Assembly (NCBI RefSeq): GCF_945957465.1 | Contig: NZ_CAMFLC010000001.1 | Span: forward strand, 62,001-126,000 | Origin: an uncultured Leifsonia sp. | GTDB taxonomy: Bacteria > Actinomycetota > Actinomycetes > Actinomycetales > Microbacteriaceae | Direction of reading: 5' to 3' | DNA: 64,000 nucleotides | In this document: positions 1 to 64,000 of the stretch, one piece after another | Position numbering within the stretch: position 1 is the first letter of the stretch | How the letters are laid out: each line of letters starts with the position of its first letter | The notes under the pieces: generated by a model | Seen by the model: only the letters and a program-made list of their open reading frames with translations | The model's database searches: none | What the model was told of the DNA's origin: nothing | Made by a program: the position numbers and the translations under genes

Positions 1-1023
1 CGCGTCGCCGAGAAGCTCGCCGAGATCACCCCCGGCGACTTCGAGAAGCGCAGCATCCTCGTGAACTCCGGAGCGGAGGCGGTCGAGAACGCCGTGAAGA
101 TCGCGCGCAAGTTCACGGGTCGCCGCGCGATCGCGACCCTCGACCACGCGTTCCACGGCCGCACCAACCTGACCATGGCCATGACCTACCGGCCCTGGCC
201 GGAGCGCGCGGGGATGGGTCCGTTCCCCGGGGAGATCTACAGCCTCCCGATCAGCTACCCGTTCCGCGATCCCGAGGGGATGACCGGCGAGGAGGCCGCC
301 GAGCGGACCATCGACTACATCACGACGCACATCGGCGCGACGGAGCTGGCTGCGCTCTTCGTCGAGCCCGTGCAGGGCGACGGCGGCATCATCATCCCCG
401 CGCCGGGCTACTTCGCGCGGCTCGCGGAGTTCTGCGCCGAGAACGGCATCGTCTTCGTCGCCGACGAGATCCAGGCGGGCATCGGCCGCACCGGGACCTG
501 GTACTCCATCGAGCACCACGGCGTCGTACCCGACCTCGTCACCAGCGCCAAGGGCATCGCGGGCGGCTTCCCGCTCGCGGCCGTGACAGGTCGCGCCGAG
601 ATCATGGACGCGGTGCAGCCGGGCGGCATCGGCGGCACCTTCGGAGGAAACCCGGTGTCGACCGCCGCGGCCCTGGCGGTGTTCGACGCCTTCGAGCAGG
701 AGGACCTCCTGGCGGAGGCGCGCAGGGTCGAGAAGGCGCTGTGGGCGCGCATCGGCGACTGGGCCGAGCGGTTCCCCGCCGTCGGCGAGGTGCGCGGCAT
801 CGGCGCGATGTTCGGAATCGAACTCGTCGTCCCCGGCACCAAGAAGCCCGACCCGGAGGCTTTGAAGGCGGTGCTCGCCCACGCCACCGCGAACGGCGTC
901 ATCCCCCTCGATGCCGGAAGCTGGGACAGCGTGCTCCGCCTGCTGCCGTCGGTGGTGATCAGCGAGGAGCTGATCGACGACGCGGCGACCGTCATCGAAG
1001 AGGCGCTCGGCCGTCTCGGCTGA
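1..1023 (+). CDS. gabT: 4-aminobutyrate aminotransferase, 5' end cut by window edge
   Basis: Class III PLP aminotransferase that moves the amino group of GABA (or 5-aminovalerate) to 2-oxoglutarate. The frame is open from base 1, so roughly the first 110 residues are missing. Visible family motifs are NSGAEAVENAVKIAR, the cofactor-contacting VADEIQAG, the Schiff-base lysine in TSAKGIAGG (codon 184 of the visible frame) and GGTFGGNP. It is clearly a paralogue of the complete gabT at 3387-4742, sharing motif after motif but with a shorter C-terminal loop. The secreted-protein gene starts 10 nt downstream. The substrate could be another omega-amino acid; class assignment is firm, exact substrate is inferred. 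Confidence 0.9.
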   Translation, partial: RVAEKLAEITPGDFEKRSILVNSGAEAVENAVKIARKFTGRRAIATLDHAFHGRTNLTMAMTYRPWPERAGMGPFPGEIYSLPISYPFRDPEGMTGEEAAERTIDYITTHIGATELAALFVEPVQGDGGIIIPAPGYFARLAEFCAENGIVFVADEIQAGIGRTGTWYSIEHHGVVPDLVTSAKGIAGGFPLAAVTGRAEIMDAVQPGGIGGTFGGNPVSTAAALAVFDAFEQEDLLAEARRVEKALWARIGDWAERFPAVGEVRGIGAMFGIELVVPGTKKPDPEALKAVLAHATANGVIPLDAGSWDSVLRLLPSVVISEELIDDAATVIEEALGRLG

Positions 1024-1033
1024 CCGGCGCGCG

Positions 1034-1948
1034 ATGCAGCTGGTACGTCGGCGGCTCGTCGCCGTGGTCCTCGCGGCCGCGGCGACGCTCACCGTGCTCC
1101 CAGCGCTCGGTGCGGCGCCGGCGGCCGACGCCGCGCCGGCCGGGCGAACGGACACGCAGTCCGCCGCGCGCGCCGCGACGACCTCACCGGCGTTCGACCC
1201 CGGCGACATCATCAGCGACGACAGCTTCTACAACCCGTACGCGATGACCGCCTCGCAGGTCCAGCGTTTCCTCGCGCAGCGGGACTGCACCCCCAAAGAC
1301 TCCTCGCCCTGTCTGAAGGACTTCCGCATGGACGTCCCCCGCACACCGGCCTCCCCCGAGCGCTGCGCCGGGATCCCGGCGAGCAGGAACGAGCGCGCGA
1401 GCAGCATCATCGTGCGCGTCGCACAGGCCTGCACGATCAGCCCGCGCGTACTGCTCGTGCTGCTCCAGAAGGAGCAGTCCCTGCTGACGACGCCCAGCTC
1501 CGGCGGCTACCAGAAGGCGACCGGCTACGCCTGCCCCGACACCGCAGGCTGCGACACGCGCTACTTCGGGTTCTTCAACCAGGTGTACCGGGCCGCCTGG
1601 CAGTTCCGTGAGTACACCGCGCACCCGGGCGACTGGCGGTACCGGATCGGGGAGAACGACATCCAGTACCACCCCGACACGACCTGCGGGTCCAGCCGAG
1701 TGGAGATCGTGAACCAGGCGACGGCGAACCTGTACAACTACACCCCGTACCAGCCCGACAAGCAGACGCTCGCGCACCCGGCCGGGCCGGCCGGCGCGTG
1801 CTCGGCGTACGGCAACCTCAACTTCTCGCGGCTCTACGACCGTTGGTTCGGCGATGCCCGCGCTGTGCGGTATCCCGGCTTCCAGCTGCCGTGCCTGATC
1901 TACACCGGCGGCTACGGCTGCGCCCCGATCCGCCCCCTCGACGATTGA
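1034..1948 (+). CDS. Secreted protein with lysozyme-like core, function unknown
   Basis: A 304-residue exported protein. Residues 1-35 form a signal peptide (RR, long Ala/Val/Leu core, then AADAAPA-type cleavage region). The mature part begins FDPGDIISDDSFYNP and has about ten cysteines, suggesting disulfides outside the cell. The segment around residues 135-190 (VLLVLLQKEQSLL, then YFGFFNQVYRAAWQF) recalls the catalytic-Glu helix of lysozyme/transglycosylase folds, and similar actinobacterial proteins are often labelled hemagglutinin or hypothetical. A cell-wall role is my inference. The ATG follows gabT by 10 nt without a strong ribosome site, so the pair may be co-transcribed. Confidence 0.75.
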   Translation: MQLVRRRLVAVVLAAAATLTVLPALGAAPAADAAPAGRTDTQSAARAATTSPAFDPGDIISDDSFYNPYAMTASQVQRFLAQRDCTPKDSSPCLKDFRMDVPRTPASPERCAGIPASRNERASSIIVRVAQACTISPRVLLVLLQKEQSLLTTPSSGGYQKATGYACPDTAGCDTRYFGFFNQVYRAAWQFREYTAHPGDWRYRIGENDIQYHPDTTCGSSRVEIVNQATANLYNYTPYQPDKQTLAHPAGPAGACSAYGNLNFSRLYDRWFGDARAVRYPGFQLPCLIYTGGYGCAPIRPLDD

Positions 1949-1982
1949 GCGACGCATACCGGCGCCGGCATACGTCCGGAAC

Positions 1983-1994
1983 TAACCTCGTTCT
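1983..1994 (+). promoter_or_regulatory. Candidate leaderless promoter of the acyltransferase
   Basis: TAACCT (1983-1988) fits the actinobacterial TANNNT -10 consensus and ends 6 nt before the GTG at 1995. Transcription would begin at or next to the start codon. No clear -35 box and no ribosome-binding site are seen. Confidence 0.5.
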
Positions 1995-2765
1995 GTGAAC
2001 CAGAGCACTCCCGACGACGGGCAGCCGGCCGAGGACGAGGTCGTCCCGCGCCCCGGCCTCCTGTATTTCGTGGGCCGCCATGTGGTGGCGCCGCTGCTCC
2101 GCCTCATCTACCGGCCGACGGTCATCGGCACCCGCAACGTCCCCCGGCACGGCAAGATCATCCTGGCCAGCAACCACCTGTCGTTCATCGACTCCCTCGT
2201 CATCCCGATGATCGCTCCGCGGCGCGTGCAGTTCCTCGCCAAGTCGCACTACTTCGAAGGCACGGGTGCGAAGGGCGCCATCTCACGCGCGTTCTTCACG
2301 GCCATCGGCGCCGTCGGGGTCAAGCGCGGAGCGGGACAGGCGGCGCAGGAGGCCCTCGAGCAGTCGCGCCGCATCATCGACACCGGAGCCGCCTTCGCGC
2401 TGTACCCGGAGGGGACGCGCTCTCTCGACGGCCGGCTCTACAAGGGCCGGACCGGCATCGGTTGGCTCGCCCTGACGACGGGCGCCAAGGTCGTGCCGGT
2501 CGGCCTCATCGGCACAGCGGAGGTCCAGCCGGTAGGAGCGAAGTTCCCGCGCGTCCGCCCGATCACCATCGCGTTCGGGGAGCCGATCGATGTCGCCCAC
2601 TACGGCCCGGCCGAGTCGGGGCGGGCGCGGCGCCAGGCCACCGACGAGATCATGGCCGCCATCCACGCGCTCACCGGTCAGGAGCTGGCCGGCGCCTACA
2701 ACGAGTCGCCGCCCGCGAACACGGTCGAGCGGGTCAAGCGCGCGCTGCGGCCCGAACGTCTCTGA
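1995..2765 (+). CDS. plsC: 1-acyl-sn-glycerol-3-phosphate acyltransferase (PlsC family)
   Basis: A 256-residue lysophospholipid acyltransferase that makes phosphatidic acid from lysophosphatidate and acyl-ACP/CoA at the membrane. The HX4D catalytic motif is present as NHLSFIDS (about residue 56), followed by the glycerophosphate-binding EGTRS near residue 140. The size is normal for the family. The GTG at 1995 is chosen because a -10-like TAACCT lies just upstream and no in-frame start fits better. The gene is followed by a long palindrome before the convergent OsmC gene. It could act on a different lysolipid, as actinobacteria carry several paralogues. Confidence 0.88.
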   Translation: MNQSTPDDGQPAEDEVVPRPGLLYFVGRHVVAPLLRLIYRPTVIGTRNVPRHGKIILASNHLSFIDSLVIPMIAPRRVQFLAKSHYFEGTGAKGAISRAFFTAIGAVGVKRGAGQAAQEALEQSRRIIDTGAAFALYPEGTRSLDGRLYKGRTGIGWLALTTGAKVVPVGLIGTAEVQPVGAKFPRVRPITIAFGEPIDVAHYGPAESGRARRQATDEIMAAIHALTGQELAGAYNESPPANTVERVKRALRPERL

Positions 2766-2786
2766 CGGCGACGCGCCCAGCCCCCG

Positions 2787-2843
2787 GGATTCGTCACGAA
2801 TGTCGACATTCGTGGCACGAAACACGACATTCGTGACGAATCC
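2787..2843. repeat. Intergenic palindrome, family A copy 1
   Basis: Perfect 19-bp arms (2787-2805 and 2825-2843) surround a 19-nt centre that itself holds a TTCGTG/CACGAA hairpin. It lies between two convergent genes and could stop transcription from both sides, but there is no U tract. The same core, TTCGTCACGAATGTCGAC, recurs in the palindrome at 54942-54992. Confidence 0.85.
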
Positions 2844-2874
2844 TGGAGCGCGGGCTCCAGCGCACCGGAGTGGG

Positions 2875-3348
2875 TCAGGCGAGAACGAGCAACTCCGGCG
2901 CGTGATGCACCGGGAAGTTGACGCTCGCGGCAATGAAGCACTTGCTCGCGGCGGGGGCGTGCAACGACTCGGCGAGCTCCGCCTGCGCGGGGTCGGCGAT
3001 CGTCACCGTCGGCCGGAGCAGGGCGCTGGTGAAGTGACCTCCGCCGTCGTTGGTCTGCTCCATGATGCCCGTGGCGCGATCGGTGTACGCCACCACGACG
3101 ACGCCCGCACGGGCGGCCTCGGCCAGATAGCTCAGCATGTGGCACTGGCTCAGCGCCGCGAGGAGCAGCTCCTCCGGGTTCCAGCGGTCGCGGTCGCCGA
3201 AGAAGGTGCGGTCCGCCGACCCCTCGATGGCGTGCTTGCCTTCGGTGCGCACCGTGTGGTCGCGACCGTACGACTTGTAGCCGCTGGTCCCCTCACCCCG
3301 GTTGCCGGTCCACTCCAGGTCGATCCGATAGCGGTGCTCGAGCTTCAT
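2875..3348 (-). CDS. OsmC/Ohr-type peroxiredoxin family protein
   Basis: A 157-residue OsmC-fold protein, a family that reduces organic hydroperoxides with two conserved cysteines. Cysteines are seen in LSQCHML (about residue 91) and SKCFIAA (about residue 135), in the expected positions, with the preceding NPEELLLAAL helix typical of the family. No membrane segment or signal is present, so it is cytosolic. It is divergent from gabT at 3387 and convergent with plsC. Whether it is OsmC-like or a YhfA-like branch cannot be told from sequence alone. Confidence 0.88.
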   Translation of the reverse strand: MKLEHRYRIDLEWTGNRGEGTSGYKSYGRDHTVRTEGKHAIEGSADRTFFGDRDRWNPEELLLAALSQCHMLSYLAEAARAGVVVVAYTDRATGIMEQTNDGGGHFTSALLRPTVTIADPAQAELAESLHAPAASKCFIAASVNFPVHHAPELLVLA

Positions 3349-3376
3349 GCCACGATTCTCGCACCCCGGCTAAACT
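3349..3376. promoter_or_regulatory. Divergent near-leaderless promoters, osmC / gabT
   Basis: On the minus strand GAGAAT (3360-3355) ends 6 nt before the osmC ATG. On the plus strand TAAACT (3371-3376) ends 10 nt before the gabT ATG at 3387. The two start codons are only 38 nt apart, so the two polymerase footprints must overlap. Confidence 0.45.
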
Positions 3377-3386
3377 GGCCTGCATC

Positions 3387-4742
3387 ATGACTGACACCCT
3401 GAGCACGCCCACGTTCACCGTGGCGCAAGAACGCCGCATCGTCTCCGCCATCCCCGGTCCGAAGTCTCAGGAGTTGCACCAGCGCCGTCTCGCGGTCGTC
3501 CCGACCGGCGTGTCGTCGGCGCTTCCCATCTACATCGCCCGCGCGAACGGCGCGATCCTCGTCGACGTCGACGGCAACCAGTTCGTCGACTTCGGCGCGG
3601 GCATCGGCGTCACCACGGTCGGGCACACCGAGAAGGCGGTCGTCGCCGCCGCGGCCGAGCAGCTGCAGGACGTCATCCACACGCTGTTCACCATCACTCC
3701 GTACGAGGAGTACGTCCGCGTCGCCGAGTTGCTGGCGGAGCACACGCCAGGCGACCACGCCAAGAAGACCGTGCTGGTCAACTCGGGCGCCGAGGCCGTC
3801 GAGAACGGCGTGAAGATCGCCCGCAAGCACACCGGCCGACGCGCCGTCGCCGTGCTCGACCACGCGTACCACGGCCGCACCAACCTCACGATGGCGATGA
3901 ACTACAAGGCCATGCCGTACGCGACCGGCTTCGGCCCGTTCGCCGGCGACGTCTACCACGCGCCGAACTCCTACCCCTACCGCGACAGCCTCAGCGGCGA
4001 GGAGGCCGCGGCCCGTACGATCGCGTACCTCGAGAAGGTCGTCGGCGCATCCGACCTCGCCTGCCTGGTGGCCGAGCCGATCCAGGGCGAGGGCGGGTTC
4101 GTCGTCCCCGCCGAGGGCTACCTCGCCGCACTCCAGGAGTGGTGCACGGCCAACGGCGTCGTCTTCATCGCGGACGAGATCCAGAGCGGGATGGCCCGCA
4201 CCGGCGCCTACTTCGCGAGCGAGCACTTCGGCCTCGTACCCGACCTGGTGCTGAGCGCCAAGGGCATCGCGGGCGGCCTCCCGCTCGCCGCGGTGACGGG
4301 GCGCGCAGAGATCATGGACTCGGCCCAGCCCGGCGGACTCGGCGGAACGTTCGGGGGCAACCCGGTCGCCGCCGCTGCGGCCATCGCGGTCTTCGAACAG
4401 ATCGAGAAGGGCGCCCTCCTCGCGCACGGCGCCCGCATCGAGAAGGCACTCAAACCCGCACTGGAGAACCTCCAGCAGAAGTACGACATCATCGGCGACG
4501 TCCGGGGCATCGGAGCGATGATCGCCATCGAGCTCGTGCAGCCGGGAACGGGCCAGACGACCAAGACGCCGAACCCCGATGCGGTGAACGCGATCATCGC
4601 CTACGCCGCGCAGCGCGGAATCCTCTTCCTCAACGCGGGCACCTGGGGCAACGTCCTGCGATTCCTGCCGAGCCTCGCGGTGTCCGACGAGCTCATCGCC
4701 GACGCCGTCTCGGTGCTCGACGACGCCTTCGCCGCCCTGTGA
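3387..4742 (+). CDS. gabT: 4-aminobutyrate aminotransferase (complete copy)
   Basis: A 451-residue class III aminotransferase converting GABA plus 2-oxoglutarate to succinate semialdehyde plus glutamate. The PLP lysine is K292 in LSAKGIAGG; FIADEIQSG carries the Asp that contacts the pyridine nitrogen, and NSGAEAVENGVKIARK is the phosphate-binding region. Full length matches the family. It overlaps the downstream asparaginase by GTGA, so the two are translationally coupled. This is the second gabT in 4.7 kb. Polyamine import (potDABC) and aminobutyraldehyde dehydrogenase genes in the window suggest it finishes putrescine degradation; 5-aminovalerate is an alternative substrate. Confidence 0.93.
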   Translation: MTDTLSTPTFTVAQERRIVSAIPGPKSQELHQRRLAVVPTGVSSALPIYIARANGAILVDVDGNQFVDFGAGIGVTTVGHTEKAVVAAAAEQLQDVIHTLFTITPYEEYVRVAELLAEHTPGDHAKKTVLVNSGAEAVENGVKIARKHTGRRAVAVLDHAYHGRTNLTMAMNYKAMPYATGFGPFAGDVYHAPNSYPYRDSLSGEEAAARTIAYLEKVVGASDLACLVAEPIQGEGGFVVPAEGYLAALQEWCTANGVVFIADEIQSGMARTGAYFASEHFGLVPDLVLSAKGIAGGLPLAAVTGRAEIMDSAQPGGLGGTFGGNPVAAAAAIAVFEQIEKGALLAHGARIEKALKPALENLQQKYDIIGDVRGIGAMIAIELVQPGTGQTTKTPNPDAVNAIIAYAAQRGILFLNAGTWGNVLRFLPSLAVSDELIADAVSVLDDAFAAL

Positions 4743-5737
4743 CCCCCGCAGTCTTCACCGCCGGGGAGGCGGTCGAGCTCGCGGTCGTCGAGCGCAGCGG
4801 CTTCGTCGAATCGCGCCACTCCGGTTCGGCCGTCGTACTCGGGCCCGACGGCGGCACGACGATCTCGCTCGGCGCGCCGGACAAGCCGGTCTTCCCTCGG
4901 TCATCGCTCAAGCCGTTCCAGGCCGTCGCGGTGATGGGGGCCGGGGTGCACCTGGAGGGCGCCGCGGCCGTACTGGCGACGGCGAGCCACGCCGGAACAC
5001 CGGCGCACGTCTCAGTGGTCCGCGGCCTGCTCGCGCAGGCACAGCTGACGGAGGACGCCCTCCGCTGCCCCGCCGACTGGCCGCTCGACACCGCTGCCCG
5101 AGAGGCGGCGATCCGTGAGGGCGCCCAGCGAAGCCCGGTGTTCATGAACTGCTCGGGCAAGCACGCCGCGATGCTGCTCGCCTGCCGTGTGAACAACTGG
5201 CCGTTCGAGAGCTACCTCGACCCCCAGCACCCGCTGCAGCAGCACATCCGCGACACCACCGAGCGGCTGACCGGCGAGAAGGTCGTGGCGACCGGCGTCG
5301 ACGGCTGCGGTGCGCCGGTGCACGCGATGTCGCTCCTCGCGCTCGCACGCGGAATCCAGCGCATCGGCACGGCTTCAGACGGCTCGCCCTTCGCGCTGTT
5401 CCGGAATGCGGCGCAGCTGCGCACGGCGGTGCTGGCCGACGGCTGGGCCATCGACGGACCCGGGCGTGCGAACACGGTGGTCATCGACGAGCTCGGGATA
5501 TTCGCGAAGCTCGGCGCGGAAGGCGTCATGGTCATGGCGGCACCCGACGGAACGACCGTCGCGCTCAAGGTCCTCGACGGCAGCCTCCGGGCCGCCACCG
5601 TCGTCGCGCTGTCGCTGCTCGCCGACGCCGGCGCGCTCGAACGCTCCGCGATCGACGCCGTGTCGCCGAAGCTCGACCTGGCCGTCCTCGGCGGCGGCGC
5701 CCCCGTCGGCGCCATCCGCGCCTCCTACGCACGCTGA
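4739..5737 (+). CDS. Asparaginase (asparaginase II family)
   Basis: A 332-residue protein of the actinobacterial/rhizobial asparaginase II family, expected to hydrolyse L-asparagine to aspartate and ammonia in the cytosol. Family signatures are SSLKPFQAVA near residue 55, MNCSGKHAAMLLACR near residue 138 and VDGCGAPVHA near residue 186. The GTG at 4739 overlaps the gabT stop (GTGA), which fixes the start; the open frame continues upstream only as a shadow of gabT. Pairing with gabT suggests joint use in nitrogen salvage. No signal peptide is seen. This family is unrelated to the classic AnsA/AnsB enzymes. Confidence 0.88.
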   Translation: MTPAVFTAGEAVELAVVERSGFVESRHSGSAVVLGPDGGTTISLGAPDKPVFPRSSLKPFQAVAVMGAGVHLEGAAAVLATASHAGTPAHVSVVRGLLAQAQLTEDALRCPADWPLDTAAREAAIREGAQRSPVFMNCSGKHAAMLLACRVNNWPFESYLDPQHPLQQHIRDTTERLTGEKVVATGVDGCGAPVHAMSLLALARGIQRIGTASDGSPFALFRNAAQLRTAVLADGWAIDGPGRANTVVIDELGIFAKLGAEGVMVMAAPDGTTVALKVLDGSLRAATVVALSLLADAGALERSAIDAVSPKLDLAVLGGGAPVGAIRASYAR

Positions 5738-5745
5738 AGTGGCGC

Positions 5746-5802
5746 CGAAGGGCGCGTAATCGCCCCCAAAACTGAGTTTCGGGGGCGATTACGCGCCCTT
5801 CG
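5746..5802. repeat. 57-bp near-perfect intergenic palindrome
   Basis: Arms of 22 bp match perfectly (5746-5767 with 5781-5802); the 13-nt centre adds a further 5-bp pairing (AAACT/AGTTT) after one mismatch. It fills the gap between the convergent asparaginase and potC genes, leaving 8 and 17 nt to the stop codons. It probably acts as a two-way terminator, though without a U tract. Confidence 0.85.
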
Positions 5803-5819
5803 AGCGGTCCGCCGGGATG

Positions 5820-6644
5820 CTATTGCGTGGCGCGGGCGAGGCGCTTGGCGCGGGCGGCGGCGGTCAGCTGCGCGATGAGCACCACGAGGATGGTCAGGAT
5901 GAACACCGCGGACGCGATCACGTTCGCCTGAGCCGGGATGCCGCGCGACGCCGCGATGTAGATATACATCGGAAACGTCGTCACCGCGCCGGCGTTGAAA
6001 TTCGTGATGATGAAGTCGTCGAAGCTCAGCGAGAACGACAGCAGTGCAGCCGACAGGATGCCCGGCAGCAGCAGTGGGAAGGTGATGCGCCAGAACACCG
6101 CGTTGGGCGAGCCGTACAGGTCGCGCCCGGCCTCCTCCAGCGCCGGGTCCAGCGAGGCGACACGCGCCTTCACCGTCACCACCACGAAGCTGATGCAGAA
6201 CATGACGTGCGCGATGATGATCGTGCCGAAGCCCTTGTTGACGCCGAGGCTGAGGAACTGGGCGGCGAGCCCGGCACCGAGCACGACCTCCGGGCTCGCC
6301 ATCGGCAGGAACAGCAGCAGGCTGGTCTGGGAGCGGAACCGGAAGCGGTAGCGCATCAACGCGATGGCGATCATCGTGCCGAGCACCGTCGCGATCACCG
6401 TGGAGACGATGCCGATGATGATCGACGCGGCGAACGCGTCGCAGATCCCCGCCGCATCGCACACGTTCGTCCAGTTGCGCAGGGTGAACCCGCGCCACGC
6501 GATGTTGTTCTTGATCGCGTCGTTGAACGAGAACACGAACGTGTAGACGATCGGGATGAGCAGGAACGCCAGCGCCAGGAACGCGTAGACGCCGAGCCCC
6601 AGACCGCGGAACCGGAAGCGCGCGCGTGGTTCGGTGGTCGTCAC
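5820..6644 (-). CDS. potC: Spermidine/putrescine ABC transporter permease
   Basis: A 274-residue inner-membrane permease, one half of the polyamine channel. About six transmembrane helices are visible, beginning with the GVYAFLALAFLLIPIVYTFVF segment, and the cytoplasmic EAA loop reads EEAGRDLYGSPNAVFWRITFP. The GTG at 6644 overlaps the potB stop by GTGA, which decides the start; the longer open frame upstream is only a shadow of potB. It is the last gene of the potD-potA-potB-potC operon and is followed by the 57-bp palindrome. Substrate is inferred from similarity of the whole operon to polyamine systems. Confidence 0.9.
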   Translation of the reverse strand: MTTTEPRARFRFRGLGLGVYAFLALAFLLIPIVYTFVFSFNDAIKNNIAWRGFTLRNWTNVCDAAGICDAFAASIIIGIVSTVIATVLGTMIAIALMRYRFRFRSQTSLLLFLPMASPEVVLGAGLAAQFLSLGVNKGFGTIIIAHVMFCISFVVVTVKARVASLDPALEEAGRDLYGSPNAVFWRITFPLLLPGILSAALLSFSLSFDDFIITNFNAGAVTTFPMYIYIAASRGIPAQANVIASAVFILTILVVLIAQLTAAARAKRLARATQ

Positions 6645-7561
6645 AGCAGGTCCTCCGTTCCACTGCGGCGCACGTAGAAGCCGACGATGACGAGGATGAC
6701 CGCCATCAGGATGACCGACATCGCGGCGGCCGTCGGGTAGTTCTGCAACACCAGGAAGTTGCTCTCGATGACGTTGCCCATCATCGACGTGTCTGCGGCG
6801 CCGAGGAAGTCCTGCGACGCGTTGATGTAGTCGCCCGCCGCCGGGATGAACGTCAGGAGCGTTCCCGAGACGATGCCGGGCATCGACAACGGGATCGTGA
6901 CCTTGCGGAACGTCGTCCAGCTGCTCGCGTAGAGGTCTTGGCCCGCCTCCAGCAACCGCGTGTCCAGACGTTCCAGCGTCGAGTAGAGCGGCAGCGTCAT
7001 GAACGGGATGAAGTTGTATGTCAGACCGAAGATGACCGAGAAGGGCGTACCGGTGATGTGAGCGTCCGGCGGCAGGATGCTGATCGCCTTGAGAGAGCTC
7101 GCCACCCACCCGTCGTCGCTCAGGATCGACTTCCAGGCCAGCGTGCGCAGCAGGAAGCTGATGAAGAACGGGGCGATGACCAGGGTCATCAGCAGGTTCT
7201 GCAGCACCGGGCGCGCCCGCATCTTCACGCCGATGAAATAGGCCAGCGGGTAGCTGATCACGAGCGCGGCTGCCGTCGCGATGAGCGCGTAGCCGAACGA
7301 CCGCAGGATCTGCGGCCAGTACTCCGAGATCGAGTCGGTGTAGTTCTGCCACTGGAACGCTGCCTGGTACTGCCCGATGTCGCCGCCGGGCACCGGAGTC
7401 TGGAAGGACGTGATGATGAGCGACACGAGCGGCGTCAGGAAGAACAGCACCAGATAGAGCACGCCGGGAAGCAGCAGCACCAGCGCGATGCCGGATTTGC
7501 GCCGGGCCGCCGGCTCCTGATCCTGAGTCGTGGGAGGGCCGGTGAAGGCGGCGATGGCCAT
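6641..7561 (-). CDS. potB: Spermidine/putrescine ABC transporter permease
   Basis: A 306-residue membrane protein, partner of PotC. The N-terminal membrane segment (GIALVLLLPGVLYLVLFFLTPLV) is followed by a long periplasm-side loop and five more helices; the EAA motif is EAGQDLYASSWTTFRKVTIP. It starts directly at the end of potA (the potA stop is at 7562) and overlaps potC, so the operon is translated as a chain. Length and topology match PotB/PotH-type permeases of the 2-aminoethylphosphonate/polyamine group. Confidence 0.9.
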   Translation of the reverse strand: MAIAAFTGPPTTQDQEPAARRKSGIALVLLLPGVLYLVLFFLTPLVSLIITSFQTPVPGGDIGQYQAAFQWQNYTDSISEYWPQILRSFGYALIATAAALVISYPLAYFIGVKMRARPVLQNLLMTLVIAPFFISFLLRTLAWKSILSDDGWVASSLKAISILPPDAHITGTPFSVIFGLTYNFIPFMTLPLYSTLERLDTRLLEAGQDLYASSWTTFRKVTIPLSMPGIVSGTLLTFIPAAGDYINASQDFLGAADTSMMGNVIESNFLVLQNYPTAAAMSVILMAVILVIVGFYVRRSGTEDLL

Positions 7562-8761
7562 CTACGCCTCCTCCAGCTCCGACAGCAGCCGCTCCTTCGC
7601 CTGCGCCGCCACCGCCTGGGTGTCCGTGTCGTCGGCGAAACGGCCGTCGGCCGGGGGCTCGTCGGCGAGCACGAAGGTGTGCGACGCGTCCCACGAGACC
7701 CAGACCTCGTCCCCGAAACCGGCCACCGGGCCGCTCGCCAGGTTCTGTGCGAACACGATCACGCTGCCGAGCCCGGGCACGTCGACCAGATACTGCGTGC
7801 TCACCCCGCTGAACGAGACGTCGATCACGCGTCCAGGACCGAGGCGGTTCGCACCGGCGGGGATCTCGCCCTCGGCCCGGTGGAGCGTGAGCTTCTCCGG
7901 ACGCACGCCGACGGTGACCGTGCCGGAGGTGCGCTGCGCGCGCGAGCGCGGCACCTGCATGCGCCGCCCGGCGACCTCCACGCCGAGGGTGTCACCTGAG
8001 CTCTCGACCACCGGACCGACGAAGAGATTCGACTGGCCCAGGAAGTTCGCGACGAACACCGTGGACGGCAACTCGTAGAGCAGCTCGGGCGCACCCATCT
8101 GCTCGATGCGGCCCTTGTTCATGACGGCCACGGTGTCGGCCATGGTCATGGCCTCCTCCTGGTCGTGGGTCACATGGACGAACGTGAGACCGACCTCGGT
8201 CTGGATCGACTTCAACTCGAGCTGCATCTGCCTCCGGAGCTTGAGGTCGAGCGCGCCGAGCGGCTCGTCGAGCAGCAGCAGCGCCGGTCGGTTCACGACC
8301 GCCCGCGCCAGGGCGACGCGCTGCTGCTGTCCTCCGGAGAGTTGCGCGGGACGTCGAGCGGCGAGATGGTCGAGCTCGACCAGCCGGAGGGCCTCGTGCG
8401 CCTTGGCCACCGGATCGCCGATCTTGCGTCGGCGGAGGCCGAAGGCGACGTTCTCGAGGATCGTCATGTGCGGGAAGAGCGCGTAGCTCTGGAACACGGT
8501 GTTCACCGGCCGCTGAAACGGCTTGGTGCGGGTCACATCCTGGCCGCCGATGACGATGCGGCCCTCCGTCGGCTCCTCGAGGCCGGCCACGAGCCGCAGA
8601 GTCGTCGTCTTGCCGCAGCCGCTCGGGCCGAGGAGCGCGAAGAACGATCCGGCGGGGATGGTGAGGTCGAGATTCTCGATGGCGGTGAATCCGGGGAACC
8701 GTTTGCGGATGCCGATCAGTTGCAGGTCGGCGCCGGACTCGGCGAAGACTCCCTTCGGCAT
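7562..8761 (-). CDS. potA: Spermidine/putrescine ABC transporter ATPase
   Basis: A 399-residue ATP-binding subunit that powers the importer. Walker A is GPSGCGKTT, the signature is LSGGQQQR, Walker B is LLLLDEPLGALD and the switch histidine is in HVTHDQEEAM. The C-terminal third is a TOBE regulatory domain with the VGVRPEKLTL segment. The ATG at 8761 shares one base with the potD stop (TGATG), so the start is set by coupling. It is typical in length for PotA, which feeds both permeases. Confidence 0.93.
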   Translation of the reverse strand: MPKGVFAESGADLQLIGIRKRFPGFTAIENLDLTIPAGSFFALLGPSGCGKTTTLRLVAGLEEPTEGRIVIGGQDVTRTKPFQRPVNTVFQSYALFPHMTILENVAFGLRRRKIGDPVAKAHEALRLVELDHLAARRPAQLSGGQQQRVALARAVVNRPALLLLDEPLGALDLKLRRQMQLELKSIQTEVGLTFVHVTHDQEEAMTMADTVAVMNKGRIEQMGAPELLYELPSTVFVANFLGQSNLFVGPVVESSGDTLGVEVAGRRMQVPRSRAQRTSGTVTVGVRPEKLTLHRAEGEIPAGANRLGPGRVIDVSFSGVSTQYLVDVPGLGSVIVFAQNLASGPVAGFGDEVWVSWDASHTFVLADEPPADGRFADDTDTQAVAAQAKERLLSELEEA

Positions 8762-9975
8762 CAGGCCCCCAGGATCACTTTCTGGAACGCCGCCTGGTAC
8801 TTCTGCTCCTGGGCCGGGGTGAGCGTGCGGAAGACGTGCACCTTCGACAGGGTCTCCTCGTCGGGGAAGATCAGCTGGTTGTCGGCCAGCTGGGGATCGA
8901 TCTTCGCCGCGGCCTCCTTCGCGCCCTGCACCGGGGTGATGTAGTTCACCCAGGCGGCGACCTCGGCTGCGACCTCCGGCTCGTAGTAGTAGTCGATGAG
9001 CTTCTCGGCGTTGGCTTTGCGCGGCGACCCGATCGGGATGATGAAGTTGTCGCTCCACAGCGTGCCGCCCGCTTCCGGGATGGCGAACTGCCAGTTGTCG
9101 CCGGCCTCGGCGTTCAGCTGCGTGATGTCGCCCGACCAGCAGATCGCGGCGAGCGTGTCGCCGGACTTCAGGTCGTTGAGGTACGAGTTGCCCTTGATGT
9201 TGCGGATCTGGCCGTCGTCGACCTCCTTGGTCAGCTTGTCGATGGCCTTGTTGAAATCGTCGTCGCTGAACTCCTTGGAGATGTCGACGCCCTGCTGCAG
9301 CAGGAGGAGACCCACCGTGTCGCGCATCTCGCTGAGAACGCCGACCTTGCCCTTGAGTTCGGGCTTCCAGAGATCGTCAACAGACTTCAGCCCGTTCGGC
9401 AGCTTCTGCTTGTTCCAGCAGATGCCCGCGAAACCGCTCTGCCACGGCAGCGACTTCTTGCGGCCGGGGTCGAAGTCCACGTTCACCAGGTTCGAGGTGA
9501 GGTTCTTCTTGTTCGGGATGGCGGACTCGTCGAAGGACTGCACGTAGCCGAGCCGGATCCAGCGGGCGATCATCCAGTCGGTGAGGCAGACGGTGTCGGC
9601 GCCGATGTCCTTGCCGAGCGCGAGCTGGTCTTTGACCTTGGCGTAGTACGTGTTGTTGTCGTCGACCGCGACGTCGTACTTGACCTTCAGCCCCGACTGC
9701 TTCTGGAACGCCTCGAGCGTCGGATACTTGCCGTTGTTGTCCTGGTCGAGGTATGCCTGCCAGTTGGCCCAGGTGAGCGTCTTGTCGGTGCTGGACTGGT
9801 CCTTGGCGGGTGTCGGCTTGCCGGAAGCCCCTCCGGTGGAGCACGCGGCCAGGGCGAGCGCCGCCGCACCGGCGGTGGCCCCGGCGAGCAAACCGCGACG
9901 GGTGAGCTGGGAAGCACGAGCGGACTGCACCAGCTGGCGGATCATCGGATCGGTCGGGAGTGGCCTGGATTTCAC
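8761..9975 (-). CDS. potD: Polyamine-binding lipoprotein of the ABC importer
   Basis: A 404-residue extracellular solute-binding protein. A twin-arginine sequence (TRRGLLAG) precedes an Ala-rich segment and the lipobox LAAC, so it is probably exported folded and lipid-anchored at the cell surface. The mature domain has the PotD/PotF-like opening LTWANWQAYLDQD and the later AICWSGD and NFIIPIGSPRK segments. The GTG at 9975 is chosen because GGAG lies about 8 nt upstream; a longer frame reaches 10107 but lacks a site. First gene of potDABC. Substrate could be any polyamine. Confidence 0.9.
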   Translation of the reverse strand: MKSRPLPTDPMIRQLVQSARASQLTRRGLLAGATAGAAALALAACSTGGASGKPTPAKDQSSTDKTLTWANWQAYLDQDNNGKYPTLEAFQKQSGLKVKYDVAVDDNNTYYAKVKDQLALGKDIGADTVCLTDWMIARWIRLGYVQSFDESAIPNKKNLTSNLVNVDFDPGRKKSLPWQSGFAGICWNKQKLPNGLKSVDDLWKPELKGKVGVLSEMRDTVGLLLLQQGVDISKEFSDDDFNKAIDKLTKEVDDGQIRNIKGNSYLNDLKSGDTLAAICWSGDITQLNAEAGDNWQFAIPEAGGTLWSDNFIIPIGSPRKANAEKLIDYYYEPEVAAEVAAWVNYITPVQGAKEAAAKIDPQLADNQLIFPDEETLSKVHVFRTLTPAQEQKYQAAFQKVILGA

Positions 9976-10342
9976 TTGCGGAGCTCCTTCGGGTCTATCT
10001 GGTGGTGCCAGAGGCGGTCCGCCGGGCACTTCGCTGTGCCTGCGCGGTGGGTCGATACTGGCACACGGCCGGCGCGATCCGCACCCCCCAAGGGGCGAAT
10101 CGTCCATTTTGAAACATGATCGTCACGAAATCCGTTCCGATTCGTCCGAATCGCGGGGGAAACCGCACGTGTCGCGCGTCGCCCGAGCAGAGGCCGAGAC
10201 GAACTGCCGATATCAGCGCTGGGTCGAGGCAGAATTTACGGAATCAGCACGATCCTTCGTGGATCGCTATCGAAATCGTCCGTGAAGGGCGCTAGGGTGT
10301 TGTCGAACCATCACGTCGTAGTGTGAGGAGCTGAGGAGCCCC
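9976..10342. other. 367-bp divergent intergenic region, potD / ald
   Basis: The only gene-free stretch above 300 bp. It separates potD (minus) from ald (plus). It is more AT-rich than its surroundings near 10110-10290. A weak -10-like TAGGGT at 10293-10298 could serve ald, which has a good GGAG site before its ATG. No strong inverted repeat, riboswitch or small open frame was convincing. Confidence 0.5.
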
Positions 10343-11458
10343 ATGAAGGTCGCGATCCCCCGCGAGATCAAGAACAACGAATTCCGCGTGGCGATTACGC
10401 CCGCAGGTGTCCACGACCTGGTCGGCGCCGGCCACGAGGTCTTCGTCGAGACGGGAGCCGGAGTCGGCTCCTCGATCCCGGACGACTTGTACGCAGGAGC
10501 CGGAGCCACCATCCTCCCGGACGCCGCCGCCACGTGGGCGGCAGGCGACCTCATCCTCAAGGTGAAGGAGCCGATCGCCTCCGAGTACGGCTACTTCCGC
10601 GAGGGTCTGGTGCTGTTCACGTATCTGCACCTGGCCGCCGACGAGGAACTCACCCGCGCGCTGATCGACTCCGGAGTCACCGCGATCGCCTACGAGACGG
10701 TGCAGCTGCCCAACCGCGCGCTCCCCCTGCTCGCACCGATGAGCGAGGTGGCCGGCCGGCTCGCCCCGATCGTCGGTGCGAACACGATGCTCAAGCCGAA
10801 CGGCGGCCCCGGCCTGCTCGTTCCCGGCGTGCCCGGCACGCACCCGGCCGTCGTCACCGTGCTCGGCGGCGGCGTCGCCGGTACGAACGCCACGTCGGTC
10901 GCCGTCGGTCTCGGCGCGGAGGTCACCGTGCTCGACACCAACATCGCACGCCTCCGCGAGCTCGACGCGCTCTACGCGGGCCGCATCAAGACCATCGCCT
11001 CCAACAGCTTCGAGATCGAGAAGGCGGTCGTCGCCTCCGACCTGGTGATCGGCTCGGTCCTCGTGCCCGGCGCCAAGGCGCCGAAGCTGGTCAGCAACGA
11101 ACTCGTCTCGCGCATGAAGCCGGGCAGCGTGCTCGTCGACATCGCAGTGGACCAGGGCGGCTGCTTCGCCGACTCGCACCCCACCACGCACGCCGACCCC
11201 ACCTTCACGGTGCATCAGTCGCTCTTCTACTGCGTCGCGAACATGCCGGGCGCCGTGCCGCACACCTCCACCTACGCGCTCACGAACGCGACGCTCCCGT
11301 ACGCGCGGGCGATTGCGAACAACGGCTGGCAGGCCGCGCTCCGCGCCGACGCTTCGCTCGCCCTGGGCCTGAACGTGCACGCCGGTCGGGTCACCAACCC
11401 GGGCGTGGCCGAAGCCCACGGGATCGTCGACGCCGGCATCGCCGACGCCCTCGTCTGA
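10343..11458 (+). CDS. ald: Alanine dehydrogenase
   Basis: A 371-residue NAD-dependent enzyme interconverting L-alanine and pyruvate plus ammonia. It begins MKVAIPREIKNNEFRVA, holding the family's substrate-contacting Arg and the later KVKEPIASEY segment with the conserved Lys; the nucleotide-binding loop is VLGGGVAGTNA near residue 175, and the catalytic His/Asp regions are conserved in HPTTHADPTFTVH and in the DIAVDQGG segment. Length is exact for the family. A GGAG site precedes the ATG by 8 nt. It stands alone between the polyamine importer and the FHA cluster and is followed by a terminator-like hairpin. Confidence 0.96.
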   Translation: MKVAIPREIKNNEFRVAITPAGVHDLVGAGHEVFVETGAGVGSSIPDDLYAGAGATILPDAAATWAAGDLILKVKEPIASEYGYFREGLVLFTYLHLAADEELTRALIDSGVTAIAYETVQLPNRALPLLAPMSEVAGRLAPIVGANTMLKPNGGPGLLVPGVPGTHPAVVTVLGGGVAGTNATSVAVGLGAEVTVLDTNIARLRELDALYAGRIKTIASNSFEIEKAVVASDLVIGSVLVPGAKAPKLVSNELVSRMKPGSVLVDIAVDQGGCFADSHPTTHADPTFTVHQSLFYCVANMPGAVPHTSTYALTNATLPYARAIANNGWQAALRADASLALGLNVHAGRVTNPGVAEAHGIVDAGIADALV

Positions 11459-11471
11459 CCGCAGCACGTCC

Positions 11472-11510
11472 GACTCCTCCGTCTGCCGCTCGACCGGCGG
11501 CGGAGGGGTC
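11472..11510. terminator. Terminator-like hairpin after ald
   Basis: GACTCCTCCG (11472-11481) pairs with CGGAGGGGTC (11501-11510) with one mismatch, and inner TGCCG/CGGCG bases extend the stem. A short T run follows near 11516. It lies 14 nt after the ald stop, between converging genes. Confidence 0.6.
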
Positions 11511-11578
11511 CTGCGTTTCAGGCGTTCGCGGCGCGGTCGGTCAGCGCCCGATGCCGCGGGGCCGGCTGATGCGCACGA

Positions 11579-12166
11579 TCAGCTGACGTCGAACCACTGG
11601 TCGCCGATGTCGACGCGGGTCCCCCGGCCGACACGGTAGCGCCTCCCGGCCTCGCACTGCCGGGCGAGCCCGCCGAGCGGGCGGGCGACGGTGCCGTTGC
11701 CCGAATACCGGTCGCAGATCCAGAGATCGTCGCCTTCGAGCCCGAACTCGAGGTGGGTCTTCGAGACGCTGCGGGCCGGGTCCGAGATCGCGACGAGCTG
11801 GTCGACGTGCTCGCCCGGCTGGGTGATCGGCCGTCTGCCGATGAGACCGCTTCCGTACACCTCGACGGACTCGCCGGTCGAAAAACTCAGCCGGTACGTG
11901 CGTGTGCGCACAACAGGTGGAGCGGCCTCGATCGGGACGATGTCGATGGCCTCGGTCGGTGGGAGGCCGTCCTCGTCGACCAGTGCGTCGCCGGGGAACC
12001 GTCCCGCCACCGCCGGCTTCGCCAGCGGCGGCACGATCGAGGTGTCCGACGGCCGCGAATCCGCGACCTCCGGCGGCCGCACGCGCGACGCCGTCACCGA
12101 GCTCCCGCAGTTTCCGCAGAACAGCGTCCCCTCGGAGAGCGCCGCTCCGCACACCCGGCATCTCAT
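11579..12166 (-). CDS. Zinc-ribbon plus FHA domain protein
   Basis: A 195-residue cytosolic phosphothreonine-reader. The N-terminus (MRCRVCGAAL then CGNCG) is a four-cysteine zinc ribbon. A Pro-rich linker follows, then an FHA domain from about residue 95 with the conserved GRRP, SVSKTH and SGNGT elements that bind pThr. The ATG at 12166 overlaps the preceding transglutaminase-fold gene by ATGA. It is the last gene of the eight-gene minus-strand cluster that contains a Ser/Thr kinase and a PP2C phosphatase, so it may read phosphorylation of one of its neighbours (inference). Confidence 0.88.
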   Translation of the reverse strand: MRCRVCGAALSEGTLFCGNCGSSVTASRVRPPEVADSRPSDTSIVPPLAKPAVAGRFPGDALVDEDGLPPTEAIDIVPIEAAPPVVRTRTYRLSFSTGESVEVYGSGLIGRRPITQPGEHVDQLVAISDPARSVSKTHLEFGLEGDDLWICDRYSGNGTVARPLGGLARQCEAGRRYRVGRGTRVDIGDQWFDVS

Positions 12167-14475
12167 CGCCTGTTCGTCCTCTCTCGCGTCCTTCCACGGT
12201 AGCCGAGTGACCGCAGCGAGACGGCCGCCAACAGTCGCTTCCACCGCGTGTCGCGTCGATCCAGCTGGGCGCGGAGGTCGTCGACCGCCTTCCACACCGT
12301 GTCCGCTTCGGCCGCGGTCGGCGCAACCGGGCTGAAGACCGCACGGTCGGCGACGTTCGCGAGCGCCGCAGCCCGCGTGCCGCCGATCGTGGTGGCGAAC
12401 TCCACGCGCGTGGCCGCCGGCGGCGGATCGTACCCGTGGTCCACGGCCGCGTCCGCGAACTCGCGCCAGCCGCCGACGATCCGGTCGGCGGCGGTCGGCG
12501 CCGATCTCCGGAGCGAGCGACGCCTCCACTTGGCGGCGATGACCGCCAGGAACGGCGCCGCGAGCACTGCGAGTACGAGCAGCGTCCAGCCGACGGCGAT
12601 CAGCACCGCCAGAATGGTCTCGAGGACCGGGTTCGGCGCCTGCTGCGGCGTCGAGTCGACCTGAGCCTGCGGCGGTTCCTCGTTCTGCTGCGGGCTCTCG
12701 TCGACCGGAGGCTGCACGTTGGTCTGCGGGCGGGAGATCTCGGTCGGCTGCTCCGGCTGGTTAGGCGGCACAGGCCGCACGGGCGGTGTGGGGTCGACGG
12801 TGACCCAGCCGGTCGTGGTCTGCACTTCGATCCAGGCCGAGGCGTCGGAGCCGAGGAAGGTGACGACGCCGCCGGACGCGTCCTTCGGAGCGACGAACCC
12901 CATCGCGACGCGGGCGGGGAACCCGAGTTGACGCGCCATGAGGGCCGCCGTCACCGCGTACTGCTCCTGGTCCCCCAGCATCGGCACGTTCGTCAGTAGT
13001 TCCGTGATGCGGTCCGCGCCGTGGCCCGACCGGCTCGCGGGCTCGTCCTTCCCGACGCCGTGACTGATGTAGCCGTCGGTCTGAAGACCCTGGATCGCGG
13101 CAGCCAGCTTAGCCCCGGCACTGGTGACGCCCGCCGTGTACTTCTGCAGCGTGGACTGGAGCTCGTCGGGGATCACCGCGGGTCGGGGCACGGTGTCGGA
13201 GCCGGGCTGGACCGTCTTCAGCTGCGCCACGGCGAGCGTGGGCAGGCTGACCGAGTCCGCCACATAGGAATCGCCGTCCCGCAGCGGAGCCATGACCGCA
13301 CCCGTTCCGGTGACGTCGTTGTAGAAGAAGGCTCCGGAGAGGGCCGAACCGTGACTTCCGAGGAACTGGATCTGCTCCAGCTGCCCGGTGCCGGGCACCC
13401 AAGGACCGCGGTAACCGCGCACGGTCACCGTCAGCTGCGTCGGCGTGCCGTTCGTCTCGGACTGGTCGAGCCGGTAGGGCAACCGGGTGAACGCACCGGA
13501 GGCGCTCGTGACGGCCGCACTTCCCACCGAGTAGGTCACGCCGTCGTACGTGTCGAGCGTTGCGATGCGAATCCGGCGATCGGCCGGCAGCCCGCTCACG
13601 CTGAGCATGGGATCCGACGCCGACGCCGGCTCGAAGTAAGAGCGGAATCCCGTGAGCGGACTCGGATAGGCGCGAGGGTCGAAGGGCTGCTCGACCGCCG
13701 TCCGCACCACCTGCCGGTCGGACGGGGGCGGCATCAGCGCCGTGGCCGAGATGCCGACCACGGCAGCGCCCGCGAGCATCACGGTCGCGCCGGTCGCGGT
13801 GAGCACCGCCGTCGAGCTGCGCTCCCTGCGCGTCTCGACGGTCAGGCCGCTCTGCGCGCGCAGGGCGCGCACAGCGGCCGTGCGCCGCCGGAGCCGGAGA
13901 CGGATGTTCCAGACGAGCACCAGCGCGAACAGCCCCAGCACGAGCCACAGCGGCACCGGCGCGGTCGCCGGGCCGAAGGCGATCCCGGCCACCAGCACCA
14001 CGACAGCGGGTACACCGGAGAGTTCGGGCAGCGACGAGCGCAAGGCGATGGTCGTCGTGATCACGCTCGCCAGCAGCACCAGGATGAAGGCGGGTACGAG
14101 GAGCGCCTGATACGAGCCGACCGGAACGGAGATGGTCACCAACTGCTTCCACGACAGCCAGGTGCCCTCGAGGAGGTCGAAGAACCCCTGAACGGTCGGC
14201 AGGAGACCTCCGGCCGTCGACTCCCCCGGCACCGCCAGCTGCACGCCGGTCGCCAGGTACGTCACGAGAACGACACCGGCCACGACGATGCTGGGCCAAC
14301 GGAACGTCGCGCCCAGCACGGCGATCGCGGTGCCGAGCACGATCGTCAGCACCAGCATCGTCACGAAGGCGGGCGACTGATAGACGGGCCAGAACGACCA
14401 CGCCGCCAGCGCCACCGCGGCCATCGCCAACGCGATGTCGGCCACGGCCGATCGCCACGCCACGCGCCCGATCAT
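12163..14475 (-). CDS. Membrane transglutaminase-fold protein (TgpA-like), likely catalytically inactive
   Basis: A 770-residue protein with about seven N-terminal membrane helices, a large extracytoplasmic transglutaminase-like domain, a Pro/Gln-rich linker and one late membrane helix (around residue 640) before a basic cytoplasmic tail. It resembles TgpA-type proteins found beside MoxR and DUF58 genes. In active members the core has a catalytic Cys in a G-x-C-E-x-F/Y-A motif and a His before AWxE. Here these read GDQEQYA (Q503) and DASAWIEV (S546); only the Asp (D561 in VDPTPP) remains. It overlaps DUF58 upstream and the FHA gene downstream by ATGA. A binding or scaffold role is inferred. 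Confidence 0.85.
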   Translation of the reverse strand: MIGRVAWRSAVADIALAMAAVALAAWSFWPVYQSPAFVTMLVLTIVLGTAIAVLGATFRWPSIVVAGVVLVTYLATGVQLAVPGESTAGGLLPTVQGFFDLLEGTWLSWKQLVTISVPVGSYQALLVPAFILVLLASVITTTIALRSSLPELSGVPAVVVLVAGIAFGPATAPVPLWLVLGLFALVLVWNIRLRLRRRTAAVRALRAQSGLTVETRRERSSTAVLTATGATVMLAGAAVVGISATALMPPPSDRQVVRTAVEQPFDPRAYPSPLTGFRSYFEPASASDPMLSVSGLPADRRIRIATLDTYDGVTYSVGSAAVTSASGAFTRLPYRLDQSETNGTPTQLTVTVRGYRGPWVPGTGQLEQIQFLGSHGSALSGAFFYNDVTGTGAVMAPLRDGDSYVADSVSLPTLAVAQLKTVQPGSDTVPRPAVIPDELQSTLQKYTAGVTSAGAKLAAAIQGLQTDGYISHGVGKDEPASRSGHGADRITELLTNVPMLGDQEQYAVTAALMARQLGFPARVAMGFVAPKDASGGVVTFLGSDASAWIEVQTTTGWVTVDPTPPVRPVPPNQPEQPTEISRPQTNVQPPVDESPQQNEEPPQAQVDSTPQQAPNPVLETILAVLIAVGWTLLVLAVLAAPFLAVIAAKWRRRSLRRSAPTAADRIVGGWREFADAAVDHGYDPPPAATRVEFATTIGGTRAAALANVADRAVFSPVAPTAAEADTVWKAVDDLRAQLDRRDTRWKRLLAAVSLRSLGYRGRTRERTNRR

Positions 14476-15815
14476 GTCGCGAGCCGCTTCGCGAGACTGC
14501 GCTGGAGGTCCTCCAGATAGCCGATGGTGAGCACGCTGAGGTCCGCGACCCGGCGCAGCGTCGGCACGGCGCCCTCGTCGCAGACGATGGCCACCACGTC
14601 GACGCCCAGCGGGAAGTGGGCGGCAGCGGAGCGCAACTGCGTCGCCGTCACCGTCGACCCGCACACGAGGAAGACGATCGACGTCCCCGCGGCGTCCTCG
14701 CTCGCGACCTGGGCCAACTCGGGCAGTCGCAGCGCCGCCTCCGCCATCTCCACCCCGGCCAGGTCGTCGAGCAGGCGGCCCCTGCCGATCGTGCTCAGCC
14801 GTCGGGCGCTGAACACGACCCGCTTGGCGAACTCCGGGGTCTTCGCGCTCGCCACCACCGACACCGTGCGGGAGTCCAGCATGGCACGCACACCGAGCGA
14901 ACCGGTCGCGCTCACCGCGAGCTCGAACTCCTCGTCGCTGGCGTAGTCCGCCTCGGACAGACTCAGGGCGACCAGCAGGTGGCTGCGCCGGGTCTCCTCG
15001 AACTGGCGCACCATATAGCTGCCGGTCTTCGCGGTGCTCTTCCAGTGGATGTTGCGGCGCTCGTCGCCCGGCATGTATTCGCGCAGCGCGTGGAAGGCGA
15101 CGTCGCTCGCGGTCAGGTCGCGCGTCGGCGCGCCCTCCAGGTCGCGCACGAACCCGGTGCTCATGCTCGGAATCGCGATGATGCGCGGATGCACGAACAG
15201 GTCCAGCGAGTCGGCCCACACCATCTCGCGGCGCAGCAGGCCGATGGGATCGGCGCGCACCGTTCGTACCGGACCGATCGGGACGATTCCCCGTCGGCTG
15301 GTCGGCACGACGAAGACGTCGGAGTGCTCCTCGCCGCTCTGCAGGGCGGGAGCGGCGAACTCGGCGAGCCCGGCGCCCACCGGCACCTCCACCCGCACCC
15401 CCGGCAGGCGCCGGCGCGTCGGGTTGCGCACCAGCACCTCTCCGGGGGCTCGGTCGCCCACCACAACGCGGTTCGTCGGAAGGCTGAGCCCGACGTCGTA
15501 GGCGATCCGGCCGACCAGATACAGCGAGGCGATCGCCAGCAGCGCGGCCGCGGCCCAGCCAGCCACGACGGCTTCCGTCCAGCCGAGCACGTAGCCGGCC
15601 GCGAGCGCGAGCACGGTCACTGCCACCATCGACCAGCCGAGCGCGGTGATCACCGCGCCGAGCACACGCGCAGCGGTCGCGATGACCCGGCCGACCGCCG
15701 CACTGGTGCGCACGAACCAGACGATCGCGTCGGCGAGCAGCCCGTCACGCTCGCCGACGATGCGGGCGCGCGCGTTGGTGAGCTCGACCTGGGTGCGGCT
15801 GACGGTGCTGGTCAC
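14472..15815 (-). CDS. DUF58 domain membrane protein
   Basis: A 447-residue protein that pairs with MoxR ATPases across bacteria. Two membrane helices lie at about residues 40-105, followed by an extracytoplasmic-to-cytosolic body with the DUF58 signature REYMPGDERRNIHWKSTAK near residue 247 and a von Willebrand-A-like C-terminal half. The GTG at 15815 overlaps the MoxR stop and the gene's own stop overlaps the next start, so MoxR, DUF58 and the transglutaminase-fold protein are made in a coupled series. DUF58 proteins are thought to be MoxR clients or adaptors; the mechanism is unknown. Confidence 0.9.
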   Translation of the reverse strand: MTSTVSRTQVELTNARARIVGERDGLLADAIVWFVRTSAAVGRVIATAARVLGAVITALGWSMVAVTVLALAAGYVLGWTEAVVAGWAAAALLAIASLYLVGRIAYDVGLSLPTNRVVVGDRAPGEVLVRNPTRRRLPGVRVEVPVGAGLAEFAAPALQSGEEHSDVFVVPTSRRGIVPIGPVRTVRADPIGLLRREMVWADSLDLFVHPRIIAIPSMSTGFVRDLEGAPTRDLTASDVAFHALREYMPGDERRNIHWKSTAKTGSYMVRQFEETRRSHLLVALSLSEADYASDEEFELAVSATGSLGVRAMLDSRTVSVVASAKTPEFAKRVVFSARRLSTIGRGRLLDDLAGVEMAEAALRLPELAQVASEDAAGTSIVFLVCGSTVTATQLRSAAAHFPLGVDVVAIVCDEGAVPTLRRVADLSVLTIGYLEDLQRSLAKRLAT

Positions 15816-16783
15816 ACGGCGGCCCGATCGCTCGGCGGCGGCACCTCGATCAGCAGCTGGCCGACCACGCTGGAGGCCGTCACACCTTCGAACTCCGCTT
15901 CGGGATCGAGCACCAGGCGGTGCGCGAGCACAGGCTCCGCGAGAGTCTTCACGTCGTCCGGCGTGACGTAGTAGCGGCCGGACGACGCGGCGAGCGTCTT
16001 CGCCGCGCGGACCAGGGCCAGCGCTCCCCGCACGCTCACGCCCAGGCGGATCTCGTCCGCCGACCGGCTCGCGTCCACCAACCGCGAGACGTAGTCGTTG
16101 ATCGACGGGTCGACGTGGACACCGCGCGCCATATCGGCCATCTCGACGACGGTCTCGGCCGAGATCACCTCAGGTACGACGATGTCGTGGGCGCGTCGTT
16201 CCGCCCCCTCGAGGATGCGCAGCGTCGCCTCATGGTCCGGGTATCCGATCGACGCCTTCATCAGGAAGCGGTCGAGCTGCGCCTCGGGCAGCCGGTAGGT
16301 TCCCGCCTGCTCGATGGGGTTCTGCGTCGCGATCACCATGAAGGGCTCGCCCACGGTGTGACGGACGCCGTCGACGGTGACCTGCTGCTCCTCCATGACC
16401 TCCAGCAGGGCCGACTGGGTCTTCGGGGACGCACGGTTGATCTCGTCGGCGAGGACGATGTTGGCGAAGACCGGGCCGCGGTGGAACTCGAACGCCCCCG
16501 TGCGCTGGTCGTAGATGTTCACGCCGGTGATGTCGCCGGGCAAGAGGTCCGGCGTGAACTGCACACGGTTGGTCGTGCCGCGCACGCTCTCGGCCATCGC
16601 CCGCGCGAGCGAGGTCTTGCCCGTTCCCGGAAAGTCTTCCAGCAGCAGGTGCCCCTCGCTGAGCAGAGCGGTGAGGGCGAGCCGGATGACGTGCGACTTG
16701 CCCAGGAGGACCCGGTCGATGTTCTGCACGAGACGGTCGAACACGCCCGAGAACCAGCCGGCCTGCTCAGGGGTCATCGTCAT
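15812..16783 (-). CDS. MoxR-type AAA+ ATPase
   Basis: A 323-residue AAA+ chaperone-like ATPase. Walker A is FPGTGKTSLAR, Walker B is VLADEINRA, the sensor region is VIATQNPIEQAGTYRLPEAQLDRF and the lid domain ends the protein, all standard for MoxR. The ATG at 16783 has a purine-rich GAGAGG site; the longer open frame upstream is a shadow of the giant gene. It starts 74 nt after the giant Ig-like gene ends, so it may share its transcript. In known systems MoxR proteins remodel partner proteins carrying vWA or DUF58 domains. Confidence 0.93.
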   Translation of the reverse strand: MTMTPEQAGWFSGVFDRLVQNIDRVLLGKSHVIRLALTALLSEGHLLLEDFPGTGKTSLARAMAESVRGTTNRVQFTPDLLPGDITGVNIYDQRTGAFEFHRGPVFANIVLADEINRASPKTQSALLEVMEEQQVTVDGVRHTVGEPFMVIATQNPIEQAGTYRLPEAQLDRFLMKASIGYPDHEATLRILEGAERRAHDIVVPEVISAETVVEMADMARGVHVDPSINDYVSRLVDASRSADEIRLGVSVRGALALVRAAKTLAASSGRYYVTPDDVKTLAEPVLAHRLVLDPEAEFEGVTASSVVGQLLIEVPPPSDRAAV

Positions 16784-16857
16784 GCTGTGGCCTCTCTCGG
16801 GGTGCGTGAGCAGCGCTGCGCCGGTGCGCGCGCCGTCCTCAGTATGCCGTTCCCCGC

Positions 16858-19800
16858 TCATTGCATGCCTGAGGCCGGGTACGGTGTGGAATACGTGTCG
16901 CCTCCGACGCGCACCGTCACGGTGAGCACGGGGTTCGCGGCCCCGGCCGGAGCCTGGCACGTCGCGGTCTGCCCGGCCGGCGGCATCGGCGCCGACACGC
17001 CGGTGACGCAGCTGTACGTGACCAGCGTGTACCCGGAGCCAGTGGGCCAGCTCGTCCAGCTGAACGTGCTGGTCGCCGGGTCGTACCGCTGCCCGTCGAT
17101 CGCCGTGCTCACGGCGACCCCCATCCGCGTGCTGTAGTTCTGCGGCGAGCAGAGCTGGGAGCCGTCGGGATAGGTCTCGCAGATGCTGGTGACGCTCAAC
17201 GTCAGGCCGGTTCCGTAGTGCGCCCCGTTGCCTCCCGCGACCATCCCGCTGGTGCCCGGGAGCTGTCCGTTCTCGACCACGCCGTTGTCGCCGATGAGCT
17301 GGTAGTTGACGATCGGGCTCGATCCGCTGCCGTTCTGATAGTCGACCGAGGCCTGGAAGTCCCACGTGTCCGACAGGTTCTGCACCGGGCCGCTGATCCT
17401 CACGCTGCGGACCGCTCCCGGCTGCAGACGCTGCGTCGCCGACACGACGGCGCTCGGCGTGCAGCCCTGACCGTTGTAGGCGTACACCACGAAGTTGTAG
17501 CTCTGGTTGGGACGCAGCCCCGAGAAGGTCACCTGGCCGCCCTGAACGCGTTTGAAGGTCGAGGACTCGGGATCGGCGTGCAGGACCGGGTTTCCCGTCT
17601 CCACACCGGTGACACTGCACCCGGGCTGCGCACCGCCCTGGAAGACGCCGGCGAAGTAGTCGGTGATCGCCTTCCCGTTCGGGCCGAAGACGTTCGACCA
17701 GGTCAGCGTCGCGCTGGAGCCGTCGCTGTTGTCCGGGCTCGCGACAGGGGCGGCGCCGGTGAGCACGGGAGCGCCGGCCGGCACTCCGCTGCCGGAGGTC
17801 TGGTTCCAGGTCGTGCGGCCCTGATAGAAATCGTTGCGGCTCGCCACCGTGAAGCCGATCGCCGCGCCGTTGGCGATGCCGGGGTCGGTCACGTTCAGCG
17901 CATACGTCCCGCCATCGCCCGGACCGACCTGCAGCGCTTTGGTGATGCCGCCCACTGTCACCAGGTACGACGTGATCGGACTGGCCCCCGGGGCATCCGT
18001 CGGCCGGTTCCAGGTGATCCGGAGGCCGTTGTTGAGCGGCGTCGAGCTGACGTTGGCGGGCGCGTTCGGCACCACATCCGACCAGGCCGGCTCGACGTAG
18101 CTCGTGGGATCGGACAGACCGAGCGCGTTGCGCGCGCGCACGGCGAGCAGCACCGCGTTGGCAGGGCCGTTGCCCGGTGTCGTGATCGCGCAGACCGTGG
18201 TCGTGCACTCCGTGGTGCCGAGCGCCGCGCCCGTCGCCGCGCTGCTCACGGTGACCTCGAAACCGGTGATGGGCGAGTTGTTGAATGCTCCCGGCGTCCA
18301 GCTGAGCGTCAGGCTCCGGTCGCCGATGGCCGAGATCTGCACGTTCGAGACGGGGGCCGGCCGATCCTGCACCGAGACCGTCACCGTCCCCCAGGTGTAC
18401 CGATCGGGGTCGCCGGTGGCATCGGCCACCTCGTACTGAAGGGTGGTGTCGGCCGGAGCAGCCGTGCTCGAGACCGTGATCTGCAGGACCGAGTAGTCCG
18501 CGCTCGGCGTGATGGCCACGCCGTCGGGCAGCGAGCCGCCGAGCCCGCGGACCGCGATCACCCGCAGCGGCTTGTTCGGGAACGGGTTGGTCGCCGCGTC
18601 GTTCGCCAGCACGTCGACGGTCGTCGTCTGCCCGCGTGGCGCGATCACGCGGTCGGGCTGCGGGCTCGCCAACGGGCGGGTCGACGGAACGATGTTCAGG
18701 TCGATCCGGCCGGCCTGTCCCGCGTTCACGGCGTCTTTGACACCGATCGAGATCGAGGGCGTGCTCCCCTTCTGCACGCCCGCTCCGACCGAGATCGTCA
18801 GCTTCTGACCCGACAGGGAGAGCGAGACACCGTCCGGCCGGGGGTTCTGGATCGAGTACTCCAGCTCGGACTGGTCCTTCGCATAGGGATAGCTGGTGAG
18901 CTTGGTGAGGTCGACCGTCTTCGACTGTCCCGGCTCGAAATCGATCAGTGCCCCGGTGAACACCGGCGGCTGATTCTCACGCGGCGTCACGTCGATGGGC
19001 AGCACGATCGTCGCGACATTGCCGTTCGGGTCGTTCGCGCCGTTTCCGTCCGTCACCTGGAACGAGATGCTCGCCGGTCCGAAGTAGCGGTTCGACGATG
19101 CGTACTGGAGTGTGTCGGAGCTGACCACCAGGTCGTCGCCGTTCGCGTGGGTGGCGCGCACCGTGGCCGCATCCGTCAGCTTCACCTTGCGGCCGCCGAC
19201 GGCGACGATGTAGTCGTTCAGGTGGATGGTCAGCGTCTTCTCGCTGACCACGCTGAGCTTCGGGGCACCGCGCTTGAGCTGCGGGAGCGCGTCGTCGTAG
19301 CCCGGGAGTCGCACGAAACCGTAGGCGGCGTAGGACTCGTCCTCCGGATTCGCCACCTTGAACGGGATGATCTGGCTCTTGGCCGTGACCGTGACCCGGA
19401 TCCGCTTGCCCGAGGTGACCTGTGCCGTGATGCCGTATCCCGGCACGATCGACAATTTCAGGGACGACACCGGGCCGTCGGCGAAGAACACGTTGGACAG
19501 CGCGTTCACGTCCACCGTGTCGCGGCCCAGGATGTCCGACAGGCCGAGGACGGTGTCGGAGACGACCGGCCGTGCCGGGGGGGCGTTCTTGTCGACGGTC
19601 ACGCGCAGGAACGCCTGGCTGGTGCCGCCGCGCTCGTTCTGGATCGTGTACAGGAAGCCGTACGCCCCTTCCTGCTGCGGCGCCGTCACCACGACGATGT
19701 CGCCCTGGATCTTCGCCTTGGCCTTGCCGTCCAGCGAGGAGACGGCCGTCACGCTCAGCGGGCTGCCGTCCGGGTCGGAGTCGTTGGCGAGCACTTGGAC

Positions 19801-22767
19801 GCTCAGCGTCCTGCCCGGGCGCGTCGTGACGTCGTCCTCGACCGCGACGGGGTTGCGGGCGCCGTCGACTCGCGCCGCGATCCCCACGCGCACCGTCCCG
19901 GTCGCCCTGGCGCCGAGGGCGTCCACCACCGCGTACGTGAACGTGTCGGTGCCGGCCGCGTACTCGCCGGCCTGGAAGTCCATCCAGTCGCTGCCCGATG
20001 CGACGACCGCGCCCTTCTGCGGGTTGGTCTCCTGGCCGATGAACTGCACGGAGTCGCCGTCCGGGTCGATTCCCGACAACGGGATCGTGATCCGCACCGT
20101 GTCGCCGGCCAAGACGCGCGCCGTGACCGTCTTCGGCACGGGCGGATTGTTGGTCGCGACGTCTCGCTCGCGGACGGCGATGCTCACCTCCGCGGTGGCC
20201 CACTGACCGTCGGCCCCGTAGACACGGTAGGCGGCCGTGTAGTTGCCCGGCTTGGACGGCGCGAGGTAGCGCAGATGGTCGCCACTGGCGAACAGCAGGC
20301 CTGCGCCGGCGGGCAGCGGGCTCGCGAGCGTCGGATCGAGGGTCAGCTTGTCGCCGTCCGGCTGCACATCGTTGGCCAGCACCGGGATGTCGACGACATC
20401 GTTCACGCGTACGGCGACCGAGTCGGGCGCTGCGATCGGCGGCTGGTGCACGGTGAGCGGCGGCAGCTGGACGACCGTGACGGTGCCCTCGGTGTCCGCG
20501 AGCCCGTTGCTCAGCCGGTAGTGGAAGTCGACGGGCTCGGTGAGCGGCCGGGTCAGCGAGACGCGCAGGGTGCGCTGCTGGAGCACCTGGACCTTGATCC
20601 CCGACGACACCGTCGGCTCGGTCGCGCCGGTCACCAGGAGCACGCCGCCGGAGGGGTCGATGTCGGTGGAGAGCACATCGACGTCCTGAGTCGACTGCTC
20701 GCGGATGAACGCCGTGTGCGGAACCGCGATCGGAGCCGTCTTGGCGCCGGGCGGGGCTTTCACTTCGACCCGGACGGTGCCGGTCGTCGTGATCACGCCG
20801 TCGGTGACCGAATACTCGATGTTGTGTGTGCCCGCCTGGTCGGACTCGAACCGGAACGTGCCGCCCTGATAGTCCGGCGTGATGGTTGCGTCTGCCTTCG
20901 TCGGCACGGTGCTGAGGCGGACGACACCGTTGCCGCCGCGCACGTGGTCGAGCGGGCGGACGGTCGTCTCCTGGCCTTGGTACGTCACCACGGCGAACGG
21001 GTCGGCGATGATCGGCACCTGGCCGGGCGGCTGGACCGTCACGGCCAGCTGTCCGGTCCCCTCCGCGCGTCCGTCCGAGAGCACCAGCGCCACGTCTTTG
21101 AGGCCGCCGCCTGTGCCGTGGTCGGAGTACGCGACCTGGCCCTGCGGCGTGAACGTGACGGTGTCGGGAGCCGGCACCGTGGCACCCGCGAGATAGAAGG
21201 AATCGCCGTCGGGGTCGTAGCAGTCCCCCGTCACCGCGGTCGTGACGCGACCGCCCGCCTGCACGACGGCCTTGGCCGTGCGCACGCACACGGGAGGCGA
21301 GTTCTCGGAGGGCGAGCGCACCGTCACCGTGACGTGAGCGGTCGCCGTCCCGCCCCGGCCGTCCGAGATCGTGTAGTCGAAACCGATCGATCCCGTCGCG
21401 GTTGCAGGCAGCGAGATCTGCAGCTGCTGATCGGAGTTGGTCAACTCGATCGTCCCCTGGTCGGCCGGGATCGCGGTGAACGAATCGATCGTCAGGACAT
21501 CGCCGTTGGGGTCGTAGTCGTTGAGCAGAACCGGGAGCGGCGAGACGCGCCCGGGTCGGGCACCGAACTGGTCGTTCACGGCGACCGGCGGCTGCTCCTG
21601 CTTCTCGTACTGCGGGGTCGTATCCTGCTTCGACTGGTCGACGAGCTCCTGCGTCGTCTTCTTGGAGACCAGCTCGTCCCAGTTGTCGATCCGCGCGTTC
21701 CCCGACTGCACGGCCCACGACACCCCGGAGCGGGCGTCGTTCAGCACGACGCGATCACGGTTCACCCGGAACGAGAGGACCGCGTTGGCGGGTACCTGGC
21801 TCAGCGTGCTGCGTGTCCCTGCAGCCGACGACGTGCAGCTGCGCCACGCCGAGCCCGAATTCCATGCCGCGTAGACGCAGCCGGCCACGCTCACCGGCGC
21901 TGCCGGCGCACCCGACACGGTACCCAGCACCCGCGACGGCTTCGATCCGTCCAGCGGCACGCGGACGAGACCGGATGAGGTCGCGATCCATACGGCCGTC
22001 CCGACGGACGACGGAGACTGCAAGACGGCGTCCGTGTCTGAGCCGAGCACCCCCGACAGACCGATCGCGCCGTCCGACGTCCACAGCATCTTCTCGTCCG
22101 GATCGAAGAGCACCCACCGGCCGCCGGCCGACGTGATCTGCACGTGCGTGCCGTCGCCCCGGGTGGCGACCTTGGCCGTCGAACTCGCCGGCTGCTGGCC
22201 GCCGAGATCGACGCGCACCATCGTGCGCGTGCCGGGCTGATAGAGGAACAGCACTCCGGACGGGTCCATCGCGGCGACGGCGCGGCCGCCGAGGTCCATC
22301 GTCGCGGCCGAGCCGGAGTTGTACTGCTCGAGTTGGTCCATCGACGTCAGCCACAGCTGGCCGGTCGTCTGGGACAACATCGCTACATGGTTGCCCGACA
22401 CCGCCACTTGCGGCGACCGCGGCGGCAGGGCCACGGACTTCCCCGCCTCGGCCGTCGCCGGATCGACGACGGACGCCGTGTTGGCCTCCTTGTCGAGCAG
22501 GAGGACGTTCTCGCCGTCTTGCACGACGTCGAGAGCCTCCCCCGTGCCCGCGACGATGGAGTTCAGCGAGTCGATCTCGGTGTTGGCCCGGCCGAGCGCC
22601 TTCTTGGTGTCGCTCGCCACCCAGACCGCGGCGTCGTTGAGCTGGAGGTGCTGCGCGCTGTAACCGCCCGACACCACGGCGAGCGTCGTCACCAGCGCGG
22701 CGACGACCGTTCCGCTCAGCGCCGTGGCGGCGATCGACTTGTGGGCGAGCAGCCACGACCGGATCAT
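16858..22767 (-). CDS. Giant membrane-anchored Ig-like and fibronectin III repeat protein
   Basis: A 1969-residue surface protein. One membrane helix lies at residues 11-33. The next 370 residues contain repeated short beta motifs and look like a beta-propeller-type head. From about residue 400 come at least nine Ig-like/cadherin-like repeats marked by NDYDPNGDVLT, DPDGDSFYL, ANDVQPDGDKLTL and ANDSDPDGSPLSV, which resemble calcium-binding loops. The C-terminal part has two or three FN3-like units (for example VSNVQISAIGDRSLTLSWTPG and APANVSSTP) and several cysteines. The ATG at 22767 overlaps the kinase stop by ATGA. No sortase motif is seen. Adhesion or cell-envelope sensing is inferred; no enzyme domain is recognised. 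Confidence 0.9.
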   Translation of the reverse strand: MIRSWLLAHKSIAATALSGTVVAALVTTLAVVSGGYSAQHLQLNDAAVWVASDTKKALGRANTEIDSLNSIVAGTGEALDVVQDGENVLLLDKEANTASVVDPATAEAGKSVALPPRSPQVAVSGNHVAMLSQTTGQLWLTSMDQLEQYNSGSAATMDLGGRAVAAMDPSGVLFLYQPGTRTMVRVDLGGQQPASSTAKVATRGDGTHVQITSAGGRWVLFDPDEKMLWTSDGAIGLSGVLGSDTDAVLQSPSSVGTAVWIATSSGLVRVPLDGSKPSRVLGTVSGAPAAPVSVAGCVYAAWNSGSAWRSCTSSAAGTRSTLSQVPANAVLSFRVNRDRVVLNDARSGVSWAVQSGNARIDNWDELVSKKTTQELVDQSKQDTTPQYEKQEQPPVAVNDQFGARPGRVSPLPVLLNDYDPNGDVLTIDSFTAIPADQGTIELTNSDQQLQISLPATATGSIGFDYTISDGRGGTATAHVTVTVRSPSENSPPVCVRTAKAVVQAGGRVTTAVTGDCYDPDGDSFYLAGATVPAPDTVTFTPQGQVAYSDHGTGGGLKDVALVLSDGRAEGTGQLAVTVQPPGQVPIIADPFAVVTYQGQETTVRPLDHVRGGNGVVRLSTVPTKADATITPDYQGGTFRFESDQAGTHNIEYSVTDGVITTTGTVRVEVKAPPGAKTAPIAVPHTAFIREQSTQDVDVLSTDIDPSGGVLLVTGATEPTVSSGIKVQVLQQRTLRVSLTRPLTEPVDFHYRLSNGLADTEGTVTVVQLPPLTVHQPPIAAPDSVAVRVNDVVDIPVLANDVQPDGDKLTLDPTLASPLPAGAGLLFASGDHLRYLAPSKPGNYTAAYRVYGADGQWATAEVSIAVRERDVATNNPPVPKTVTARVLAGDTVRITIPLSGIDPDGDSVQFIGQETNPQKGAVVASGSDWMDFQAGEYAAGTDTFTYAVVDALGARATGTVRVGIAARVDGARNPVAVEDDVTTRPGRTLSVQVLANDSDPDGSPLSVTAVSSLDGKAKAKIQGDIVVVTAPQQEGAYGFLYTIQNERGGTSQAFLRVTVDKNAPPARPVVSDTVLGLSDILGRDTVDVNALSNVFFADGPVSSLKLSIVPGYGITAQVTSGKRIRVTVTAKSQIIPFKVANPEDESYAAYGFVRLPGYDDALPQLKRGAPKLSVVSEKTLTIHLNDYIVAVGGRKVKLTDAATVRATHANGDDLVVSSDTLQYASSNRYFGPASISFQVTDGNGANDPNGNVATIVLPIDVTPRENQPPVFTGALIDFEPGQSKTVDLTKLTSYPYAKDQSELEYSIQNPRPDGVSLSLSGQKLTISVGAGVQKGSTPSISIGVKDAVNAGQAGRIDLNIVPSTRPLASPQPDRVIAPRGQTTTVDVLANDAATNPFPNKPLRVIAVRGLGGSLPDGVAITPSADYSVLQITVSSTAAPADTTLQYEVADATGDPDRYTWGTVTVSVQDRPAPVSNVQISAIGDRSLTLSWTPGAFNNSPITGFEVTVSSAATGAALGTTECTTTVCAITTPGNGPANAVLLAVRARNALGLSDPTSYVEPAWSDVVPNAPANVSSTPLNNGLRITWNRPTDAPGASPITSYLVTVGGITKALQVGPGDGGTYALNVTDPGIANGAAIGFTVASRNDFYQGRTTWNQTSGSGVPAGAPVLTGAAPVASPDNSDGSSATLTWSNVFGPNGKAITDYFAGVFQGGAQPGCSVTGVETGNPVLHADPESSTFKRVQGGQVTFSGLRPNQSYNFVVYAYNGQGCTPSAVVSATQRLQPGAVRSVRISGPVQNLSDTWDFQASVDYQNGSGSSPIVNYQLIGDNGVVENGQLPGTSGMVAGGNGAHYGTGLTLSVTSICETYPDGSQLCSPQNYSTRMGVAVSTAIDGQRYDPATSTFSWTSWPTGSGYTLVTYSCVTGVSAPMPPAGQTATCQAPAGAANPVLTVTVRVGGDTYSTPYPASGMQ

Positions 22768-24194
22768 GGCGATGCGGTCCTCTGCACGCACTTCTGCCCG
22801 CTCGGCGAACCGGTCTTGCCGTCGCGGTTGACCGTGACGGTGACGCACACGGTCTGGCCCGGCTTGGCGTCGACTCGGAACTCGGTCGCGCGCTGGCTGC
22901 TCGGCGGCTGATCGTCGACCGTGACCTGATAGCTGTCCGTGCTCTCGATGCCCGGGTCGCTCCAGGTGAAGACGATGGTGCCGGCCGAGACTCGTCCACT
23001 CAGGTCGCGCACGGTCGGGATGTCGTTGGACGCACCGGCGCGCACGAGCACGACCCCGGCCGTCACGGCGAGGACCACCACCAGCAGCGCGCAGGCCACC
23101 AGGGAGAGCACGAGGGCTCGGGACACCCGCGAGGGCGCGGGCGGCGGTGCGCTGGGCGAGCTGCCCACGCTCTCGCGCACCATGGTGCGCGTCGGCGTCC
23201 GGCTGGTCGCCGCGGAGGCCGCCGACGGCTTGCGCCGACGGCGCCGGGCGCCGGGGTCGACAGCGACCACGCCCTTGACCCTGGTGCGCTCTTCGGGGTC
23301 GTCGGCCGTCGCGAGAGCCCAGTCGTCCATGGCGACCTCGATGGGCGTCTGCGGGAGCCCGAGTTCGGCCTCCACCGACTGCAGTTCGCGGATCAGCTCC
23401 AGCACGCTGCGCTGACGGCTCGAGGGCTTGCGCGACATCGAGCGCATCAGGATCTGCTCGAGTCGCGCCGGTACGTCCGCCCGGCCGATCGGCTGCGGGC
23501 GGCCCTTGGTGATGCGCTGGATGAGCTCGGCTGACGTGTTCTCTTTGCCCGGCACCTCGAACGGCGACCGGCCGGCGAGCAGGGAGTACACCGTCGCGCC
23601 GATGGACCAGACCTCGCTGGCGATGGTTCCGCTGGTCTCGTCGAGCAGGACCTCGGGCGCCGACCACGGGATCGACAGCCCGATCGCCTCGGTGACATCG
23701 GCCTCGCTGAGGGTGGCGGCGATGCCGAAGTCGCTCAGCACCGGGTGGCCGTACGCGGTGGTGAGGATGTTCGACGGCTTGATGTCGCGGTGCAGCACGC
23801 CAGCGCGATGGGCGGTCTCGACGGCGCTCGCGATCCGCACGCCGATGCTCAGGACTTCGGGAACCGGCAGCGGGTCCATGCGGTAGCGCTGCCCGATCGC
23901 CGACGAACACAGCTCCATCACCAGGTAGGGACGGCCATCGGCGGAGACGCTCGCCTGATAGACGGTGAGGATGGACGGGTGGGTGCTCAGCTGGGCCATC
24001 AGATTGGCCTCGGCCTGGAACATCTGCTTGACCTGGCTGGTGACCACTTCGGCGAGCATCACCTTGACCGCCACCTGACGGCGCGGCATGTTCTGTTCGT
24101 ACAGGAACACGTCCGCGAAGCCGCCCGAACCGAGCACCCGGACGTACGAGAAGCCAGGCAGGTTCGGCGGCTGTGAAGGCAAGCGCCGAGCCAC
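22764..24194 (-). CDS. Transmembrane Ser/Thr protein kinase with FN3-like ectodomain
   Basis: A 476-residue PknB-type kinase. The catalytic domain (1-280) has the glycine loop GSGGFADV, VAVK lysine K44, HRDIKPSN with D137, DFG at 155-157 and APE in WSAPEVL, so it should be active. A basic, Ser/Thr-rich juxtamembrane region leads to one membrane helix (about 355-380), and the outer part (about 390-476) looks like a single FN3-type domain with TFTWSDPG-like strands. PASTA repeats are absent. GTG at 24194 has a GGGAGG-type site. It is coupled by ATGA to the giant Ig/FN3 gene, the likely partner (inference). Confidence 0.93.
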   Translation of the reverse strand: MARRLPSQPPNLPGFSYVRVLGSGGFADVFLYEQNMPRRQVAVKVMLAEVVTSQVKQMFQAEANLMAQLSTHPSILTVYQASVSADGRPYLVMELCSSAIGQRYRMDPLPVPEVLSIGVRIASAVETAHRAGVLHRDIKPSNILTTAYGHPVLSDFGIAATLSEADVTEAIGLSIPWSAPEVLLDETSGTIASEVWSIGATVYSLLAGRSPFEVPGKENTSAELIQRITKGRPQPIGRADVPARLEQILMRSMSRKPSSRQRSVLELIRELQSVEAELGLPQTPIEVAMDDWALATADDPEERTRVKGVVAVDPGARRRRRKPSAASAATSRTPTRTMVRESVGSSPSAPPPAPSRVSRALVLSLVACALLVVVLAVTAGVVLVRAGASNDIPTVRDLSGRVSAGTIVFTWSDPGIESTDSYQVTVDDQPPSSQRATEFRVDAKPGQTVCVTVTVNRDGKTGSPSGQKCVQRTASP

Positions 24195-24248
24195 GCAGCT
24201 CCTCCCGTCGTCGGCCGTACACCATCGCGGCGGCGAAGGCGTTTCCCA

Positions 24249-24254
24249 ATTGTA
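24249..24254 (-). promoter_or_regulatory. Candidate -10 box of the kinase gene
   Basis: TACAAT on the minus strand, five of six bases of the consensus, about 55 nt before the kinase GTG, which has its own ribosome site. The 222-nt gap between phosphatase and kinase makes a separate promoter plausible. No clear -35 box is seen. Confidence 0.4.
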
Positions 24255-24416
24255 GGCAGCGGCTCCAGGCCCTCAGGTGGCCGGACCCGCACTGGGGACA
24301 ACTCCCTTACCCCCAACTCGGGGGGCACTTCGGCGCGCCGTCGCTCATGTGGAGGACTCTCGCGCGAACCGGTCTGCGTGCGTTCCGCGGTGCCTGGAGC
24401 CCTTGTCTGCGACCCG

Positions 24417-25253
24417 TCAGTGCCGGCGCGCGGCTCGGCGCGGGAAACCCTCACGATGCACGCCGCTCTCCGGCGTCGCCAGCACGTCGACGACGACCAC
24501 GGTCACGTTGTCCCGGCCGCCGTTTCCGAGCGCCGCGTCCATCAGCTGCTGCGCGGCGTCGAGCGGGGAGCTTCCCTCGCCGAGGAAGAAGCGGATGCCG
24601 TGCTCGGTCAGCTCCTTCGTGAGCCCGTCGGAGCAGACCAGCAGCCGGGATCCGGCGACGATCGGGAGCAGGAAGTAGTCCGGCACCGGATCCTCGTTGA
24701 AGCCGACGGCTCGGGTGATCACGTTGCTGTGCGGATGGACCTCCGCCTCCTCGGGCGTGATCGCACCGGCGTCGAGCAGCTCCTGCACGATCGAGTGGTC
24801 CACGGTCAGCTGCTCCAGCGTTCCGTCGCGGAAGCTGTAGACGCGCGAATCGCCGATGTTGAACACGAGCCAGTACGGCGCGCCATCCACCAGGGTGAGC
24901 GCGATGCCCGTCACGGTCGTGCCGGTGCCGAGGTCGGTCTGGCCGACCCCGCGGGTCATATCGGCGACCGCGTCGCGGAGCGCGTCGGTCAACGACGTCT
25001 CGCTCACGAAGTCGGCCCTGACCTTCTCGGCGAGCCGCGTCACGACGGCGGTGCTGGCGAAGTCGCCGGCGGTGTGGCCGCCCATGCCGTCGGCGACGGC
25101 GAAGATCGGCGAGCGCGCCAGCAGGCTGTCCTCGTTGACGCTGCGCCGGTATCCCGTGTCGCTGAGCGCAGCCCACGCGAGACTGATGCGCGCATCAGCA
25201 CCGCCCGGGACCACCACGGTGTGGCGACGGTTGGTGCGACCGATCTGGGTCAC
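24417..25253 (-). CDS. PP2C-family Ser/Thr protein phosphatase
   Basis: A 278-residue metal-dependent phosphatase that would reverse the neighbouring kinase. Metal-binding motifs are complete: SVNEDS near residue 37, VADGMGGHTAGD near 52, the GDSRVY strand and the late GGRDNVTVVVVDV. No membrane segment is present. The GTG at 25253 overlaps the upstream FHA gene by GTGA. The next gene, the kinase, begins after a 222-nt gap with its own candidate promoter. Kinase/phosphatase/FHA trios of this kind are common in actinobacteria. Confidence 0.94.
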   Translation of the reverse strand: MTQIGRTNRRHTVVVPGGADARISLAWAALSDTGYRRSVNEDSLLARSPIFAVADGMGGHTAGDFASTAVVTRLAEKVRADFVSETSLTDALRDAVADMTRGVGQTDLGTGTTVTGIALTLVDGAPYWLVFNIGDSRVYSFRDGTLEQLTVDHSIVQELLDAGAITPEEAEVHPHSNVITRAVGFNEDPVPDYFLLPIVAGSRLLVCSDGLTKELTEHGIRFFLGEGSSPLDAAQQLMDAALGNGGRDNVTVVVVDVLATPESGVHREGFPRRAARRH

Positions 25254-26497
25254 TCGCGTCCTTCTTCTCGACGGTCCGCCTCCGAGGCCGACCGAGGGGC
25301 ACCCTCTGCGTCGTCGGCCGGGACGGCGGTGATCTCGATGATATTACCGTCGCCGATGTGCACAACCGTGCCCGAGAGGACCACGGTGGACTCGCCGGGC
25401 CGCAGCCGGGAGGTGTCGCCGTCCGGGCGGACAACGACCGTCCCATTGGTGGAGCGCAGATCGGTGACGACCACGGCGTCCCCCGACTGCTCGATGCGGA
25501 GGTGGGTCGAGGAGACCTCCTGCTCGGGAGACGAGACCGTGACGAGACGCAGCAGCGCGCCGGACTCCACGCGGGGCGGCGCCGGCCGGCGGCCCACCAG
25601 GATCGGCACCTCGAGGCCGATGCTGTCCCCCGGACCGACCCGGACGGCGAACCGCCGGGGAGCGACGACGGGTTCGGGAGCCTCCACGGTCGGCTCCGAG
25701 CGCCCCGCCGGCCGGTCTGTCGCCGCGCCGGGCGTGTCGCGGGACTCCACCGCAGAACGCTGCTCGGTGGCCGTCCCCGGTTCTTCGATGTCGATGGCAC
25801 CGGGGAGTTCGTGCGCGACGGGAACCCGCTGGCCCACCGGCTCGGCCTCCGGCGACTCGGCCCGCTCGGTCGCGCCGTCGTGCCGCGGGAAGAGGCTGGA
25901 GCTCCGAGCCCGGTCGCGGATGATGGTCTCGTCGATGCTCCCCGGCTCGGCCTCGACGCCATCATGCAGGCCCGGATGCCCGGCGGAACGCTCGACACGT
26001 TCGATCGGGCTGCCGGACCAGGTGAGCAGCTCGCCGTCCACGACCCCCAGGCCGAGCGGCAACGATCCGACGGCGATCCGGGCGACGGGTCCGGTCGGCA
26101 GGTCGTCGCCGCCGAGGGCGAGGCCGGTGACGTTGCGGAACTCGGCGAGGACCCAGGGCTGCACGCCGCCGGAGCCGAACCGCCGCGCACCGCCCACCGA
26201 GAACACGTCGAGGACGGCGGATCCGCGGACCACGGCGGTCACCACGATCTCGCCCTGCGCGTTCGGCTCGCCGAGCTCGGCGACGGCGAACGACCGCACG
26301 CTGTCCGGTCCGGCGAGCGGGAACGCTCCCACGACCGACTCGATGGTCGCCAGCTCCGACTCGGCGAGCCACCACACGGCGTCGATGATGCTGTCGGCGG
26401 CCGTGCTCTCCACGCAGGCGACGAATCGCCGCCCTGCGATCAGCAGCCAGCGCGACGGGCCGGCGGTCGGGGCGTACCGCGTGAAGCCGGGAGCCAC
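25250..26497 (-). CDS. FHA domain protein, first gene of the signalling cluster
   Basis: A 415-residue cytosolic protein. The first 200 residues form a beta-rich domain of unknown family (RWLLIAGRRFVACVEST opening). A low-complexity acidic/Pro linker follows, and the C-terminal 120 residues are an FHA domain with LVGRRPAPPR, the SSTH pThr-contact motif and LRSTNGTVVV. The GTG at 26497 has GGAGG 9 nt upstream; a TACACT box lies further upstream near 26570. It is GTGA-coupled to the phosphatase. A role as phospho-reader for the kinase is inferred from context. Confidence 0.88.
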   Translation of the reverse strand: MAPGFTRYAPTAGPSRWLLIAGRRFVACVESTAADSIIDAVWWLAESELATIESVVGAFPLAGPDSVRSFAVAELGEPNAQGEIVVTAVVRGSAVLDVFSVGGARRFGSGGVQPWVLAEFRNVTGLALGGDDLPTGPVARIAVGSLPLGLGVVDGELLTWSGSPIERVERSAGHPGLHDGVEAEPGSIDETIIRDRARSSSLFPRHDGATERAESPEAEPVGQRVPVAHELPGAIDIEEPGTATEQRSAVESRDTPGAATDRPAGRSEPTVEAPEPVVAPRRFAVRVGPGDSIGLEVPILVGRRPAPPRVESGALLRLVTVSSPEQEVSSTHLRIEQSGDAVVVTDLRSTNGTVVVRPDGDTSRLRPGESTVVLSGTVVHIGDGNIIEITAVPADDAEGAPRSASEADRREEGRE

Positions 26498-26578
26498 GTG
26501 GGGGTTCCTCCAGGTCTGCGACGGACCGGGGCAGTTCCCCGATGTAGGACGTGTATCTGACCGAGTGTAGTCGTCGAC

Positions 26579-27316
26579 TCAGTCCGCCGGAGGCGCCGCC
26601 ACCAGACGGAAGGGGGTTCCGACGCACCGTACCGCGCCCTCCGCCTCTCCGCCCGCCATGTCTGCCACCGATCCGACCAGCACGGACGGCTCGGTCGACA
26701 CCATCACGCGGCCCCACTCGTTGACCAGGACGACCGGCCGCCCCACCGCCAGCATCGCCGGCAGCAGTTCGCGCTCGAGACGGCGCACGTAGATGTCCAC
26801 GCCGACCACTCCGAGCATCCGTCCGTCGCGCTCGACCGGCGACGTCACCGTCACGATGTAGTCGCACGCGCACAGATGATCGACATAGGGCCCGGTGACG
26901 TGCGTGCGATGCGTCGACAGGGGGATGCTGTACCACTCGAGGGAGTGGAAGTCGCGCAGATAGTCCGAGTACGACCGCGATGCCAGATCCAGCCGGGTGG
27001 GCGCGCTGGTCGCGCCGCCGAGCGGGTTCTCGTCGAGCGGCCCGAGCCACCAGGCGAAGTGCAAGTCCTCGGCTCCCGTGTATTCCGGTGCGGCGACGAA
27101 CCCGGCGCCGACCAGGAGGGGATCGTCTTCGCGCAGCGCGGGGAGCACCAGTGCCTCAACCCGTTCGTCGAGGGCGGTCGTCGTCATCCCGCCGCCTCCG
27201 CCGTCGGCGAGGATCGCGTCCTTCCAGACGGCCAGCCGCTGTCCGAGTTGAGCGAACAGGACACTCACGTGCTCGGCGGCCCTGTCGATCGCGGCGCCGG
27301 CGATGGTCTCAGCCAT
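26579..27316 (-). CDS. Soluble Cache-domain sensor protein
   Basis: A 245-residue protein whose central and C-terminal parts match the PDC/Cache ligand-binding fold: DYLRDFHSLEWYSIPL, a YVDHLCACDYIVTVTSPV strand, then MLGVVGVDIYVRRLERELLP. Cache domains normally face the outside of the membrane in chemoreceptors and kinases, but here no signal peptide or membrane helix is present and no output domain follows. The start overlaps the GntR regulator stop by 8 nt, so the two are translated together. I infer it senses a small carboxylate for the regulator. Family assignment is good, function is open. Confidence 0.8.
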   Translation of the reverse strand: MAETIAGAAIDRAAEHVSVLFAQLGQRLAVWKDAILADGGGGGMTTTALDERVEALVLPALREDDPLLVGAGFVAAPEYTGAEDLHFAWWLGPLDENPLGGATSAPTRLDLASRSYSDYLRDFHSLEWYSIPLSTHRTHVTGPYVDHLCACDYIVTVTSPVERDGRMLGVVGVDIYVRRLERELLPAMLAVGRPVVLVNEWGRVMVSTEPSVLVGSVADMAGGEAEGAVRCVGTPFRLVAAPPAD

Positions 27317-28094
27317 CGATCGTCCCTCCCGTCTCGATCCGCGCCTTCGCCGAGAGCAGCCAGCGCGCCACGCGATCCAGCAGCGCCGTGACCTCGCGGC
27401 GCGCGCGTTCGGCGTCGTTCCCGGCCACCGCAGCGGCGATGGCACCGCTCGCGGCGGACGTCGCCTCGCGCAGTGCGGCATCGCGCATCCCGAGCCACAG
27501 CAGCGGACCGAACTCGGCCTGCAACCGGATCTGCTCGCGCACCAGCCGGGTGGACTGGCTGAGCACGGCGAGTTCGAGCAGAAAGCCTCCCGCGCTCCGT
27601 CGCGCCTGGGCAGGCTCGGTGAAGTCGGCGGCGGCCAGCCAGGCCGCCAGGCGCGCGTCGTCCGCCGGCGTCGACCGTTCGGCCGCCCGGTCGGCGCAGC
27701 CCGCGGCGATCGCCGTCACATACACCGTGAGGTCGCTGAGCTCGACCTGCGAAAGGCCGCGCAGCCGCGTGGCGAGCATCGTCGCGTCGGCGTCGCCCGG
27801 GTGCACGACGAAGCTGCCGCCGTCGCGCCCGCGGCGGGTCTCGACGAGGCCCGCCTCGCGCAGCATCCCGAGACCTTCTCTGGCCGTCACCAGTGCGACG
27901 CGGAACCGCTTGGCCAGATCCGCTTCGCTCGGCAGCCGCTCGCCCGGGATGAGCACCCCGAGCACGATCGCGTCCGCGAGCCGGCGAGCCACCTGCTCCG
28001 CGCGCCCGGCATCGGACAGCTGCGCGAAGACGGCGTCCCGCGCCCCTGGCGCCGGCCGCGTGGTTCGGGCAGCATCGCGGGTGGAGGTGGTCAC
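27309..28094 (-). CDS. GntR/FadR-family transcriptional regulator
   Basis: A 261-residue regulator with an N-terminal winged helix (VARRLADAIVLGVLIPGERLPSEADLAKRF, residues about 32-62) and an FCD ligand-binding domain. FadR-type members sense acyl-CoAs or organic acids. I place the start at the GTG at 28094 because TATCGT, a TANNNT box, ends 6 nt before it; an earlier ATG at 28121 would put the start codon inside an inverted repeat. Divergent from the glutarate-type operon, which it probably controls; co-translated with the Cache protein. Confidence 0.88.
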   Translation of the reverse strand: MTTSTRDAARTTRPAPGARDAVFAQLSDAGRAEQVARRLADAIVLGVLIPGERLPSEADLAKRFRVALVTAREGLGMLREAGLVETRRGRDGGSFVVHPGDADATMLATRLRGLSQVELSDLTVYVTAIAAGCADRAAERSTPADDARLAAWLAAADFTEPAQARRSAGGFLLELAVLSQSTRLVREQIRLQAEFGPLLWLGMRDAALREATSAASGAIAAAVAGNDAERARREVTALLDRVARWLLSAKARIETGGTIDG

Positions 28095-28100
28095 CTCACC

Positions 28101-28137
28101 ACGATAGCCCGCCATAATCATTCGGTATAGGATGATT
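28101..28137. promoter_or_regulatory. Divergent promoters with probable GntR operator
   Basis: AATCAT (28116-28121) and ATGATT (28132-28137) form a perfect inverted repeat with a 10-nt spacer. On the plus strand TAGGAT (28128-28133) is a -10 candidate for the CoA-transferase operon and lies within the repeat. On the minus strand TATCGT (28106-28101) is the -10 candidate for the regulator gene. A bound regulator would block the operon promoter and probably its own. Confidence 0.5.
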
Positions 28138-28190
28138 GCGGTGCGGCTCGGCTATCCGTGGTGGCCGCCGCCGGAGCGAAGGAGCACCCC

Positions 28191-29360
28191 ATGACCGACG
28201 GCATCCTGACCGGAGTGCGCGTCGCGGACTTCTCGCGCGTGCTGGCAGGACCGTACGCCACCATGATGCTCGCCGACTTCGGCGCCGACGTCGTCAAGAT
28301 CGAGAGCCCGAACGGCGACGACACGCGCGCCTGGCGGCCGCCGGTCGACGAGGCGGGCGAGTCCACCTATTTCGGGGCGGTCAATCGCAACAAGCGGTCG
28401 GTCGTCTGCGACCTGACGACGGCGGACGGCCTCGACGCGGCCCGCGCGCTCGCAGAGACGGCCGATGTGGTCGTCGAGAACTTCCGGCCGGGGGTCATGG
28501 AGCGCTTCGGCCTGGACGAGCAGAGCCTCCGCGCGACCAACCCCGGCCTGATCTACTGCTCCATCACCGGGTTCGGGCGAGACGCCGGCGCCGACCTGCC
28601 GGGCTACGACCTCCTCGTCCAGGCGGTCGGCGGTCTGATGAGCATCACCGGGCCGGCCGACGGCGAGCCCAGCAAGGTCGGCGTGGCGCTCGTGGATGTG
28701 CTGACAGGGCAGAACGCGCTCGCCGGCATCCTGCTCGCACTCCGCGACCGCGACCGCACCGGCCGTGGCGCGCGGGTCGACGTCGACCTCCTCGGCTCCC
28801 TGCTGGCGGCCCTCACCAATCAGGCGTCGAGCACGCTCGCGACCGGTCGCTCCCCCGCCCGGCTCGGGAACGCGCACCCGAGCATCGCGCCGTACGAGCT
28901 GCTCCGGGCCGCCGACCGCGAACTGGTCGTCGCCGTGGGCAACGACCGCCAGTTCGCCGCTTTCGCGACCGTGCTCGGCCTCGCGCAGCTGGCCGAGGAT
29001 CCCCGGTTCGCCAGCAACGAGGAGCGGGTGCACAACCGCCGCGAACTCCGCGCCGTCGTCGAGCCCGCCCTCGCTCGCCGCGATGGCGCCGACTGGGTCG
29101 CCGACTTCCGCGCGGCACGCGTCCCGGCCGGCCTGGTCAACAGCGTGGCGGAGGCGTTCGAGTTCGCGACCGCCCTCGGTCTCGACCCGATCGTGACGAC
29201 GGTCGACCCCGCCACCGGACGCACCTCGCGCCAGCCCGCCACTCCCATCCGGCTCGACACGGCCCCTGCCGTGCACCGCACGCCGCCGCCCCCGCTCGGC
29301 GCGCACGACCCCGCCTGGACGGACACCGTCGCCGCCCGCACCGAAAGGACCACACCATGA
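28191..29360 (+). CDS. CaiB/BaiF-type CoA transferase, probably acting on glutarate
   Basis: A 389-residue class III CoA transferase. It opens TGVRVADFSRVLAGPYATMMLADFGADVVKIE, the family's hallmark, and the catalytic aspartate that forms the acyl anhydride is D169 in ALVDVLTG. The ATG at 28191 has GAAGGAG 7 nt upstream, preferred over an earlier GTG. It is ATGA-coupled to glutaryl-CoA dehydrogenase; in other bacteria and in humans a CaiB-type succinyl-CoA:glutarate CoA-transferase accompanies that enzyme. That pairing is the basis for the proposed substrate. Confidence 0.88.
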   Translation: MTDGILTGVRVADFSRVLAGPYATMMLADFGADVVKIESPNGDDTRAWRPPVDEAGESTYFGAVNRNKRSVVCDLTTADGLDAARALAETADVVVENFRPGVMERFGLDEQSLRATNPGLIYCSITGFGRDAGADLPGYDLLVQAVGGLMSITGPADGEPSKVGVALVDVLTGQNALAGILLALRDRDRTGRGARVDVDLLGSLLAALTNQASSTLATGRSPARLGNAHPSIAPYELLRAADRELVVAVGNDRQFAAFATVLGLAQLAEDPRFASNEERVHNRRELRAVVEPALARRDGADWVADFRAARVPAGLVNSVAEAFEFATALGLDPIVTTVDPATGRTSRQPATPIRLDTAPAVHRTPPPPLGAHDPAWTDTVAARTERTTP

Positions 29361-30544
29361 CGTCCCCGGCCACTGCCCGCACAGCCGCGTCCGCGCTCGA
29401 CGACGCGTTCAGCATCGACCACTTCCTGACCGCCGACGAGCGGCGCTGGCGCGACGACGCCCGCCGCTTCGCCGCCGAGCGCATCGCACCCGTGATCGCC
29501 CAGGACTTCGAGGACAAGCACTTCCGCACCGAGCTCATCGCCGAGCTGGGCGCGCTCGGCGTGCTCGGCATGCACCTGAAGGACCCCGGGTGCGCGGGTG
29601 CCGGCGCCGTCGCCTACGGTCTGGTCTGCCATGAACTCGAGGCCGTCGACAGCGGCTGGCGCACGTTCGTCTCGGTCCAGGGCTCGCTCGCCATGAGCGC
29701 GATCTCGAAGTTCGGCTCCGACGAGCAGAAGTCCGACTGGCTCGCGGCGATGGCTCGCGGCGAGCGCGTCGGCTGTTTCGCGCTCACCGAGCCGCAGGGC
29801 GGCAGCGACCCCGCCGCGATGACGACGTTCGCGCGGCGGGACGGCGACGACTGGGTGATCACCGGGGCCAAGCGGTGGATCGGACTCGCGTCCCTCGCGG
29901 ACGTCGCCGTGGTGTGGGCGGCCACGGACGACGGTGTGCGCGGCTTCGTGGTCCCGACCGCGACCCCCGGCTTCACCGCGACACCCATCGAGGGCAAGCT
30001 GTCGATGCGCGCGTCGGTGCAGTGCGACGTGATGCTCGACGAGGTCCGGCTTCCCGCTGCGGCGATGCTGCCGGGGGCACGCGGGCTCTCCGGTCCGTTC
30101 TCCTGTCTCAACGAGGCGCGGTACGGAATCGTCTGGGGGGCGATGGGCGCGGCGCGGGCGTGCCTGGAGGTGTCCATCGAGCGTGCGACGACCCGGGAGG
30201 TCTTCGGCCGCCCGATCGGTGCGACGCAGCTCGTGCAGCAGAAGCTGGCCGACATGCTGGTGGAGTACGAGAAGGGGATGCTGCTCGCGCTGCATCTGGG
30301 CCGGCTCAAGGAGGCGGGCCGGCTGACGCCCACCCAGATCAGCGTGGGCAAGCTCAACAGCGTGCGCGAGGCGCTTTCCATCGCCCGCGAGGCCCGGACG
30401 ATCCTGGGCGGCGACGGCATCACCGACGCCTTCCCGGTCATGCGGCACATGGCGAACCTCGAGTCGGTGCGCACCTATGAGGGCACCGACGAGATCCACA
30501 CGCTCGTGCTCGGGCGCGCGCTGACCGGGCTGGCGGCGTTCTGA
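29357..30544 (+). CDS. gcdH: Glutaryl-CoA dehydrogenase
   Basis: A 395-residue FAD acyl-CoA dehydrogenase that oxidises and decarboxylates glutaryl-CoA to crotonyl-CoA. Segments match the glutaryl branch rather than ordinary acyl-CoA dehydrogenases: SGWRTFVSVQGSL with the substrate-carboxylate Arg (R102), GCFALTEPQGGSDP, SGPFSCLNEARYGIVWG and TYEGTDEIH with catalytic Glu E375, ending LGRALTGLAAF. The ATG overlaps the CoA-transferase stop (ATGA), and its stop overlaps the next start (TGATG). Middle gene of a three-gene operon. Confidence 0.92.
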   Translation: MTSPATARTAASALDDAFSIDHFLTADERRWRDDARRFAAERIAPVIAQDFEDKHFRTELIAELGALGVLGMHLKDPGCAGAGAVAYGLVCHELEAVDSGWRTFVSVQGSLAMSAISKFGSDEQKSDWLAAMARGERVGCFALTEPQGGSDPAAMTTFARRDGDDWVITGAKRWIGLASLADVAVVWAATDDGVRGFVVPTATPGFTATPIEGKLSMRASVQCDVMLDEVRLPAAAMLPGARGLSGPFSCLNEARYGIVWGAMGAARACLEVSIERATTREVFGRPIGATQLVQQKLADMLVEYEKGMLLALHLGRLKEAGRLTPTQISVGKLNSVREALSIAREARTILGGDGITDAFPVMRHMANLESVRTYEGTDEIHTLVLGRALTGLAAF

Positions 30545-31941
30545 TGGGAGCGGCCGACACCGTCGAGGCCGCCGCCTCCGCCGCCGCCTCCGCCGCGCTC
30601 CGTCCGACCGAGCGCGAAGAGCGGGCGGGCCGGCTCGAGGCGCTCGCCGGCACTCTGGAGGCCGATCGCGCCGCCCTGGTCGCGCTCGCGGCCGACGAGA
30701 CCCATCTCTCCGGAGCGCGGCTCGACGGCGAAGTCACGCGCACCGCCGCGCAATTGCGTTTCTTCGCGGGGGTGGCGCGTGAGGGCGCGTACCTCGAAGC
30801 CACGATCGACTCCCCCGATCCGGCGCTCATCCCGCCGCGCCCCGACCTGCGGCGCATGCTCCGTCCTGTCGGTCCGGTCGCGGTGTACACGTCGTCGAAC
30901 TTCCCGTTCGCGTTCTCGGTGCTCGGCAACGACACGGCGTCCGCTCTCGCGGCGGGGTGTCCGGTGATCGTGAAGGCGCACCCGGGTCACCCACGGCTGT
31001 CGCGGCGCACCGCCGAGCTCGCGCTCGGAGTGCTCCCGCGCGGCCGGTTCGCGCTGGTGGAGGGCATGGAGGCCGGCATCGCGCTCGTGCAGCACCCCGC
31101 TGTGCGCGCCGCCGGGTTCACCGGTTCGGAGCGTGGCGGGCGCGCCCTGTTCGACCTCGCGGCATCGCGGCCCGACCCCATCCCGTTCTACGGCGAGCTG
31201 GGCAGCATCAACCCGGTCGTCGTGACCCGGGCCGCCGCCCGCGAGCGCGCGACCGCTATCGGCGAGGGCCTGGTGGGTTCGTTCACCCGGGACGCGGGCC
31301 AGTACTGCACCAAGCCCGGTCTGGTGCTGGTGCCGAGGGGCGAGGGGGTCGACGACGCCGTGGCCGCGGCGCTCGGCGCGGCTCCGGCCTCCCGTCAGCT
31401 CACCGACGGGATGAGCGCGGCCTACGCCGAGGCCCTGAACCTGTTCGGCGCCGATGACGACGTCACGGTCCTGCTGGGACGCGACGAGCCGGGCGTTTCC
31501 GTGCCCGCCGTCGCCCTGACCGACGCCGCGACGCTCCTGGCGGAGCCGGAGACGTTCCTGACGGAGCGGTTCGGCCCCGTGACCGTGCTGGTGTCGTACG
31601 GCGACGAGGAGCTCGGCGCGCTGCTCTCCGTGCTGCGCCCGTCGCTCACGGCGACGATCCACCGCGGAACCGGTGAGGATGTCGCAGCGCTGGCGGCGGC
31701 GCTGACGCCGATCGCCGGACGCCTCCTCTTCGACGGCTGGCCCACCGGCGTCGCGATCGGCTGGGCACAGCACCACGGCGGGTCGTGGCCGGCGACCACC
31801 TCGAGCATCCACACCTCGGTCGGCGCAACGGCGATCCGCCGCTGGCTGACCCCCATCGCGTACCAGGACGCTCCGCAGGACGTCCTCCCGCCCGAACTCC
31901 GCGACGGGAACCCGCTCGGCATCCCGCGCCGCGAGTCCTGA
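30544..31941 (+). CDS. Aldehyde dehydrogenase (ketoglutarate-semialdehyde dehydrogenase-like)
   Basis: A 465-residue NAD(P) aldehyde dehydrogenase. The catalytic cysteine lies in GQYCTKPG and the general base in YGELGSINPVVV, an arrangement seen in 2-oxoglutarate-semialdehyde dehydrogenases. It starts on the last base of the gcdH stop (TGATG), so it belongs to the same operon. Next to a CoA transferase and GcdH, oxidation of glutarate semialdehyde to glutarate is the simplest role, but 2-oxoglutarate semialdehyde is possible; substrate is inferred only. Confidence 0.85.
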   Translation: MGAADTVEAAASAAASAALRPTEREERAGRLEALAGTLEADRAALVALAADETHLSGARLDGEVTRTAAQLRFFAGVAREGAYLEATIDSPDPALIPPRPDLRRMLRPVGPVAVYTSSNFPFAFSVLGNDTASALAAGCPVIVKAHPGHPRLSRRTAELALGVLPRGRFALVEGMEAGIALVQHPAVRAAGFTGSERGGRALFDLAASRPDPIPFYGELGSINPVVVTRAAARERATAIGEGLVGSFTRDAGQYCTKPGLVLVPRGEGVDDAVAAALGAAPASRQLTDGMSAAYAEALNLFGADDDVTVLLGRDEPGVSVPAVALTDAATLLAEPETFLTERFGPVTVLVSYGDEELGALLSVLRPSLTATIHRGTGEDVAALAAALTPIAGRLLFDGWPTGVAIGWAQHHGGSWPATTSSIHTSVGATAIRRWLTPIAYQDAPQDVLPPELRDGNPLGIPRRES

Positions 31942-31971
31942 CCCCCTCCCAACGCCGCCGGTTGCCACGAA

Positions 31972-32021
31972 GGGGCGCAACACGCCGCTTCGCGAATCGC
32001 TTCGCGGCGTGTCGCGACCCC
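31972..32021. repeat. 50-bp imperfect intergenic palindrome
   Basis: Outer arms GGGGCGCAACACGCCGC (31972-31988) and the complement at 32004-32021 pair with one gap and one mismatch; inner GCGAA/TTCGC bases continue the stem. It lies between two convergent aldehyde dehydrogenase genes and is a likely two-way terminator. Confidence 0.75.
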
Positions 32022-32046
32022 TCTGCGGCTCACTCGGCCGCCGGGC

Positions 32047-33504
32047 TCACTCCCCGATGTACGACATCACGTGCTTGACGCGCGTGTAGTCCTCGAACCC
32101 GTACATCGACAGGTCCTTGCCGTAGCCGGAGTGCTTGAAGCCGCCGTGCGGCATCTCGGCGACGATCGGGATGTGCGTGTTGATCCACACGCAGCCGAAG
32201 TCGAGCCCCTTCGCGAAGCGCATCGCCCGGCCGTGGTCCTTCGTCCACACCGACGACGCCAGACCGTACCTCACCCCGTTCGCCCAGCGGAGCGCCTCCG
32301 CCTCGTCGGTGAATCGCTGCACGGTCTGCACCGGCCCGAAGATCTCGTTCTGCACGGCCTCGTCGTCCTGACGCAGACCCGAGACGATCGTCGCCTCCCA
32401 GAAGTAGCCGCGGTCGCCCTGCCGTCTCCCGCCCAGCTCGACGTTCGCATGGTCGGGCAGCCGATCGACGAACCCGCTCACCTGGGCGAGCTGATTGGCA
32501 TTGTTGAGCGGGCCGTAGAGCACACCGTCCTCACGCGGCGCCCCCGTACGCGCGTTGGCGCGCGCGTACTCCGCGAGAGCCGCAACGAACTCGTCGTGCA
32601 CACCCTCCTGGACCAGGAGACGCGTCGCGGCGGTGCAGTCCTGACCGGCGTTGAAGTAGCCGGCCGCGACGATGCCCTCGACGGCCTTCTGGATGTCGGC
32701 GTCGTCGAACACGATGACCGGCGCCTTGCCGCCGAGCTCGAGGTGCACGCGCTTGAGGTCGAAGGACGCGGCCCGGGCGACCTCCATACCCGCACGCACC
32801 GAACCGGTGATCGACACGAGCTGGGGCGTCGGGTGATCGATCATCGCCGCGCCGGTGCTGCGGTCTCCCAACACGACGTTCAGCACACCGGCCGGGAGGA
32901 ACTCGCCGGCGACCTCCGCCAGCAGCAGGGTCGACAGCGGAGTGGTGTCCGACGGCTTCAGCACCGTCGTGTTCCCCGCCGCCAGCGCCGGTGCGAACTT
33001 CCACACGGCCATGTTGAGCGGGTAGTTCCAGGGCGTCACCTGACCGACCACGCCGATCGGCTCGCGCCGGATGAACGACGTGTGATCGGGCATGTACTCC
33101 GCGGCCGACCTGCCCTCCAGGTTGCGGGCCGCACCGGCGAAGAAGCGGATCTGATCGACCGACAGCAGGATCTCGTCGGCCACGAGCGTGCCGCGCGGCT
33201 TGCCGGTGTCCTGCGATTCGGCGTCGGCGAACTCCTCTGCGCGCTGCTCCATCGCATCGGCGATGCGGAACAGTGCGAGCTGACGCTCGGCGGGTGTCGT
33301 GTTGCCCCAGATCTCGAAGGCGGCCTCCGCGGCGCGGTAGGCGTCGGCGACGTCCTCGGCGGTCGAGACCGGCGCGGTGGCGTACACCTCTTCGGTGGCG
33401 GGATCGATCAGGGAAATGGTGTCGCTGCCCCGGGCATCGGCGCGCACGCCGTTGACGAAGTTGGTCAGTTCGGGTGCCGTAGTGGTGCTCGTCGGTGAAC
33501 TCAT
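32047..33504 (-). CDS. patD: Gamma-aminobutyraldehyde dehydrogenase
   Basis: A 485-residue NAD-dependent aldehyde dehydrogenase that oxidises 4-aminobutyraldehyde to GABA. The catalytic Cys is C290 in GQDCTAAT, the base is in LELGGKAP, and the C-terminus [21 protein letters not shown] is characteristic of aminobutyraldehyde/betaine-aldehyde members. TAGACT ends 7 nt before the ATG, so the message may be leaderless. It is divergent from an Lrp regulator followed by an omega-aminotransferase and an FAD oxidase, a full putrescine route. Other omega-aminoaldehydes are possible substrates. Confidence 0.9.
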
Positions 33505-33593
33505 GCCGCGGAGTCTACTGATTTCGTCAGTGAATCGGGTACTGAAGTGCGGATTCGCTTGCTAGACGGCTCTGCCACTGACAGAATCGCTCC
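33505..33593. promoter_or_regulatory. Divergent patD / lrp control region with Lrp-type operator
   Basis: Both genes show leaderless layout: TAGACT (33517-33512, minus) 7 nt before patD and CAGAAT (33582-33587, plus) 6 nt before the regulator ATG. Between them ACTGATTTCGTCAGT (33517-33531) is a perfect 15-bp inverted repeat, the usual size of an Lrp/AsnC site, and ACTGA recurs at 33541 and 33577. The repeat touches the patD -10 box, so binding should govern patD. Confidence 0.55.
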
Positions 33594-34076
33594 ATGAGTA
33601 CCCCTCGGGCAACGAACGGCACGAAGGCAGCGGTCATCGACGACGTCTCCAAAGCGATCATCGAGCAGCTGCAGGTGGACGGCCGCAAGTCGTACGCGGA
33701 GATCGGCAAGGCCGTCGGTCTCAGCGAGGCGGCCGTGCGTCAGCGCGTGCAGAAGCTGACCGAGTCGGGTGTGATGCAGATCGTGGCAGTGACCGACCCG
33801 ATGCAGCTCGGCTTCTACCGCCAGGCGATGATCGGCGTGCGAGTCACGGGCGACACCCTGGTGATCGCCGACAAGCTGGCGGCGATGCCGGCGGTCGACT
33901 ACGTCGTCCTCACGGCGGGGACGTACGACATCCTCGCCGAAGTCGTGTGCGAGAACGACCTCGACCTCATCACCATGCTCAACTCCGAGATCCGGACGCT
34001 CGAGGGAGTGCTCTCCACCGAGACGTTCGTGTACCTCAAACTCCACAAACAGTTCTACAACTGGGGAACGCGATAA
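33594..34076 (+). CDS. Lrp/AsnC-family transcriptional regulator
   Basis: A 160-residue regulator. Residues 18-75 form the helix-turn-helix (SKAIIEQLQVDGRKSYAEIGKAVGLSEAAVRQRVQKL pattern, split across two helices), and the rest is the RAM ligand domain with VMQIVAVTDPMQLGF and the AGTYDILAEV strand. The ATG at 33594 follows a CAGAAT box by 6 nt, without a ribosome site. The aminotransferase begins 2 nt after its stop, so the two are one operon. Amino-acid or amine-responsive control of the polyamine genes is inferred. Confidence 0.93.
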   Translation: MSTPRATNGTKAAVIDDVSKAIIEQLQVDGRKSYAEIGKAVGLSEAAVRQRVQKLTESGVMQIVAVTDPMQLGFYRQAMIGVRVTGDTLVIADKLAAMPAVDYVVLTAGTYDILAEVVCENDLDLITMLNSEIRTLEGVLSTETFVYLKLHKQFYNWGTR

Positions 34077-34078
34077 CC

Positions 34079-35494
34079 ATGACGACAACCGTTGAAACGT
34101 TCGGGGAGCCCATCACACCCGATGAGGCAGACCTGCAGGCCAAGGCACGCGATCACCTCTGGATGCACTTCGCACGCCAGTCGGTGATGGAGGAGGGCCA
34201 CGGTGTGCCCATCATCACCCGCGGCGAGGGCCACCACATCTGGGACGACCACGGAAAGCGGTACATCGACGGCCTCTCCGGTCTGTTCGTGGTGAACGCC
34301 GGCCACGGTCGCAAGCGCCTCGCCGAGGTCGCGGCCAAACAGGCCGAGCAGCTCGCCTTCTTCCCGATCTGGTCGTACGCCCACCCGAACGCGATCGAGC
34401 TCGCCGACCGCCTTGCGCACTACGCGCCCGGCGACCTCAACCGCGTGTTCTTCTCCACCGGAGGCGGCGAAGCGGTCGAGACCGCGTTCAAGCTGGCCAA
34501 GTACTACTGGAAGCTTCAGGGCCGGCCCACCAAGCACAAGGTGCTCTCGCGCTCCGTGGCGTACCACGGCACCCCGCAGGGCGCGCTGGCGATCACGGGC
34601 ATCCCCGCCATGAAGGAGATGTTCGAGCCGCTGACCCCCGGCGGCTTCCGCGTTCCCAACACGAACTTCTACCGCGCGGGCGAGATGGGCGCACCGACCG
34701 ACGATGTCGAGGCCTTCGGCGTCTGGGCGGCGAACCGCATCGAGGAGATGATCCAGTTCGAGGGCCCGGAGACCGTGGCCGCGATCTTCCTGGAGCCGGT
34801 CCAGAACTCCGGCGGCTGCTTCCCGCCGCCCCCCGGCTACTTCCAGCGCGTGCGCGAGATCTGCGACAAGTACGACGTGCTGCTGGTCAGCGACGAGGTC
34901 ATCTGCGCCTTCGGGCGCATCGGCCACATGTTCGCGTGCGACCAGTACGGCTACGTGCCCGACATGATCACCTGCGCCAAGGCGATGACCTCCGGGTACT
35001 CCCCCATCGGCGCGACCATCGTCAGCGACAAGATCTACGAGCCGTTCAAGCACGGCAACACGTCGTTCTACCACGGGTACACCTTCGGTGGTCACCCGGT
35101 CTCGGCCGCCGTTGCACTCGAGAACCTCGACATCTTCGAGGAGGAGGGCCTCAACGAGCGGGTCCGCGAGAACTCGCCGCTGTTCCGGGCGGAGCTCGAG
35201 AAACTGCTCGACCTCCCGATCGTCGGCGACGTCCGCGGCGACGGCTACTTCTTCGGCATCGAGCTGGTGAAGGACAAGTCGACCAAGGAGACCTTCGACG
35301 ACGACGAGTCCGAGCGTCTGCTGCGCGGCTTCCTCTCCAAGGCGCTCTTCGACGCCGGTCTGTATTGTCGCGCCGACGACCGTGGCGACCCCGTCGTGCA
35401 GCTGGCGCCTCCGCTCACGATCGGGCCGGACGAGTTCGTCGAGATCCGGCAGATCCTGGAATCGGTGCTCACCGAGGCGTCCAACCACCTCTGA
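34079..35494 (+). CDS. Omega-aminotransferase, probably putrescine or other polyamine
   Basis: A 471-residue class III PLP aminotransferase. The Schiff-base lysine lies in ITCAKAMTSGY, the cofactor Asp in LLVSDEVICAFGR, and FFSTGGGEAVETAFKLAK is the phosphate-binding region. The group with WMHFARQS and IWDDHGKRYIDGLSGL openings includes SpuC-type putrescine:pyruvate and taurine/beta-alanine aminotransferases. It starts 2 nt after the Lrp gene and ends before a strong terminator. With patD it would convert putrescine to GABA; pyruvate as acceptor is inferred. Confidence 0.9.
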   Translation: MTTTVETFGEPITPDEADLQAKARDHLWMHFARQSVMEEGHGVPIITRGEGHHIWDDHGKRYIDGLSGLFVVNAGHGRKRLAEVAAKQAEQLAFFPIWSYAHPNAIELADRLAHYAPGDLNRVFFSTGGGEAVETAFKLAKYYWKLQGRPTKHKVLSRSVAYHGTPQGALAITGIPAMKEMFEPLTPGGFRVPNTNFYRAGEMGAPTDDVEAFGVWAANRIEEMIQFEGPETVAAIFLEPVQNSGGCFPPPPGYFQRVREICDKYDVLLVSDEVICAFGRIGHMFACDQYGYVPDMITCAKAMTSGYSPIGATIVSDKIYEPFKHGNTSFYHGYTFGGHPVSAAVALENLDIFEEEGLNERVRENSPLFRAELEKLLDLPIVGDVRGDGYFFGIELVKDKSTKETFDDDESERLLRGFLSKALFDAGLYCRADDRGDPVVQLAPPLTIGPDEFVEIRQILESVLTEASNHL

Positions 35495-35515
35495 CACCAC
35501 CTCGCAACGCTCGAC

Positions 35516-35553
35516 GAGTCCGCGCGCCGCACCACCGTGCGGCGCGCGGACTC
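35516..35553 (+). terminator. Strong rho-independent terminator
   Basis: A perfect 17-bp stem (35516-35532 with 35537-35553) closes on a CACC loop and is followed by TTT. It sits 22 nt after the aminotransferase stop, separating it from the FAD oxidase gene, which must then rely on read-through or its own promoter. Confidence 0.88.
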
Positions 35554-35591
35554 TTTCGTCTGGCCGTCACCGACGGCTCGAAAGGATTCGC

Positions 35592-36980
35592 GTGGACTAC
35601 CGCAGTGTCGGCTTCTGGTTCGACTCGATCGCGGAGGCCGAGGACGGCTTCCGGCCCCGGCCGCCCTTGGGCGACGACGCGACGGTCGACGTCGCGATCG
35701 TCGGCGCCGGCCTCACCGGGCTGTGGACCGCGTACTACCTCCAGGAGGCGGATCCGAACCTGCGCATCCTCCTGCTGGAGCGGGAGATCGCGGGCTTCGG
35801 CGCCTCCGGCCGCAACGGCGGATGGTGCTCAGCGCTCTTCCCGTGGTCGGCCTCCGCCCTGGCCGCCCGCTACGGGCGAAGCGCAGCGGTGGCCCAGCGG
35901 CGAGCGATGGTCGACACCGTGACCGAGGTCGGGCGGGTGACCGAGGCGGAGGGCGTCGACTGCGACTTCGTGCGCGGAGGAACCGTGACCTTCGCCCGTG
36001 ACCGCGTGCAACTCGCGGCCGCGCGCGCCGAGTTCGCCGAGTCCGAGGAGTTCGGCGTCGACCGGGTCTCTCTCGCCGGCACCGAGACCGTCCGCGCCCG
36101 CTACGGCGTTCCCGACGCTGTCGCCGCGACCATCACGCCGGCGTGCGCGCGCGTCCATCCCGGCAAGCTCGTGCGCGGCATGGCCCGCGTCGTCGAGCGC
36201 CGCGGCGCGGTCATCGCCGAGCAGACGGAGGTCGTGGGCTGGCGCGACGGCGTGGTCCGCGTGCGGGCGGCCGGCGTCGAGCGCACCGTCACAGCCGGGA
36301 CCGTCGTCAACGCGACCGAGGGCTACGGCTCGCGGATTCCCCAGGTGGGCCGCCGCATCCTCCCGCTCTACTCGCTCATGATCGCGACCGAGCCGCTGCC
36401 GGATGCCGTCTGGGAGCGAATCGGAATCGACCACGGTCAGACCTTCGCCGACTTCCGCCACCTGATCGTGTACGGGCAGCGCACGGCCGACAACCGGATC
36501 GCCTTCGGCGGACGGGGCGCCCGTTACCATCTCGGCAGCGCCATCCACACGTCGTACGACCGCTCGCCGCGCGTGCGCGACCATCTCGTCCGCACCCTGG
36601 GCAAGCTGTTCCCGGCGATCGCCGGGGTGCGCATCACCCATCACTGGGGCGGCCCGCTCGGCGTGCCGCGCGACTGGCACGCCGCGGTCGGACTCGACCG
36701 CGACGCGCGCGAGGCGTGGGCCGGCGGTTACGTCGGGGACGGACTCAGCACCACGAACCTCGCCGGACGGACGCTCGCCGACCTGCTCGCGGGTCGCCGC
36801 ACCGGCCTCACGGAACTCCCGTGGGTCGGCCACCGCTCACCCCGCTGGGAGCCCGAGCCGCTGCGCTTCCTCGGCGCGAACGCGGGCTTGGTCGCGATGG
36901 AGGGCGCCGACCTGGAGGAGCGGGCCACCGGGCGTCCCTCCCTCGTCGCCCGCGCCATGGCTCCGCTCACCGGCCACTGA
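35592..36980 (+). CDS. FAD-dependent amine oxidoreductase (DAO/PuuB-like)
   Basis: A 462-residue flavoprotein of the DAO superfamily. The dinucleotide loop is AIVGAGLTGLWTAYYLQE (about residues 36-53), followed by GFGASGRNGGW, which is typical of gamma-glutamylputrescine oxidase and related amine oxidases, and the FAD-closing GYVGDGLSTTNLAGR near the C-terminus. The GTG at 35592 has an AAAGGA site; earlier in-frame codons overlap the terminator. Context with polyamine genes suggests oxidation of a polyamine or glutamylated amine; sarcosine-type substrates cannot be excluded. Confidence 0.85.
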   Translation: MDYRSVGFWFDSIAEAEDGFRPRPPLGDDATVDVAIVGAGLTGLWTAYYLQEADPNLRILLLEREIAGFGASGRNGGWCSALFPWSASALAARYGRSAAVAQRRAMVDTVTEVGRVTEAEGVDCDFVRGGTVTFARDRVQLAAARAEFAESEEFGVDRVSLAGTETVRARYGVPDAVAATITPACARVHPGKLVRGMARVVERRGAVIAEQTEVVGWRDGVVRVRAAGVERTVTAGTVVNATEGYGSRIPQVGRRILPLYSLMIATEPLPDAVWERIGIDHGQTFADFRHLIVYGQRTADNRIAFGGRGARYHLGSAIHTSYDRSPRVRDHLVRTLGKLFPAIAGVRITHHWGGPLGVPRDWHAAVGLDRDAREAWAGGYVGDGLSTTNLAGRTLADLLAGRRTGLTELPWVGHRSPRWEPEPLRFLGANAGLVAMEGADLEERATGRPSLVARAMAPLTGH

Positions 36981-37008
36981 CCGCCGATCGCTCGCGTCCG
37001 GCGGGTCA
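36978..37008. terminator. Hairpin built from two facing stop codons
   Basis: TGACCGCCG (36978-36986) pairs with CGGCGGGTCA (36999-37008) with one bulge. The stem begins at the FAD oxidase TGA and ends at the AMP nucleosidase TGA on the other strand, so it would serve both convergent genes. Confidence 0.55.
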
Positions 37009-37785
37009 GTCGTCCTCGAAACGGAGGTGGCGGACGCTGCGGCCGTTGCGTCTGACCAGCCGCAGGGACTCGACGCCGATCCGGATGTGCCGTTCGACGA
37101 ACTGGGTCGTCACGCTGCGGTCGCTCTCGGCCGTCTTGACCCCCTCCGGAATCATCGGCTGGTCCGATACCAGCAGCAGGGCACCGCTCGGGATGTGGTT
37201 GGCGAATCCTGCGGCGAAGACTGTGGCGGTCTCCATGTCCACGGCCATGCAGCGCGTCTGCCGCAGGTAGGTCTTGAAGGTGTCGTCGTGCTCCCAGACG
37301 CGCCGGTTGGTCGTGTAGACCGTGCCGGTCCAGTAGTCGTGGCCGAAATCGCGGATGGTGGTCGAGACACCCCGCTGGAGCTGGAACGCCGGGAGCGCCG
37401 GAACCTCCGGCGGCAGGTAGTCGTTCGACGTGCCCTCGCCACGGATGGCCGCGATCGGCAGCACCAGGTCGCCCAGCCGGTTCTTCTTCTTGACGCCTCC
37501 GCACTTCCCCAGGAAGAGCGCCGCCTGGGGGCTCACCGCGCTCAGCAGGTCCATGATCGTGGCCGCGTTCGGACTTCCCATGCCGAAGTTGATCATCGTG
37601 ATGCCGTCGGCCGTGGCGTTCGGCATCGAGCGGTCGGTCCCGCGCACCTCCGCTCCGTACCATTCGGCGAACCGGTAGACATAGTCGCCGAAGTTGGTGA
37701 GCAGGATGTGCTCGCCGAACTCCTCCAGGGGTGTGCCCGTGTAGCGCGGCAGCCAGTCCCGGACGATCTCGACCTTTTCCTTCAT
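37006..37785 (-). CDS. amn: AMP nucleosidase, catalytic-domain form
   Basis: A 259-residue purine nucleosidase that splits AMP to adenine and ribose 5-phosphate. Visible motifs are ITMINFGMGSPNAATIMD for phosphate binding, LFLGKCGGV, and the catalytic VDMETATVFAAGF stretch followed by LLVSDQPM. The protein begins directly at the region matching the catalytic half; the approximately 180-residue N-terminal regulatory domain of the E. coli enzyme is absent. A GGGAGA site precedes the ATG and a TACGCT box lies about 35 nt upstream. Loss of phosphate/ATP control is inferred. Confidence 0.88.
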   Translation of the reverse strand: MKEKVEIVRDWLPRYTGTPLEEFGEHILLTNFGDYVYRFAEWYGAEVRGTDRSMPNATADGITMINFGMGSPNAATIMDLLSAVSPQAALFLGKCGGVKKKNRLGDLVLPIAAIRGEGTSNDYLPPEVPALPAFQLQRGVSTTIRDFGHDYWTGTVYTTNRRVWEHDDTFKTYLRQTRCMAVDMETATVFAAGFANHIPSGALLLVSDQPMIPEGVKTAESDRSVTTQFVERHIRIGVESLRLVRRNGRSVRHLRFEDD

Positions 37786-37830
37786 CGCTCTCCCTGGGTC
37801 CCGGTTGATGCCCAGCGTAGAGGACGACGG

Positions 37831-38553
37831 TCAGGCGACGGTCGTCCCGAGCAGCGCGCCGATCGCGAACGTCGCCGCGAGGGCGAGCGCCCCGCCGATG
37901 ACCACCCGGATCATCGCCCGGCCGCGCGACGCTCCGCCGATCCACGCGGCCACGTAGCCGGTGATGGCGAGGGCGATCAGCACGATCACGAACGTCAGCG
38001 GGATGCGGACGGCCGACGGTGTCAGGATGGTGAGCATCGGCAGGATGCCGCCGATCGTGAATGCGATCGCCGATGCGAACGCAGCGTGCCAGGGGCTCAC
38101 CACGTCGTCCTGGTCGATGCCGAGCTCCGCCGACAGGTGGGCAGCGAGGGCGTCGTGCTCGGTGAGCTCGATCGCCACCTGCCTGGCCGTCTCCGGCTTG
38201 AGGCCCTTCGCCTCGTACAGCCCGGTCAGCTCGGCGAGCTCTTGCTCCGGCATTTCGGCGAGCTCACGCCGTTCCTTCGCGATCAGCGCGTGCTCGCTGT
38301 CCCGCTGGCTGCTCACCGAGACGTACTCGCCGAGCGCCATCGAGATCGCGCCGCCGACGAGGGCGGCGAGCCCCGCCGTCACGATGGCGGCGACCGAGGT
38401 CGTCGCTCCCGCCACACCGACGACCACCGCCGCGACCGATACGATCCCGTCGTTCGCGCCGAGTACTCCGGCGCGCAACCAGTTCAGTCTCTGGGCCAGG
38501 CCCTCCCGATGCGGCTCGCCGGGATGCTGTCCGTTCACGATCTCGGAACTCAT
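37831..38553 (-). CDS. VIT1/CCC1-family metal transporter
   Basis: A 240-residue membrane protein of the VIT family, which exports Fe2+ or Mn2+ by proton antiport. Helix one reads RAGVLGANDGIVSVAAVVVGVAG, the family's start, followed by GAISMALGEYVSVSSQRDSE with the metal-binding region and a charged cytoplasmic domain (residues 85-140) rich in Glu. Three more helices follow. TAGGCT ends 6 nt before the ATG, so the gene appears leaderless. It stands alone between amn and a helicase gene. Confidence 0.92.
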   Translation of the reverse strand: MSSEIVNGQHPGEPHREGLAQRLNWLRAGVLGANDGIVSVAAVVVGVAGATTSVAAIVTAGLAALVGGAISMALGEYVSVSSQRDSEHALIAKERRELAEMPEQELAELTGLYEAKGLKPETARQVAIELTEHDALAAHLSAELGIDQDDVVSPWHAAFASAIAFTIGGILPMLTILTPSAVRIPLTFVIVLIALAITGYVAAWIGGASRGRAMIRVVIGGALALAATFAIGALLGTTVA

Positions 38554-38565
38554 GACGACAGCCTA
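38554..38565 (-). promoter_or_regulatory. Candidate leaderless promoter of the VIT1 gene
   Basis: TAGGCT on the minus strand (38565-38560) ends 6 nt before the ATG at 38553. No ribosome site lies in between. Confidence 0.5.
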
Positions 38566-38640
38566 AGAAGGCGCGCCCGCCGCTGCCAGCAAGGACAGCC
38601 GAACCTCACCCGCGGCATCCGCGCCCGAGCACGACCCCGG

Positions 38641-40542
38641 TCAACCGCGCCCGATCCGTTTGCGCAGCCATTCGATGCGCGCCTGGAGTTGTGACACGCT
38701 GGCCTGCGCCACCGCCGGGCCGCCGCAGACCCGCCGCAGCTCGGCGTGGATCAGTCCGTGCGGCTCGCCGGAGTTCTTCGAGTACAGGCCGACCAGGCTG
38801 TTGAGCAGTTGTCGCTGTTCCTTGAGCGTGCGGTGCAGCGGTGCGGGCGGATGGCCCTCCGCCGCCGCGGGCCGCGAGCTGTGCCTGCGCGACTGCCGCT
38901 GCTGCCGCTGCATGAGGAGGTCGTGCACCTGCTCCGGTTCCAGGATGCCGGGCAGGCCGATGAAGTCGAGTTCCTCGTCGGAGCCGGGCACGGCGAACCC
39001 GCCGAACTCGCGGCCGTCGTAGACGACCCGGTCGAAGTTGGCTTCGGAGCCCAGCGCCTCGAACGCGAACTGCTCTGTGAGCGCCTCGGACGCGCGCTCC
39101 TCGCGGTTCGCCTCGGCCATCATCGCGTCCTCCGGGTTCCAGAGGTCGCCCTCGGCGCCCTCTGCCGTCGACCGGTCGAGGGCGTGATCGCGTTCGAGCT
39201 CGAGCGCGTTGGCGAGCGCCATCAAGGTGGGCACGTTCGGCAGGAACACGGACGCCGTCTCTCCGCGCCGCCTCGCCCGCACGAAGCGCCCGATCGCCTG
39301 TGCGAAGAAGAGTGGAGTCGAGGCGCTGGTCGCATAGACGCCGACGGAGAGACGCGGCACGTCGACGCCTTCGGAGACCATCCGGACCGCGACCATCCAG
39401 CGGGAGTCGCCCGCCGAGAACTCCGCGATCCGGTCGCTCGCCTCCTTCTCGTCGGAGAGCACGACGGTCACCGGCTCGCCGCTGATCTGCTCCAGGATGT
39501 CGGCGTAGGCGCGCGCCGCGTAGTGATCCGTCGCGATCACCAGACCGCCGGCGTCCGGGATGGAGTTGCGCACCTCCGTCAGCCGTCGGTCGGCGGCGCT
39601 CAGCACGGCCGGGATCCACTCGCCGCGCGGGTCGAGGGCGGTGCGCCAGGCCTGCGAGGTGATGTCCTTGGTGTTCCCCTCGCCGAGGCGCGCCTCCATC
39701 TCGTCGCCGGTCTTGGTGCGCCAGCGCATGTGACCGGCGTAGATCATGAAGATCACCGGCCGCACGACGCCGTCGCTCAAGGCCCGGCCGTAGCCGTAGT
39801 TGTAGTCGGTGACCGAGGTGCGGATGCCCTGTCGGTCGGGCAGGTAGGTGACGAACGGGATCGGCGCCGTATCGGAGCGGAACGGGGTGCCCGTGAGCGA
39901 GAGCCGCCTGGTCGCGCGCTCGAACGCGTCGCGGATGCCGTCGCCCCAGCTCAGCGCGTCGCCGCCGTGGTGCACCTCGTCGAGGATGACCAGCGTGCGA
40001 TAGGACTCGGTGATGTCTTTGTGGAGGCTGGGCCGCATCGCGACCTGGGCATAGGTGACCGCGACGCCCTTGTAGTGCCGGGCGTAGCGGCCCTCCGCGT
40101 TGCGGAAATCGGGGTCGAGGTGCAGGCCGACCCGCGCCGCGGCCTCCGCCCACTGCCGTTTGAGGTGCTCGGTCGGAGCGACGACGGTGACGCGCTCGAC
40201 GATGCGGCGCGAGAGGAGCTCGGTGGCGAGGCGCAGTGCGAACGTGGTCTTGCCCGCACCCGGGGTCGCAGCGGCGAGGAAGTCGCGCGGCTCGTTGACG
40301 AAGTAGGCGTCGAGCGCCTCCGCCTGCCAGGCCCGCAGCTTGCCGGCCGTTCCCCAGGCGGCCCGCTCGGGGAACGACGGCGAGAGATGCTCGGCGGCGA
40401 AACTGCCCGCACGTGCGCCCACGCTCGGCTCGGCCGCCGTGTGGTCGACGTGGTCGACGTCGGCGGCGCGACCCTCGCCGCCGGTGGGTACGGCACCGCC
40501 AGGCGAGTGCTCGCCGGGCGGGGGTGCTGCTGTCGTCTCCAC
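38641..40542 (-). CDS. DEAD/DEAH-type helicase
   Basis: A 633-residue superfamily 2 helicase. Motif I is TPGAGKTTFALRLA, motif II is ILDEVHHGGD (DEVH), motif III is SLTGTPFRSD, motif V is VRMVSEGVDVPRLSVGVYAT and motif VI is QAIGRFVRARRRGE, so both RecA lobes are complete. A Gln/Arg-rich tail may bind nucleic acid. The GTG at 40542 is preferred: TAGATT ends 8 nt upstream, while the TTG at 40551 overlaps that box. It resembles the stand-alone DEAD/DEAH helicases common in actinobacteria; a DNA-repair role is inferred. Confidence 0.9.
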   Translation of the reverse strand: METTAAPPPGEHSPGGAVPTGGEGRAADVDHVDHTAAEPSVGARAGSFAAEHLSPSFPERAAWGTAGKLRAWQAEALDAYFVNEPRDFLAAATPGAGKTTFALRLATELLSRRIVERVTVVAPTEHLKRQWAEAAARVGLHLDPDFRNAEGRYARHYKGVAVTYAQVAMRPSLHKDITESYRTLVILDEVHHGGDALSWGDGIRDAFERATRRLSLTGTPFRSDTAPIPFVTYLPDRQGIRTSVTDYNYGYGRALSDGVVRPVIFMIYAGHMRWRTKTGDEMEARLGEGNTKDITSQAWRTALDPRGEWIPAVLSAADRRLTEVRNSIPDAGGLVIATDHYAARAYADILEQISGEPVTVVLSDEKEASDRIAEFSAGDSRWMVAVRMVSEGVDVPRLSVGVYATSASTPLFFAQAIGRFVRARRRGETASVFLPNVPTLMALANALELERDHALDRSTAEGAEGDLWNPEDAMMAEANREERASEALTEQFAFEALGSEANFDRVVYDGREFGGFAVPGSDEELDFIGLPGILEPEQVHDLLMQRQQRQSRRHSSRPAAAEGHPPAPLHRTLKEQRQLLNSLVGLYSKNSGEPHGLIHAELRRVCGGPAVAQASVSQLQARIEWLRKRIGRG

Positions 40543-40556
40543 TTGGATCAAATCTA
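40543..40556 (-). promoter_or_regulatory. Candidate leaderless promoter of the helicase gene
   Basis: TAGATT on the minus strand (40556-40551) ends 8 nt before the GTG at 40542. It argues against the upstream TTG start. Confidence 0.45.
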
Positions 40557-40622
40557 CCCGAGGCGTCTGACAGCGTGCCCGACGACGTGAACCGTGACGT
40601 CGTCACGATGCAGAATGGAGGA

Positions 40623-41411
40623 ATGGTCGAAGCCCAGCACCCGTGGTCCCGCTATGTCGCGCTCGGCGACTCGTTCACCGAGGGGATCGGCGACCCCGAG
40701 CCGTTGAGCCCGGGCGGTCATCGCGGCTGGGCCGACCGCGTCGCGGAGGTCCTGAGCGCGCAGACCGAGGACTTCGCGTATGCCAACCTGGCCGTGCGCG
40801 GCAAGCTCATCAAGCAGATCCTCGACGAGCAGGTCGAGCCGGCGTTGGCCCTGCGCCCGGACCTCATCACGATCTCCGCGGGCGGCAACGACGTCATCCG
40901 CCCCGGGACCGACCCCGACCAGATCGCGGCGCTCTTCGACGAGGCCGTGCGACGTCTCAGCGCGGACGGCGCGACCGTGGTGGTCTTCACGGGTGTGGAC
41001 GTCGGCTTCTCGCCCGTGTTCCGCGGCATCCGCGGCAAGGTCGCGATCTACAACGAGAACGTCCGCGCCGTGGCGGCGCGCTACGACGCCATCGTCGCCG
41101 ACCAGTGGTCGCTCACCGAGATCCAGGACCAGCGGATGTGGGCGCCCGACCGCCTCCACCTGGCCCCGCTCGGGCACCACACGGTCGCCCGGATGGTGCT
41201 GGCCGCTCTGAACGTCGAGAACGACCTCCAGCCGCTCGAACCGGAACCGCTGCCGCCGCGCACGTGGCGTCAGGCCCGTGCGGAGGACCTGTCCTGGGCC
41301 CGCGAGTACCTCGTGCCCTGGGTCGTCCGGCGTATCCGCCACCAGTCCTCCGGCGACCATGTGCTGCCCAAGCGCCCGGAGGCCGGCCCGTTCCTCATCG
41401 AGTCCGACTGA
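40623..41411 (+). CDS. SGNH/GDSL hydrolase
   Basis: A 262-residue cytosolic esterase or lipase-like enzyme. Block I is ALGDSFTEG with the nucleophile Ser, block III is ISAGGNDVI, and the Asp/His pair is in WAPDRLHLAPLGHH. No signal peptide is seen. The start is uncertain: the ATG at 40623 follows a CAGAAT box by 6 nt, while an in-frame ATG lies at 40608. It is divergent from the helicase and meets the acyltransferase gene with only 3 nt between stops. Substrate unknown. Confidence 0.88.
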   Translation: MVEAQHPWSRYVALGDSFTEGIGDPEPLSPGGHRGWADRVAEVLSAQTEDFAYANLAVRGKLIKQILDEQVEPALALRPDLITISAGGNDVIRPGTDPDQIAALFDEAVRRLSADGATVVVFTGVDVGFSPVFRGIRGKVAIYNENVRAVAARYDAIVADQWSLTEIQDQRMWAPDRLHLAPLGHHTVARMVLAALNVENDLQPLEPEPLPPRTWRQARAEDLSWAREYLVPWVVRRIRHQSSGDHVLPKRPEAGPFLIESD

Positions 41412-41414
41412 GGA

Positions 41415-43625
41415 CTACGGAGCAGCTGCTGCACCGGTCAGGTCCACCCCCGCTTGGTCGAGGAGGACTGCGGCTGCGGAGGCGACGTGTCGCGACCAGG
41501 CCTCGGTGATGTGGATCATGTCGAACTTGATCGGGATTCCGGCGGCGAACGCGGGGCACTTGTTGTCGACACAGAACAGCGGCCGTGTATCCACCCACAC
41601 CCCGCCGACCGATTTCGCGACGGCCTCGTCCGCGGAGTTGAGCTGCTTCCACCTCGTCTGCACGTGCGTGACGCAGGCTGACGGCGCGCTCCGCGGCGTG
41701 TAGCACTCGCGGATGTCCTTGTCTTCCGGAGGTGTCGCGAACATCACGACCTTCCCTGTGTCGGGGGCCACCTTCTTCAGATACTCGTCCAGGCCGGCCT
41801 TGTACTGAGCGACCGTCAGCACCTCACCGTCGAGCGTCTTGATCGGCCCGGTGAGATTGGAGACGAAGACGAAGCTCGGCTTCATCGTGCTGATCTCCTC
41901 GATCGCCATCTCCTTTCGGGCCGGGCACGCCTCCTTGTACGCCGCGTTCCCCGCGTCGATGGAGATCGGGATGAAGGGACATCCGTACATACCGAATGCC
42001 GTCATCCTCAGTCGACCGTTCGACGCGTCGACGAGCGTCCGGAGCAGCGGCAGATACCCCACGGACGTGGAGTCTCCGACGACAGCGATGGTCACGGGAG
42101 CATCAGCCGACCCCCACGTGCACGAGTCGACACCGGGGTACGCCGGTACCGAGCACGCGTCGAAGTCCGCGCTGCGGGCCGAGTTCTCGGCCGCGTCGAG
42201 CGCCGGGGTGATCTCCGGCCATTCCTTCATGCCCAGGGCCGCGGTCAACTCGGCCGTGATCGCGGCGGGAGCCTCGCCCCCTGTCGGCGCGGCCGTGGAC
42301 GTCGATCCCCCGGCTCCCTGCGCCGGCTCGGGCTGTTCGACGCGCGCGCCCCTGTCCACCATCAGAGCGAACACGACCGCCACGATCGCCACGGCGGAGA
42401 TCCCGGCCATGGCGATGGACCGGTACAGCTGGGGCGCCGATCGGGTGTTGCGCCGCTTGCGTTTCGACGGTTCGAGCCACGCGGAGTGCCTCACCGGTTC
42501 TTCGATGAATCGGTACGAGAGTGCGGCGAGCACGAGCGAGAGCGCGATGGATTCGAGGGCCGGGATCGGCGTGCCGTGACCGGCGGTTCCGCGCGCCAGT
42601 TCCGTCACCAGGATCAGCGCGGGGAAGTGCCACAGATACAGCGAGTAGGAGATGTCGCCGAGATAGCTGAGGAACGGGTTGTCGAGCGGATTGAGCCACG
42701 CCCGCTTCGGCTGCCAGGGGAAGGCGATGAAGGCAGCTGTGCTGAGCACGGCGACGGCTGCCCACGGCGCGGGAAAGCCGTGGTCGGCGGGTGTGATGAT
42801 GCTTGCCGCGACCATGCCCGACAATGCCAGCAGGGCGATGGCGGGCCGGAACCCTCGTGGGAGCTTCGAGAACCAGGGCATGCAGAGGGCCACAGTCGCT
42901 CCGACCGACAGCTCCCAGAGCCGCGCCGGCGTGATGAAGTACGCCGTTCCGATATCGGCCTGGGTGAGATGAAGGGAGAGCAGGAAGAGCGCGACCGTGA
43001 TCGCGAGTGTGATGAGGGCACCGAAGACCCGTGGCCGCCGCGACCGACCGACGAGGAGCGCGATCAGAAGGATCGCCAGCGGCCAGACGAGGTAGTACTG
43101 CTCCTCGAGGCTGAGCGACCAATAGTGCTGCAGCGGCGAAGTCTGAGCGCCTTGAGCGAAATAGTCGGTGGCCTCTGCCGCATACCGCCAGTTGGCGACG
43201 AAGAACAGCGATGCCACGGCGTCCCCGACGGTCGCAAGAAAGCGGCCGGACGTGAACACGGCCCAGGCGCCGATCACCGTCGCCAGGAGTACGGCGACCG
43301 AGGCCGGGATCAAGCGACGGATGCGTCGCCGATAGAACCCGAGGAAGTCGATGCGCCCCCTGCGTTCGTACTCGCGGTGCAGAACCGACGTCATCAAGAA
43401 CCCGGAGATGACGAAGAAGATGTCCACACCGATGAATCCGCCCGCCGGCCACTCGAACGCGTGATTGAGCACCACCAGACCGACCGCGAGCGCACGGAGC
43501 CCCTGGAGGTCGAGGCGCTTCACGGATCGTCCTGTAGCTGCTGCGGACCGAGCCGCCTCTCGAGGAACCTCACGGCGGCGGGCCGCGGGGCGTGGGGCTT
43601 TCGCGGATTCGGGGACGGTCTCCAT
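41415..43625 (-). CDS. Acyltransferase-3 / SGNH fusion protein, copy 2
   Basis: A 736-residue membrane enzyme of the OafA type that moves an acetyl group to an extracellular glycan. Residues about 40-410 hold ten or more helices, opening LDLQGLRALAVGLVVLNHAFEW and FIGVDIFFVISGFLMTS. One extra helix precedes a Pro/Ala linker and a C-terminal SGNH domain with VVGDSTSVGYLP and the FDMIHITEAWSRH Asp/His motif. It is coupled by TGATG to a close paralogue upstream. Peptidoglycan, teichoic or other polymer is the likely acceptor; which one cannot be told. Confidence 0.92.
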   Translation of the reverse strand: METVPESAKAPRPAARRREVPREAARSAAATGRSVKRLDLQGLRALAVGLVVLNHAFEWPAGGFIGVDIFFVISGFLMTSVLHREYERRGRIDFLGFYRRRIRRLIPASVAVLLATVIGAWAVFTSGRFLATVGDAVASLFFVANWRYAAEATDYFAQGAQTSPLQHYWSLSLEEQYYLVWPLAILLIALLVGRSRRPRVFGALITLAITVALFLLSLHLTQADIGTAYFITPARLWELSVGATVALCMPWFSKLPRGFRPAIALLALSGMVAASIITPADHGFPAPWAAVAVLSTAAFIAFPWQPKRAWLNPLDNPFLSYLGDISYSLYLWHFPALILVTELARGTAGHGTPIPALESIALSLVLAALSYRFIEEPVRHSAWLEPSKRKRRNTRSAPQLYRSIAMAGISAVAIVAVVFALMVDRGARVEQPEPAQGAGGSTSTAAPTGGEAPAAITAELTAALGMKEWPEITPALDAAENSARSADFDACSVPAYPGVDSCTWGSADAPVTIAVVGDSTSVGYLPLLRTLVDASNGRLRMTAFGMYGCPFIPISIDAGNAAYKEACPARKEMAIEEISTMKPSFVFVSNLTGPIKTLDGEVLTVAQYKAGLDEYLKKVAPDTGKVVMFATPPEDKDIRECYTPRSAPSACVTHVQTRWKQLNSADEAVAKSVGGVWVDTRPLFCVDNKCPAFAAGIPIKFDMIHITEAWSRHVASAAAVLLDQAGVDLTGAAAAP

Positions 43626-45922
43626 CAACGACCGTTCTCCTGGCCCGCTTCGTCGGTCGACGTATCGTTTGCCGGCGGTTGCTCGCCCGTCGACGCTTCC
43701 GGACCGGGCGTCGCGCCCGATCCAGAGGCGTCGCCCAGGTGGATGTCGTTCTTCGCCAGCAGCTCTGTCATTCCAGCGGCGATGTGGCGCGAGTATTCCT
43801 CGGTGAGGTGGACCTGATCGAACTTGATCGGCATTCCCGCGGCGAAAGCGGGGCACCGTCCGCTGACGCAGAAGAGATCGCGGGTGTCGATCCATTTCGC
43901 GTTGGGCACCCGCTTCGCCCAGGCGGCATCGCCCTCCGCGCGCTTCTTCCACTCCGCTGTCACCTGCGAGACGCACTCCTTGGGGCTGGTGCGCGGGGAG
44001 TAGCACTCGCGGATGTCCTTGTCCGCGCTCGGCGGGGCCAGCAGCGCGATGGTTCCGACGTCCGGCGACAGCGTGGTGAGGTAGCTCAGCAGTGCGTCGC
44101 CGTACTCCTCCATCGTGACCGCACCGTTGCCGGCCGGGTAGCGCTGCTGGATGAGGTAGCTGTTCGTGACGACGAGCAGATCGGGCTTCAGCGAAGCGAT
44201 CGTCTCGACGGCGTAGGCCCGCCGATCGGGGCACGCCGCCTGCGACGCCGCGTTCATCAGGGTGGCGAGGTCGATGAACGGGCAGGAGTACATGCTGAGC
44301 GAGGTGACCTTGATCCGTCCCTCCGACCCCTCGGCCAGCGCGCGGAAGAGCGGCAGGTAAGCGACCGACGTCGAGTCGCCGGCGAGCACCACGGAGTAGG
44401 GGGCGTCCGGCGACCCCCAGGTGCATCGGTCGACCGGCGGACGACCCGGGTTCGCGCATGCGTCGGTGGCCGCGTCGCGCTGATACTTCGCCACGATGCT
44501 GTCGAAGGACGGCGTGGTCTCCGGCCATTGCGTCGCCTCGAGTGCGGCGCTCAACGCAGCTTTGATCGTTGTCAGCGCTTGTCCCTCCGCACCGGGTTGG
44601 ACCGGCGCCGGCGCGGCTTGCGACGGCCCCGTCTCGCTCGGTCCTCCGCTTTTCGCCTGATTGTCGACGACGAACGTCGCGACCACCGCGACGATCGCGA
44701 CCAGCGATGTCGCCGTGAGGACCACGGCCTGCACCCTGTTGATCGAAGAGCTTCGGCGCCTCGGGTTGGGCTCCAACCACTTCGAACGGCGCACTGTCTC
44801 CTCGACGAAGCGGAACGACAACTCCGCCACGACGAGGGTCACCGCGATCGACACGACGGCGGGAATCGCGGTCTTGTCCCCCGGCAACCCCCGAAAGGCT
44901 TCGGTGATCAGGATCAGGGCGGGGAAGTGCCAGAGGTAGAGAGAGTACGAGATGTCGCCGAGATGGGTGAAGACCGGGTTGTCGAGCGGGTTGAGCCACG
45001 GCCTCCGCGCGGGTCGCCAGGGGAAGGCGATGAAGACGGCGGCGCTGACGACCGCCAGCAGCGCCCAGGGCGCAGGGAAGCCCTGATCCGACGGCGTGAT
45101 CGCCGCCGCGAGCAGCATGCCCGCAAGCGACAGCAGCATGATCGGCGGCCGCCACAGCGATGGCAGCCGGTCGAAGAGCGGCATGCAGAACGCGATCGTC
45201 GCCCCCACCGAGAGCTCCCAGAGCCGGGCGGGCGTGATGAAGTACGCGGTGGCGCTGTCGGACTGCGTGAGCTGGAGGGAGACCAGGAACAGGCCTGCAG
45301 TGATCACCAGGGACACGGCAGCGGCGAGGACGCGGGGATGACGCTCCCGGATCACCAGCATCGCGATCACGAGGACGGCGACCGGCCACACCAGGTAGTA
45401 CTGCTCCTCCAGGCTGAGCGACCAGTAGTGCTGGAGCGGGGAGGTCTGCGCGCCCTGAGCGAAGTAGTCCGTCGCCTCAGCCGCGAAACGCCAGTTCGAC
45501 ACGAAGAAGAGCGAGGCGATCCCGTCCCACACGGTCGACATGAACCGGCCCGTGGCGAACAACGCCCACGCACCGATGAGTGTGACGGCGATCACGGTCG
45601 CCGACGCGGGGATGAGCCGCCGGATGCGTCGCCGGTAGAAGGCGAAGAACTTGATGGTGCCCGAGCGCTCGTACTCGCGGTAGAGCAGCGATGTCATGAG
45701 GAAGCCGGAGATGACGAAGAAGATGTCGACACCGACGAACCCGCCCGCCGGCCACTCGAACGCGTGGTTCAGGATGACCAGCCCGACGGCGAGCGCGCGG
45801 AGACCCTGCAGATCCATCCGCTTCTTCGAGCGCACGACGGGCAGCGTGCGCGCCGATGGCGTCGCCGACCTCCGGCGCGCGCCCGATTCTGCGCGGGTAC
45901 GGGGCTGGGTGTCTGATGTCAT
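43625..45922 (-). CDS. Acyltransferase-3 / SGNH fusion protein, copy 1
   Basis: A 765-residue paralogue of the next gene, with the same order: helical acyltransferase (MDLQGLRALAVGLVILNHAF, FVGVDIFFVISGFLMTS), an extra helix, a Gly/Pro linker and an SGNH domain (LAGDSTSVAYLP, FDQVHLTEEYSRH). Long stretches such as SPLQHYWSLSLEEQYYLVWP are identical in the two. The ATG at 45922 is chosen; a GTG at 45955 is possible but has no better site. The D,D-carboxypeptidase gene upstream supports a cell-wall function (inference). Confidence 0.92.
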   Translation of the reverse strand: MTSDTQPRTRAESGARRRSATPSARTLPVVRSKKRMDLQGLRALAVGLVILNHAFEWPAGGFVGVDIFFVISGFLMTSLLYREYERSGTIKFFAFYRRRIRRLIPASATVIAVTLIGAWALFATGRFMSTVWDGIASLFFVSNWRFAAEATDYFAQGAQTSPLQHYWSLSLEEQYYLVWPVAVLVIAMLVIRERHPRVLAAAVSLVITAGLFLVSLQLTQSDSATAYFITPARLWELSVGATIAFCMPLFDRLPSLWRPPIMLLSLAGMLLAAAITPSDQGFPAPWALLAVVSAAVFIAFPWRPARRPWLNPLDNPVFTHLGDISYSLYLWHFPALILITEAFRGLPGDKTAIPAVVSIAVTLVVAELSFRFVEETVRRSKWLEPNPRRRSSSINRVQAVVLTATSLVAIVAVVATFVVDNQAKSGGPSETGPSQAAPAPVQPGAEGQALTTIKAALSAALEATQWPETTPSFDSIVAKYQRDAATDACANPGRPPVDRCTWGSPDAPYSVVLAGDSTSVAYLPLFRALAEGSEGRIKVTSLSMYSCPFIDLATLMNAASQAACPDRRAYAVETIASLKPDLLVVTNSYLIQQRYPAGNGAVTMEEYGDALLSYLTTLSPDVGTIALLAPPSADKDIRECYSPRTSPKECVSQVTAEWKKRAEGDAAWAKRVPNAKWIDTRDLFCVSGRCPAFAAGMPIKFDQVHLTEEYSRHIAAGMTELLAKNDIHLGDASGSGATPGPEASTGEQPPANDTSTDEAGQENGR

Positions 45923-46089
45923 GTGGTCGGGGCCTCGTCGGGTGCGGTGAAGCACCGACGCTAGCGCGCCGAATCGGACGTCCCGGAGGCTGCTCCGCCT
46001 CCACCGCCCCGGCCGTCTGGGCTCAGTCCGAGCCGCTCACCCCGGCCCTCACCCGAGCAATCATCTGCGCGGCAGGAGCCCCGGGCGTG

Positions 46090-47349
46090 TCAGGCCCCGA
46101 GGCCGCCCGGGTGGGCCAGACGCCATCCGAATCCCGGGTCGGGCACGTCCTTCGCCAAAGCGAGGTCGACGGTCTTCGTGGACCCGTTGAGCGTGAAAGT
46201 GATGCGGCCGACCACGTCGCCCTTGAACCCCGACTGGATCGGGCGTGTCATGAGGTCGACCTGGATCGGTGTGTCCGACCACACCACGAACGACTGACCG
46301 CTGGTGGCGACGAGGTTCGACGACGCGCCCCACGGGGTCGTGTAGGAGCCGAACGCCTGCCCGGTCGTGGCCGCGTCCACTTCGTGGAAGCCCGCCTGCA
46401 TGCTGGTCAGCAGGCCGGTCACGCCGGCCCACAGCGTGTCGTGGTCCGACGCGCCGAGCACGACGCCCAGCACCCGCACTTTCACTTTCCCGACGGGCAC
46501 CTCCGCTGAGAACAACAGGCAGTATCCCGCCTCGTCGGTGTTGCCGGTCTTGATGCCGTCGACCCCGTCCACGCCGAGCAGCGCGTTGGTGTTGTCCTGT
46601 GCCCCCGCTCCGGGAAGCGTCGCGGACTTCTGCGAGACGATCGACGACAGCACGGGAGAGGCGAGCACCAGCTTGCCGAGGCCGATCAGGTCTTTCGTCG
46701 TGCTGACGTTCGCGGGGTCGAGGCCGTCCGGGCTGACCACCTTGGTGCCGGTGAAGCCCTTGGAACCGAGCCACGCGTTCGCGGCCTTGACGTAGGCCGA
46801 GGTGGACCCGTACGCCCAGTTCGCCAGCGAGATCGCGTAGTTGTTCGCGGAGGGCAGAAGCATCGCGGTGAGAGCCTGCTTCTCCGTCATCGAGGTGCCC
46901 GCTTTGACCGGGGCCCACGAGCCGCCGTCCGCGATGACCTCGTTCCAGATGTCGACGTCCTTCTGCGTGAACGAGATCGTCGGCCCCTCGGAGGATCCGT
47001 CGAGCGGCTTGGCGTTCAGCACGACGAGGGCGGTGACCGTCTTGGTCATGCTGGCGATGGGCATGCTGGCGTCGCTGCCGTGGTACTCGGTGGCACCCGG
47101 GTAATCGGGCGCCGTGATCGCGGCCGACCCGTAGCCGGGCCACGCCAGCTGCGCCGCGGCCTGGGTGAGCGACTTCTCATGCTGGGTCACCGCCGCCGTC
47201 GCGGGCACCGGGGTGACGATCGAGGCTGCGAGGTACAGCAGAGCGATAAGCAGCGCGCCGCCCACTCCGAAGACGGCCACCCGGCGACGCCGATACACCT
47301 GCTTGCGGTTCAGACGGCGCGGCGGATCGGCGAGAACTTGCTGAGGCAC
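46090..47349 (-). CDS. Serine-type D-Ala-D-Ala carboxypeptidase (low-mass PBP)
   Basis: A 419-residue penicillin-binding protein that trims the terminal D-Ala of peptidoglycan stems. One N-terminal membrane helix (about 24-46) anchors it outside. The three active-site motifs are present: SMTK (near residue 98), SANN in LLPSANNYA, and KTGNT in GIKTGNTDEAG. A C-terminal beta domain follows. TAGACT ends 6 nt before the GTG at 47349. It lies among cell-surface acyltransferases. Class and chemistry are clear; the exact DacA/DacC type is not. Confidence 0.92.
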   Translation of the reverse strand: MPQQVLADPPRRLNRKQVYRRRRVAVFGVGGALLIALLYLAASIVTPVPATAAVTQHEKSLTQAAAQLAWPGYGSAAITAPDYPGATEYHGSDASMPIASMTKTVTALVVLNAKPLDGSSEGPTISFTQKDVDIWNEVIADGGSWAPVKAGTSMTEKQALTAMLLPSANNYAISLANWAYGSTSAYVKAANAWLGSKGFTGTKVVSPDGLDPANVSTTKDLIGLGKLVLASPVLSSIVSQKSATLPGAGAQDNTNALLGVDGVDGIKTGNTDEAGYCLLFSAEVPVGKVKVRVLGVVLGASDHDTLWAGVTGLLTSMQAGFHEVDAATTGQAFGSYTTPWGASSNLVATSGQSFVVWSDTPIQVDLMTRPIQSGFKGDVVGRITFTLNGSTKTVDLALAKDVPDPGFGWRLAHPGGLGA

Positions 47350-47361
47350 GTTCGGAGTCTA
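47350..47361 (-). promoter_or_regulatory. Candidate leaderless promoter of the carboxypeptidase gene
   Basis: TAGACT on the minus strand (47361-47356) ends 6 nt before the GTG start. There is no ribosome site between them. Confidence 0.5.
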
Positions 47362-47431
47362 CGGAACCTGCGCAGGCATCTCCTGAGAACGCGCCAGCGG
47401 TGCACGATTCGGGCCGCCCGGCCGACCTCCC

Positions 47432-48241
47432 TCAGTGGCCGACACGCATCGCCCAGAGCACGACCGCGCTCGCGGACGCCACGTTCAGCGAGTCCACACC
47501 GTGCAGCATCGGGATGGTGACGACGCTGTCCGCCGCGCGGAGCGCCCGCCTGCTGAGCCCGTCGCCCTCCGCGCCGAACACGAGCGCGACGCGCTCCGGC
47601 GCGGCGGCGGCGTAGTCGTCGAGCGCGACCGCGTCGTCCGCGAGGGCGAGCGCCGCGATCTGGAACCCGGCCTCGTGCAGGAGCGGCGCCGCCTCGTCCC
47701 ATTCCGGCAGGCGCGTCCACGGCACCTGAAGCACCGTCCCCATGCTCACCCGTACGCTGCGCCGGTACAGCGGGTCGGCGCACCGCGGGCTGACGAGGAC
47801 CGCGTCGGCGCCGAGGCCGGCGACGCTGCGGAAGATCGCCCCGACGTTCGTGTGGTCCACGATGTCCTCGAGGACCACCACCCGGCGCGCACCCGCCAGC
47901 AGCTCCCGGGGGCCGGGCAGCGTCGGCCGGTGCATCGCGGCGAGCGCACCCCGGTGGAGGTGGTAGCCGGTCAGCTGCTCCAGCAGCGCGGACTCCCCCA
48001 CGAACACCGGCACGTCCGGGAACGGCTCCAGGAGTGGGGCCACGTCATCGAGCCACTGCTCCTGCAGCAGCACGGAACGCGGACGATGGCCTGCGGCCAG
48101 CGCGCGCGTGATGACCTTGGTGGACTCCGCGATATAGAGGCCGCCTTCCGGCTCGCTCACCCGCCGCAGCGCGACGTCGGTGAGACGGGAGTAGTCGGCG
48201 AGGCCGTCGGCGGTCAGGTCGGTCACGCGATGGATCTGCAC
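47432..48241 (-). CDS. TrmH/SpoU-family RNA 2'-O-methyltransferase
   Basis: A 269-residue SPOUT methyltransferase that adds a 2'-O-methyl group to rRNA or tRNA. The N-terminal RNA-binding part has GGLYIAESTKVITRAL; the knotted domain holds motif 1 VDHTNVGAIFRSVAGLGADAV with the catalytic Arg, motif 2 LVFGAEGDGLS and motif 3 IPMLHGVDSLNVASASAVVLW. Length is normal. CAATCT ends 6 nt before the GTG at 48241. The RNA target cannot be told from sequence. Divergent from the sirtuin gene. Confidence 0.93.
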   Translation of the reverse strand: MQIHRVTDLTADGLADYSRLTDVALRRVSEPEGGLYIAESTKVITRALAAGHRPRSVLLQEQWLDDVAPLLEPFPDVPVFVGESALLEQLTGYHLHRGALAAMHRPTLPGPRELLAGARRVVVLEDIVDHTNVGAIFRSVAGLGADAVLVSPRCADPLYRRSVRVSMGTVLQVPWTRLPEWDEAAPLLHEAGFQIAALALADDAVALDDYAAAAPERVALVFGAEGDGLSRRALRAADSVVTIPMLHGVDSLNVASASAVVLWAMRVGH

Positions 48242-48253
48242 TCGTCCAGATTG
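48242..48253 (-). promoter_or_regulatory. Candidate leaderless promoter of the RNA methyltransferase
   Basis: CAATCT on the minus strand (48253-48248) ends 6 nt before the GTG. The first base departs from TANNNT, so support is weaker than at other sites. Confidence 0.35.
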
Positions 48254-48322
48254 CCAGTCCCCGGAAACAAATCCGAAAAGCGGCCGGTTTAGACTCCAGA
48301 GAGGACCGACCGGGAGGTGACA

Positions 48323-49168
48323 GTGACCACACTGACGACGGAGCTCTCCCCCGAGCTGGCCCGGGGCATCGACGAGGCCGCCTCGTTGCTCGCCGGCCGC
48401 ACCTTCGCGGTCCTCACCGGAGCGGGGGTGTCGACCGACTCGGGCATCCCCGATTACCGCGGTGAGGGCGCCCCGAAGCGCACGCCGATGACGTTCCAGC
48501 AGTTCCTCGCCGACGACCGCTACCGCCGGCGCTACTGGGCGGGAAGCCACGTCGGCTATCGCCGCTTCGCCGCGGCGAATCCCAACGCCGGTCACCGGGC
48601 GCTGGCGGCCCTGGAGGCGGCGGGCGCCGCGAACGGGGTCGTCACCCAGAACGTCGACGGTCTGCACAAGCAGGCGGGCAGCCGGCGGGTCGTCGACCTC
48701 CACGGCTCGATGGATCGCGTCCTCTGCCTGGTGTGCGGTCAGATCTTCGCGCGCGAGGCGATCACGGCGCGCATCGACGCCGCCAACCCGTGGCTCGACG
48801 CCGAAGGCGCCGTCGAGATCGCGCCGGACGGCGACGCGATCGTGACCGACGTCGACTCCTTCGTCGTGCCCGACTGCACCGTGTGCGGGGGCCGGCTGAA
48901 GCCCGACGTGGTCTTCTTCGGCGAGTTCATCCCGGCAGAGAAGTACCGCGAGGCCAGCGCGCTCGTCCGCGGGGCCGACGCGCTCGTCATCGCCGGGTCG
49001 TCGCTGGTGGTCAACTCCGGCATCCGGCTGCTCGAGGAGGCAAGGCGCAGGCGCCTGCCCATCGTGATCGTCAACCGCGGCGAGACCAAAGGCGACGGCA
49101 GAGCCACCATTAAGCTGGACGGCGGGACCACCGAGACGCTGGTCGAGCTCGCACACCGGCTCGCCTAG
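48323..49168 (+). CDS. cobB: Sirtuin NAD-dependent protein deacylase
   Basis: A 281-residue SIR2 enzyme that removes acyl groups from protein lysines using NAD. The NAD motif is [16 protein letters not shown], followed by TQNVDGLH, the catalytic His in DLHGS, and two CxxC pairs (CLVC and CTVC) for zinc; GSSLVVNSG ends the Rossmann fold. I prefer the GTG at 48323 because GGGAGG lies 5 nt before it; the GTG at 48317 overlaps that site. A TAGACT box lies at 48290-48295. A histidine-phosphatase gene follows 32 nt later. Confidence 0.93.
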
Positions 49169-49200
49169 CGCGACGCGCGTCCTTCGACGAAAGGACGTGC

Positions 49201-49800
49201 GTGACCTTCATCTCGCTCGTGCGGCACGGCCAGACCGACTGGAATCTGGCCAAGCGCATCCAGGGCTCCAGCGACATCCCGCTCAACAGCACCGGCCGCG
49301 AGCAGGCCGAGGCCACCGGTCGTGCGCTCGCCGGCGGTCGCTTCGACGCCGTCTTCGCCAGCCCGCTCAGCCGGGCGGTGGACACGGCGCGGATCATCGC
49401 CGGCCATCTCGGCCTCGGTGAGCCGCACCGCATCCCCGCGATCGCCGAGCGCCGCTACGGCGAGGCGGAGGGGCTGACCGGGGCGGAGATCCTGGAGCGC
49501 TGGCCGGAGGGGACGCCGGTTCCCGGCCGGGAGTCGCGCGAGGAGGTCGTGCAGCGTGCGCTCCCCGCGCTGCTGGAGCTCGGCGATGCGCACCCGGGCG
49601 AGAACCTCATCGTCGTCAGCCACGGGGGCGTCATCAGCTCGCTCGTGCGCCACGTGACCAACCACGCCCTCCCCGGTCCGGGGGAGGTCATCCCGAACGG
49701 CTCGGTGCACCGTTTCCGCTACGAGGACGGCCGGCTGACGCTCGATCGGTTCAACCTCGGCCCCGAGGACCACGACCTGTTCACGGCGTCGGTGCTCTGA
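49201..49800 (+). CDS. Histidine phosphatase family protein
   Basis: A 199-residue phosphoglycerate-mutase-like phosphatase. The catalytic RHG is in LVRHGQTDWNLAKRIQG, with the second histidine in VVSHGGVIS and the supporting Arg in SPLSRAVDTA. Members hydrolyse many phosphomonoesters; the substrate is unknown. The GTG at 49201 has an AAAGGA site. It follows the sirtuin gene by 32 nt on the same strand and likely shares its transcript. It converges on the glycosyltransferase with 21 nt between. Confidence 0.92.
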   Translation: MTFISLVRHGQTDWNLAKRIQGSSDIPLNSTGREQAEATGRALAGGRFDAVFASPLSRAVDTARIIAGHLGLGEPHRIPAIAERRYGEAEGLTGAEILERWPEGTPVPGRESREEVVQRALPALLELGDAHPGENLIVVSHGGVISSLVRHVTNHALPGPGEVIPNGSVHRFRYEDGRLTLDRFNLGPEDHDLFTASVL

Positions 49801-49821
49801 GTCCGGTCGCGCGGGCTCCGC

Positions 49822-50913
49822 TCAGCGGCCGGGTCGCGGTGCGCGCGCAGCGGTGGCGGTCAGCACGGTCATGAGGTGCTCGGCGGAGGCGTCCCAGGTG
49901 AACCGCGCGGCCTCCCGTCGTGAGCCGGCCGACCGCTCCGCCCAGACACCCGGCTCCTCCAGGTGGCGCACACGCGCGACGAGCGCATCGGCGTCGTCGG
50001 CCGGGAAGTAGAGCGCCGACGACCCGCCGATCTCCCGGAAGATCGGGATGTCGCTCACGACCACCGGCGTCCCGAGGGTCATCGATTCGACGAGCGGGAT
50101 GCCGAAGCCCTCGTCGCGGGAAGCGGTGACGAGCGCGGTCGCTCGCGCAAGGGTCTCGGCGTAGTCCTCGTCGCTGGCGCCGTCATGGAACACCAGCTGT
50201 GCGCCGGGGGCGAGGGCGGTGAGCCGCTCGCGCTCGGCCGGGGTCACCCGGCTCATCAGGTGCAGGCGGTAGTCAGGAAGCTGCGCCGCCGCGCGAACGA
50301 GGGTGTCCACGTTCTTGTAGGGCATGAACGACCCCATGTAGACGAGGCTCTTCGATTCGGGCTGCGTGCGAGCCGCGCGCTCCTCCGGGATCGCCGGCAT
50401 GTCGGCCGCATTCGGGACCACGGAGACGGGACGGCGGGTCAGCCGGTGCTCGGCGATCAGAGACTTGGTCGTCCCGGACACCGTGACGACCGCGTCGGCA
50501 CGGTTGAGGAGCAGTCGCTGCGGCCACCACGCCAGGTGATACAGCCTCCAGAGAACGCGCACGAACGCCGGCAGGTCGCGCGGCGGGGTCGGGTGGCGGT
50601 AGTAGATCAGATCATGGACGGTGAGTACGAGCCGGTAGCGTCTGCCGAAACCGCCCATCGTCTGCATGGGAGTGAACACGACATCCGGCTTCAGCTTGTT
50701 GACCCGGCGTGCGATCCACGGCTCGCCGACCGAGGTCGGCGACGCGATCAGCTCCCACGGGAGATCGGGCAGCAGTTCGAGCTGACGGTGGTCGCTGATC
50801 AGCATGGTGACCGCGTGCCGTTCGGCCAGCGCCGTCACCAGTCCGGCCGTGAACCGGCTGATCCCGTCGTGGCGGCCGATACGCGTGTAACGGCAGTCGA
50901 AGAGGATCTTCAC
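49822..50913 (-). CDS. GT4-family glycosyltransferase
   Basis: A 363-residue retaining glycosyltransferase of the GT-B fold. The N-terminal half opens KILFDCRYTRIGRHDGISRF; the nucleotide-sugar half contains LVYMGSFMPYKN and the EX7E-type donor motif DEGFGIPLVESMTLGTPVVVSD. No membrane helix is seen, so it works at the inner face. The GTG at 50913 overlaps the hydrolase stop by GTGA. Similar genes build capsule or glycolipid sugars; donor and acceptor are unknown. Confidence 0.9.
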   Translation of the reverse strand: MKILFDCRYTRIGRHDGISRFTAGLVTALAERHAVTMLISDHRQLELLPDLPWELIASPTSVGEPWIARRVNKLKPDVVFTPMQTMGGFGRRYRLVLTVHDLIYYRHPTPPRDLPAFVRVLWRLYHLAWWPQRLLLNRADAVVTVSGTTKSLIAEHRLTRRPVSVVPNAADMPAIPEERAARTQPESKSLVYMGSFMPYKNVDTLVRAAAQLPDYRLHLMSRVTPAERERLTALAPGAQLVFHDGASDEDYAETLARATALVTASRDEGFGIPLVESMTLGTPVVVSDIPIFREIGGSSALYFPADDADALVARVRHLEEPGVWAERSAGSRREAARFTWDASAEHLMTVLTATAARAPRPGR

Positions 50914-51857
50914 CTGTCGTCCTCCGGGCGGTTCCGCTCGGCCCGCGCCGCGGAGCGCAGGAACTCCTCGATGGCGGTCGCGGCCTCCACCGGCTTCTCG
51001 TAGTGGATGAGATGCCCGACGTCGGCGATCTCGACGAGTCGTGCGTCGGGAAAGAGGCCGCGGAGCCGCCGCTCGGCCGCGATCGGCGTGATGTCATCGT
51101 CCACCGCGGCCACCAGGAGCGTCGGCTCGGGGATGCGTGCTGCGTACCCGCTGACGTCGTGCGACACCGACGCACGGAACGCCTCCAGCACGACCCGCCT
51201 GTCGCGGAAGGCCGAGAAGTAGCTGTCGTGCTGGCCGTGGATCCAGGAACGCAGCCCGCGATCACGCGTCTTGGCCATCGCTTCGCTCATGACCCTGACG
51301 ATCACGCGGTTGCGCAGCAGCACGAAGCCGAGTCGTTCCGGCAGCGCCGCCGCCAGCCAGTAGTAGAAGATCGCGAGCCGCGTCAGCACCCCGCGCGGCC
51401 CGGCGAGCGCAGGCTGGCCGATGGGATTGACGAGCACGACCGCAGCAGGCCGCGCACCTCCCGCGTGGGCGAGCGACGCCGACACGACGATCGAGCCGAA
51501 CGAATGGCCGAGGAGGACGACCCGCCCCTCGATGCCCAGCGCGGCCACGAACGCGCGCAGCCACTGCGAATAGCCGTCGATGTCGTGGGCGCGCTCGGTC
51601 ATCGGGGTGGATTCGCCGAATCCCGGGAGGTCGGGCGAGATCAGCCGCAGACCGTGCAGCTGGGCCACGACGGGCTCGAGACCGTGGTGATCGCCTCGGA
51701 ACCCGTGCACGAGCACCACCGTCGTGTCGGCGTCGGGGGCGCCGTACTCCCAGTAGTGCGTCATCCCGCCCAGCAGCGGGAGCTCGCCTTGCCGGACGGG
51801 AACCCGGCCGAGCGCCTCCGCGTACGGCGAGGCGGCGTACCGTGTCGTGGGGGTCAT
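50910..51857 (-). CDS. Alpha/beta-fold hydrolase
   Basis: A 315-residue hydrolase. The oxyanion motif is LVHGFRGDHHG, the nucleophile elbow is LLGHSFGSIV, and the acid and base are in AVDDDITP and DVGHLIHYEKP. The ATG at 51857 follows a TAGACT box by 8 nt. It is coupled by GTGA to the glycosyltransferase. It is divergent from treS. The substrate cannot be predicted; esterase or lipase activity is the default for the family. Confidence 0.9.
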   Translation of the reverse strand: MTPTTRYAASPYAEALGRVPVRQGELPLLGGMTHYWEYGAPDADTTVVLVHGFRGDHHGLEPVVAQLHGLRLISPDLPGFGESTPMTERAHDIDGYSQWLRAFVAALGIEGRVVLLGHSFGSIVVSASLAHAGGARPAAVVLVNPIGQPALAGPRGVLTRLAIFYYWLAAALPERLGFVLLRNRVIVRVMSEAMAKTRDRGLRSWIHGQHDSYFSAFRDRRVVLEAFRASVSHDVSGYAARIPEPTLLVAAVDDDITPIAAERRLRGLFPDARLVEIADVGHLIHYEKPVEAATAIEEFLRSAARAERNRPEDDR

Positions 51858-51871
51858 CGCCGTCCAGTCTA
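51858..51871 (-). promoter_or_regulatory. Candidate leaderless promoter of the hydrolase gene
   Basis: TAGACT on the minus strand (51871-51866) ends 8 nt before the ATG at 51857. Confidence 0.45.
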
Positions 51872-51936
51872 AGCGGCGCGGCCCGGCGCGCCGTGAATGT
51901 GCCGCAGGGACTGGACACAGCACGGCGCGCAGGTCC

Positions 51937-51964
51937 TAGACTTCTCTGGATGTAATCGCTTGCA
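51937..51964 (+). promoter_or_regulatory. treS promoter with LacI-type operator
   Basis: TAGACT (51937-51942) is a -10 candidate, with TGGACA (51912-51917) as a -35 at 19-nt spacing. TGTAATCGCTTGCA (51951-51964) fits the CG-centred TGNAANCGNNNNCA form of LacI-family operators and covers the expected start site. A sugar-responsive repressor is therefore likely; none is encoded in the window. Confidence 0.55.
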
Positions 51965-52011
51965 TGCCCCACGTGCACGACCCCCGGGCCCAGCGCTCGA
52001 AAAGGAGAACC

Positions 52012-53721
52012 GTGAGCTTCACCGCTCCCATCACGCTGCCCGGTCTGACCCTCGACCCCCAGTGGTACCGCCGCGCGGTGTTCTACGAGGTCATGGTCCG
52101 CTCGTTCGTCGACAGCAACGGCGACGGCTCGGGCGACCTCGCCGGGCTCACCTCCAAGCTCGACTACCTGCAGTGGCTCGGCATCGACGCGTTGTGGTTG
52201 CCGCCCTTCTTCCAGTCGCCCCTGCGCGACGGCGGGTACGACGTCTCCGACTTCAAGGCGATCCTCCCCGAGTTCGGAACGATCGACGAATTCCGCGATC
52301 TGGTGACCAAGGCGCACGAGCGCAACATGCGCATCATCATCGACCTGCCGATGAACCACACGTCCGACCAGCACGAGTGGTTCCAGCAGTCGCGCAGCGA
52401 CCCAGAGGGACCGTACGGCGACTTCTACGTCTGGAACGACACCGACGACAAGTGGCCGGACATCCGGATCATCTTCGTCGACACCGAGGACTCCAACTGG
52501 GCCTTCGACGAGGCCAGGCGGCAGTATTTCTTCCACCGGTTCTTCTCGCACCAGCCCGACCTCAACTTCGAGAACCCCGCCGTGCACGACGCGATGTTCG
52601 ACGTGGTCCGGTTCTGGCTCGATCTGGGCGTCGACGGGTTCCGCCTCGACGCCATCCCGTACCTGTACGAGTCGGACGAGGGCAACGGCGAGGGCGAGCC
52701 GCCCACGCACGAGTTCATCAAGAAGCTCCGGACGATGGTCGACCGCGACTACCCCGGCCGGATGATGATCGCCGAGGCCAACCAGTGGCCGCGCGAGGTG
52801 GCGGCGTTCTTCGGCACCGAAGACGAGCCGGAGTGTCACATGGCCTTCGACTTCCCGGTCATGCCGCGCATCTTCTATGCGCTGCGCAGCCAGCAGGCGA
52901 ACGAGCTCATCCGCGTGATGTCGGAGACGACCGACGTCCCCGACGGCTCGGCGTGGGGAGTCTTCCTGCGCAACCACGACGAGCTGACGCTCGAGATGGT
53001 CAGCGAAGAATACCGGCAGGCGATGTACGGCTGGTACGCCTACGACCCGCGGATGCGCGCGAACATCGGCATCCGCCGCCGCCTCGCCCCGCTGCTCGAC
53101 AACTCGCGCGCCGAGCTCGAACTCGCCCACGCTCTCCTGTTCTCGCTGGCCGGGAGCCCGTTCCTCTACTACGGGGACGAGATCGGGATGGGTGACAACA
53201 TCTGGCTGCCCGACCGCGACAGCTCGCGCACCCCGATGCAGTGGACGCCTGACCGCAATGCCGGTTTCTCCACAGCGGACCCGGGGAAGCTGTTCCTCCC
53301 GATCGTCCAGTCGCTGGTCTACCACTACAACCAGGTCAACGTGGAGGCGCAGCTCGCGCAGTCCCGTTCGCTGCTGCACTGGATCCGCAACGTCATCCAC
53401 GTGCGCAAGGCGCACCCGGTGTTCGGGCTCGGCGACATGCGCGTCCTCCCGACCGATCACGAGTCGGTGCTGGCGTTCGTGCGCAGCTATGCGGGCAGCG
53501 GCACCCACTTCGGCGACCAGCCCGAGGACGTGCTGTGCGTGTTCTCGTTCGCGCACAACCCGGTCTCGGTGACCCTCGAGGCTCCCGAGTTCGCCGGCGC
53601 GGTGCTCTACGACCTCTTCGGCGGCGCCGAGTTCCCGACCGTCGCCGAGGACGGCCGGTTCACGCTGACCCTGGGCACGCAGAGCTTCTACTGGCTCCAC
53701 ATCGAGCCGCGCCGGGCGTAA
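52012..53721 (+). CDS. treS: Maltose alpha-D-glucosyltransferase (trehalose synthase)
   Basis: A 569-residue GH13 enzyme interconverting maltose and trehalose. It opens WYRRAVFYEVMVRSFVDSNGDGSGDL. The nucleophile is D213 in GFRLDAIPYLYE, the acid/base E255 in IAEANQWP and the transition-state Asp D323 in LRNHDELT. No maltokinase domain is fused and none lies nearby, unlike many actinobacterial treS loci. The GTG at 52012 has AAGGAG 4 nt upstream. A candidate LacI-type operator precedes it. Its stop lies within an 18-bp repeat that recurs beyond the next palindrome. Confidence 0.94.
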   Translation: MSFTAPITLPGLTLDPQWYRRAVFYEVMVRSFVDSNGDGSGDLAGLTSKLDYLQWLGIDALWLPPFFQSPLRDGGYDVSDFKAILPEFGTIDEFRDLVTKAHERNMRIIIDLPMNHTSDQHEWFQQSRSDPEGPYGDFYVWNDTDDKWPDIRIIFVDTEDSNWAFDEARRQYFFHRFFSHQPDLNFENPAVHDAMFDVVRFWLDLGVDGFRLDAIPYLYESDEGNGEGEPPTHEFIKKLRTMVDRDYPGRMMIAEANQWPREVAAFFGTEDEPECHMAFDFPVMPRIFYALRSQQANELIRVMSETTDVPDGSAWGVFLRNHDELTLEMVSEEYRQAMYGWYAYDPRMRANIGIRRRLAPLLDNSRAELELAHALLFSLAGSPFLYYGDEIGMGDNIWLPDRDSSRTPMQWTPDRNAGFSTADPGKLFLPIVQSLVYHYNQVNVEAQLAQSRSLLHWIRNVIHVRKAHPVFGLGDMRVLPTDHESVLAFVRSYAGSGTHFGDQPEDVLCVFSFAHNPVSVTLEAPEFAGAVLYDLFGGAEFPTVAEDGRFTLTLGTQSFYWLHIEPRRA

Positions 53722-53817
53722 TCTGCTCGCCGAGGGGCACGTCAACGCCCGCAGAACGGCCTTTTCGGGACGTCTACGTGCCCCTCGGTGCGCGTTCGCG
53801 CCGCGCCGGGCGTAATC
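53706..53817. repeat. Palindrome flanked by 18-bp direct repeats
   Basis: GCCGCGCCGGGCGTAATC occurs at 53706-53723, spanning the treS stop, and again at 53800-53817. Between them lies a 59-bp imperfect palindrome (53730-53788) whose outer 13 bp, CCGAGGGGCACGT with its complement, pair perfectly and whose inner part pairs with several mismatches. The layout looks like an inserted element with a duplicated target, or slippage around a hairpin. Confidence 0.8.
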
Positions 53818-53841
53818 CGCCGCGGTGACGGAGGTCGTTCC

Positions 53842-53853
53842 TACGCTGGCTGC
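53842..53853 (+). promoter_or_regulatory. Candidate leaderless promoter of the exonuclease
   Basis: TACGCT (53842-53847) ends 6 nt before the ATG at 53854; no ribosome site lies between them. Confidence 0.5.
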
Positions 53854-54540
53854 ATGAGCGACTGGCATCACGAACTCGGCGTCTTCGACCTGGAGACCAC
53901 GGGCGTGGATGTCGAATCGGCGCGGATCGTGACGGCCCATGTCGGCCTGCTCGGCGAGGACGGCGAGGTGAAGCACGGTCGTTACTGGCTCCTCGACCCG
54001 GTGGTGGAGATCCCCGCGGAGGCGACAGCCGTGCACGGCATCACCACCGAGCTCGCCCGCGAGAAGGGGATGGACGCCGGCGCCGGCGTCGAAGCGATCG
54101 TCGATCAGCTCCGACGGCTGTTCGACCGCGGGATCCCGGTCGTCGCCTACAACGCGCCGTACGACTTCACGCTGCTCGACCGCGAGGCGCGCCGCCACGG
54201 GATCGAGCCGCTCGACTCCCCCGGCCCCATCATCGACCCGCTCGTCATCGACCGGGCGGTCGACCGGTACCGGCCGGGCAAGCGCACCCTGACCGTGACC
54301 GCGACCCATTACGGGGTGGAGCTCATCGCCGCGCACGACGCCGGCGCCGACGCGATCGCCGCCGGCCGGCTGGCTCAGGCCATGGTCCGTGCGCACGGCG
54401 AGGTGCTCGCCATCGCGGCCGCGGAACTGCACACCAAGCAGATCGACTGGTGCCGGGAGCAGGCCGCCGACTTCCAGGAGTACATGCGCCGCGCCCGCGA
54501 CCCGGAGTTCACGGCCTCGGGGCTGTGGCCGATCCGGTGA
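53854..54540 (+). CDS. DnaQ-like 3'-5' exonuclease
   Basis: A 228-residue DEDDh exonuclease of the DNA polymerase III epsilon type. Exo I is VFDLETTGVD, Exo II is YNAPYDFTLLDREA and Exo III has the His/Asp pair in AAHDAGADAIA, so all metal ligands are present. It is a stand-alone nuclease, acting on DNA or RNA ends. The ATG at 53854 is favoured over an earlier frame start inside the palindrome, because a TACGCT box lies 6 nt upstream. The C-terminal region (170-228) is not recognised. Confidence 0.9.
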   Translation: MSDWHHELGVFDLETTGVDVESARIVTAHVGLLGEDGEVKHGRYWLLDPVVEIPAEATAVHGITTELAREKGMDAGAGVEAIVDQLRRLFDRGIPVVAYNAPYDFTLLDREARRHGIEPLDSPGPIIDPLVIDRAVDRYRPGKRTLTVTATHYGVELIAAHDAGADAIAAGRLAQAMVRAHGEVLAIAAAELHTKQIDWCREQAADFQEYMRRARDPEFTASGLWPIR

Positions 54541-54592
54541 GGCTGCTGCACGCTCCCCGACCTGGGGCCTAGCTGCGCGTCAGCTGCGCCGC

Positions 54593-54605
54593 TAATCTCG
54601 GTGCC
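54593..54605 (+). promoter_or_regulatory. Candidate leaderless promoter of the DUF4190 gene
   Basis: TAATCT (54593-54598) ends 7 nt before the ATG at 54606; no ribosome site lies between them. Confidence 0.5.
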
Positions 54606-54932
54606 ATGAGCGATCCCAATCTGAACCCGCAGCCTCTTCCGCCGCAGCAGCCGCAGCAGCCGCAGTACGGCGCGTATCAGCAGCCGCAGCCGGCCGGTTA
54701 CAACACGATGTCCATCGTGGCATTCATCCTGGCGTTCTTCGTGAGCATCGTCGGCATCATCCTGGGCTTCGTCGCCCTCTCCCAGATCAAGCGGACCGGC
54801 GAGCAGGGCCGGGGTCTCGCCCTGGCGGCCGTCATCATCGGCTTCGTCGAGGTCGCCATCGGGGTCCTCATCTTCATCTTCGTGCTGATCGCGCTCGGCA
54901 TCGCCGCGTCGCAGGGGAACACGACCTACTGA
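54606..54932 (+). CDS. Small DUF4190 membrane protein
   Basis: A 108-residue protein. Residues 1-33 are rich in Gln, Pro and Tyr (PPQQPQQPQYGAYQQPQ), a low-complexity cytoplasmic tail. Two helices follow (about 35-57 and 74-100) joined by SQIKRTGEQGRGLA, the pattern of DUF4190 proteins of unknown function. It converges on the L31 gene across a palindrome and a terminator. Confidence 0.88.
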   Translation: MSDPNLNPQPLPPQQPQQPQYGAYQQPQPAGYNTMSIVAFILAFFVSIVGIILGFVALSQIKRTGEQGRGLALAAVIIGFVEVAIGVLIFIFVLIALGIAASQGNTTY

Positions 54933-54941
54933 GCAGCGACT

Positions 54942-54992
54942 TTCGTCACGAATGTCGACTTTCGTGCCACGAAAGTCGACATTCGTGACGAA
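54942..54992. repeat. Intergenic palindrome, family A copy 2
   Basis: Two perfect 25-bp arms (54942-54966 and 54968-54992) meet at a single unpaired base. It shares its TTCGTCACGAATGTCGAC core and outer half with the palindrome at 2787-2843. It lies between convergent genes, just beyond the L31 terminator. Confidence 0.9.
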
Positions 54993-55005
54993 TCACGCGC
55001 TCTAA

Positions 55006-55044
55006 CGCGAAAGACCCCGCCCATGATGGGCGGGGTCTTTCGCG
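55006..55044 (-). terminator. Terminator of the L31 gene
   Basis: A perfect 18-bp stem (55006-55023 with 55027-55044) with a TGA loop lies 7 nt after the rpmE stop on the minus strand. The stem is GC-rich at the tip with AAAG/CTTT near the base. No long U tract follows. Confidence 0.85.
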
Positions 55045-55051
55045 GTGCGGC

Positions 55052-55303
55052 TTACTTGCCGAAGTTCTTGTAGCGCGTGTTGAACTTCTCGACGCGACCG
55101 GCCGAGTCGAGGATGCGCTGCTTGCCCGTGTAGAACGGGTGCGACTCGGACGAGATCTCGACGTCGATCACGGGGTAGGTGTTGCCGTCCTCCCACTCGA
55201 TCGTCTTCTCGCTGGTCACGGTGGAGCGGGTCAGGAACGTCGCACCCGATGCCAGGTCGCGGAAAACCACGGGGGCGTAGTCGGGGTGGATGCCAGTCTT
55301 CAT
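55052..55303 (-). CDS. rpmE2: 50S ribosomal protein L31 type B (cysteine-free)
   Basis: An 83-residue ribosomal protein of the large subunit at the bridge to the small subunit. It reads [20 protein letters not shown] and ends NTRYKNFGK, the type B form. It has no cysteine, so it is the zinc-free variant that replaces the zinc-binding L31 when zinc is scarce. The ATG at 55303 has an AAGGAAG site and is preceded by a leader of about 115 nt. No clear Zur box was found. Confidence 0.95.
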
Positions 55304-55430
55304 GAGGACTTCCTTGTTGCGTAGTGTTCGGTCGGTCGTGTCGGCACGCGAAAGCGCGATGACGGGAAGCTTTTCGGTTCGCACCTGCCGCGGAACGGAC
55401 TCGATGAGGGTGAACCAGCTATCGAGTTTA
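55304..55430 (-). promoter_or_regulatory. rpmE2 promoter and long leader
   Basis: TAAACT on the minus strand (55430-55425) is a -10 candidate. Transcription from there gives a leader of about 115 nt before the L31 ATG, unlike the leaderless neighbours. Actinobacterial L31 leaders are known regulatory RNAs; membership here is inferred and not shown by folding. Confidence 0.4.
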
Positions 55431-55439
55431 GCAGATGTG

Positions 55440-56240
55440 TCAGTCGGCCGTCGCCTGACGCGCCCGGGCAGTGAAGCGACCTTCGGCCTCGGTGAGCTCG
55501 ACAGCGATGCCGAACGTCTCGCTGAGCGATTCGCTGGTCAGGACGTCCTCGATCGCGCCCTGCGCGGCGATCGTGCCGTCTTTCAGCAGCAGCGCACGGT
55601 TGAACCCGACCGGGATCTCTTCGACGTGATGGGTGACCATGACGATGGCCGGCGACTTCGGGTCGCTCGCATAGCCGCCGAGGAGCTGCACCAGTTCTTC
55701 ACGGCCGCCGAGGTCGAGGCTCGCGGCCGGCTCGTCGAGGAGGAGGATCTCCGGGTCCGTCATCACCGAGCGGGCGATCTGGACGCGCTTCTGCTCCCCG
55801 TCGCTCAGGCTGCCGAAGCTGCGCTCCGCGAGGTGCTCGAGGTGCCACTCGGCGAGCACCCGGCGGGCGCGACGCTCGTCGATCTCCTCGTAGAGCTCGT
55901 TCCAGCGGCCGGTGACGGCGTAGGCAGCGGTCATCACGACGTCGAGCACGCGCTCGGTACGCGGGATGCGCCGGGCCAGCGCGGTGGAGGCGAAGCCCAG
56001 CAGAGGGCGAAGCTCGGACAGGTCGCTGTGGCCGACGGTCTCGCCCAGCACGACGGCCTCACCCGACGACGGGTGGAGGGCGGCGGCGGCGATCTGCAGC
56101 ATCGTCGTCTTGCCCGCGCCGTTGGGACCGAGGATCACCCAGCGCTCGTCCGGCTCCACCGTCCAGTCGACGCCTTGGAGGACGGGGTTGCCGTCCCGGA
56201 CAACGGACACGTCGTGAAGTCGGAGAACACTGCCAGCCAT
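55440..56240 (-). CDS. Stand-alone ABC transporter ATPase
   Basis: A 266-residue ATP-binding protein. Walker A is GPNGAGKTT, signature LSDGEQKR (a D in place of the usual second-position G), Walker [12 protein letters not shown], switch His in [10 protein letters not shown]. No permease or binding protein lies nearby. The HHVEEIP form resembles the YlmA/ModF-like group, which may not be a transporter component. TAGGCT ends 7 nt before the ATG. It lies downstream of the glycogen synthase gene on the same strand, with 19 nt between. Confidence 0.88.
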
Positions 56241-56253
56241 GCGGTCTAGCCTA
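56241..56253 (-). promoter_or_regulatory. Candidate leaderless promoter of the ABC ATPase gene
   Basis: TAGGCT on the minus strand (56253-56248) ends 7 nt before the ATG at 56240, inside the short gap after the glycogen synthase gene. Confidence 0.5.
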
Positions 56254-56259
56254 CCGGCG

Positions 56260-57447
56260 TCACGAGGACGTCACTGACCGGTAGATCGCGCGGGTCTGCT
56301 CGGCGATGGCCGTCCAGCTGAACTCCGTCTCGGCGCGCAGCCGGCCTGCCGCTCCCATCCGCGCTGCGCGCTCGGGATCGCTCACGACCTCGGTCAAGGC
56401 CGCCGCGAGGTCGCGGACGAACGCGTCTGGATCGGTGGGTGTTCCCGTACCGTCCTGCAGCTGCTCGATCGGGACCAGCCGTCCGGTGACCCCCTCGACG
56501 ATGACCTCGGGGATGCCGCCCGTCGCGGTCCCGACCACGGGCAACGCGCAGGCCATGGCCTCCAGGTTCACGATCCCCAGCGGCTCGTAGATCGACGGGC
56601 ACACGAAGACGGTGGAGGCCGTCAGTGCCGCCCGCAGCTCGTCGTTCGGAAGCAACCGGTCGATCCACACCACGCCGTCGCGCTCGGCCTTGAGGCCGTC
56701 CACGAGCCCGGTCACCTCAGCGAGGATCTCCGGCGTGTCGGGCGCTCCCGCGCACAGGATCAGCTGCACCTCCGGCGGCAGCAGCCGGGCGGCCCGCAGC
56801 AGATACGGGAGGCCCTTCTGGCGCGTGATCCGGCCCACGAAGATCACGGACGGCCGGTCAGGATCGATGCCGAGGGCGCGCGCCCTGTCACCGTCGTGCA
56901 GCGGGGTCCAGCGCTCCAGGTCGATGCCGTTGTAGACGACCGTGACCTTCTCGGGGTCGAGCGACGGATAGGAGGCGAGGATGTCGCGCCGCATCCCGCC
57001 GGAAACGGCGATCACCGTGTCGGCGGATTCGAAGGCGGTCTTCTCGATCCAGCTGGACACCCGGTATCCGCCGCCGAGCTGCTCGGCCTTCCAGGGGCGC
57101 AGCGGCTCGAGGCTGTGCGCGGTGACCACGTGCGGCACGCCGTGCAGGAGCTTCGCCAGATGGCCGCCCGCATTGGCGTACCAGGTGTGCGAGTGCACGA
57201 CGTCGGCGCCGCCGCAGTCCTGCGCCATCTGCAGATCCACGCCGAGCGTGCTGATCGAGCCGTTGGCGCCCGCGAGCTCCGCCGGCACCCGGTAGGCGAA
57301 CGTGCCGGCCTCGTCGCGCGGCTCGCCGAAGCAGCGTACGCGCACCTCCGTGTCCGTTCGGAGAGCACGGACCAACTCGGTCACGTGGACCCCGGCACCG
57401 CCGTAGATGTCCGGCGGGTACTCCTTGGTCAGAAGATCAACGCGCAT
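56260..57447 (-). CDS. glgA: Actinobacterial glycogen synthase / maltose-1-phosphate synthase
   Basis: A 395-residue GT-B glucosyltransferase using ADP-glucose. It opens MRVDLLTKEYPPDIYGGAGVHV, with the glycine-rich loop, and has FVGRITRQKGLPYLLRAA and the EX7E donor motif SIYEPLGIVNLEAMACALPVV. This GT4-type enzyme is shorter than the E. coli GlgA and in mycobacteria (GlgM) makes maltose 1-phosphate for the GlgE route. No glgE or glgB is present here. It is divergent from glgC with only 47 nt between the starts. Which product it makes is not settled by sequence. Confidence 0.93.
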   Translation of the reverse strand: MRVDLLTKEYPPDIYGGAGVHVTELVRALRTDTEVRVRCFGEPRDEAGTFAYRVPAELAGANGSISTLGVDLQMAQDCGGADVVHSHTWYANAGGHLAKLLHGVPHVVTAHSLEPLRPWKAEQLGGGYRVSSWIEKTAFESADTVIAVSGGMRRDILASYPSLDPEKVTVVYNGIDLERWTPLHDGDRARALGIDPDRPSVIFVGRITRQKGLPYLLRAARLLPPEVQLILCAGAPDTPEILAEVTGLVDGLKAERDGVVWIDRLLPNDELRAALTASTVFVCPSIYEPLGIVNLEAMACALPVVGTATGGIPEVIVEGVTGRLVPIEQLQDGTGTPTDPDAFVRDLAAALTEVVSDPERAARMGAAGRLRAETEFSWTAIAEQTRAIYRSVTSS

Positions 57448-57494
57448 GTCGAGAACGCTAGTACAGCCCCCCGGTTGCCTCTACTGTGGTGGCT
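57448..57494. promoter_or_regulatory. Overlapping leaderless promoters, glgA / glgC
   Basis: TAGCGT (57460-57455, minus) ends 7 nt before the glgA ATG, and TACTGT (57482-57487, plus) ends 7 nt before the glgC ATG. The two boxes are 21 nt apart, so each polymerase would cover the other's -10. Confidence 0.55.
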
Positions 57495-58739
57495 ATGGCA
57501 GCAGGCAAGAAGATCTTCGGCATCGTCCTCGCAGGTGGAGAGGGCAAGCGGCTGATGCCGTTGACCGCCGACCGCGCCAAGCCTGCCGTGCCGTTCGGCG
57601 GCCAGTACCGCCTGATCGACTTCGCCCTGTCGAACCTGATCAACTCCCAGCTGCGCCAGATCGTCGTCCTCACCCAGTACAAGTCGCACAGCCTCGACCG
57701 CCACGTCTCGCAGACCTGGCGCCTCGACGGGATGCTGAACTCCTACATCGCGTCCGTGCCCGCGCAACAGCGTCTGGGCAAGCGCTGGTTCAGCGGCTCG
57801 GCCGACGCCATCCTCCAGAGCCTCAACCTGTTGCGCGACGAGCGACCCGACATCGTGGTGGTCGTCGGCGCCGACCACGTCTACCGCATGGACTTCGGCC
57901 AGATGCTGCAGGCGCACATCGACTCGGGGGCGGCTGCGACCGTCGCGGCGATCCGCCAGCCGATCTCGCTCGCCGACCAGTTCGGCGTCATCGAAGTCGA
58001 CGGCCAGGACACCTCCCGCATCGCGGCGTTCCGCGAGAAGCCGAAGGATCCCATCGGGCTGCCGGACTCCCCCGGCGAAGTGCTCGCCTCGATGGGCAAC
58101 TACGTCTTCGACGCCGACGCCCTCATCGACGCCGTGATCCGCGACGGCGACCGCCCGGACTCCAACCACGACATGGGCGGCGACATCATCCCGGACTTCG
58201 TGTCCCGGGGCGAGGCCGGCGTCTACGACTTCAACAACAACGACGTGCCGGGATCCACCGACCGCGATCGCTACTACTGGCGCGACGTGGGGACGATCGA
58301 CTCGTTCTTCGAGGCGCACCAGGACCTCATCTCGGCACTGCCCGTGTTCAACCTCTACAACCGCGAGTGGCCGATCTTCAGCCAGGTGCTCAATTCGCCG
58401 CCGGCCAAGATCGTGCGCGACGGCCGCGGAGCCCTGGGCACGACGATCGACTCGATCGTGTCGCTGGGTTCGGTGATCTCGGGCGCGCACCTGGAGCGCA
58501 GCGTGCTCGGCCCCTGGGCCACGGTGGACTCGGGTGCCAAGGTGGTGGACTCGGTGGTGTTCGAACGCGCCGTCATCGAACCGAACGCCTTCGTCGGGCG
58601 GGCGATCCTCGACAAGGACGTCGTCGTGGCCGAGGGCGCGCGCATCGGGGTCGACCCCGACCGCGACCGCGCCCGCGGATTCACCGTCACCGAGTCGGGC
58701 ATCACGGTCGTCGGCAAGGGCGTGAACGTCGTCCCATGA
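57495..58739 (+). CDS. glgC: Glucose-1-phosphate adenylyltransferase
   Basis: A 414-residue enzyme making ADP-glucose from glucose 1-phosphate and ATP, the first step in glycogen synthesis. The nucleotide loop is [25 protein letters not shown], the substrate motif is FREKP, and the GTADAI-type loop reads [13 protein letters not shown]-terminal hexapeptide repeats form the left-handed beta-helix. The ATG at 57495 follows TACTGT by 7 nt. ATGA-coupled to serB. Partner of the divergent glgA. Confidence 0.95.
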
Positions 58740-59419
58740 GCACCGGCTATCCCCACGACGGCTCCCGTCCCTCCGAGCGGGCCGCCCGGTTCCTCGTCGT
58801 CCTCGACGCGGACTCCACTCTCATCCATGACGAGGTCATCGAGCTGCTCGCCGAGGAGGCCGGCACGCGCACCGAGGTCGCCGACATCACCGAGCGCGCG
58901 ATGCGCGGCGAGCTCGACTTCGAAGAGAGCCTCCGCGAACGGGTGAGCACGCTGGCCGGTCTGCCGGTGGAGGTGTTCGAGCGCGTCGGTGAGCGCATCC
59001 GCGTCACCGACGGCGTCCCGGAGCTGATCGCCGGCGTACAGGCCGCGGGGGGCGAGGTCGGCGTGGTCTCCGGAGGCTTCCACGAACTGCTCGACCCGCT
59101 GGGCGACCGGCTCGGGCTCGACCACTGGCGTGCCAATCGCCTCGCGGTGAGCGACGGGGTGCTGACCGGCGAGGTGGACGGCCCCGTCGTCGACGCCGCG
59201 GCGAAGGCGCAGGCGCTGCTCTTCTGGGCCGCCGAATGCGGCGTGCAGCTGCGTCAGACCGTGGCCATCGGCGACGGTGCGAACGACCTGAGGATGATGG
59301 CCGAGGCGGGACTGGCGGTGGCCTTCAACGCGAAGCCGCGTGTGCGTGCCGAGGCCGACCTCGTGATCGACCGGCAAGACCTGGCGCAGGTACTGCCCCT
59401 GCTCGGCCTCCGTGGCTGA
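58736..59419 (+). CDS. serB: Phosphoserine phosphatase
   Basis: A 227-residue HAD-fold phosphatase making serine from phosphoserine. Motif I is [13 protein letters not shown] with the nucleophile Asp, motif II SGGF in [10 protein letters not shown], motif III the Lys in AAAKAQALL, and motif [15 protein letters not shown]. No ACT domain is present. The ATG at 58736 overlaps the glgC stop (ATGA), an odd partner for a glycogen gene. It converges on fabG, with a weak 6-bp hairpin (59429-59452) between. Confidence 0.94.
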
Positions 59420-59482
59420 GCCCGACACGCGGTGACCGCACCGGCGCACCGCTCGAGAGTCACGCCCCTCGCACTCGCAGGG

Positions 59483-60193
59483 TCAGTGGCCCATGCCGAG
59501 GCCGCCGTCGACGGGGATGACCGCGCCGGAGACGTAGCCCGCGTCGTCGCCCGCCACCCAGGTCACGACACGCGCGACCTCGTTCGGCGACGCGAAGCGC
59601 CCCGCGGGGATGTTCTTCTTGTACTCGGCCTGCTGCGCCTCGGGCAGCGCGGCCGTCATGTCGGTCTCGATGAAGCCGGGCGCGACCACGTTGGCCGTGA
59701 TGCCGCGGCCGCCGAGCTCCCGCGTGATCGAGCGCGCCATGCCGACCAGGCCGGACTTGCTGGCCGCGTAGTTCACCTGCCCGGCCGAGCCGTACAGGCC
59801 GACGACGCTCGAGATCAGCACGATGCGACCCCAGCGGGCCTTCAACATGCCCTTCGAAGCGCGCTTCACGACCCGGAACGCCCCGCCCAGGTTCGTCTCG
59901 ACCACCGAGTCGAACTCCTCGTCGCTCATGCGCATGAGCAGGGTGTCCTTGGTGATGCCGGCGTTGGCCACGACCACTTCGACCGGGCCGAGCTCGGCCT
60001 CCACCCGGGTGAACGCGGCGTCGACGGATGCCCCGTCGGTGACGTCGGCGCGCACGGTGAGGGACCCCTCAGGACCTTCACCGGACCGGGCGGTCACGGC
60101 CACGCGGTGCCCCTGCGCCAGGAACTCCTCGGCGATCGCGTAGCCGATGCCGCGGTTGCCTCCGGTGACGAGAACGGTGCGTGGCGTGGTCAT
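59483..60193 (-). CDS. fabG: 3-oxoacyl-ACP reductase (SDR family)
   Basis: A 236-residue short-chain dehydrogenase that reduces 3-oxoacyl-ACP in fatty-acid synthesis. The cofactor loop is VTGGNRGIGYAI, followed by NAGITKD, the catalytic Ser in LISSVVG, and YAASK with the Tyr/Lys pair; the end VIPVDGGLGMGH is typical of FabG. The ATG at 60193 has an AAAGGA site. It is divergent from the DUF3099 gene. Other SDR substrates cannot be excluded, but the motifs are the FabG type. Confidence 0.92.
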   Translation of the reverse strand: MTTPRTVLVTGGNRGIGYAIAEEFLAQGHRVAVTARSGEGPEGSLTVRADVTDGASVDAAFTRVEAELGPVEVVVANAGITKDTLLMRMSDEEFDSVVETNLGGAFRVVKRASKGMLKARWGRIVLISSVVGLYGSAGQVNYAASKSGLVGMARSITRELGGRGITANVVAPGFIETDMTAALPEAQQAEYKKNIPAGRFASPNEVARVVTWVAGDDAGYVSGAVIPVDGGLGMGH

Positions 60194-60250
60194 GGAGGCG
60201 GTCCTTTCGACGATTCGGCCCCGTGCGGGCCGGGTACCAGTTTATGGACG

Positions 60251-60256
60251 TACTCT
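60251..60256 (+). promoter_or_regulatory. Candidate -10 box of the DUF3099 operon
   Basis: TACTCT ends 13 nt before the ATG at 60270, giving a leader of only about 6 nt. Confidence 0.4.
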
Positions 60257-60269
60257 TGAGACAACGCAC

Positions 60270-60575
60270 ATGAAGCAGACACGCCCGTCCATCACGAATC
60301 TCCCGCTCTCCCCGGACGAGGAGCGCAAGCGCCGGATGATCAAATACTCCGTCGCCATGGGAGTACGCATCCTGTGTCTGATCGTCGCGCTCATCGTCGG
60401 CTGGCCCTGGGGGGCGATCCCCTTGGTCGGGGCGGTCTTCCTGCCGTACTTCGCCGTGGTCATCGCCAACGTCGGAGCCGAGCCGCATGAAGCAGAAGCA
60501 CAGCGTCCGGGCAATATCCTTCCGATGACGCCGCCCTCGCCTGGAGGGCACGGCGACCGACAGGAGGACGAGTGA
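60270..60575 (+). CDS. DUF3099 membrane protein
   Basis: A 101-residue actinobacterial protein. The start SITNLPLSPDEERKRRMIKYS is a DUF3099 signature, followed by two helices (about 28-46 and 47-66) separated by WPWGAI. A Glu/Pro tail ends it. It is GTGA-coupled to the next gene, and with SURF1 forms a conserved block in this class. Its function is not known; a role in respiratory chain assembly is inferred from SURF1. Confidence 0.9.
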   Translation: MKQTRPSITNLPLSPDEERKRRMIKYSVAMGVRILCLIVALIVGWPWGAIPLVGAVFLPYFAVVIANVGAEPHEAEAQRPGNILPMTPPSPGGHGDRQEDE

Positions 60576-60805
60576 TCGGACTGGGCGAACCCGACCCGCT
60601 CACCTGCTCGCGTGCCGGCTGCCGCCACACCGCGTCGTGGCGGATCGAGTGGCGCAATCCGCGCATCCACACGGCCGACCGGGTGAAGGTGTGGCTCGCC
60701 TGCGACGAGCACGTCGACTTCCTGCGCGAGTTCCTGGCCGCGCGCGAGTTCCCGGTCGACGTCGTCCCGGTCGCACAGGATGCCGGCGAGAGGACGAGCG
60801 CGTGA
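60572..60805 (+). CDS. Small cysteine-containing protein of unknown function
   Basis: A 77-residue protein not matched to a named family. Cysteines at C12 and C17 (LTCSRAGCRHTASW) and C44 (WLACDEHVDFL) with nearby His suggest a metal site. The GTG at 60572 overlaps the DUF3099 stop and its stop overlaps SURF1 (GTGA both times), so the three are translated together. A link to cytochrome oxidase assembly is inferred from position only. Confidence 0.8.
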   Translation: MIGLGEPDPLTCSRAGCRHTASWRIEWRNPRIHTADRVKVWLACDEHVDFLREFLAAREFPVDVVPVAQDAGERTSA

Positions 60806-61752
60806 CCGCCACCGAGCGCCCCGAGCGGCAGGACGCCGATCGGCGCGAGCCCGCGGACTCCACCGAGGACGCCGCGCGGCCCGCGGCCGGCTGGGGCTTC
60901 GCGTTCTCACGGCGCTGGCTGGGCTACCTCGCCTTCGCGATCGTCTTCGCGATCGCGTGCGGATTCCTCTCCAACTGGCAGCTCGCCCGCAGCAAAGAGG
61001 CCGCGGCCGCCAACGCGCTCATCTCGCAGAACTTCTACTCGCACCCCGTGCCGCTCGCCGAGGAGCTGCCGTCCCTGACGGCCTACTCCCCCGACCAGGA
61101 ATGGACGCGTGTCACCGTCACCGGCACGTATGAGAAGGACGAAGAGCTCCTGGCACGCAACCGGCCCTTCAATGGCAGCCCAGGCTTCGAGGTGCTCACC
61201 CCCCTGCGCACCGCGGACGGCGCGCTGTTCATCGTCGACCGCGGCTGGGTGCCGACCGGCAGCAACACCGATGCGCCCGACCAGGTGCCCCCTGCCCCCT
61301 CGGGCACGGTCACCGTCGTCGCGCGCCTGAAGGCCAGCGAGCCGGCCATCCAGGGCCGCACCGGTGTCGGCAGGCAGGTGGGCACGATCCAGCTCTCGGT
61401 CGTCAAGCAGAAGGTGGGCGGCGCGGATGTCTACACCGGCGCCTACGGACTCCTCGAGTCGCAGAAGCCGAGCCCGGCCAGCGCACCGACGCCGACGGTG
61501 ACCGATCCGCCGACACAGGACGAGGGGTTGCACTGGTCGTACATGATCCAGTGGATCATCTTCGCCCTCATCGGCTTCTTCGGTCTCGGATACGCCCTGC
61601 GCACCGAGTACCGCAAGCGCAACGAGCACGACCCGGCCGAGCAGGCCCGCGCCGCTGAACGCGCCCGGCGCCGTGCAGCGAAGCGCAGCGATGCCGATGT
61701 GGAGGACGAGCTCCTCGACGCGGGGTCCGCGCGAGATGTGCGGCAGCTGTAG
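60802..61752 (+). CDS. SURF1-family cytochrome oxidase assembly protein
   Basis: A 316-residue membrane protein that helps insert heme a into cytochrome c oxidase. Helix one (about 45-65) ends with the conserved FLSNWQLARSKEAAA, the soluble part has RPFNGSPGFEVLTPL and DRGWVP, and helix two (about 245-270) is IQWIIFALIGFFGLGYAL. A charged, Ala/Arg-rich tail follows. The GTG at 60802 overlaps the upstream gene. End of a three-gene operon. Confidence 0.94.
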   Translation: MTATERPERQDADRREPADSTEDAARPAAGWGFAFSRRWLGYLAFAIVFAIACGFLSNWQLARSKEAAAANALISQNFYSHPVPLAEELPSLTAYSPDQEWTRVTVTGTYEKDEELLARNRPFNGSPGFEVLTPLRTADGALFIVDRGWVPTGSNTDAPDQVPPAPSGTVTVVARLKASEPAIQGRTGVGRQVGTIQLSVVKQKVGGADVYTGAYGLLESQKPSPASAPTPTVTDPPTQDEGLHWSYMIQWIIFALIGFFGLGYALRTEYRKRNEHDPAEQARAAERARRRAAKRSDADVEDELLDAGSARDVRQL

Positions 61753-61796
61753 CGTCTGAGCGCCGCTAACGCATCATGTGGCGCACATCCCGCGGG

Positions 61797-63395
61797 TCAG
61801 GCCAGCGAGATGAGCTCCAGGTAGTCCCTGTTCCAGTGGTCCTCGACGCCGTCGGGGAGGATCAGGACGCGCTCGGGGTTCAGGGCCTCGACCGCGCCCT
61901 CGTCGTGGCTCACCAGGACGACCGCACCCTCGTAGTGCGCGAGCGCGTCCAGGATCTCGTCGCGGCTTGCCGGGTCGAGGTTGTTGGTCGGTTCGTCGAG
62001 CAGCAGCACGTTCGCCCCGGAGACCACGATCATCGCCAGCGCCAGGCGCGTCTTCTCGCCGCCGGAGAGCACCCCGGCCGGCTTGTGCGCGTCATCGCCC
62101 GTGAACAGGAACGATCCCAGCACCTTGCGGGCCTCGGTCTCGGTGAGCGACGGCGACGACGACACCATGTTCTGCAGCACGGAGCGCTCGACATCGATCG
62201 TCTCGTGCTCCTGCGCGTAGTAGCCGATCCGGAGGCCGTGGCCCGGTTCGACCTCGCCGGTGTCGGGCTGGTCCACGCCCGCGAGCATCCGCAGCAGGGT
62301 GGTCTTGCCCGCACCGTTGAGGCCGAGCACGACGACCTTGGAGCCGCGGTCGATCGCGAGATCGACGGCCGTGAAGATCTCGAGCGAGCCATAGCTCTTC
62401 GACAGGTCGGAAGCCTGCAGGGGCGTCTTGCCGCACGGGGCGGGCGTCGGGAAGCGCAGCTTGGCGACCCGATCGACCTGGCGCACCTCGTCCAGGCCGG
62501 CGAGCAGCTTCTCGGCGCGCGCCACCATCTGGTGCGCGGCCGCAGCCTTGGTCGCCTTGGCACCGAACTTGGCCGCCTGCAGCTGGAGGGCGCTCGCCTT
62601 CTTCTCGGCGTTGGCGCGTTCCTTCTTGCGACGTTCCTCGTCGGCCGCGCGCTGGCGCTGGTAGTTCTTCCAGCCCATGTTGTAGATGTCGATCACCTGG
62701 CGGTTGGCGTCGAGATAGAAGACCCGGTTGACCGTCTCGCCCACCAGTTCCACATCGTGCGAGATGACGATGAAGCCACCGGAGTAGCTCTTGAGGAAGT
62801 CGCGCAGCCAGACGATCGAATCGGCGTCGAGGTGGTTCGTCGGCTCGTCGAGGATCATGGTGCGGGCATCCGAGAACAGGATGCGGGCCAGCTCGATCCG
62901 GCGACGCTGGCCGCCGGAGAGGGTCTTGAGCGGCTGGTCGAGGATGCGGTCGGGCAGGTTCAGGTTGGACGCGATGGAGGCGGCCTCCGCCTCGGCGGCG
63001 TACCCGCCGAGGAGGTGGAAGCGCTCCTCCAGACGCCCGTAGGTCTTCATCGCCGCGGCGGACACGTCGGCGTCGTCGCTCGCCATGTCGTGCGTCGCCT
63101 TGTGCATGCCGAGGACGATCGTGCCGAGTCCGCGCGCATCCAGGATGCGCGTACGGGCCAAGTCGTCGAGGTTGCCCGAACGCGGGTCCTGCGGCAGGTA
63201 GCCCAGCTCGCCCGAGCGGTCGACCTTGCCGGCCGTCGGCAGCAGGTCGCCGGCGAGCACTTTCGTGAGGGTGGTCTTGCCGGCTCCGTTCCGGCCGACG
63301 AGCCCGATCTTGTCGCCGTCGGCGACGCGGAAGCTGACATCCTCCATCAGCAGTCGCGCTCCCACGCGGAGTTCGAGATCGTGCACGGCGAGCAC
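61797..63395 (-). CDS. ABC-F family ATPase
   Basis: A 532-residue duplicated ATPase that acts on ribosomes rather than as a transporter. Two Walker A loops are GRNGAGKTT and GLNGAGKTT, the two signatures are LSGGQRRR and LSGGEKTR, and Walker B motifs are MILDEPTNHLD and LLLDEPTNNLD. A long charged linker of about 80 residues (RQRAADEERRKKERANAEKK) joins them, as in ABC-F proteins. The GTG at 63395 has an AAAGGAA site. Which subtype, and whether it protects from an antibiotic, cannot be told. Confidence 0.93.
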   Translation of the reverse strand: MLAVHDLELRVGARLLMEDVSFRVADGDKIGLVGRNGAGKTTLTKVLAGDLLPTAGKVDRSGELGYLPQDPRSGNLDDLARTRILDARGLGTIVLGMHKATHDMASDDADVSAAAMKTYGRLEERFHLLGGYAAEAEAASIASNLNLPDRILDQPLKTLSGGQRRRIELARILFSDARTMILDEPTNHLDADSIVWLRDFLKSYSGGFIVISHDVELVGETVNRVFYLDANRQVIDIYNMGWKNYQRQRAADEERRKKERANAEKKASALQLQAAKFGAKATKAAAAHQMVARAEKLLAGLDEVRQVDRVAKLRFPTPAPCGKTPLQASDLSKSYGSLEIFTAVDLAIDRGSKVVVLGLNGAGKTTLLRMLAGVDQPDTGEVEPGHGLRIGYYAQEHETIDVERSVLQNMVSSSPSLTETEARKVLGSFLFTGDDAHKPAGVLSGGEKTRLALAMIVVSGANVLLLDEPTNNLDPASRDEILDALAHYEGAVVLVSHDEGAVEALNPERVLILPDGVEDHWNRDYLELISLA

Positions 63396-63432
63396 AGCGG
63401 TGTTCCTTTACATTCGGTAGACAGCGATCCGC

Positions 63433-63482
63433 TCCGGAGTTCTGCACGCGACGCGCCGAGGCGCGACGTACACAACTCCGGA
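63433..63482. repeat. 50-bp imperfect palindrome before the ABC-F gene
   Basis: TCCGGAGTT (63433-63441) pairs with AACTCCGGA (63474-63482); inner bases match in about half the positions. It lies between two minus-strand genes, 19 nt after the SufT-like stop, so it may be its terminator. Confidence 0.5.
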
Positions 63483-63501
63483 ACGGATGGAGGCGGCCGG
63501 G

Positions 63502-63831
63502 CTAGATGGCGAAGCCGAGAGCGCGCATCATGTCGCGGCCATCGTCGGTGATCCGCTCAGGACCCCACGGCGGCATCCACACCCAGTTGATGCGGAAGGC
63601 TTCGACGATGCCGTCGAGGCTCTCGGCGGTCTGCTCTTCGAGCACGTCCGTGAGGGGGCAGCCGGCGCTTGTGAGGGTCATCGAGATGATGAGGGCGTTG
63701 TTCTCCTCATCCCAGGCCAGGTCGTAGATGAGGCCCAGGTCGACGACATTGATCCCGAGCTCCGGGTCCATGACGTTCTTCAGCGCCTCTTCGACCTCGT
63801 CGAAAAGCGCCGGGCTCAGCGTGGCGGGCAT
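63502..63831 (-). CDS. SufT-like iron-sulfur assembly protein (MIP18/DUF59)
   Basis: A 109-residue DUF59 protein. ALKNVMDPELGINVVDLGLIYDL is the family core and LTSAGCPLTDVLEEQ carries the conserved Cys; VWMPPWGPERITDDGR ends it. SufT-type proteins help mature iron-sulfur enzymes. It follows the sufC end by 23 nt. TAGAAT ends 6 nt before the ATG, suggesting it can also be transcribed alone. Role is supported by family and location. Confidence 0.92.
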   Translation of the reverse strand: MPATLSPALFDEVEEALKNVMDPELGINVVDLGLIYDLAWDEENNALIISMTLTSAGCPLTDVLEEQTAESLDGIVEAFRINWVWMPPWGPERITDDGRDMMRALGFAI

Positions 63832-63843
63832 GTGGGAATTCTA
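63832..63843 (-). promoter_or_regulatory. Candidate leaderless promoter of the SufT-like gene
   Basis: TAGAAT on the minus strand (63843-63838) ends 6 nt before the ATG at 63831 and lies in the 23-nt gap after sufC. Confidence 0.5.
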
Positions 63844-63854
63844 CCTCCGGAGCC

Positions 63855-64000
63855 TTACGCCTCGGCCAGCTCGGCCGCCGCGGCCGACGCGGACTCGGGA
63901 GCGTCGACGAAGCGGTCGTAGCCCTCCTCCTCCAGACGGTCTGCGAGCTCCGGGCCGCCCTCCTCCGCGACCCTGCCCGCGACGAACACGTGCACGAAGT
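63855..64000 (-). CDS. sufC: SufC iron-sulfur assembly ATPase, C-terminal end only
   Basis: The last 47 codons, cut by the window edge. The reading FVHVFVAGRVAEEGGPELAD followed by RLEEEGYDRF matches the C-terminus of SufC, the ATPase of the SufBCD scaffold complex. It lies just upstream of the SufT-like gene on the same strand, as in suf operons. The stop is TAA at 63857-63855. An Ala/Glu-rich tail of about 17 residues extends past the usual end. Confidence 0.85.
   Translation of the reverse strand, partial: FVHVFVAGRVAEEGGPELADRLEEEGYDRFVDAPESASAAAAELAEA

Follow-up and report, generated by a model that had tools for sequence, protein, structure and literature searches.

The locus studied here raises the question of what is accomplished by a run of genes in which a Ser/Thr kinase, a phosphatase and FHA-domain proteins are encoded together with a giant surface protein, a MoxR ATPase, a DUF58 protein and a transglutaminase-like protein. 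ORF calls and Pfam searches verified eight such genes on one strand (-) within positions 11579..26497 of the window, that is, of the whole 64-kb stretch of DNA analysed, which represents positions 62001-126000 of contig C1 in a 4.06-Mb draft genome of 112 contigs.

25250..26497, strand -, FHA-domain protein, 415 aa, opening the cluster (Pfam FHA 1.5e-7, residues 323-382)
24417..25253, strand -, PP2C-type protein phosphatase, 278 aa (PP2C_2 1.1e-11)
22764..24194, strand -, Ser/Thr protein kinase, 476 aa (Pkinase 7e-39)
16858..22767, strand -, giant surface protein, 1969 aa (Big_9 in 7 stretches 9.5e-71; fn3 in 2 stretches 7.8e-19)
21591..22767, strand -, conserved anchor and propeller module of the giant protein, residues 1-392
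15812..16861, strand -, MoxR AAA+ ATPase, 349 aa (AAA_3 5e-63)
14472..15815, strand -, DUF58 protein, 447 aa (DUF58 1.2e-10)
12163..14475, strand -, probable TgpA-type pseudo-transglutaminase (TG), 770 aa (TgpA_N 7.8e-14, Transglut_core 6e-12)
11579..12166, strand -, zinc-ribbon FHA protein, 195 aa, closing the cluster (Zn_Ribbon_1 7e-6; FHA 0.0016)

Gene organization and setting of the cluster

The ORFs, their order, strand, domains and sizes agree with an earlier note on this DNA, which had also counted 4-nt overlaps at all but two junctions. With the start codons that we chose, on which such overlaps depend, an overlap of exactly 4 nt occurs at six of the seven junctions, FHA/PP2C included, and the correct count is all but one, the exception being the 222-nt gap between the PP2C and kinase genes. 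The FHA match of the closing protein (19.3 bits) is below the Pfam cut-off of 20.7.

The giant protein comprises an N-terminal anchor helix (residues 14-32, its sole hydrophobic stretch above the hydropathy cut), a beta-propeller (~44-364), an array of Ig/cadherin-like domains and C-terminal FN3 domains. Its anchor and propeller module stands alone next to MoxR in two relatives (L054 and L227). Tandem giants precede MoxR in L043 (17-12404) and L223 (2741-15127), and L222 carries an orphan giant (10287-16376) with no MoxR, DUF58 or TG inside its 20 kb. As judged by hydropathy, the kinase consists of a kinase domain, one transmembrane segment (TM; ~363-381) and an external C-terminus of ~95 aa; the latter resembles an FN3 domain by eye and matches no Pfam family, hence FN3 has no Pfam support there. 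The DUF58 protein, of a vWA-like family, probably has two TMs, also by hydropathy.

The scanned ORFs that flank the cluster are ordinary (alanine dehydrogenase, an ABC transporter with its binding protein, a PDC-sensor protein and an acyl-CoA dehydrogenase). The PDC/cache-type sensor protein, which lacks an obvious output domain, is encoded just upstream of the cluster on the same strand (26579-27481). No Rfam match was found in the 64-kb window, and promoter and terminator scans of the window performed no better than those of shuffles. A second, distant full copy of the cluster is present in the source genome (L037, C3:28001-48000, positions 1339-16608); its TG is merely 35% identical to that of the window, and an FHA-like gene separates its kinase and giant genes. 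About 15 kb from this copy lies a MoxR-DUF58-TG triple with intact Cys-His (L036, C3:8001-28000, positions 4061-8809). Another genome of the same family, G094, has three cluster copies (L040-L042).

Conservation as one unit and relation to the PFNA operon

Among 49 loci of 14-20 kb, hand-chosen for diversity (36 by TG and 13 by the giant), we found the giant in 49, MoxR in 47, DUF58 in 48, TG in 48, PP2C in 36 and FHA in 42, with giant, MoxR, DUF58 and TG together in 47. The kinase was found in 38, and extra flanking sequence for 10 of the remaining 11 loci revealed nine more, giving 47 of 49. When the giant was the starting point (13 loci hand-picked from 34 giant matches), MoxR, DUF58 and TG accompanied it in 11. 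The two halves of the run thus do not occur independently, which supports the proposal of the earlier note that the genes encode one machine, and since the set recurs across families, its assembly is not a matter of chance. The eight genes almost certainly constitute one homologous, conserved envelope machine of actinobacteria. Its variable part comprises the PP2C and FHA genes, which, like the kinase gene, precede the core in some loci and follow it in others; in some bifidobacteria just the five-gene core was found. One locus of the giant-first selection, L225, contains a cluster without MoxR.

A single TG query matched about 153 of the 297 genomes of the order, in 13 families, at E <= 1e-40 (hand tally), an arbitrary cut that leaves out some divergent clusters (e.g., L219). 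All 28 genomes of the window's genus have TG, interrupted in two. In G596 and G609, of the same genus, a window-type TG is split into two pieces in different frames, by decay or sequencing error. A named scan built on nine related TG sequences gave 79 loci from the best 80 of 455 confirmed matches: 50 of Bifidobacterium by title and 29 others, from Cellulomonas, Actinotalea, Sanguibacter, Jonesia, Georgenia, Pseudactinotalea, Microbacterium, a Herbiconiux bin, and Propionibacteriales and Cellulomonadaceae bins. Giant, MoxR, DUF58 and TG occur together in 76 of the 79 loci from these best 80 matches, the other three (L126, L157 and L177) being incomplete because the record starts before the giant would. 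A search for further conserved neighbours across 60 loci yielded groups that never exceeded nine loci, mostly among near kin, and did not surface the EssC gene discussed below.

In bifidobacteria, the core of the PFNA operon is described as pkb2, fn3, aaa-atp, duf58 and tgm, with prpC and fha as accessory genes (PMC8430577, PMC6803598, PMC10688814). The window cluster likewise encodes a kinase, an FN3/Ig protein of ~2000 aa, MoxR, DUF58 and a transglutaminase-like protein, with PP2C and FHA as accessories, and the core order is identical, on one strand in the window and Bifidobacterium loci alike. The PFNA operon is characterized by an FN3 protein of ~2000 aa with two C-terminal FN3 domains (1,994 aa in B. 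longum, as printed), and the giant of the window, with 1969 aa and fn3 in two stretches, corresponds to it. Co-transcription is a further trait of PFNA, on which the window sequence bears through its 4-nt overlaps. The window cluster differs from PFNA in having FHA-PP2C before the kinase and the zinc-ribbon FHA gene at its end, and its host belongs to another family (f1) of the same order than Bifidobacteriaceae (f48). Family f1 is probably Microbacteriaceae, as its row G239 groups with a named Microbacterium in a quick tree (100). On sequence evidence, the window cluster is homologous to the PFNA operon. The statement of the earlier note that no function is described for this combination was therefore wrong, as the PFNA kinase is reported to phosphorylate the MoxR of its own operon in bifidobacteria (PMC8430577). 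The published accounts treat PFNA as exclusive to bifidobacteria and regard the tgm product as an enzyme. Contrary to the former, the PFNA-type cluster is not confined to bifidobacteria, and in a quick tree the bifidobacterial TG rows nest inside those of other genera. Missing from the earlier note were the probably dead active site of TG and a type VII secretion ATPase adjoining the clusters of relatives.

Active-site residues of the cluster proteins

The window TG retains the fold and architecture of TgpA, with about seven N-terminal TMs, an external core, one TM at 624-642 and a cytosolic tail. The Cys-His-acid triad of TgpA transglutaminase is absent from it, the positions being occupied by Gln503 (for the catalytic Cys), Ser546 (for His) and Asp561. 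All 158 cluster rows have D, S, G, Q, A or E in the Cys column and none has Cys, while Cys and His are both present in 14 of 20 comparison TG rows; in the quick tree the Cys-less cluster TGs fall on one side of a branch (100). Judging from these alignments, the cluster TG is very probably a pseudoenzyme, devoid of the residue that a cysteine enzyme needs.

Triples of MoxR, DUF58 and TgpA with intact Cys, such as L036 of the source genome, comprise the same three gene families in the same order. None of the 14 comparison loci that keep Cys and His has a giant alongside, and a kinase match within 20 kb occurs in L207 and L211 alone. Cousin loci of the family f24 (L203, L204, L205, L214, L215 and L218) encode a Cys-less TG like that of the window, on a sister branch (96); a PKD-domain protein adjoins TG in L205, L214 and L218, and kinases are present in L205 and L215. 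Unlike in the window, no Ig/FN3 giant was found in these cousins, with weak signs of a propeller in L204 and L214 (E 4e-9 and 5e-10). In L215 (3-12299), MoxR-DUF58 occurs as two pairs, close to one pseudo-TG and to three Ser/Thr kinase genes.

In MoxR, all ungapped rows among 105 retain the Walker A and Walker B residues, and in PP2C the Asp residues that were checked are conserved wherever a row has no gap (56-57 of 59). The Asp that is kept by DUF58 controls (19/19) is present in 48 of 155 cluster rows and replaced by Ser285 in the window protein; this loss is partial and therefore carries no weight as an argument. Among 136 FHA domains, which were drawn from ORFs shorter than 1000 aa in the fetched loci, with cluster membership unproven for some and the Arg column not judgeable, the pThr-binding Ser is kept in 135, His in 136 and Asn in 133. 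The retention of these residues fits FHA proteins that would read a phosphorylation state.

Linkage to EssC-like ATPase genes and possible functions

An EssC-like gene surfaced when flanks were extended in search of missing kinases. After the kinase gene, relatives encode an FHA-like protein of 230 aa (so judged by eye, with no Pfam match) and an ATPase of 1490 aa that combines FHA and FtsK/SpoIIIE domains. The best NCBIfam match of the latter is EssC (TIGR03928, 522 bits, E 2.9e-156, below the cut-off of 778), its relatives in PDB include YukB and EccC, and its N-terminus is UBL-like by eye. WXG100 and T7SS_signal genes come after EssC in several relatives.

A full-length or nearly full-length orthologue of this ATPase (E = 0) is encoded in 84 of the 297 genomes of the order. 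Taking the TGs among the matches listed, EssC lies within 25 kb of TG in 49 of the 73 genomes with a TG place, in ten families, always on the same strand (49/49) and downstream in 48, at less than 100 bp in eight and otherwise mostly at 5.5-8.8 kb. By chance, with kinship ignored, ~1.3 such cases would be expected, a figure that overstates the significance because the genomes are related. The EssC start codon can overlap the TG stop codon by 4 nt in L053, L054 and L164. In the other 24 of the 73 genomes EssC is away from any TG among the matches listed (ten in f1, five in f53, four each in f58 and f8, one in f7), and a few of these genes may have another TG copy close by outside those matches. 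Less similar ATPases are near TG in three of the 24 placed, again among the matches listed. Counted by hand, genomes with a strong TG match account for 75 of the 84 EssC-like genes (Fisher p 2e-17, kinship ignored), and an E = 0 EssC is missing from 78 of the ~153 cluster-bearing genomes; of the nine remaining EssC-like genes, in genomes without a strong TG match, at least one (G299) does accompany a cluster. Thus, the ATPase is seldom found without the cluster, and the cluster is often found without the ATPase.

No Bifidobacteriaceae genome is among those listed with an E = 0 EssC, three having an ATPase at 34-35%. In the named scan (best 80 of 455 confirmed), an EssC-like gene is absent within the fetched flank from all 50 Bifidobacterium loci and present in L164, L166 and L173 alone of the 29 others, with flanks of up to 10 kb. 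The 64-kb window contains none; the EssC-like ATPase of the source genome is encoded on a separate 15.8-kb contig (C59, ~4786-9267; L261), and other contigs carry the two cluster copies, each far from a contig end. WXG100 genes of this genome are located on C59 (596-892), C28 and C24, with none in the window. No EccB/EccD/EccE or EsaA/EssA/EssB was found among 10 neighbour ORFs scanned, which were picked by length and some of which are perhaps not genes. An EccC-like ATPase is encoded directly upstream of the giant, in the usual place of the kinase, in L101 (14381-18574; f58), where no kinase was found, and, immediately after the cluster and in opposite orientation to it, in L162 (13043-17044) and L178 (14447-18544) of Actinotalea (E ~1e-58). 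The titles and abstract openings surveyed, with subscription journals mostly outside coverage, do not tie PFNA, MoxR-DUF58 or the giant to type VII secretion (T7SS).

As relatives of the PFNA operon often lie beside type VII secretion genes, the operon may be part of an export apparatus and not an immune sensor. Linkage to EssC is not the same as function, and the genomes are related. The reading that we consider most likely, with about an even chance of being correct, is that the cluster serves an EssC-type (type VII-like) export system as envelope platform and phospho-switch. For the cluster family, a role in T7SS is slightly favoured, and for the window copy it falls a little short of even.

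Alternatively, the cluster may be a wall module independent of T7SS, in which kinase-controlled MoxR, DUF58 and pseudo-TG assemble or monitor a wall-spanning rod, serving wall integrity, growth or adhesion, with EssC as a frequent neighbour that shares the phospho-switch. The lack of an EssC-like gene in about half of the cluster-bearing genomes (hand tally), the retention of the five-gene core by bifidobacteria with no EssC nearby and the unlinked window copy agree with this possibility, which we regard as plausible and yet rather doubtful, given the same-strand, downstream and sometimes overlapping EssC in ten families and the few EssC-like genes (9/84, at least one with a cluster) outside strong-TG genomes.

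According to the published interpretation, PFNA is a host immune sensor whose kinase and FN3 protein recognize cytokines such as TNF-alpha; a recombinant FN3 fragment is reported to bind TNF-alpha and the operon to be induced by it (PMC8430577, PMC10688814). This interpretation is very unlikely, since the core occurs also in Cellulomonas, Actinotalea, Georgenia, Jonesia, Microbacterium and the window's genus, and the bifidobacterial rows are nested among those of others. These genera are best known from soil, plants and water, although a few species are perhaps host isolates. In gut species, immune sensing may be a derived use. A MoxR-vWA-propeller conflict (defence) system of the type described by Kaur et al. 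2020 is hardly credible, despite the co-occurrence of MoxR, DUF58 and a beta-propeller, the bpMoxR match of the window MoxR (8e-11, weaker than AAA_3) and a review that likens the mycobacterial moxR operon to PFNA and cites that system (PMC12067865), because the propeller sits behind a membrane anchor helix, no Pfam effector domain was found on the vWA or a third component, PADLOC matches the kinase alone, and DUF58 and fn3 are absent from the main text of Kaur et al. (PMC7159879).

If the cluster belongs to an export system, we infer contacts between its parts, a rod across the wall and coupling to secretion. The giant would be held in the membrane by its N-terminus, with the propeller at the outer membrane face and the Ig/FN3 rod spanning the wall. 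The polytopic pseudo-TG, with its dead external domain beside the propeller and its tail in the cytosol, would connect outside with inside, and MoxR and DUF58 would assemble or remodel this link. The kinase may sense the exterior and phosphorylate MoxR and other partners, PP2C may reset phosphorylation, and phosphothreonines may be docking sites for the FHA proteins as well as for the EssC-like ATPase through its FHA domain. Most EssC FHA domains (18-19 of 22) retain the residues for pThr binding, as do the FHA proteins, which makes a switch like that of type VI secretion (T6SS) plausible. The threonine-phosphorylation switch of T6SS consists of PpkA, PppA and Fha1. There, too, a membrane kinase, a PP2C phosphatase and an FHA protein control a secretion machine, although the machine is unrelated; the A. 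tumefaciens case is cited in PMC11217815.

Garrett et al. 2024, who define T7SSc-j, describe for T7SSd of Actinomycetota an FHA-bearing ATPase, a kinase and the 1654-aa Ig-like envelope protein TsdI, which is proposed to cross the envelope and to act as a conduit, and give TsdA, C, D, H and I as the core (PMC11217815). The cluster together with EssC looks like a cousin of T7SSd, both having an EssC-type ATPase with an FHA domain, a kinase in the membrane and an Ig-like envelope protein of very large size. In contrast to TsdI, the giant has no signal peptide with a C-terminal TM by hydropathy, its anchor being N-terminal; the AAA+ and pseudo-TG parts are extra, the ATPase is UBL-like at its N-terminus (by eye), and MoxR, DUF58, transglutaminase and fibronectin are absent from the main text of PMC11217815.

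We tentatively suggest, with somewhat more doubt than confidence, a T7SS subtype of Actinomycetes new to description, which would combine a UBL-FHA-EssC ATPase and WXG100 substrates with a propeller-Ig-FN3 conduit across the wall, a TG-derived membrane adaptor, MoxR-DUF58 as a pair of chaperones and a switch made up of kinase, PP2C and FHA proteins, bifidobacterial PFNA being a derived form with the ATPase lost or replaced. The PFNA "transglutaminase" lacks the residue of a cysteine enzyme, and the distribution of the cluster contradicts the printed claim that PFNA is restricted to bifidobacteria and shaped as an immune receptor. The PFNA-type operon gains a testable role in protein export, which, if true, would provide the parts with which an actinobacterial T7SS crosses the wall and would equip type VII secretion with a phospho-switch resembling that of T6SS.
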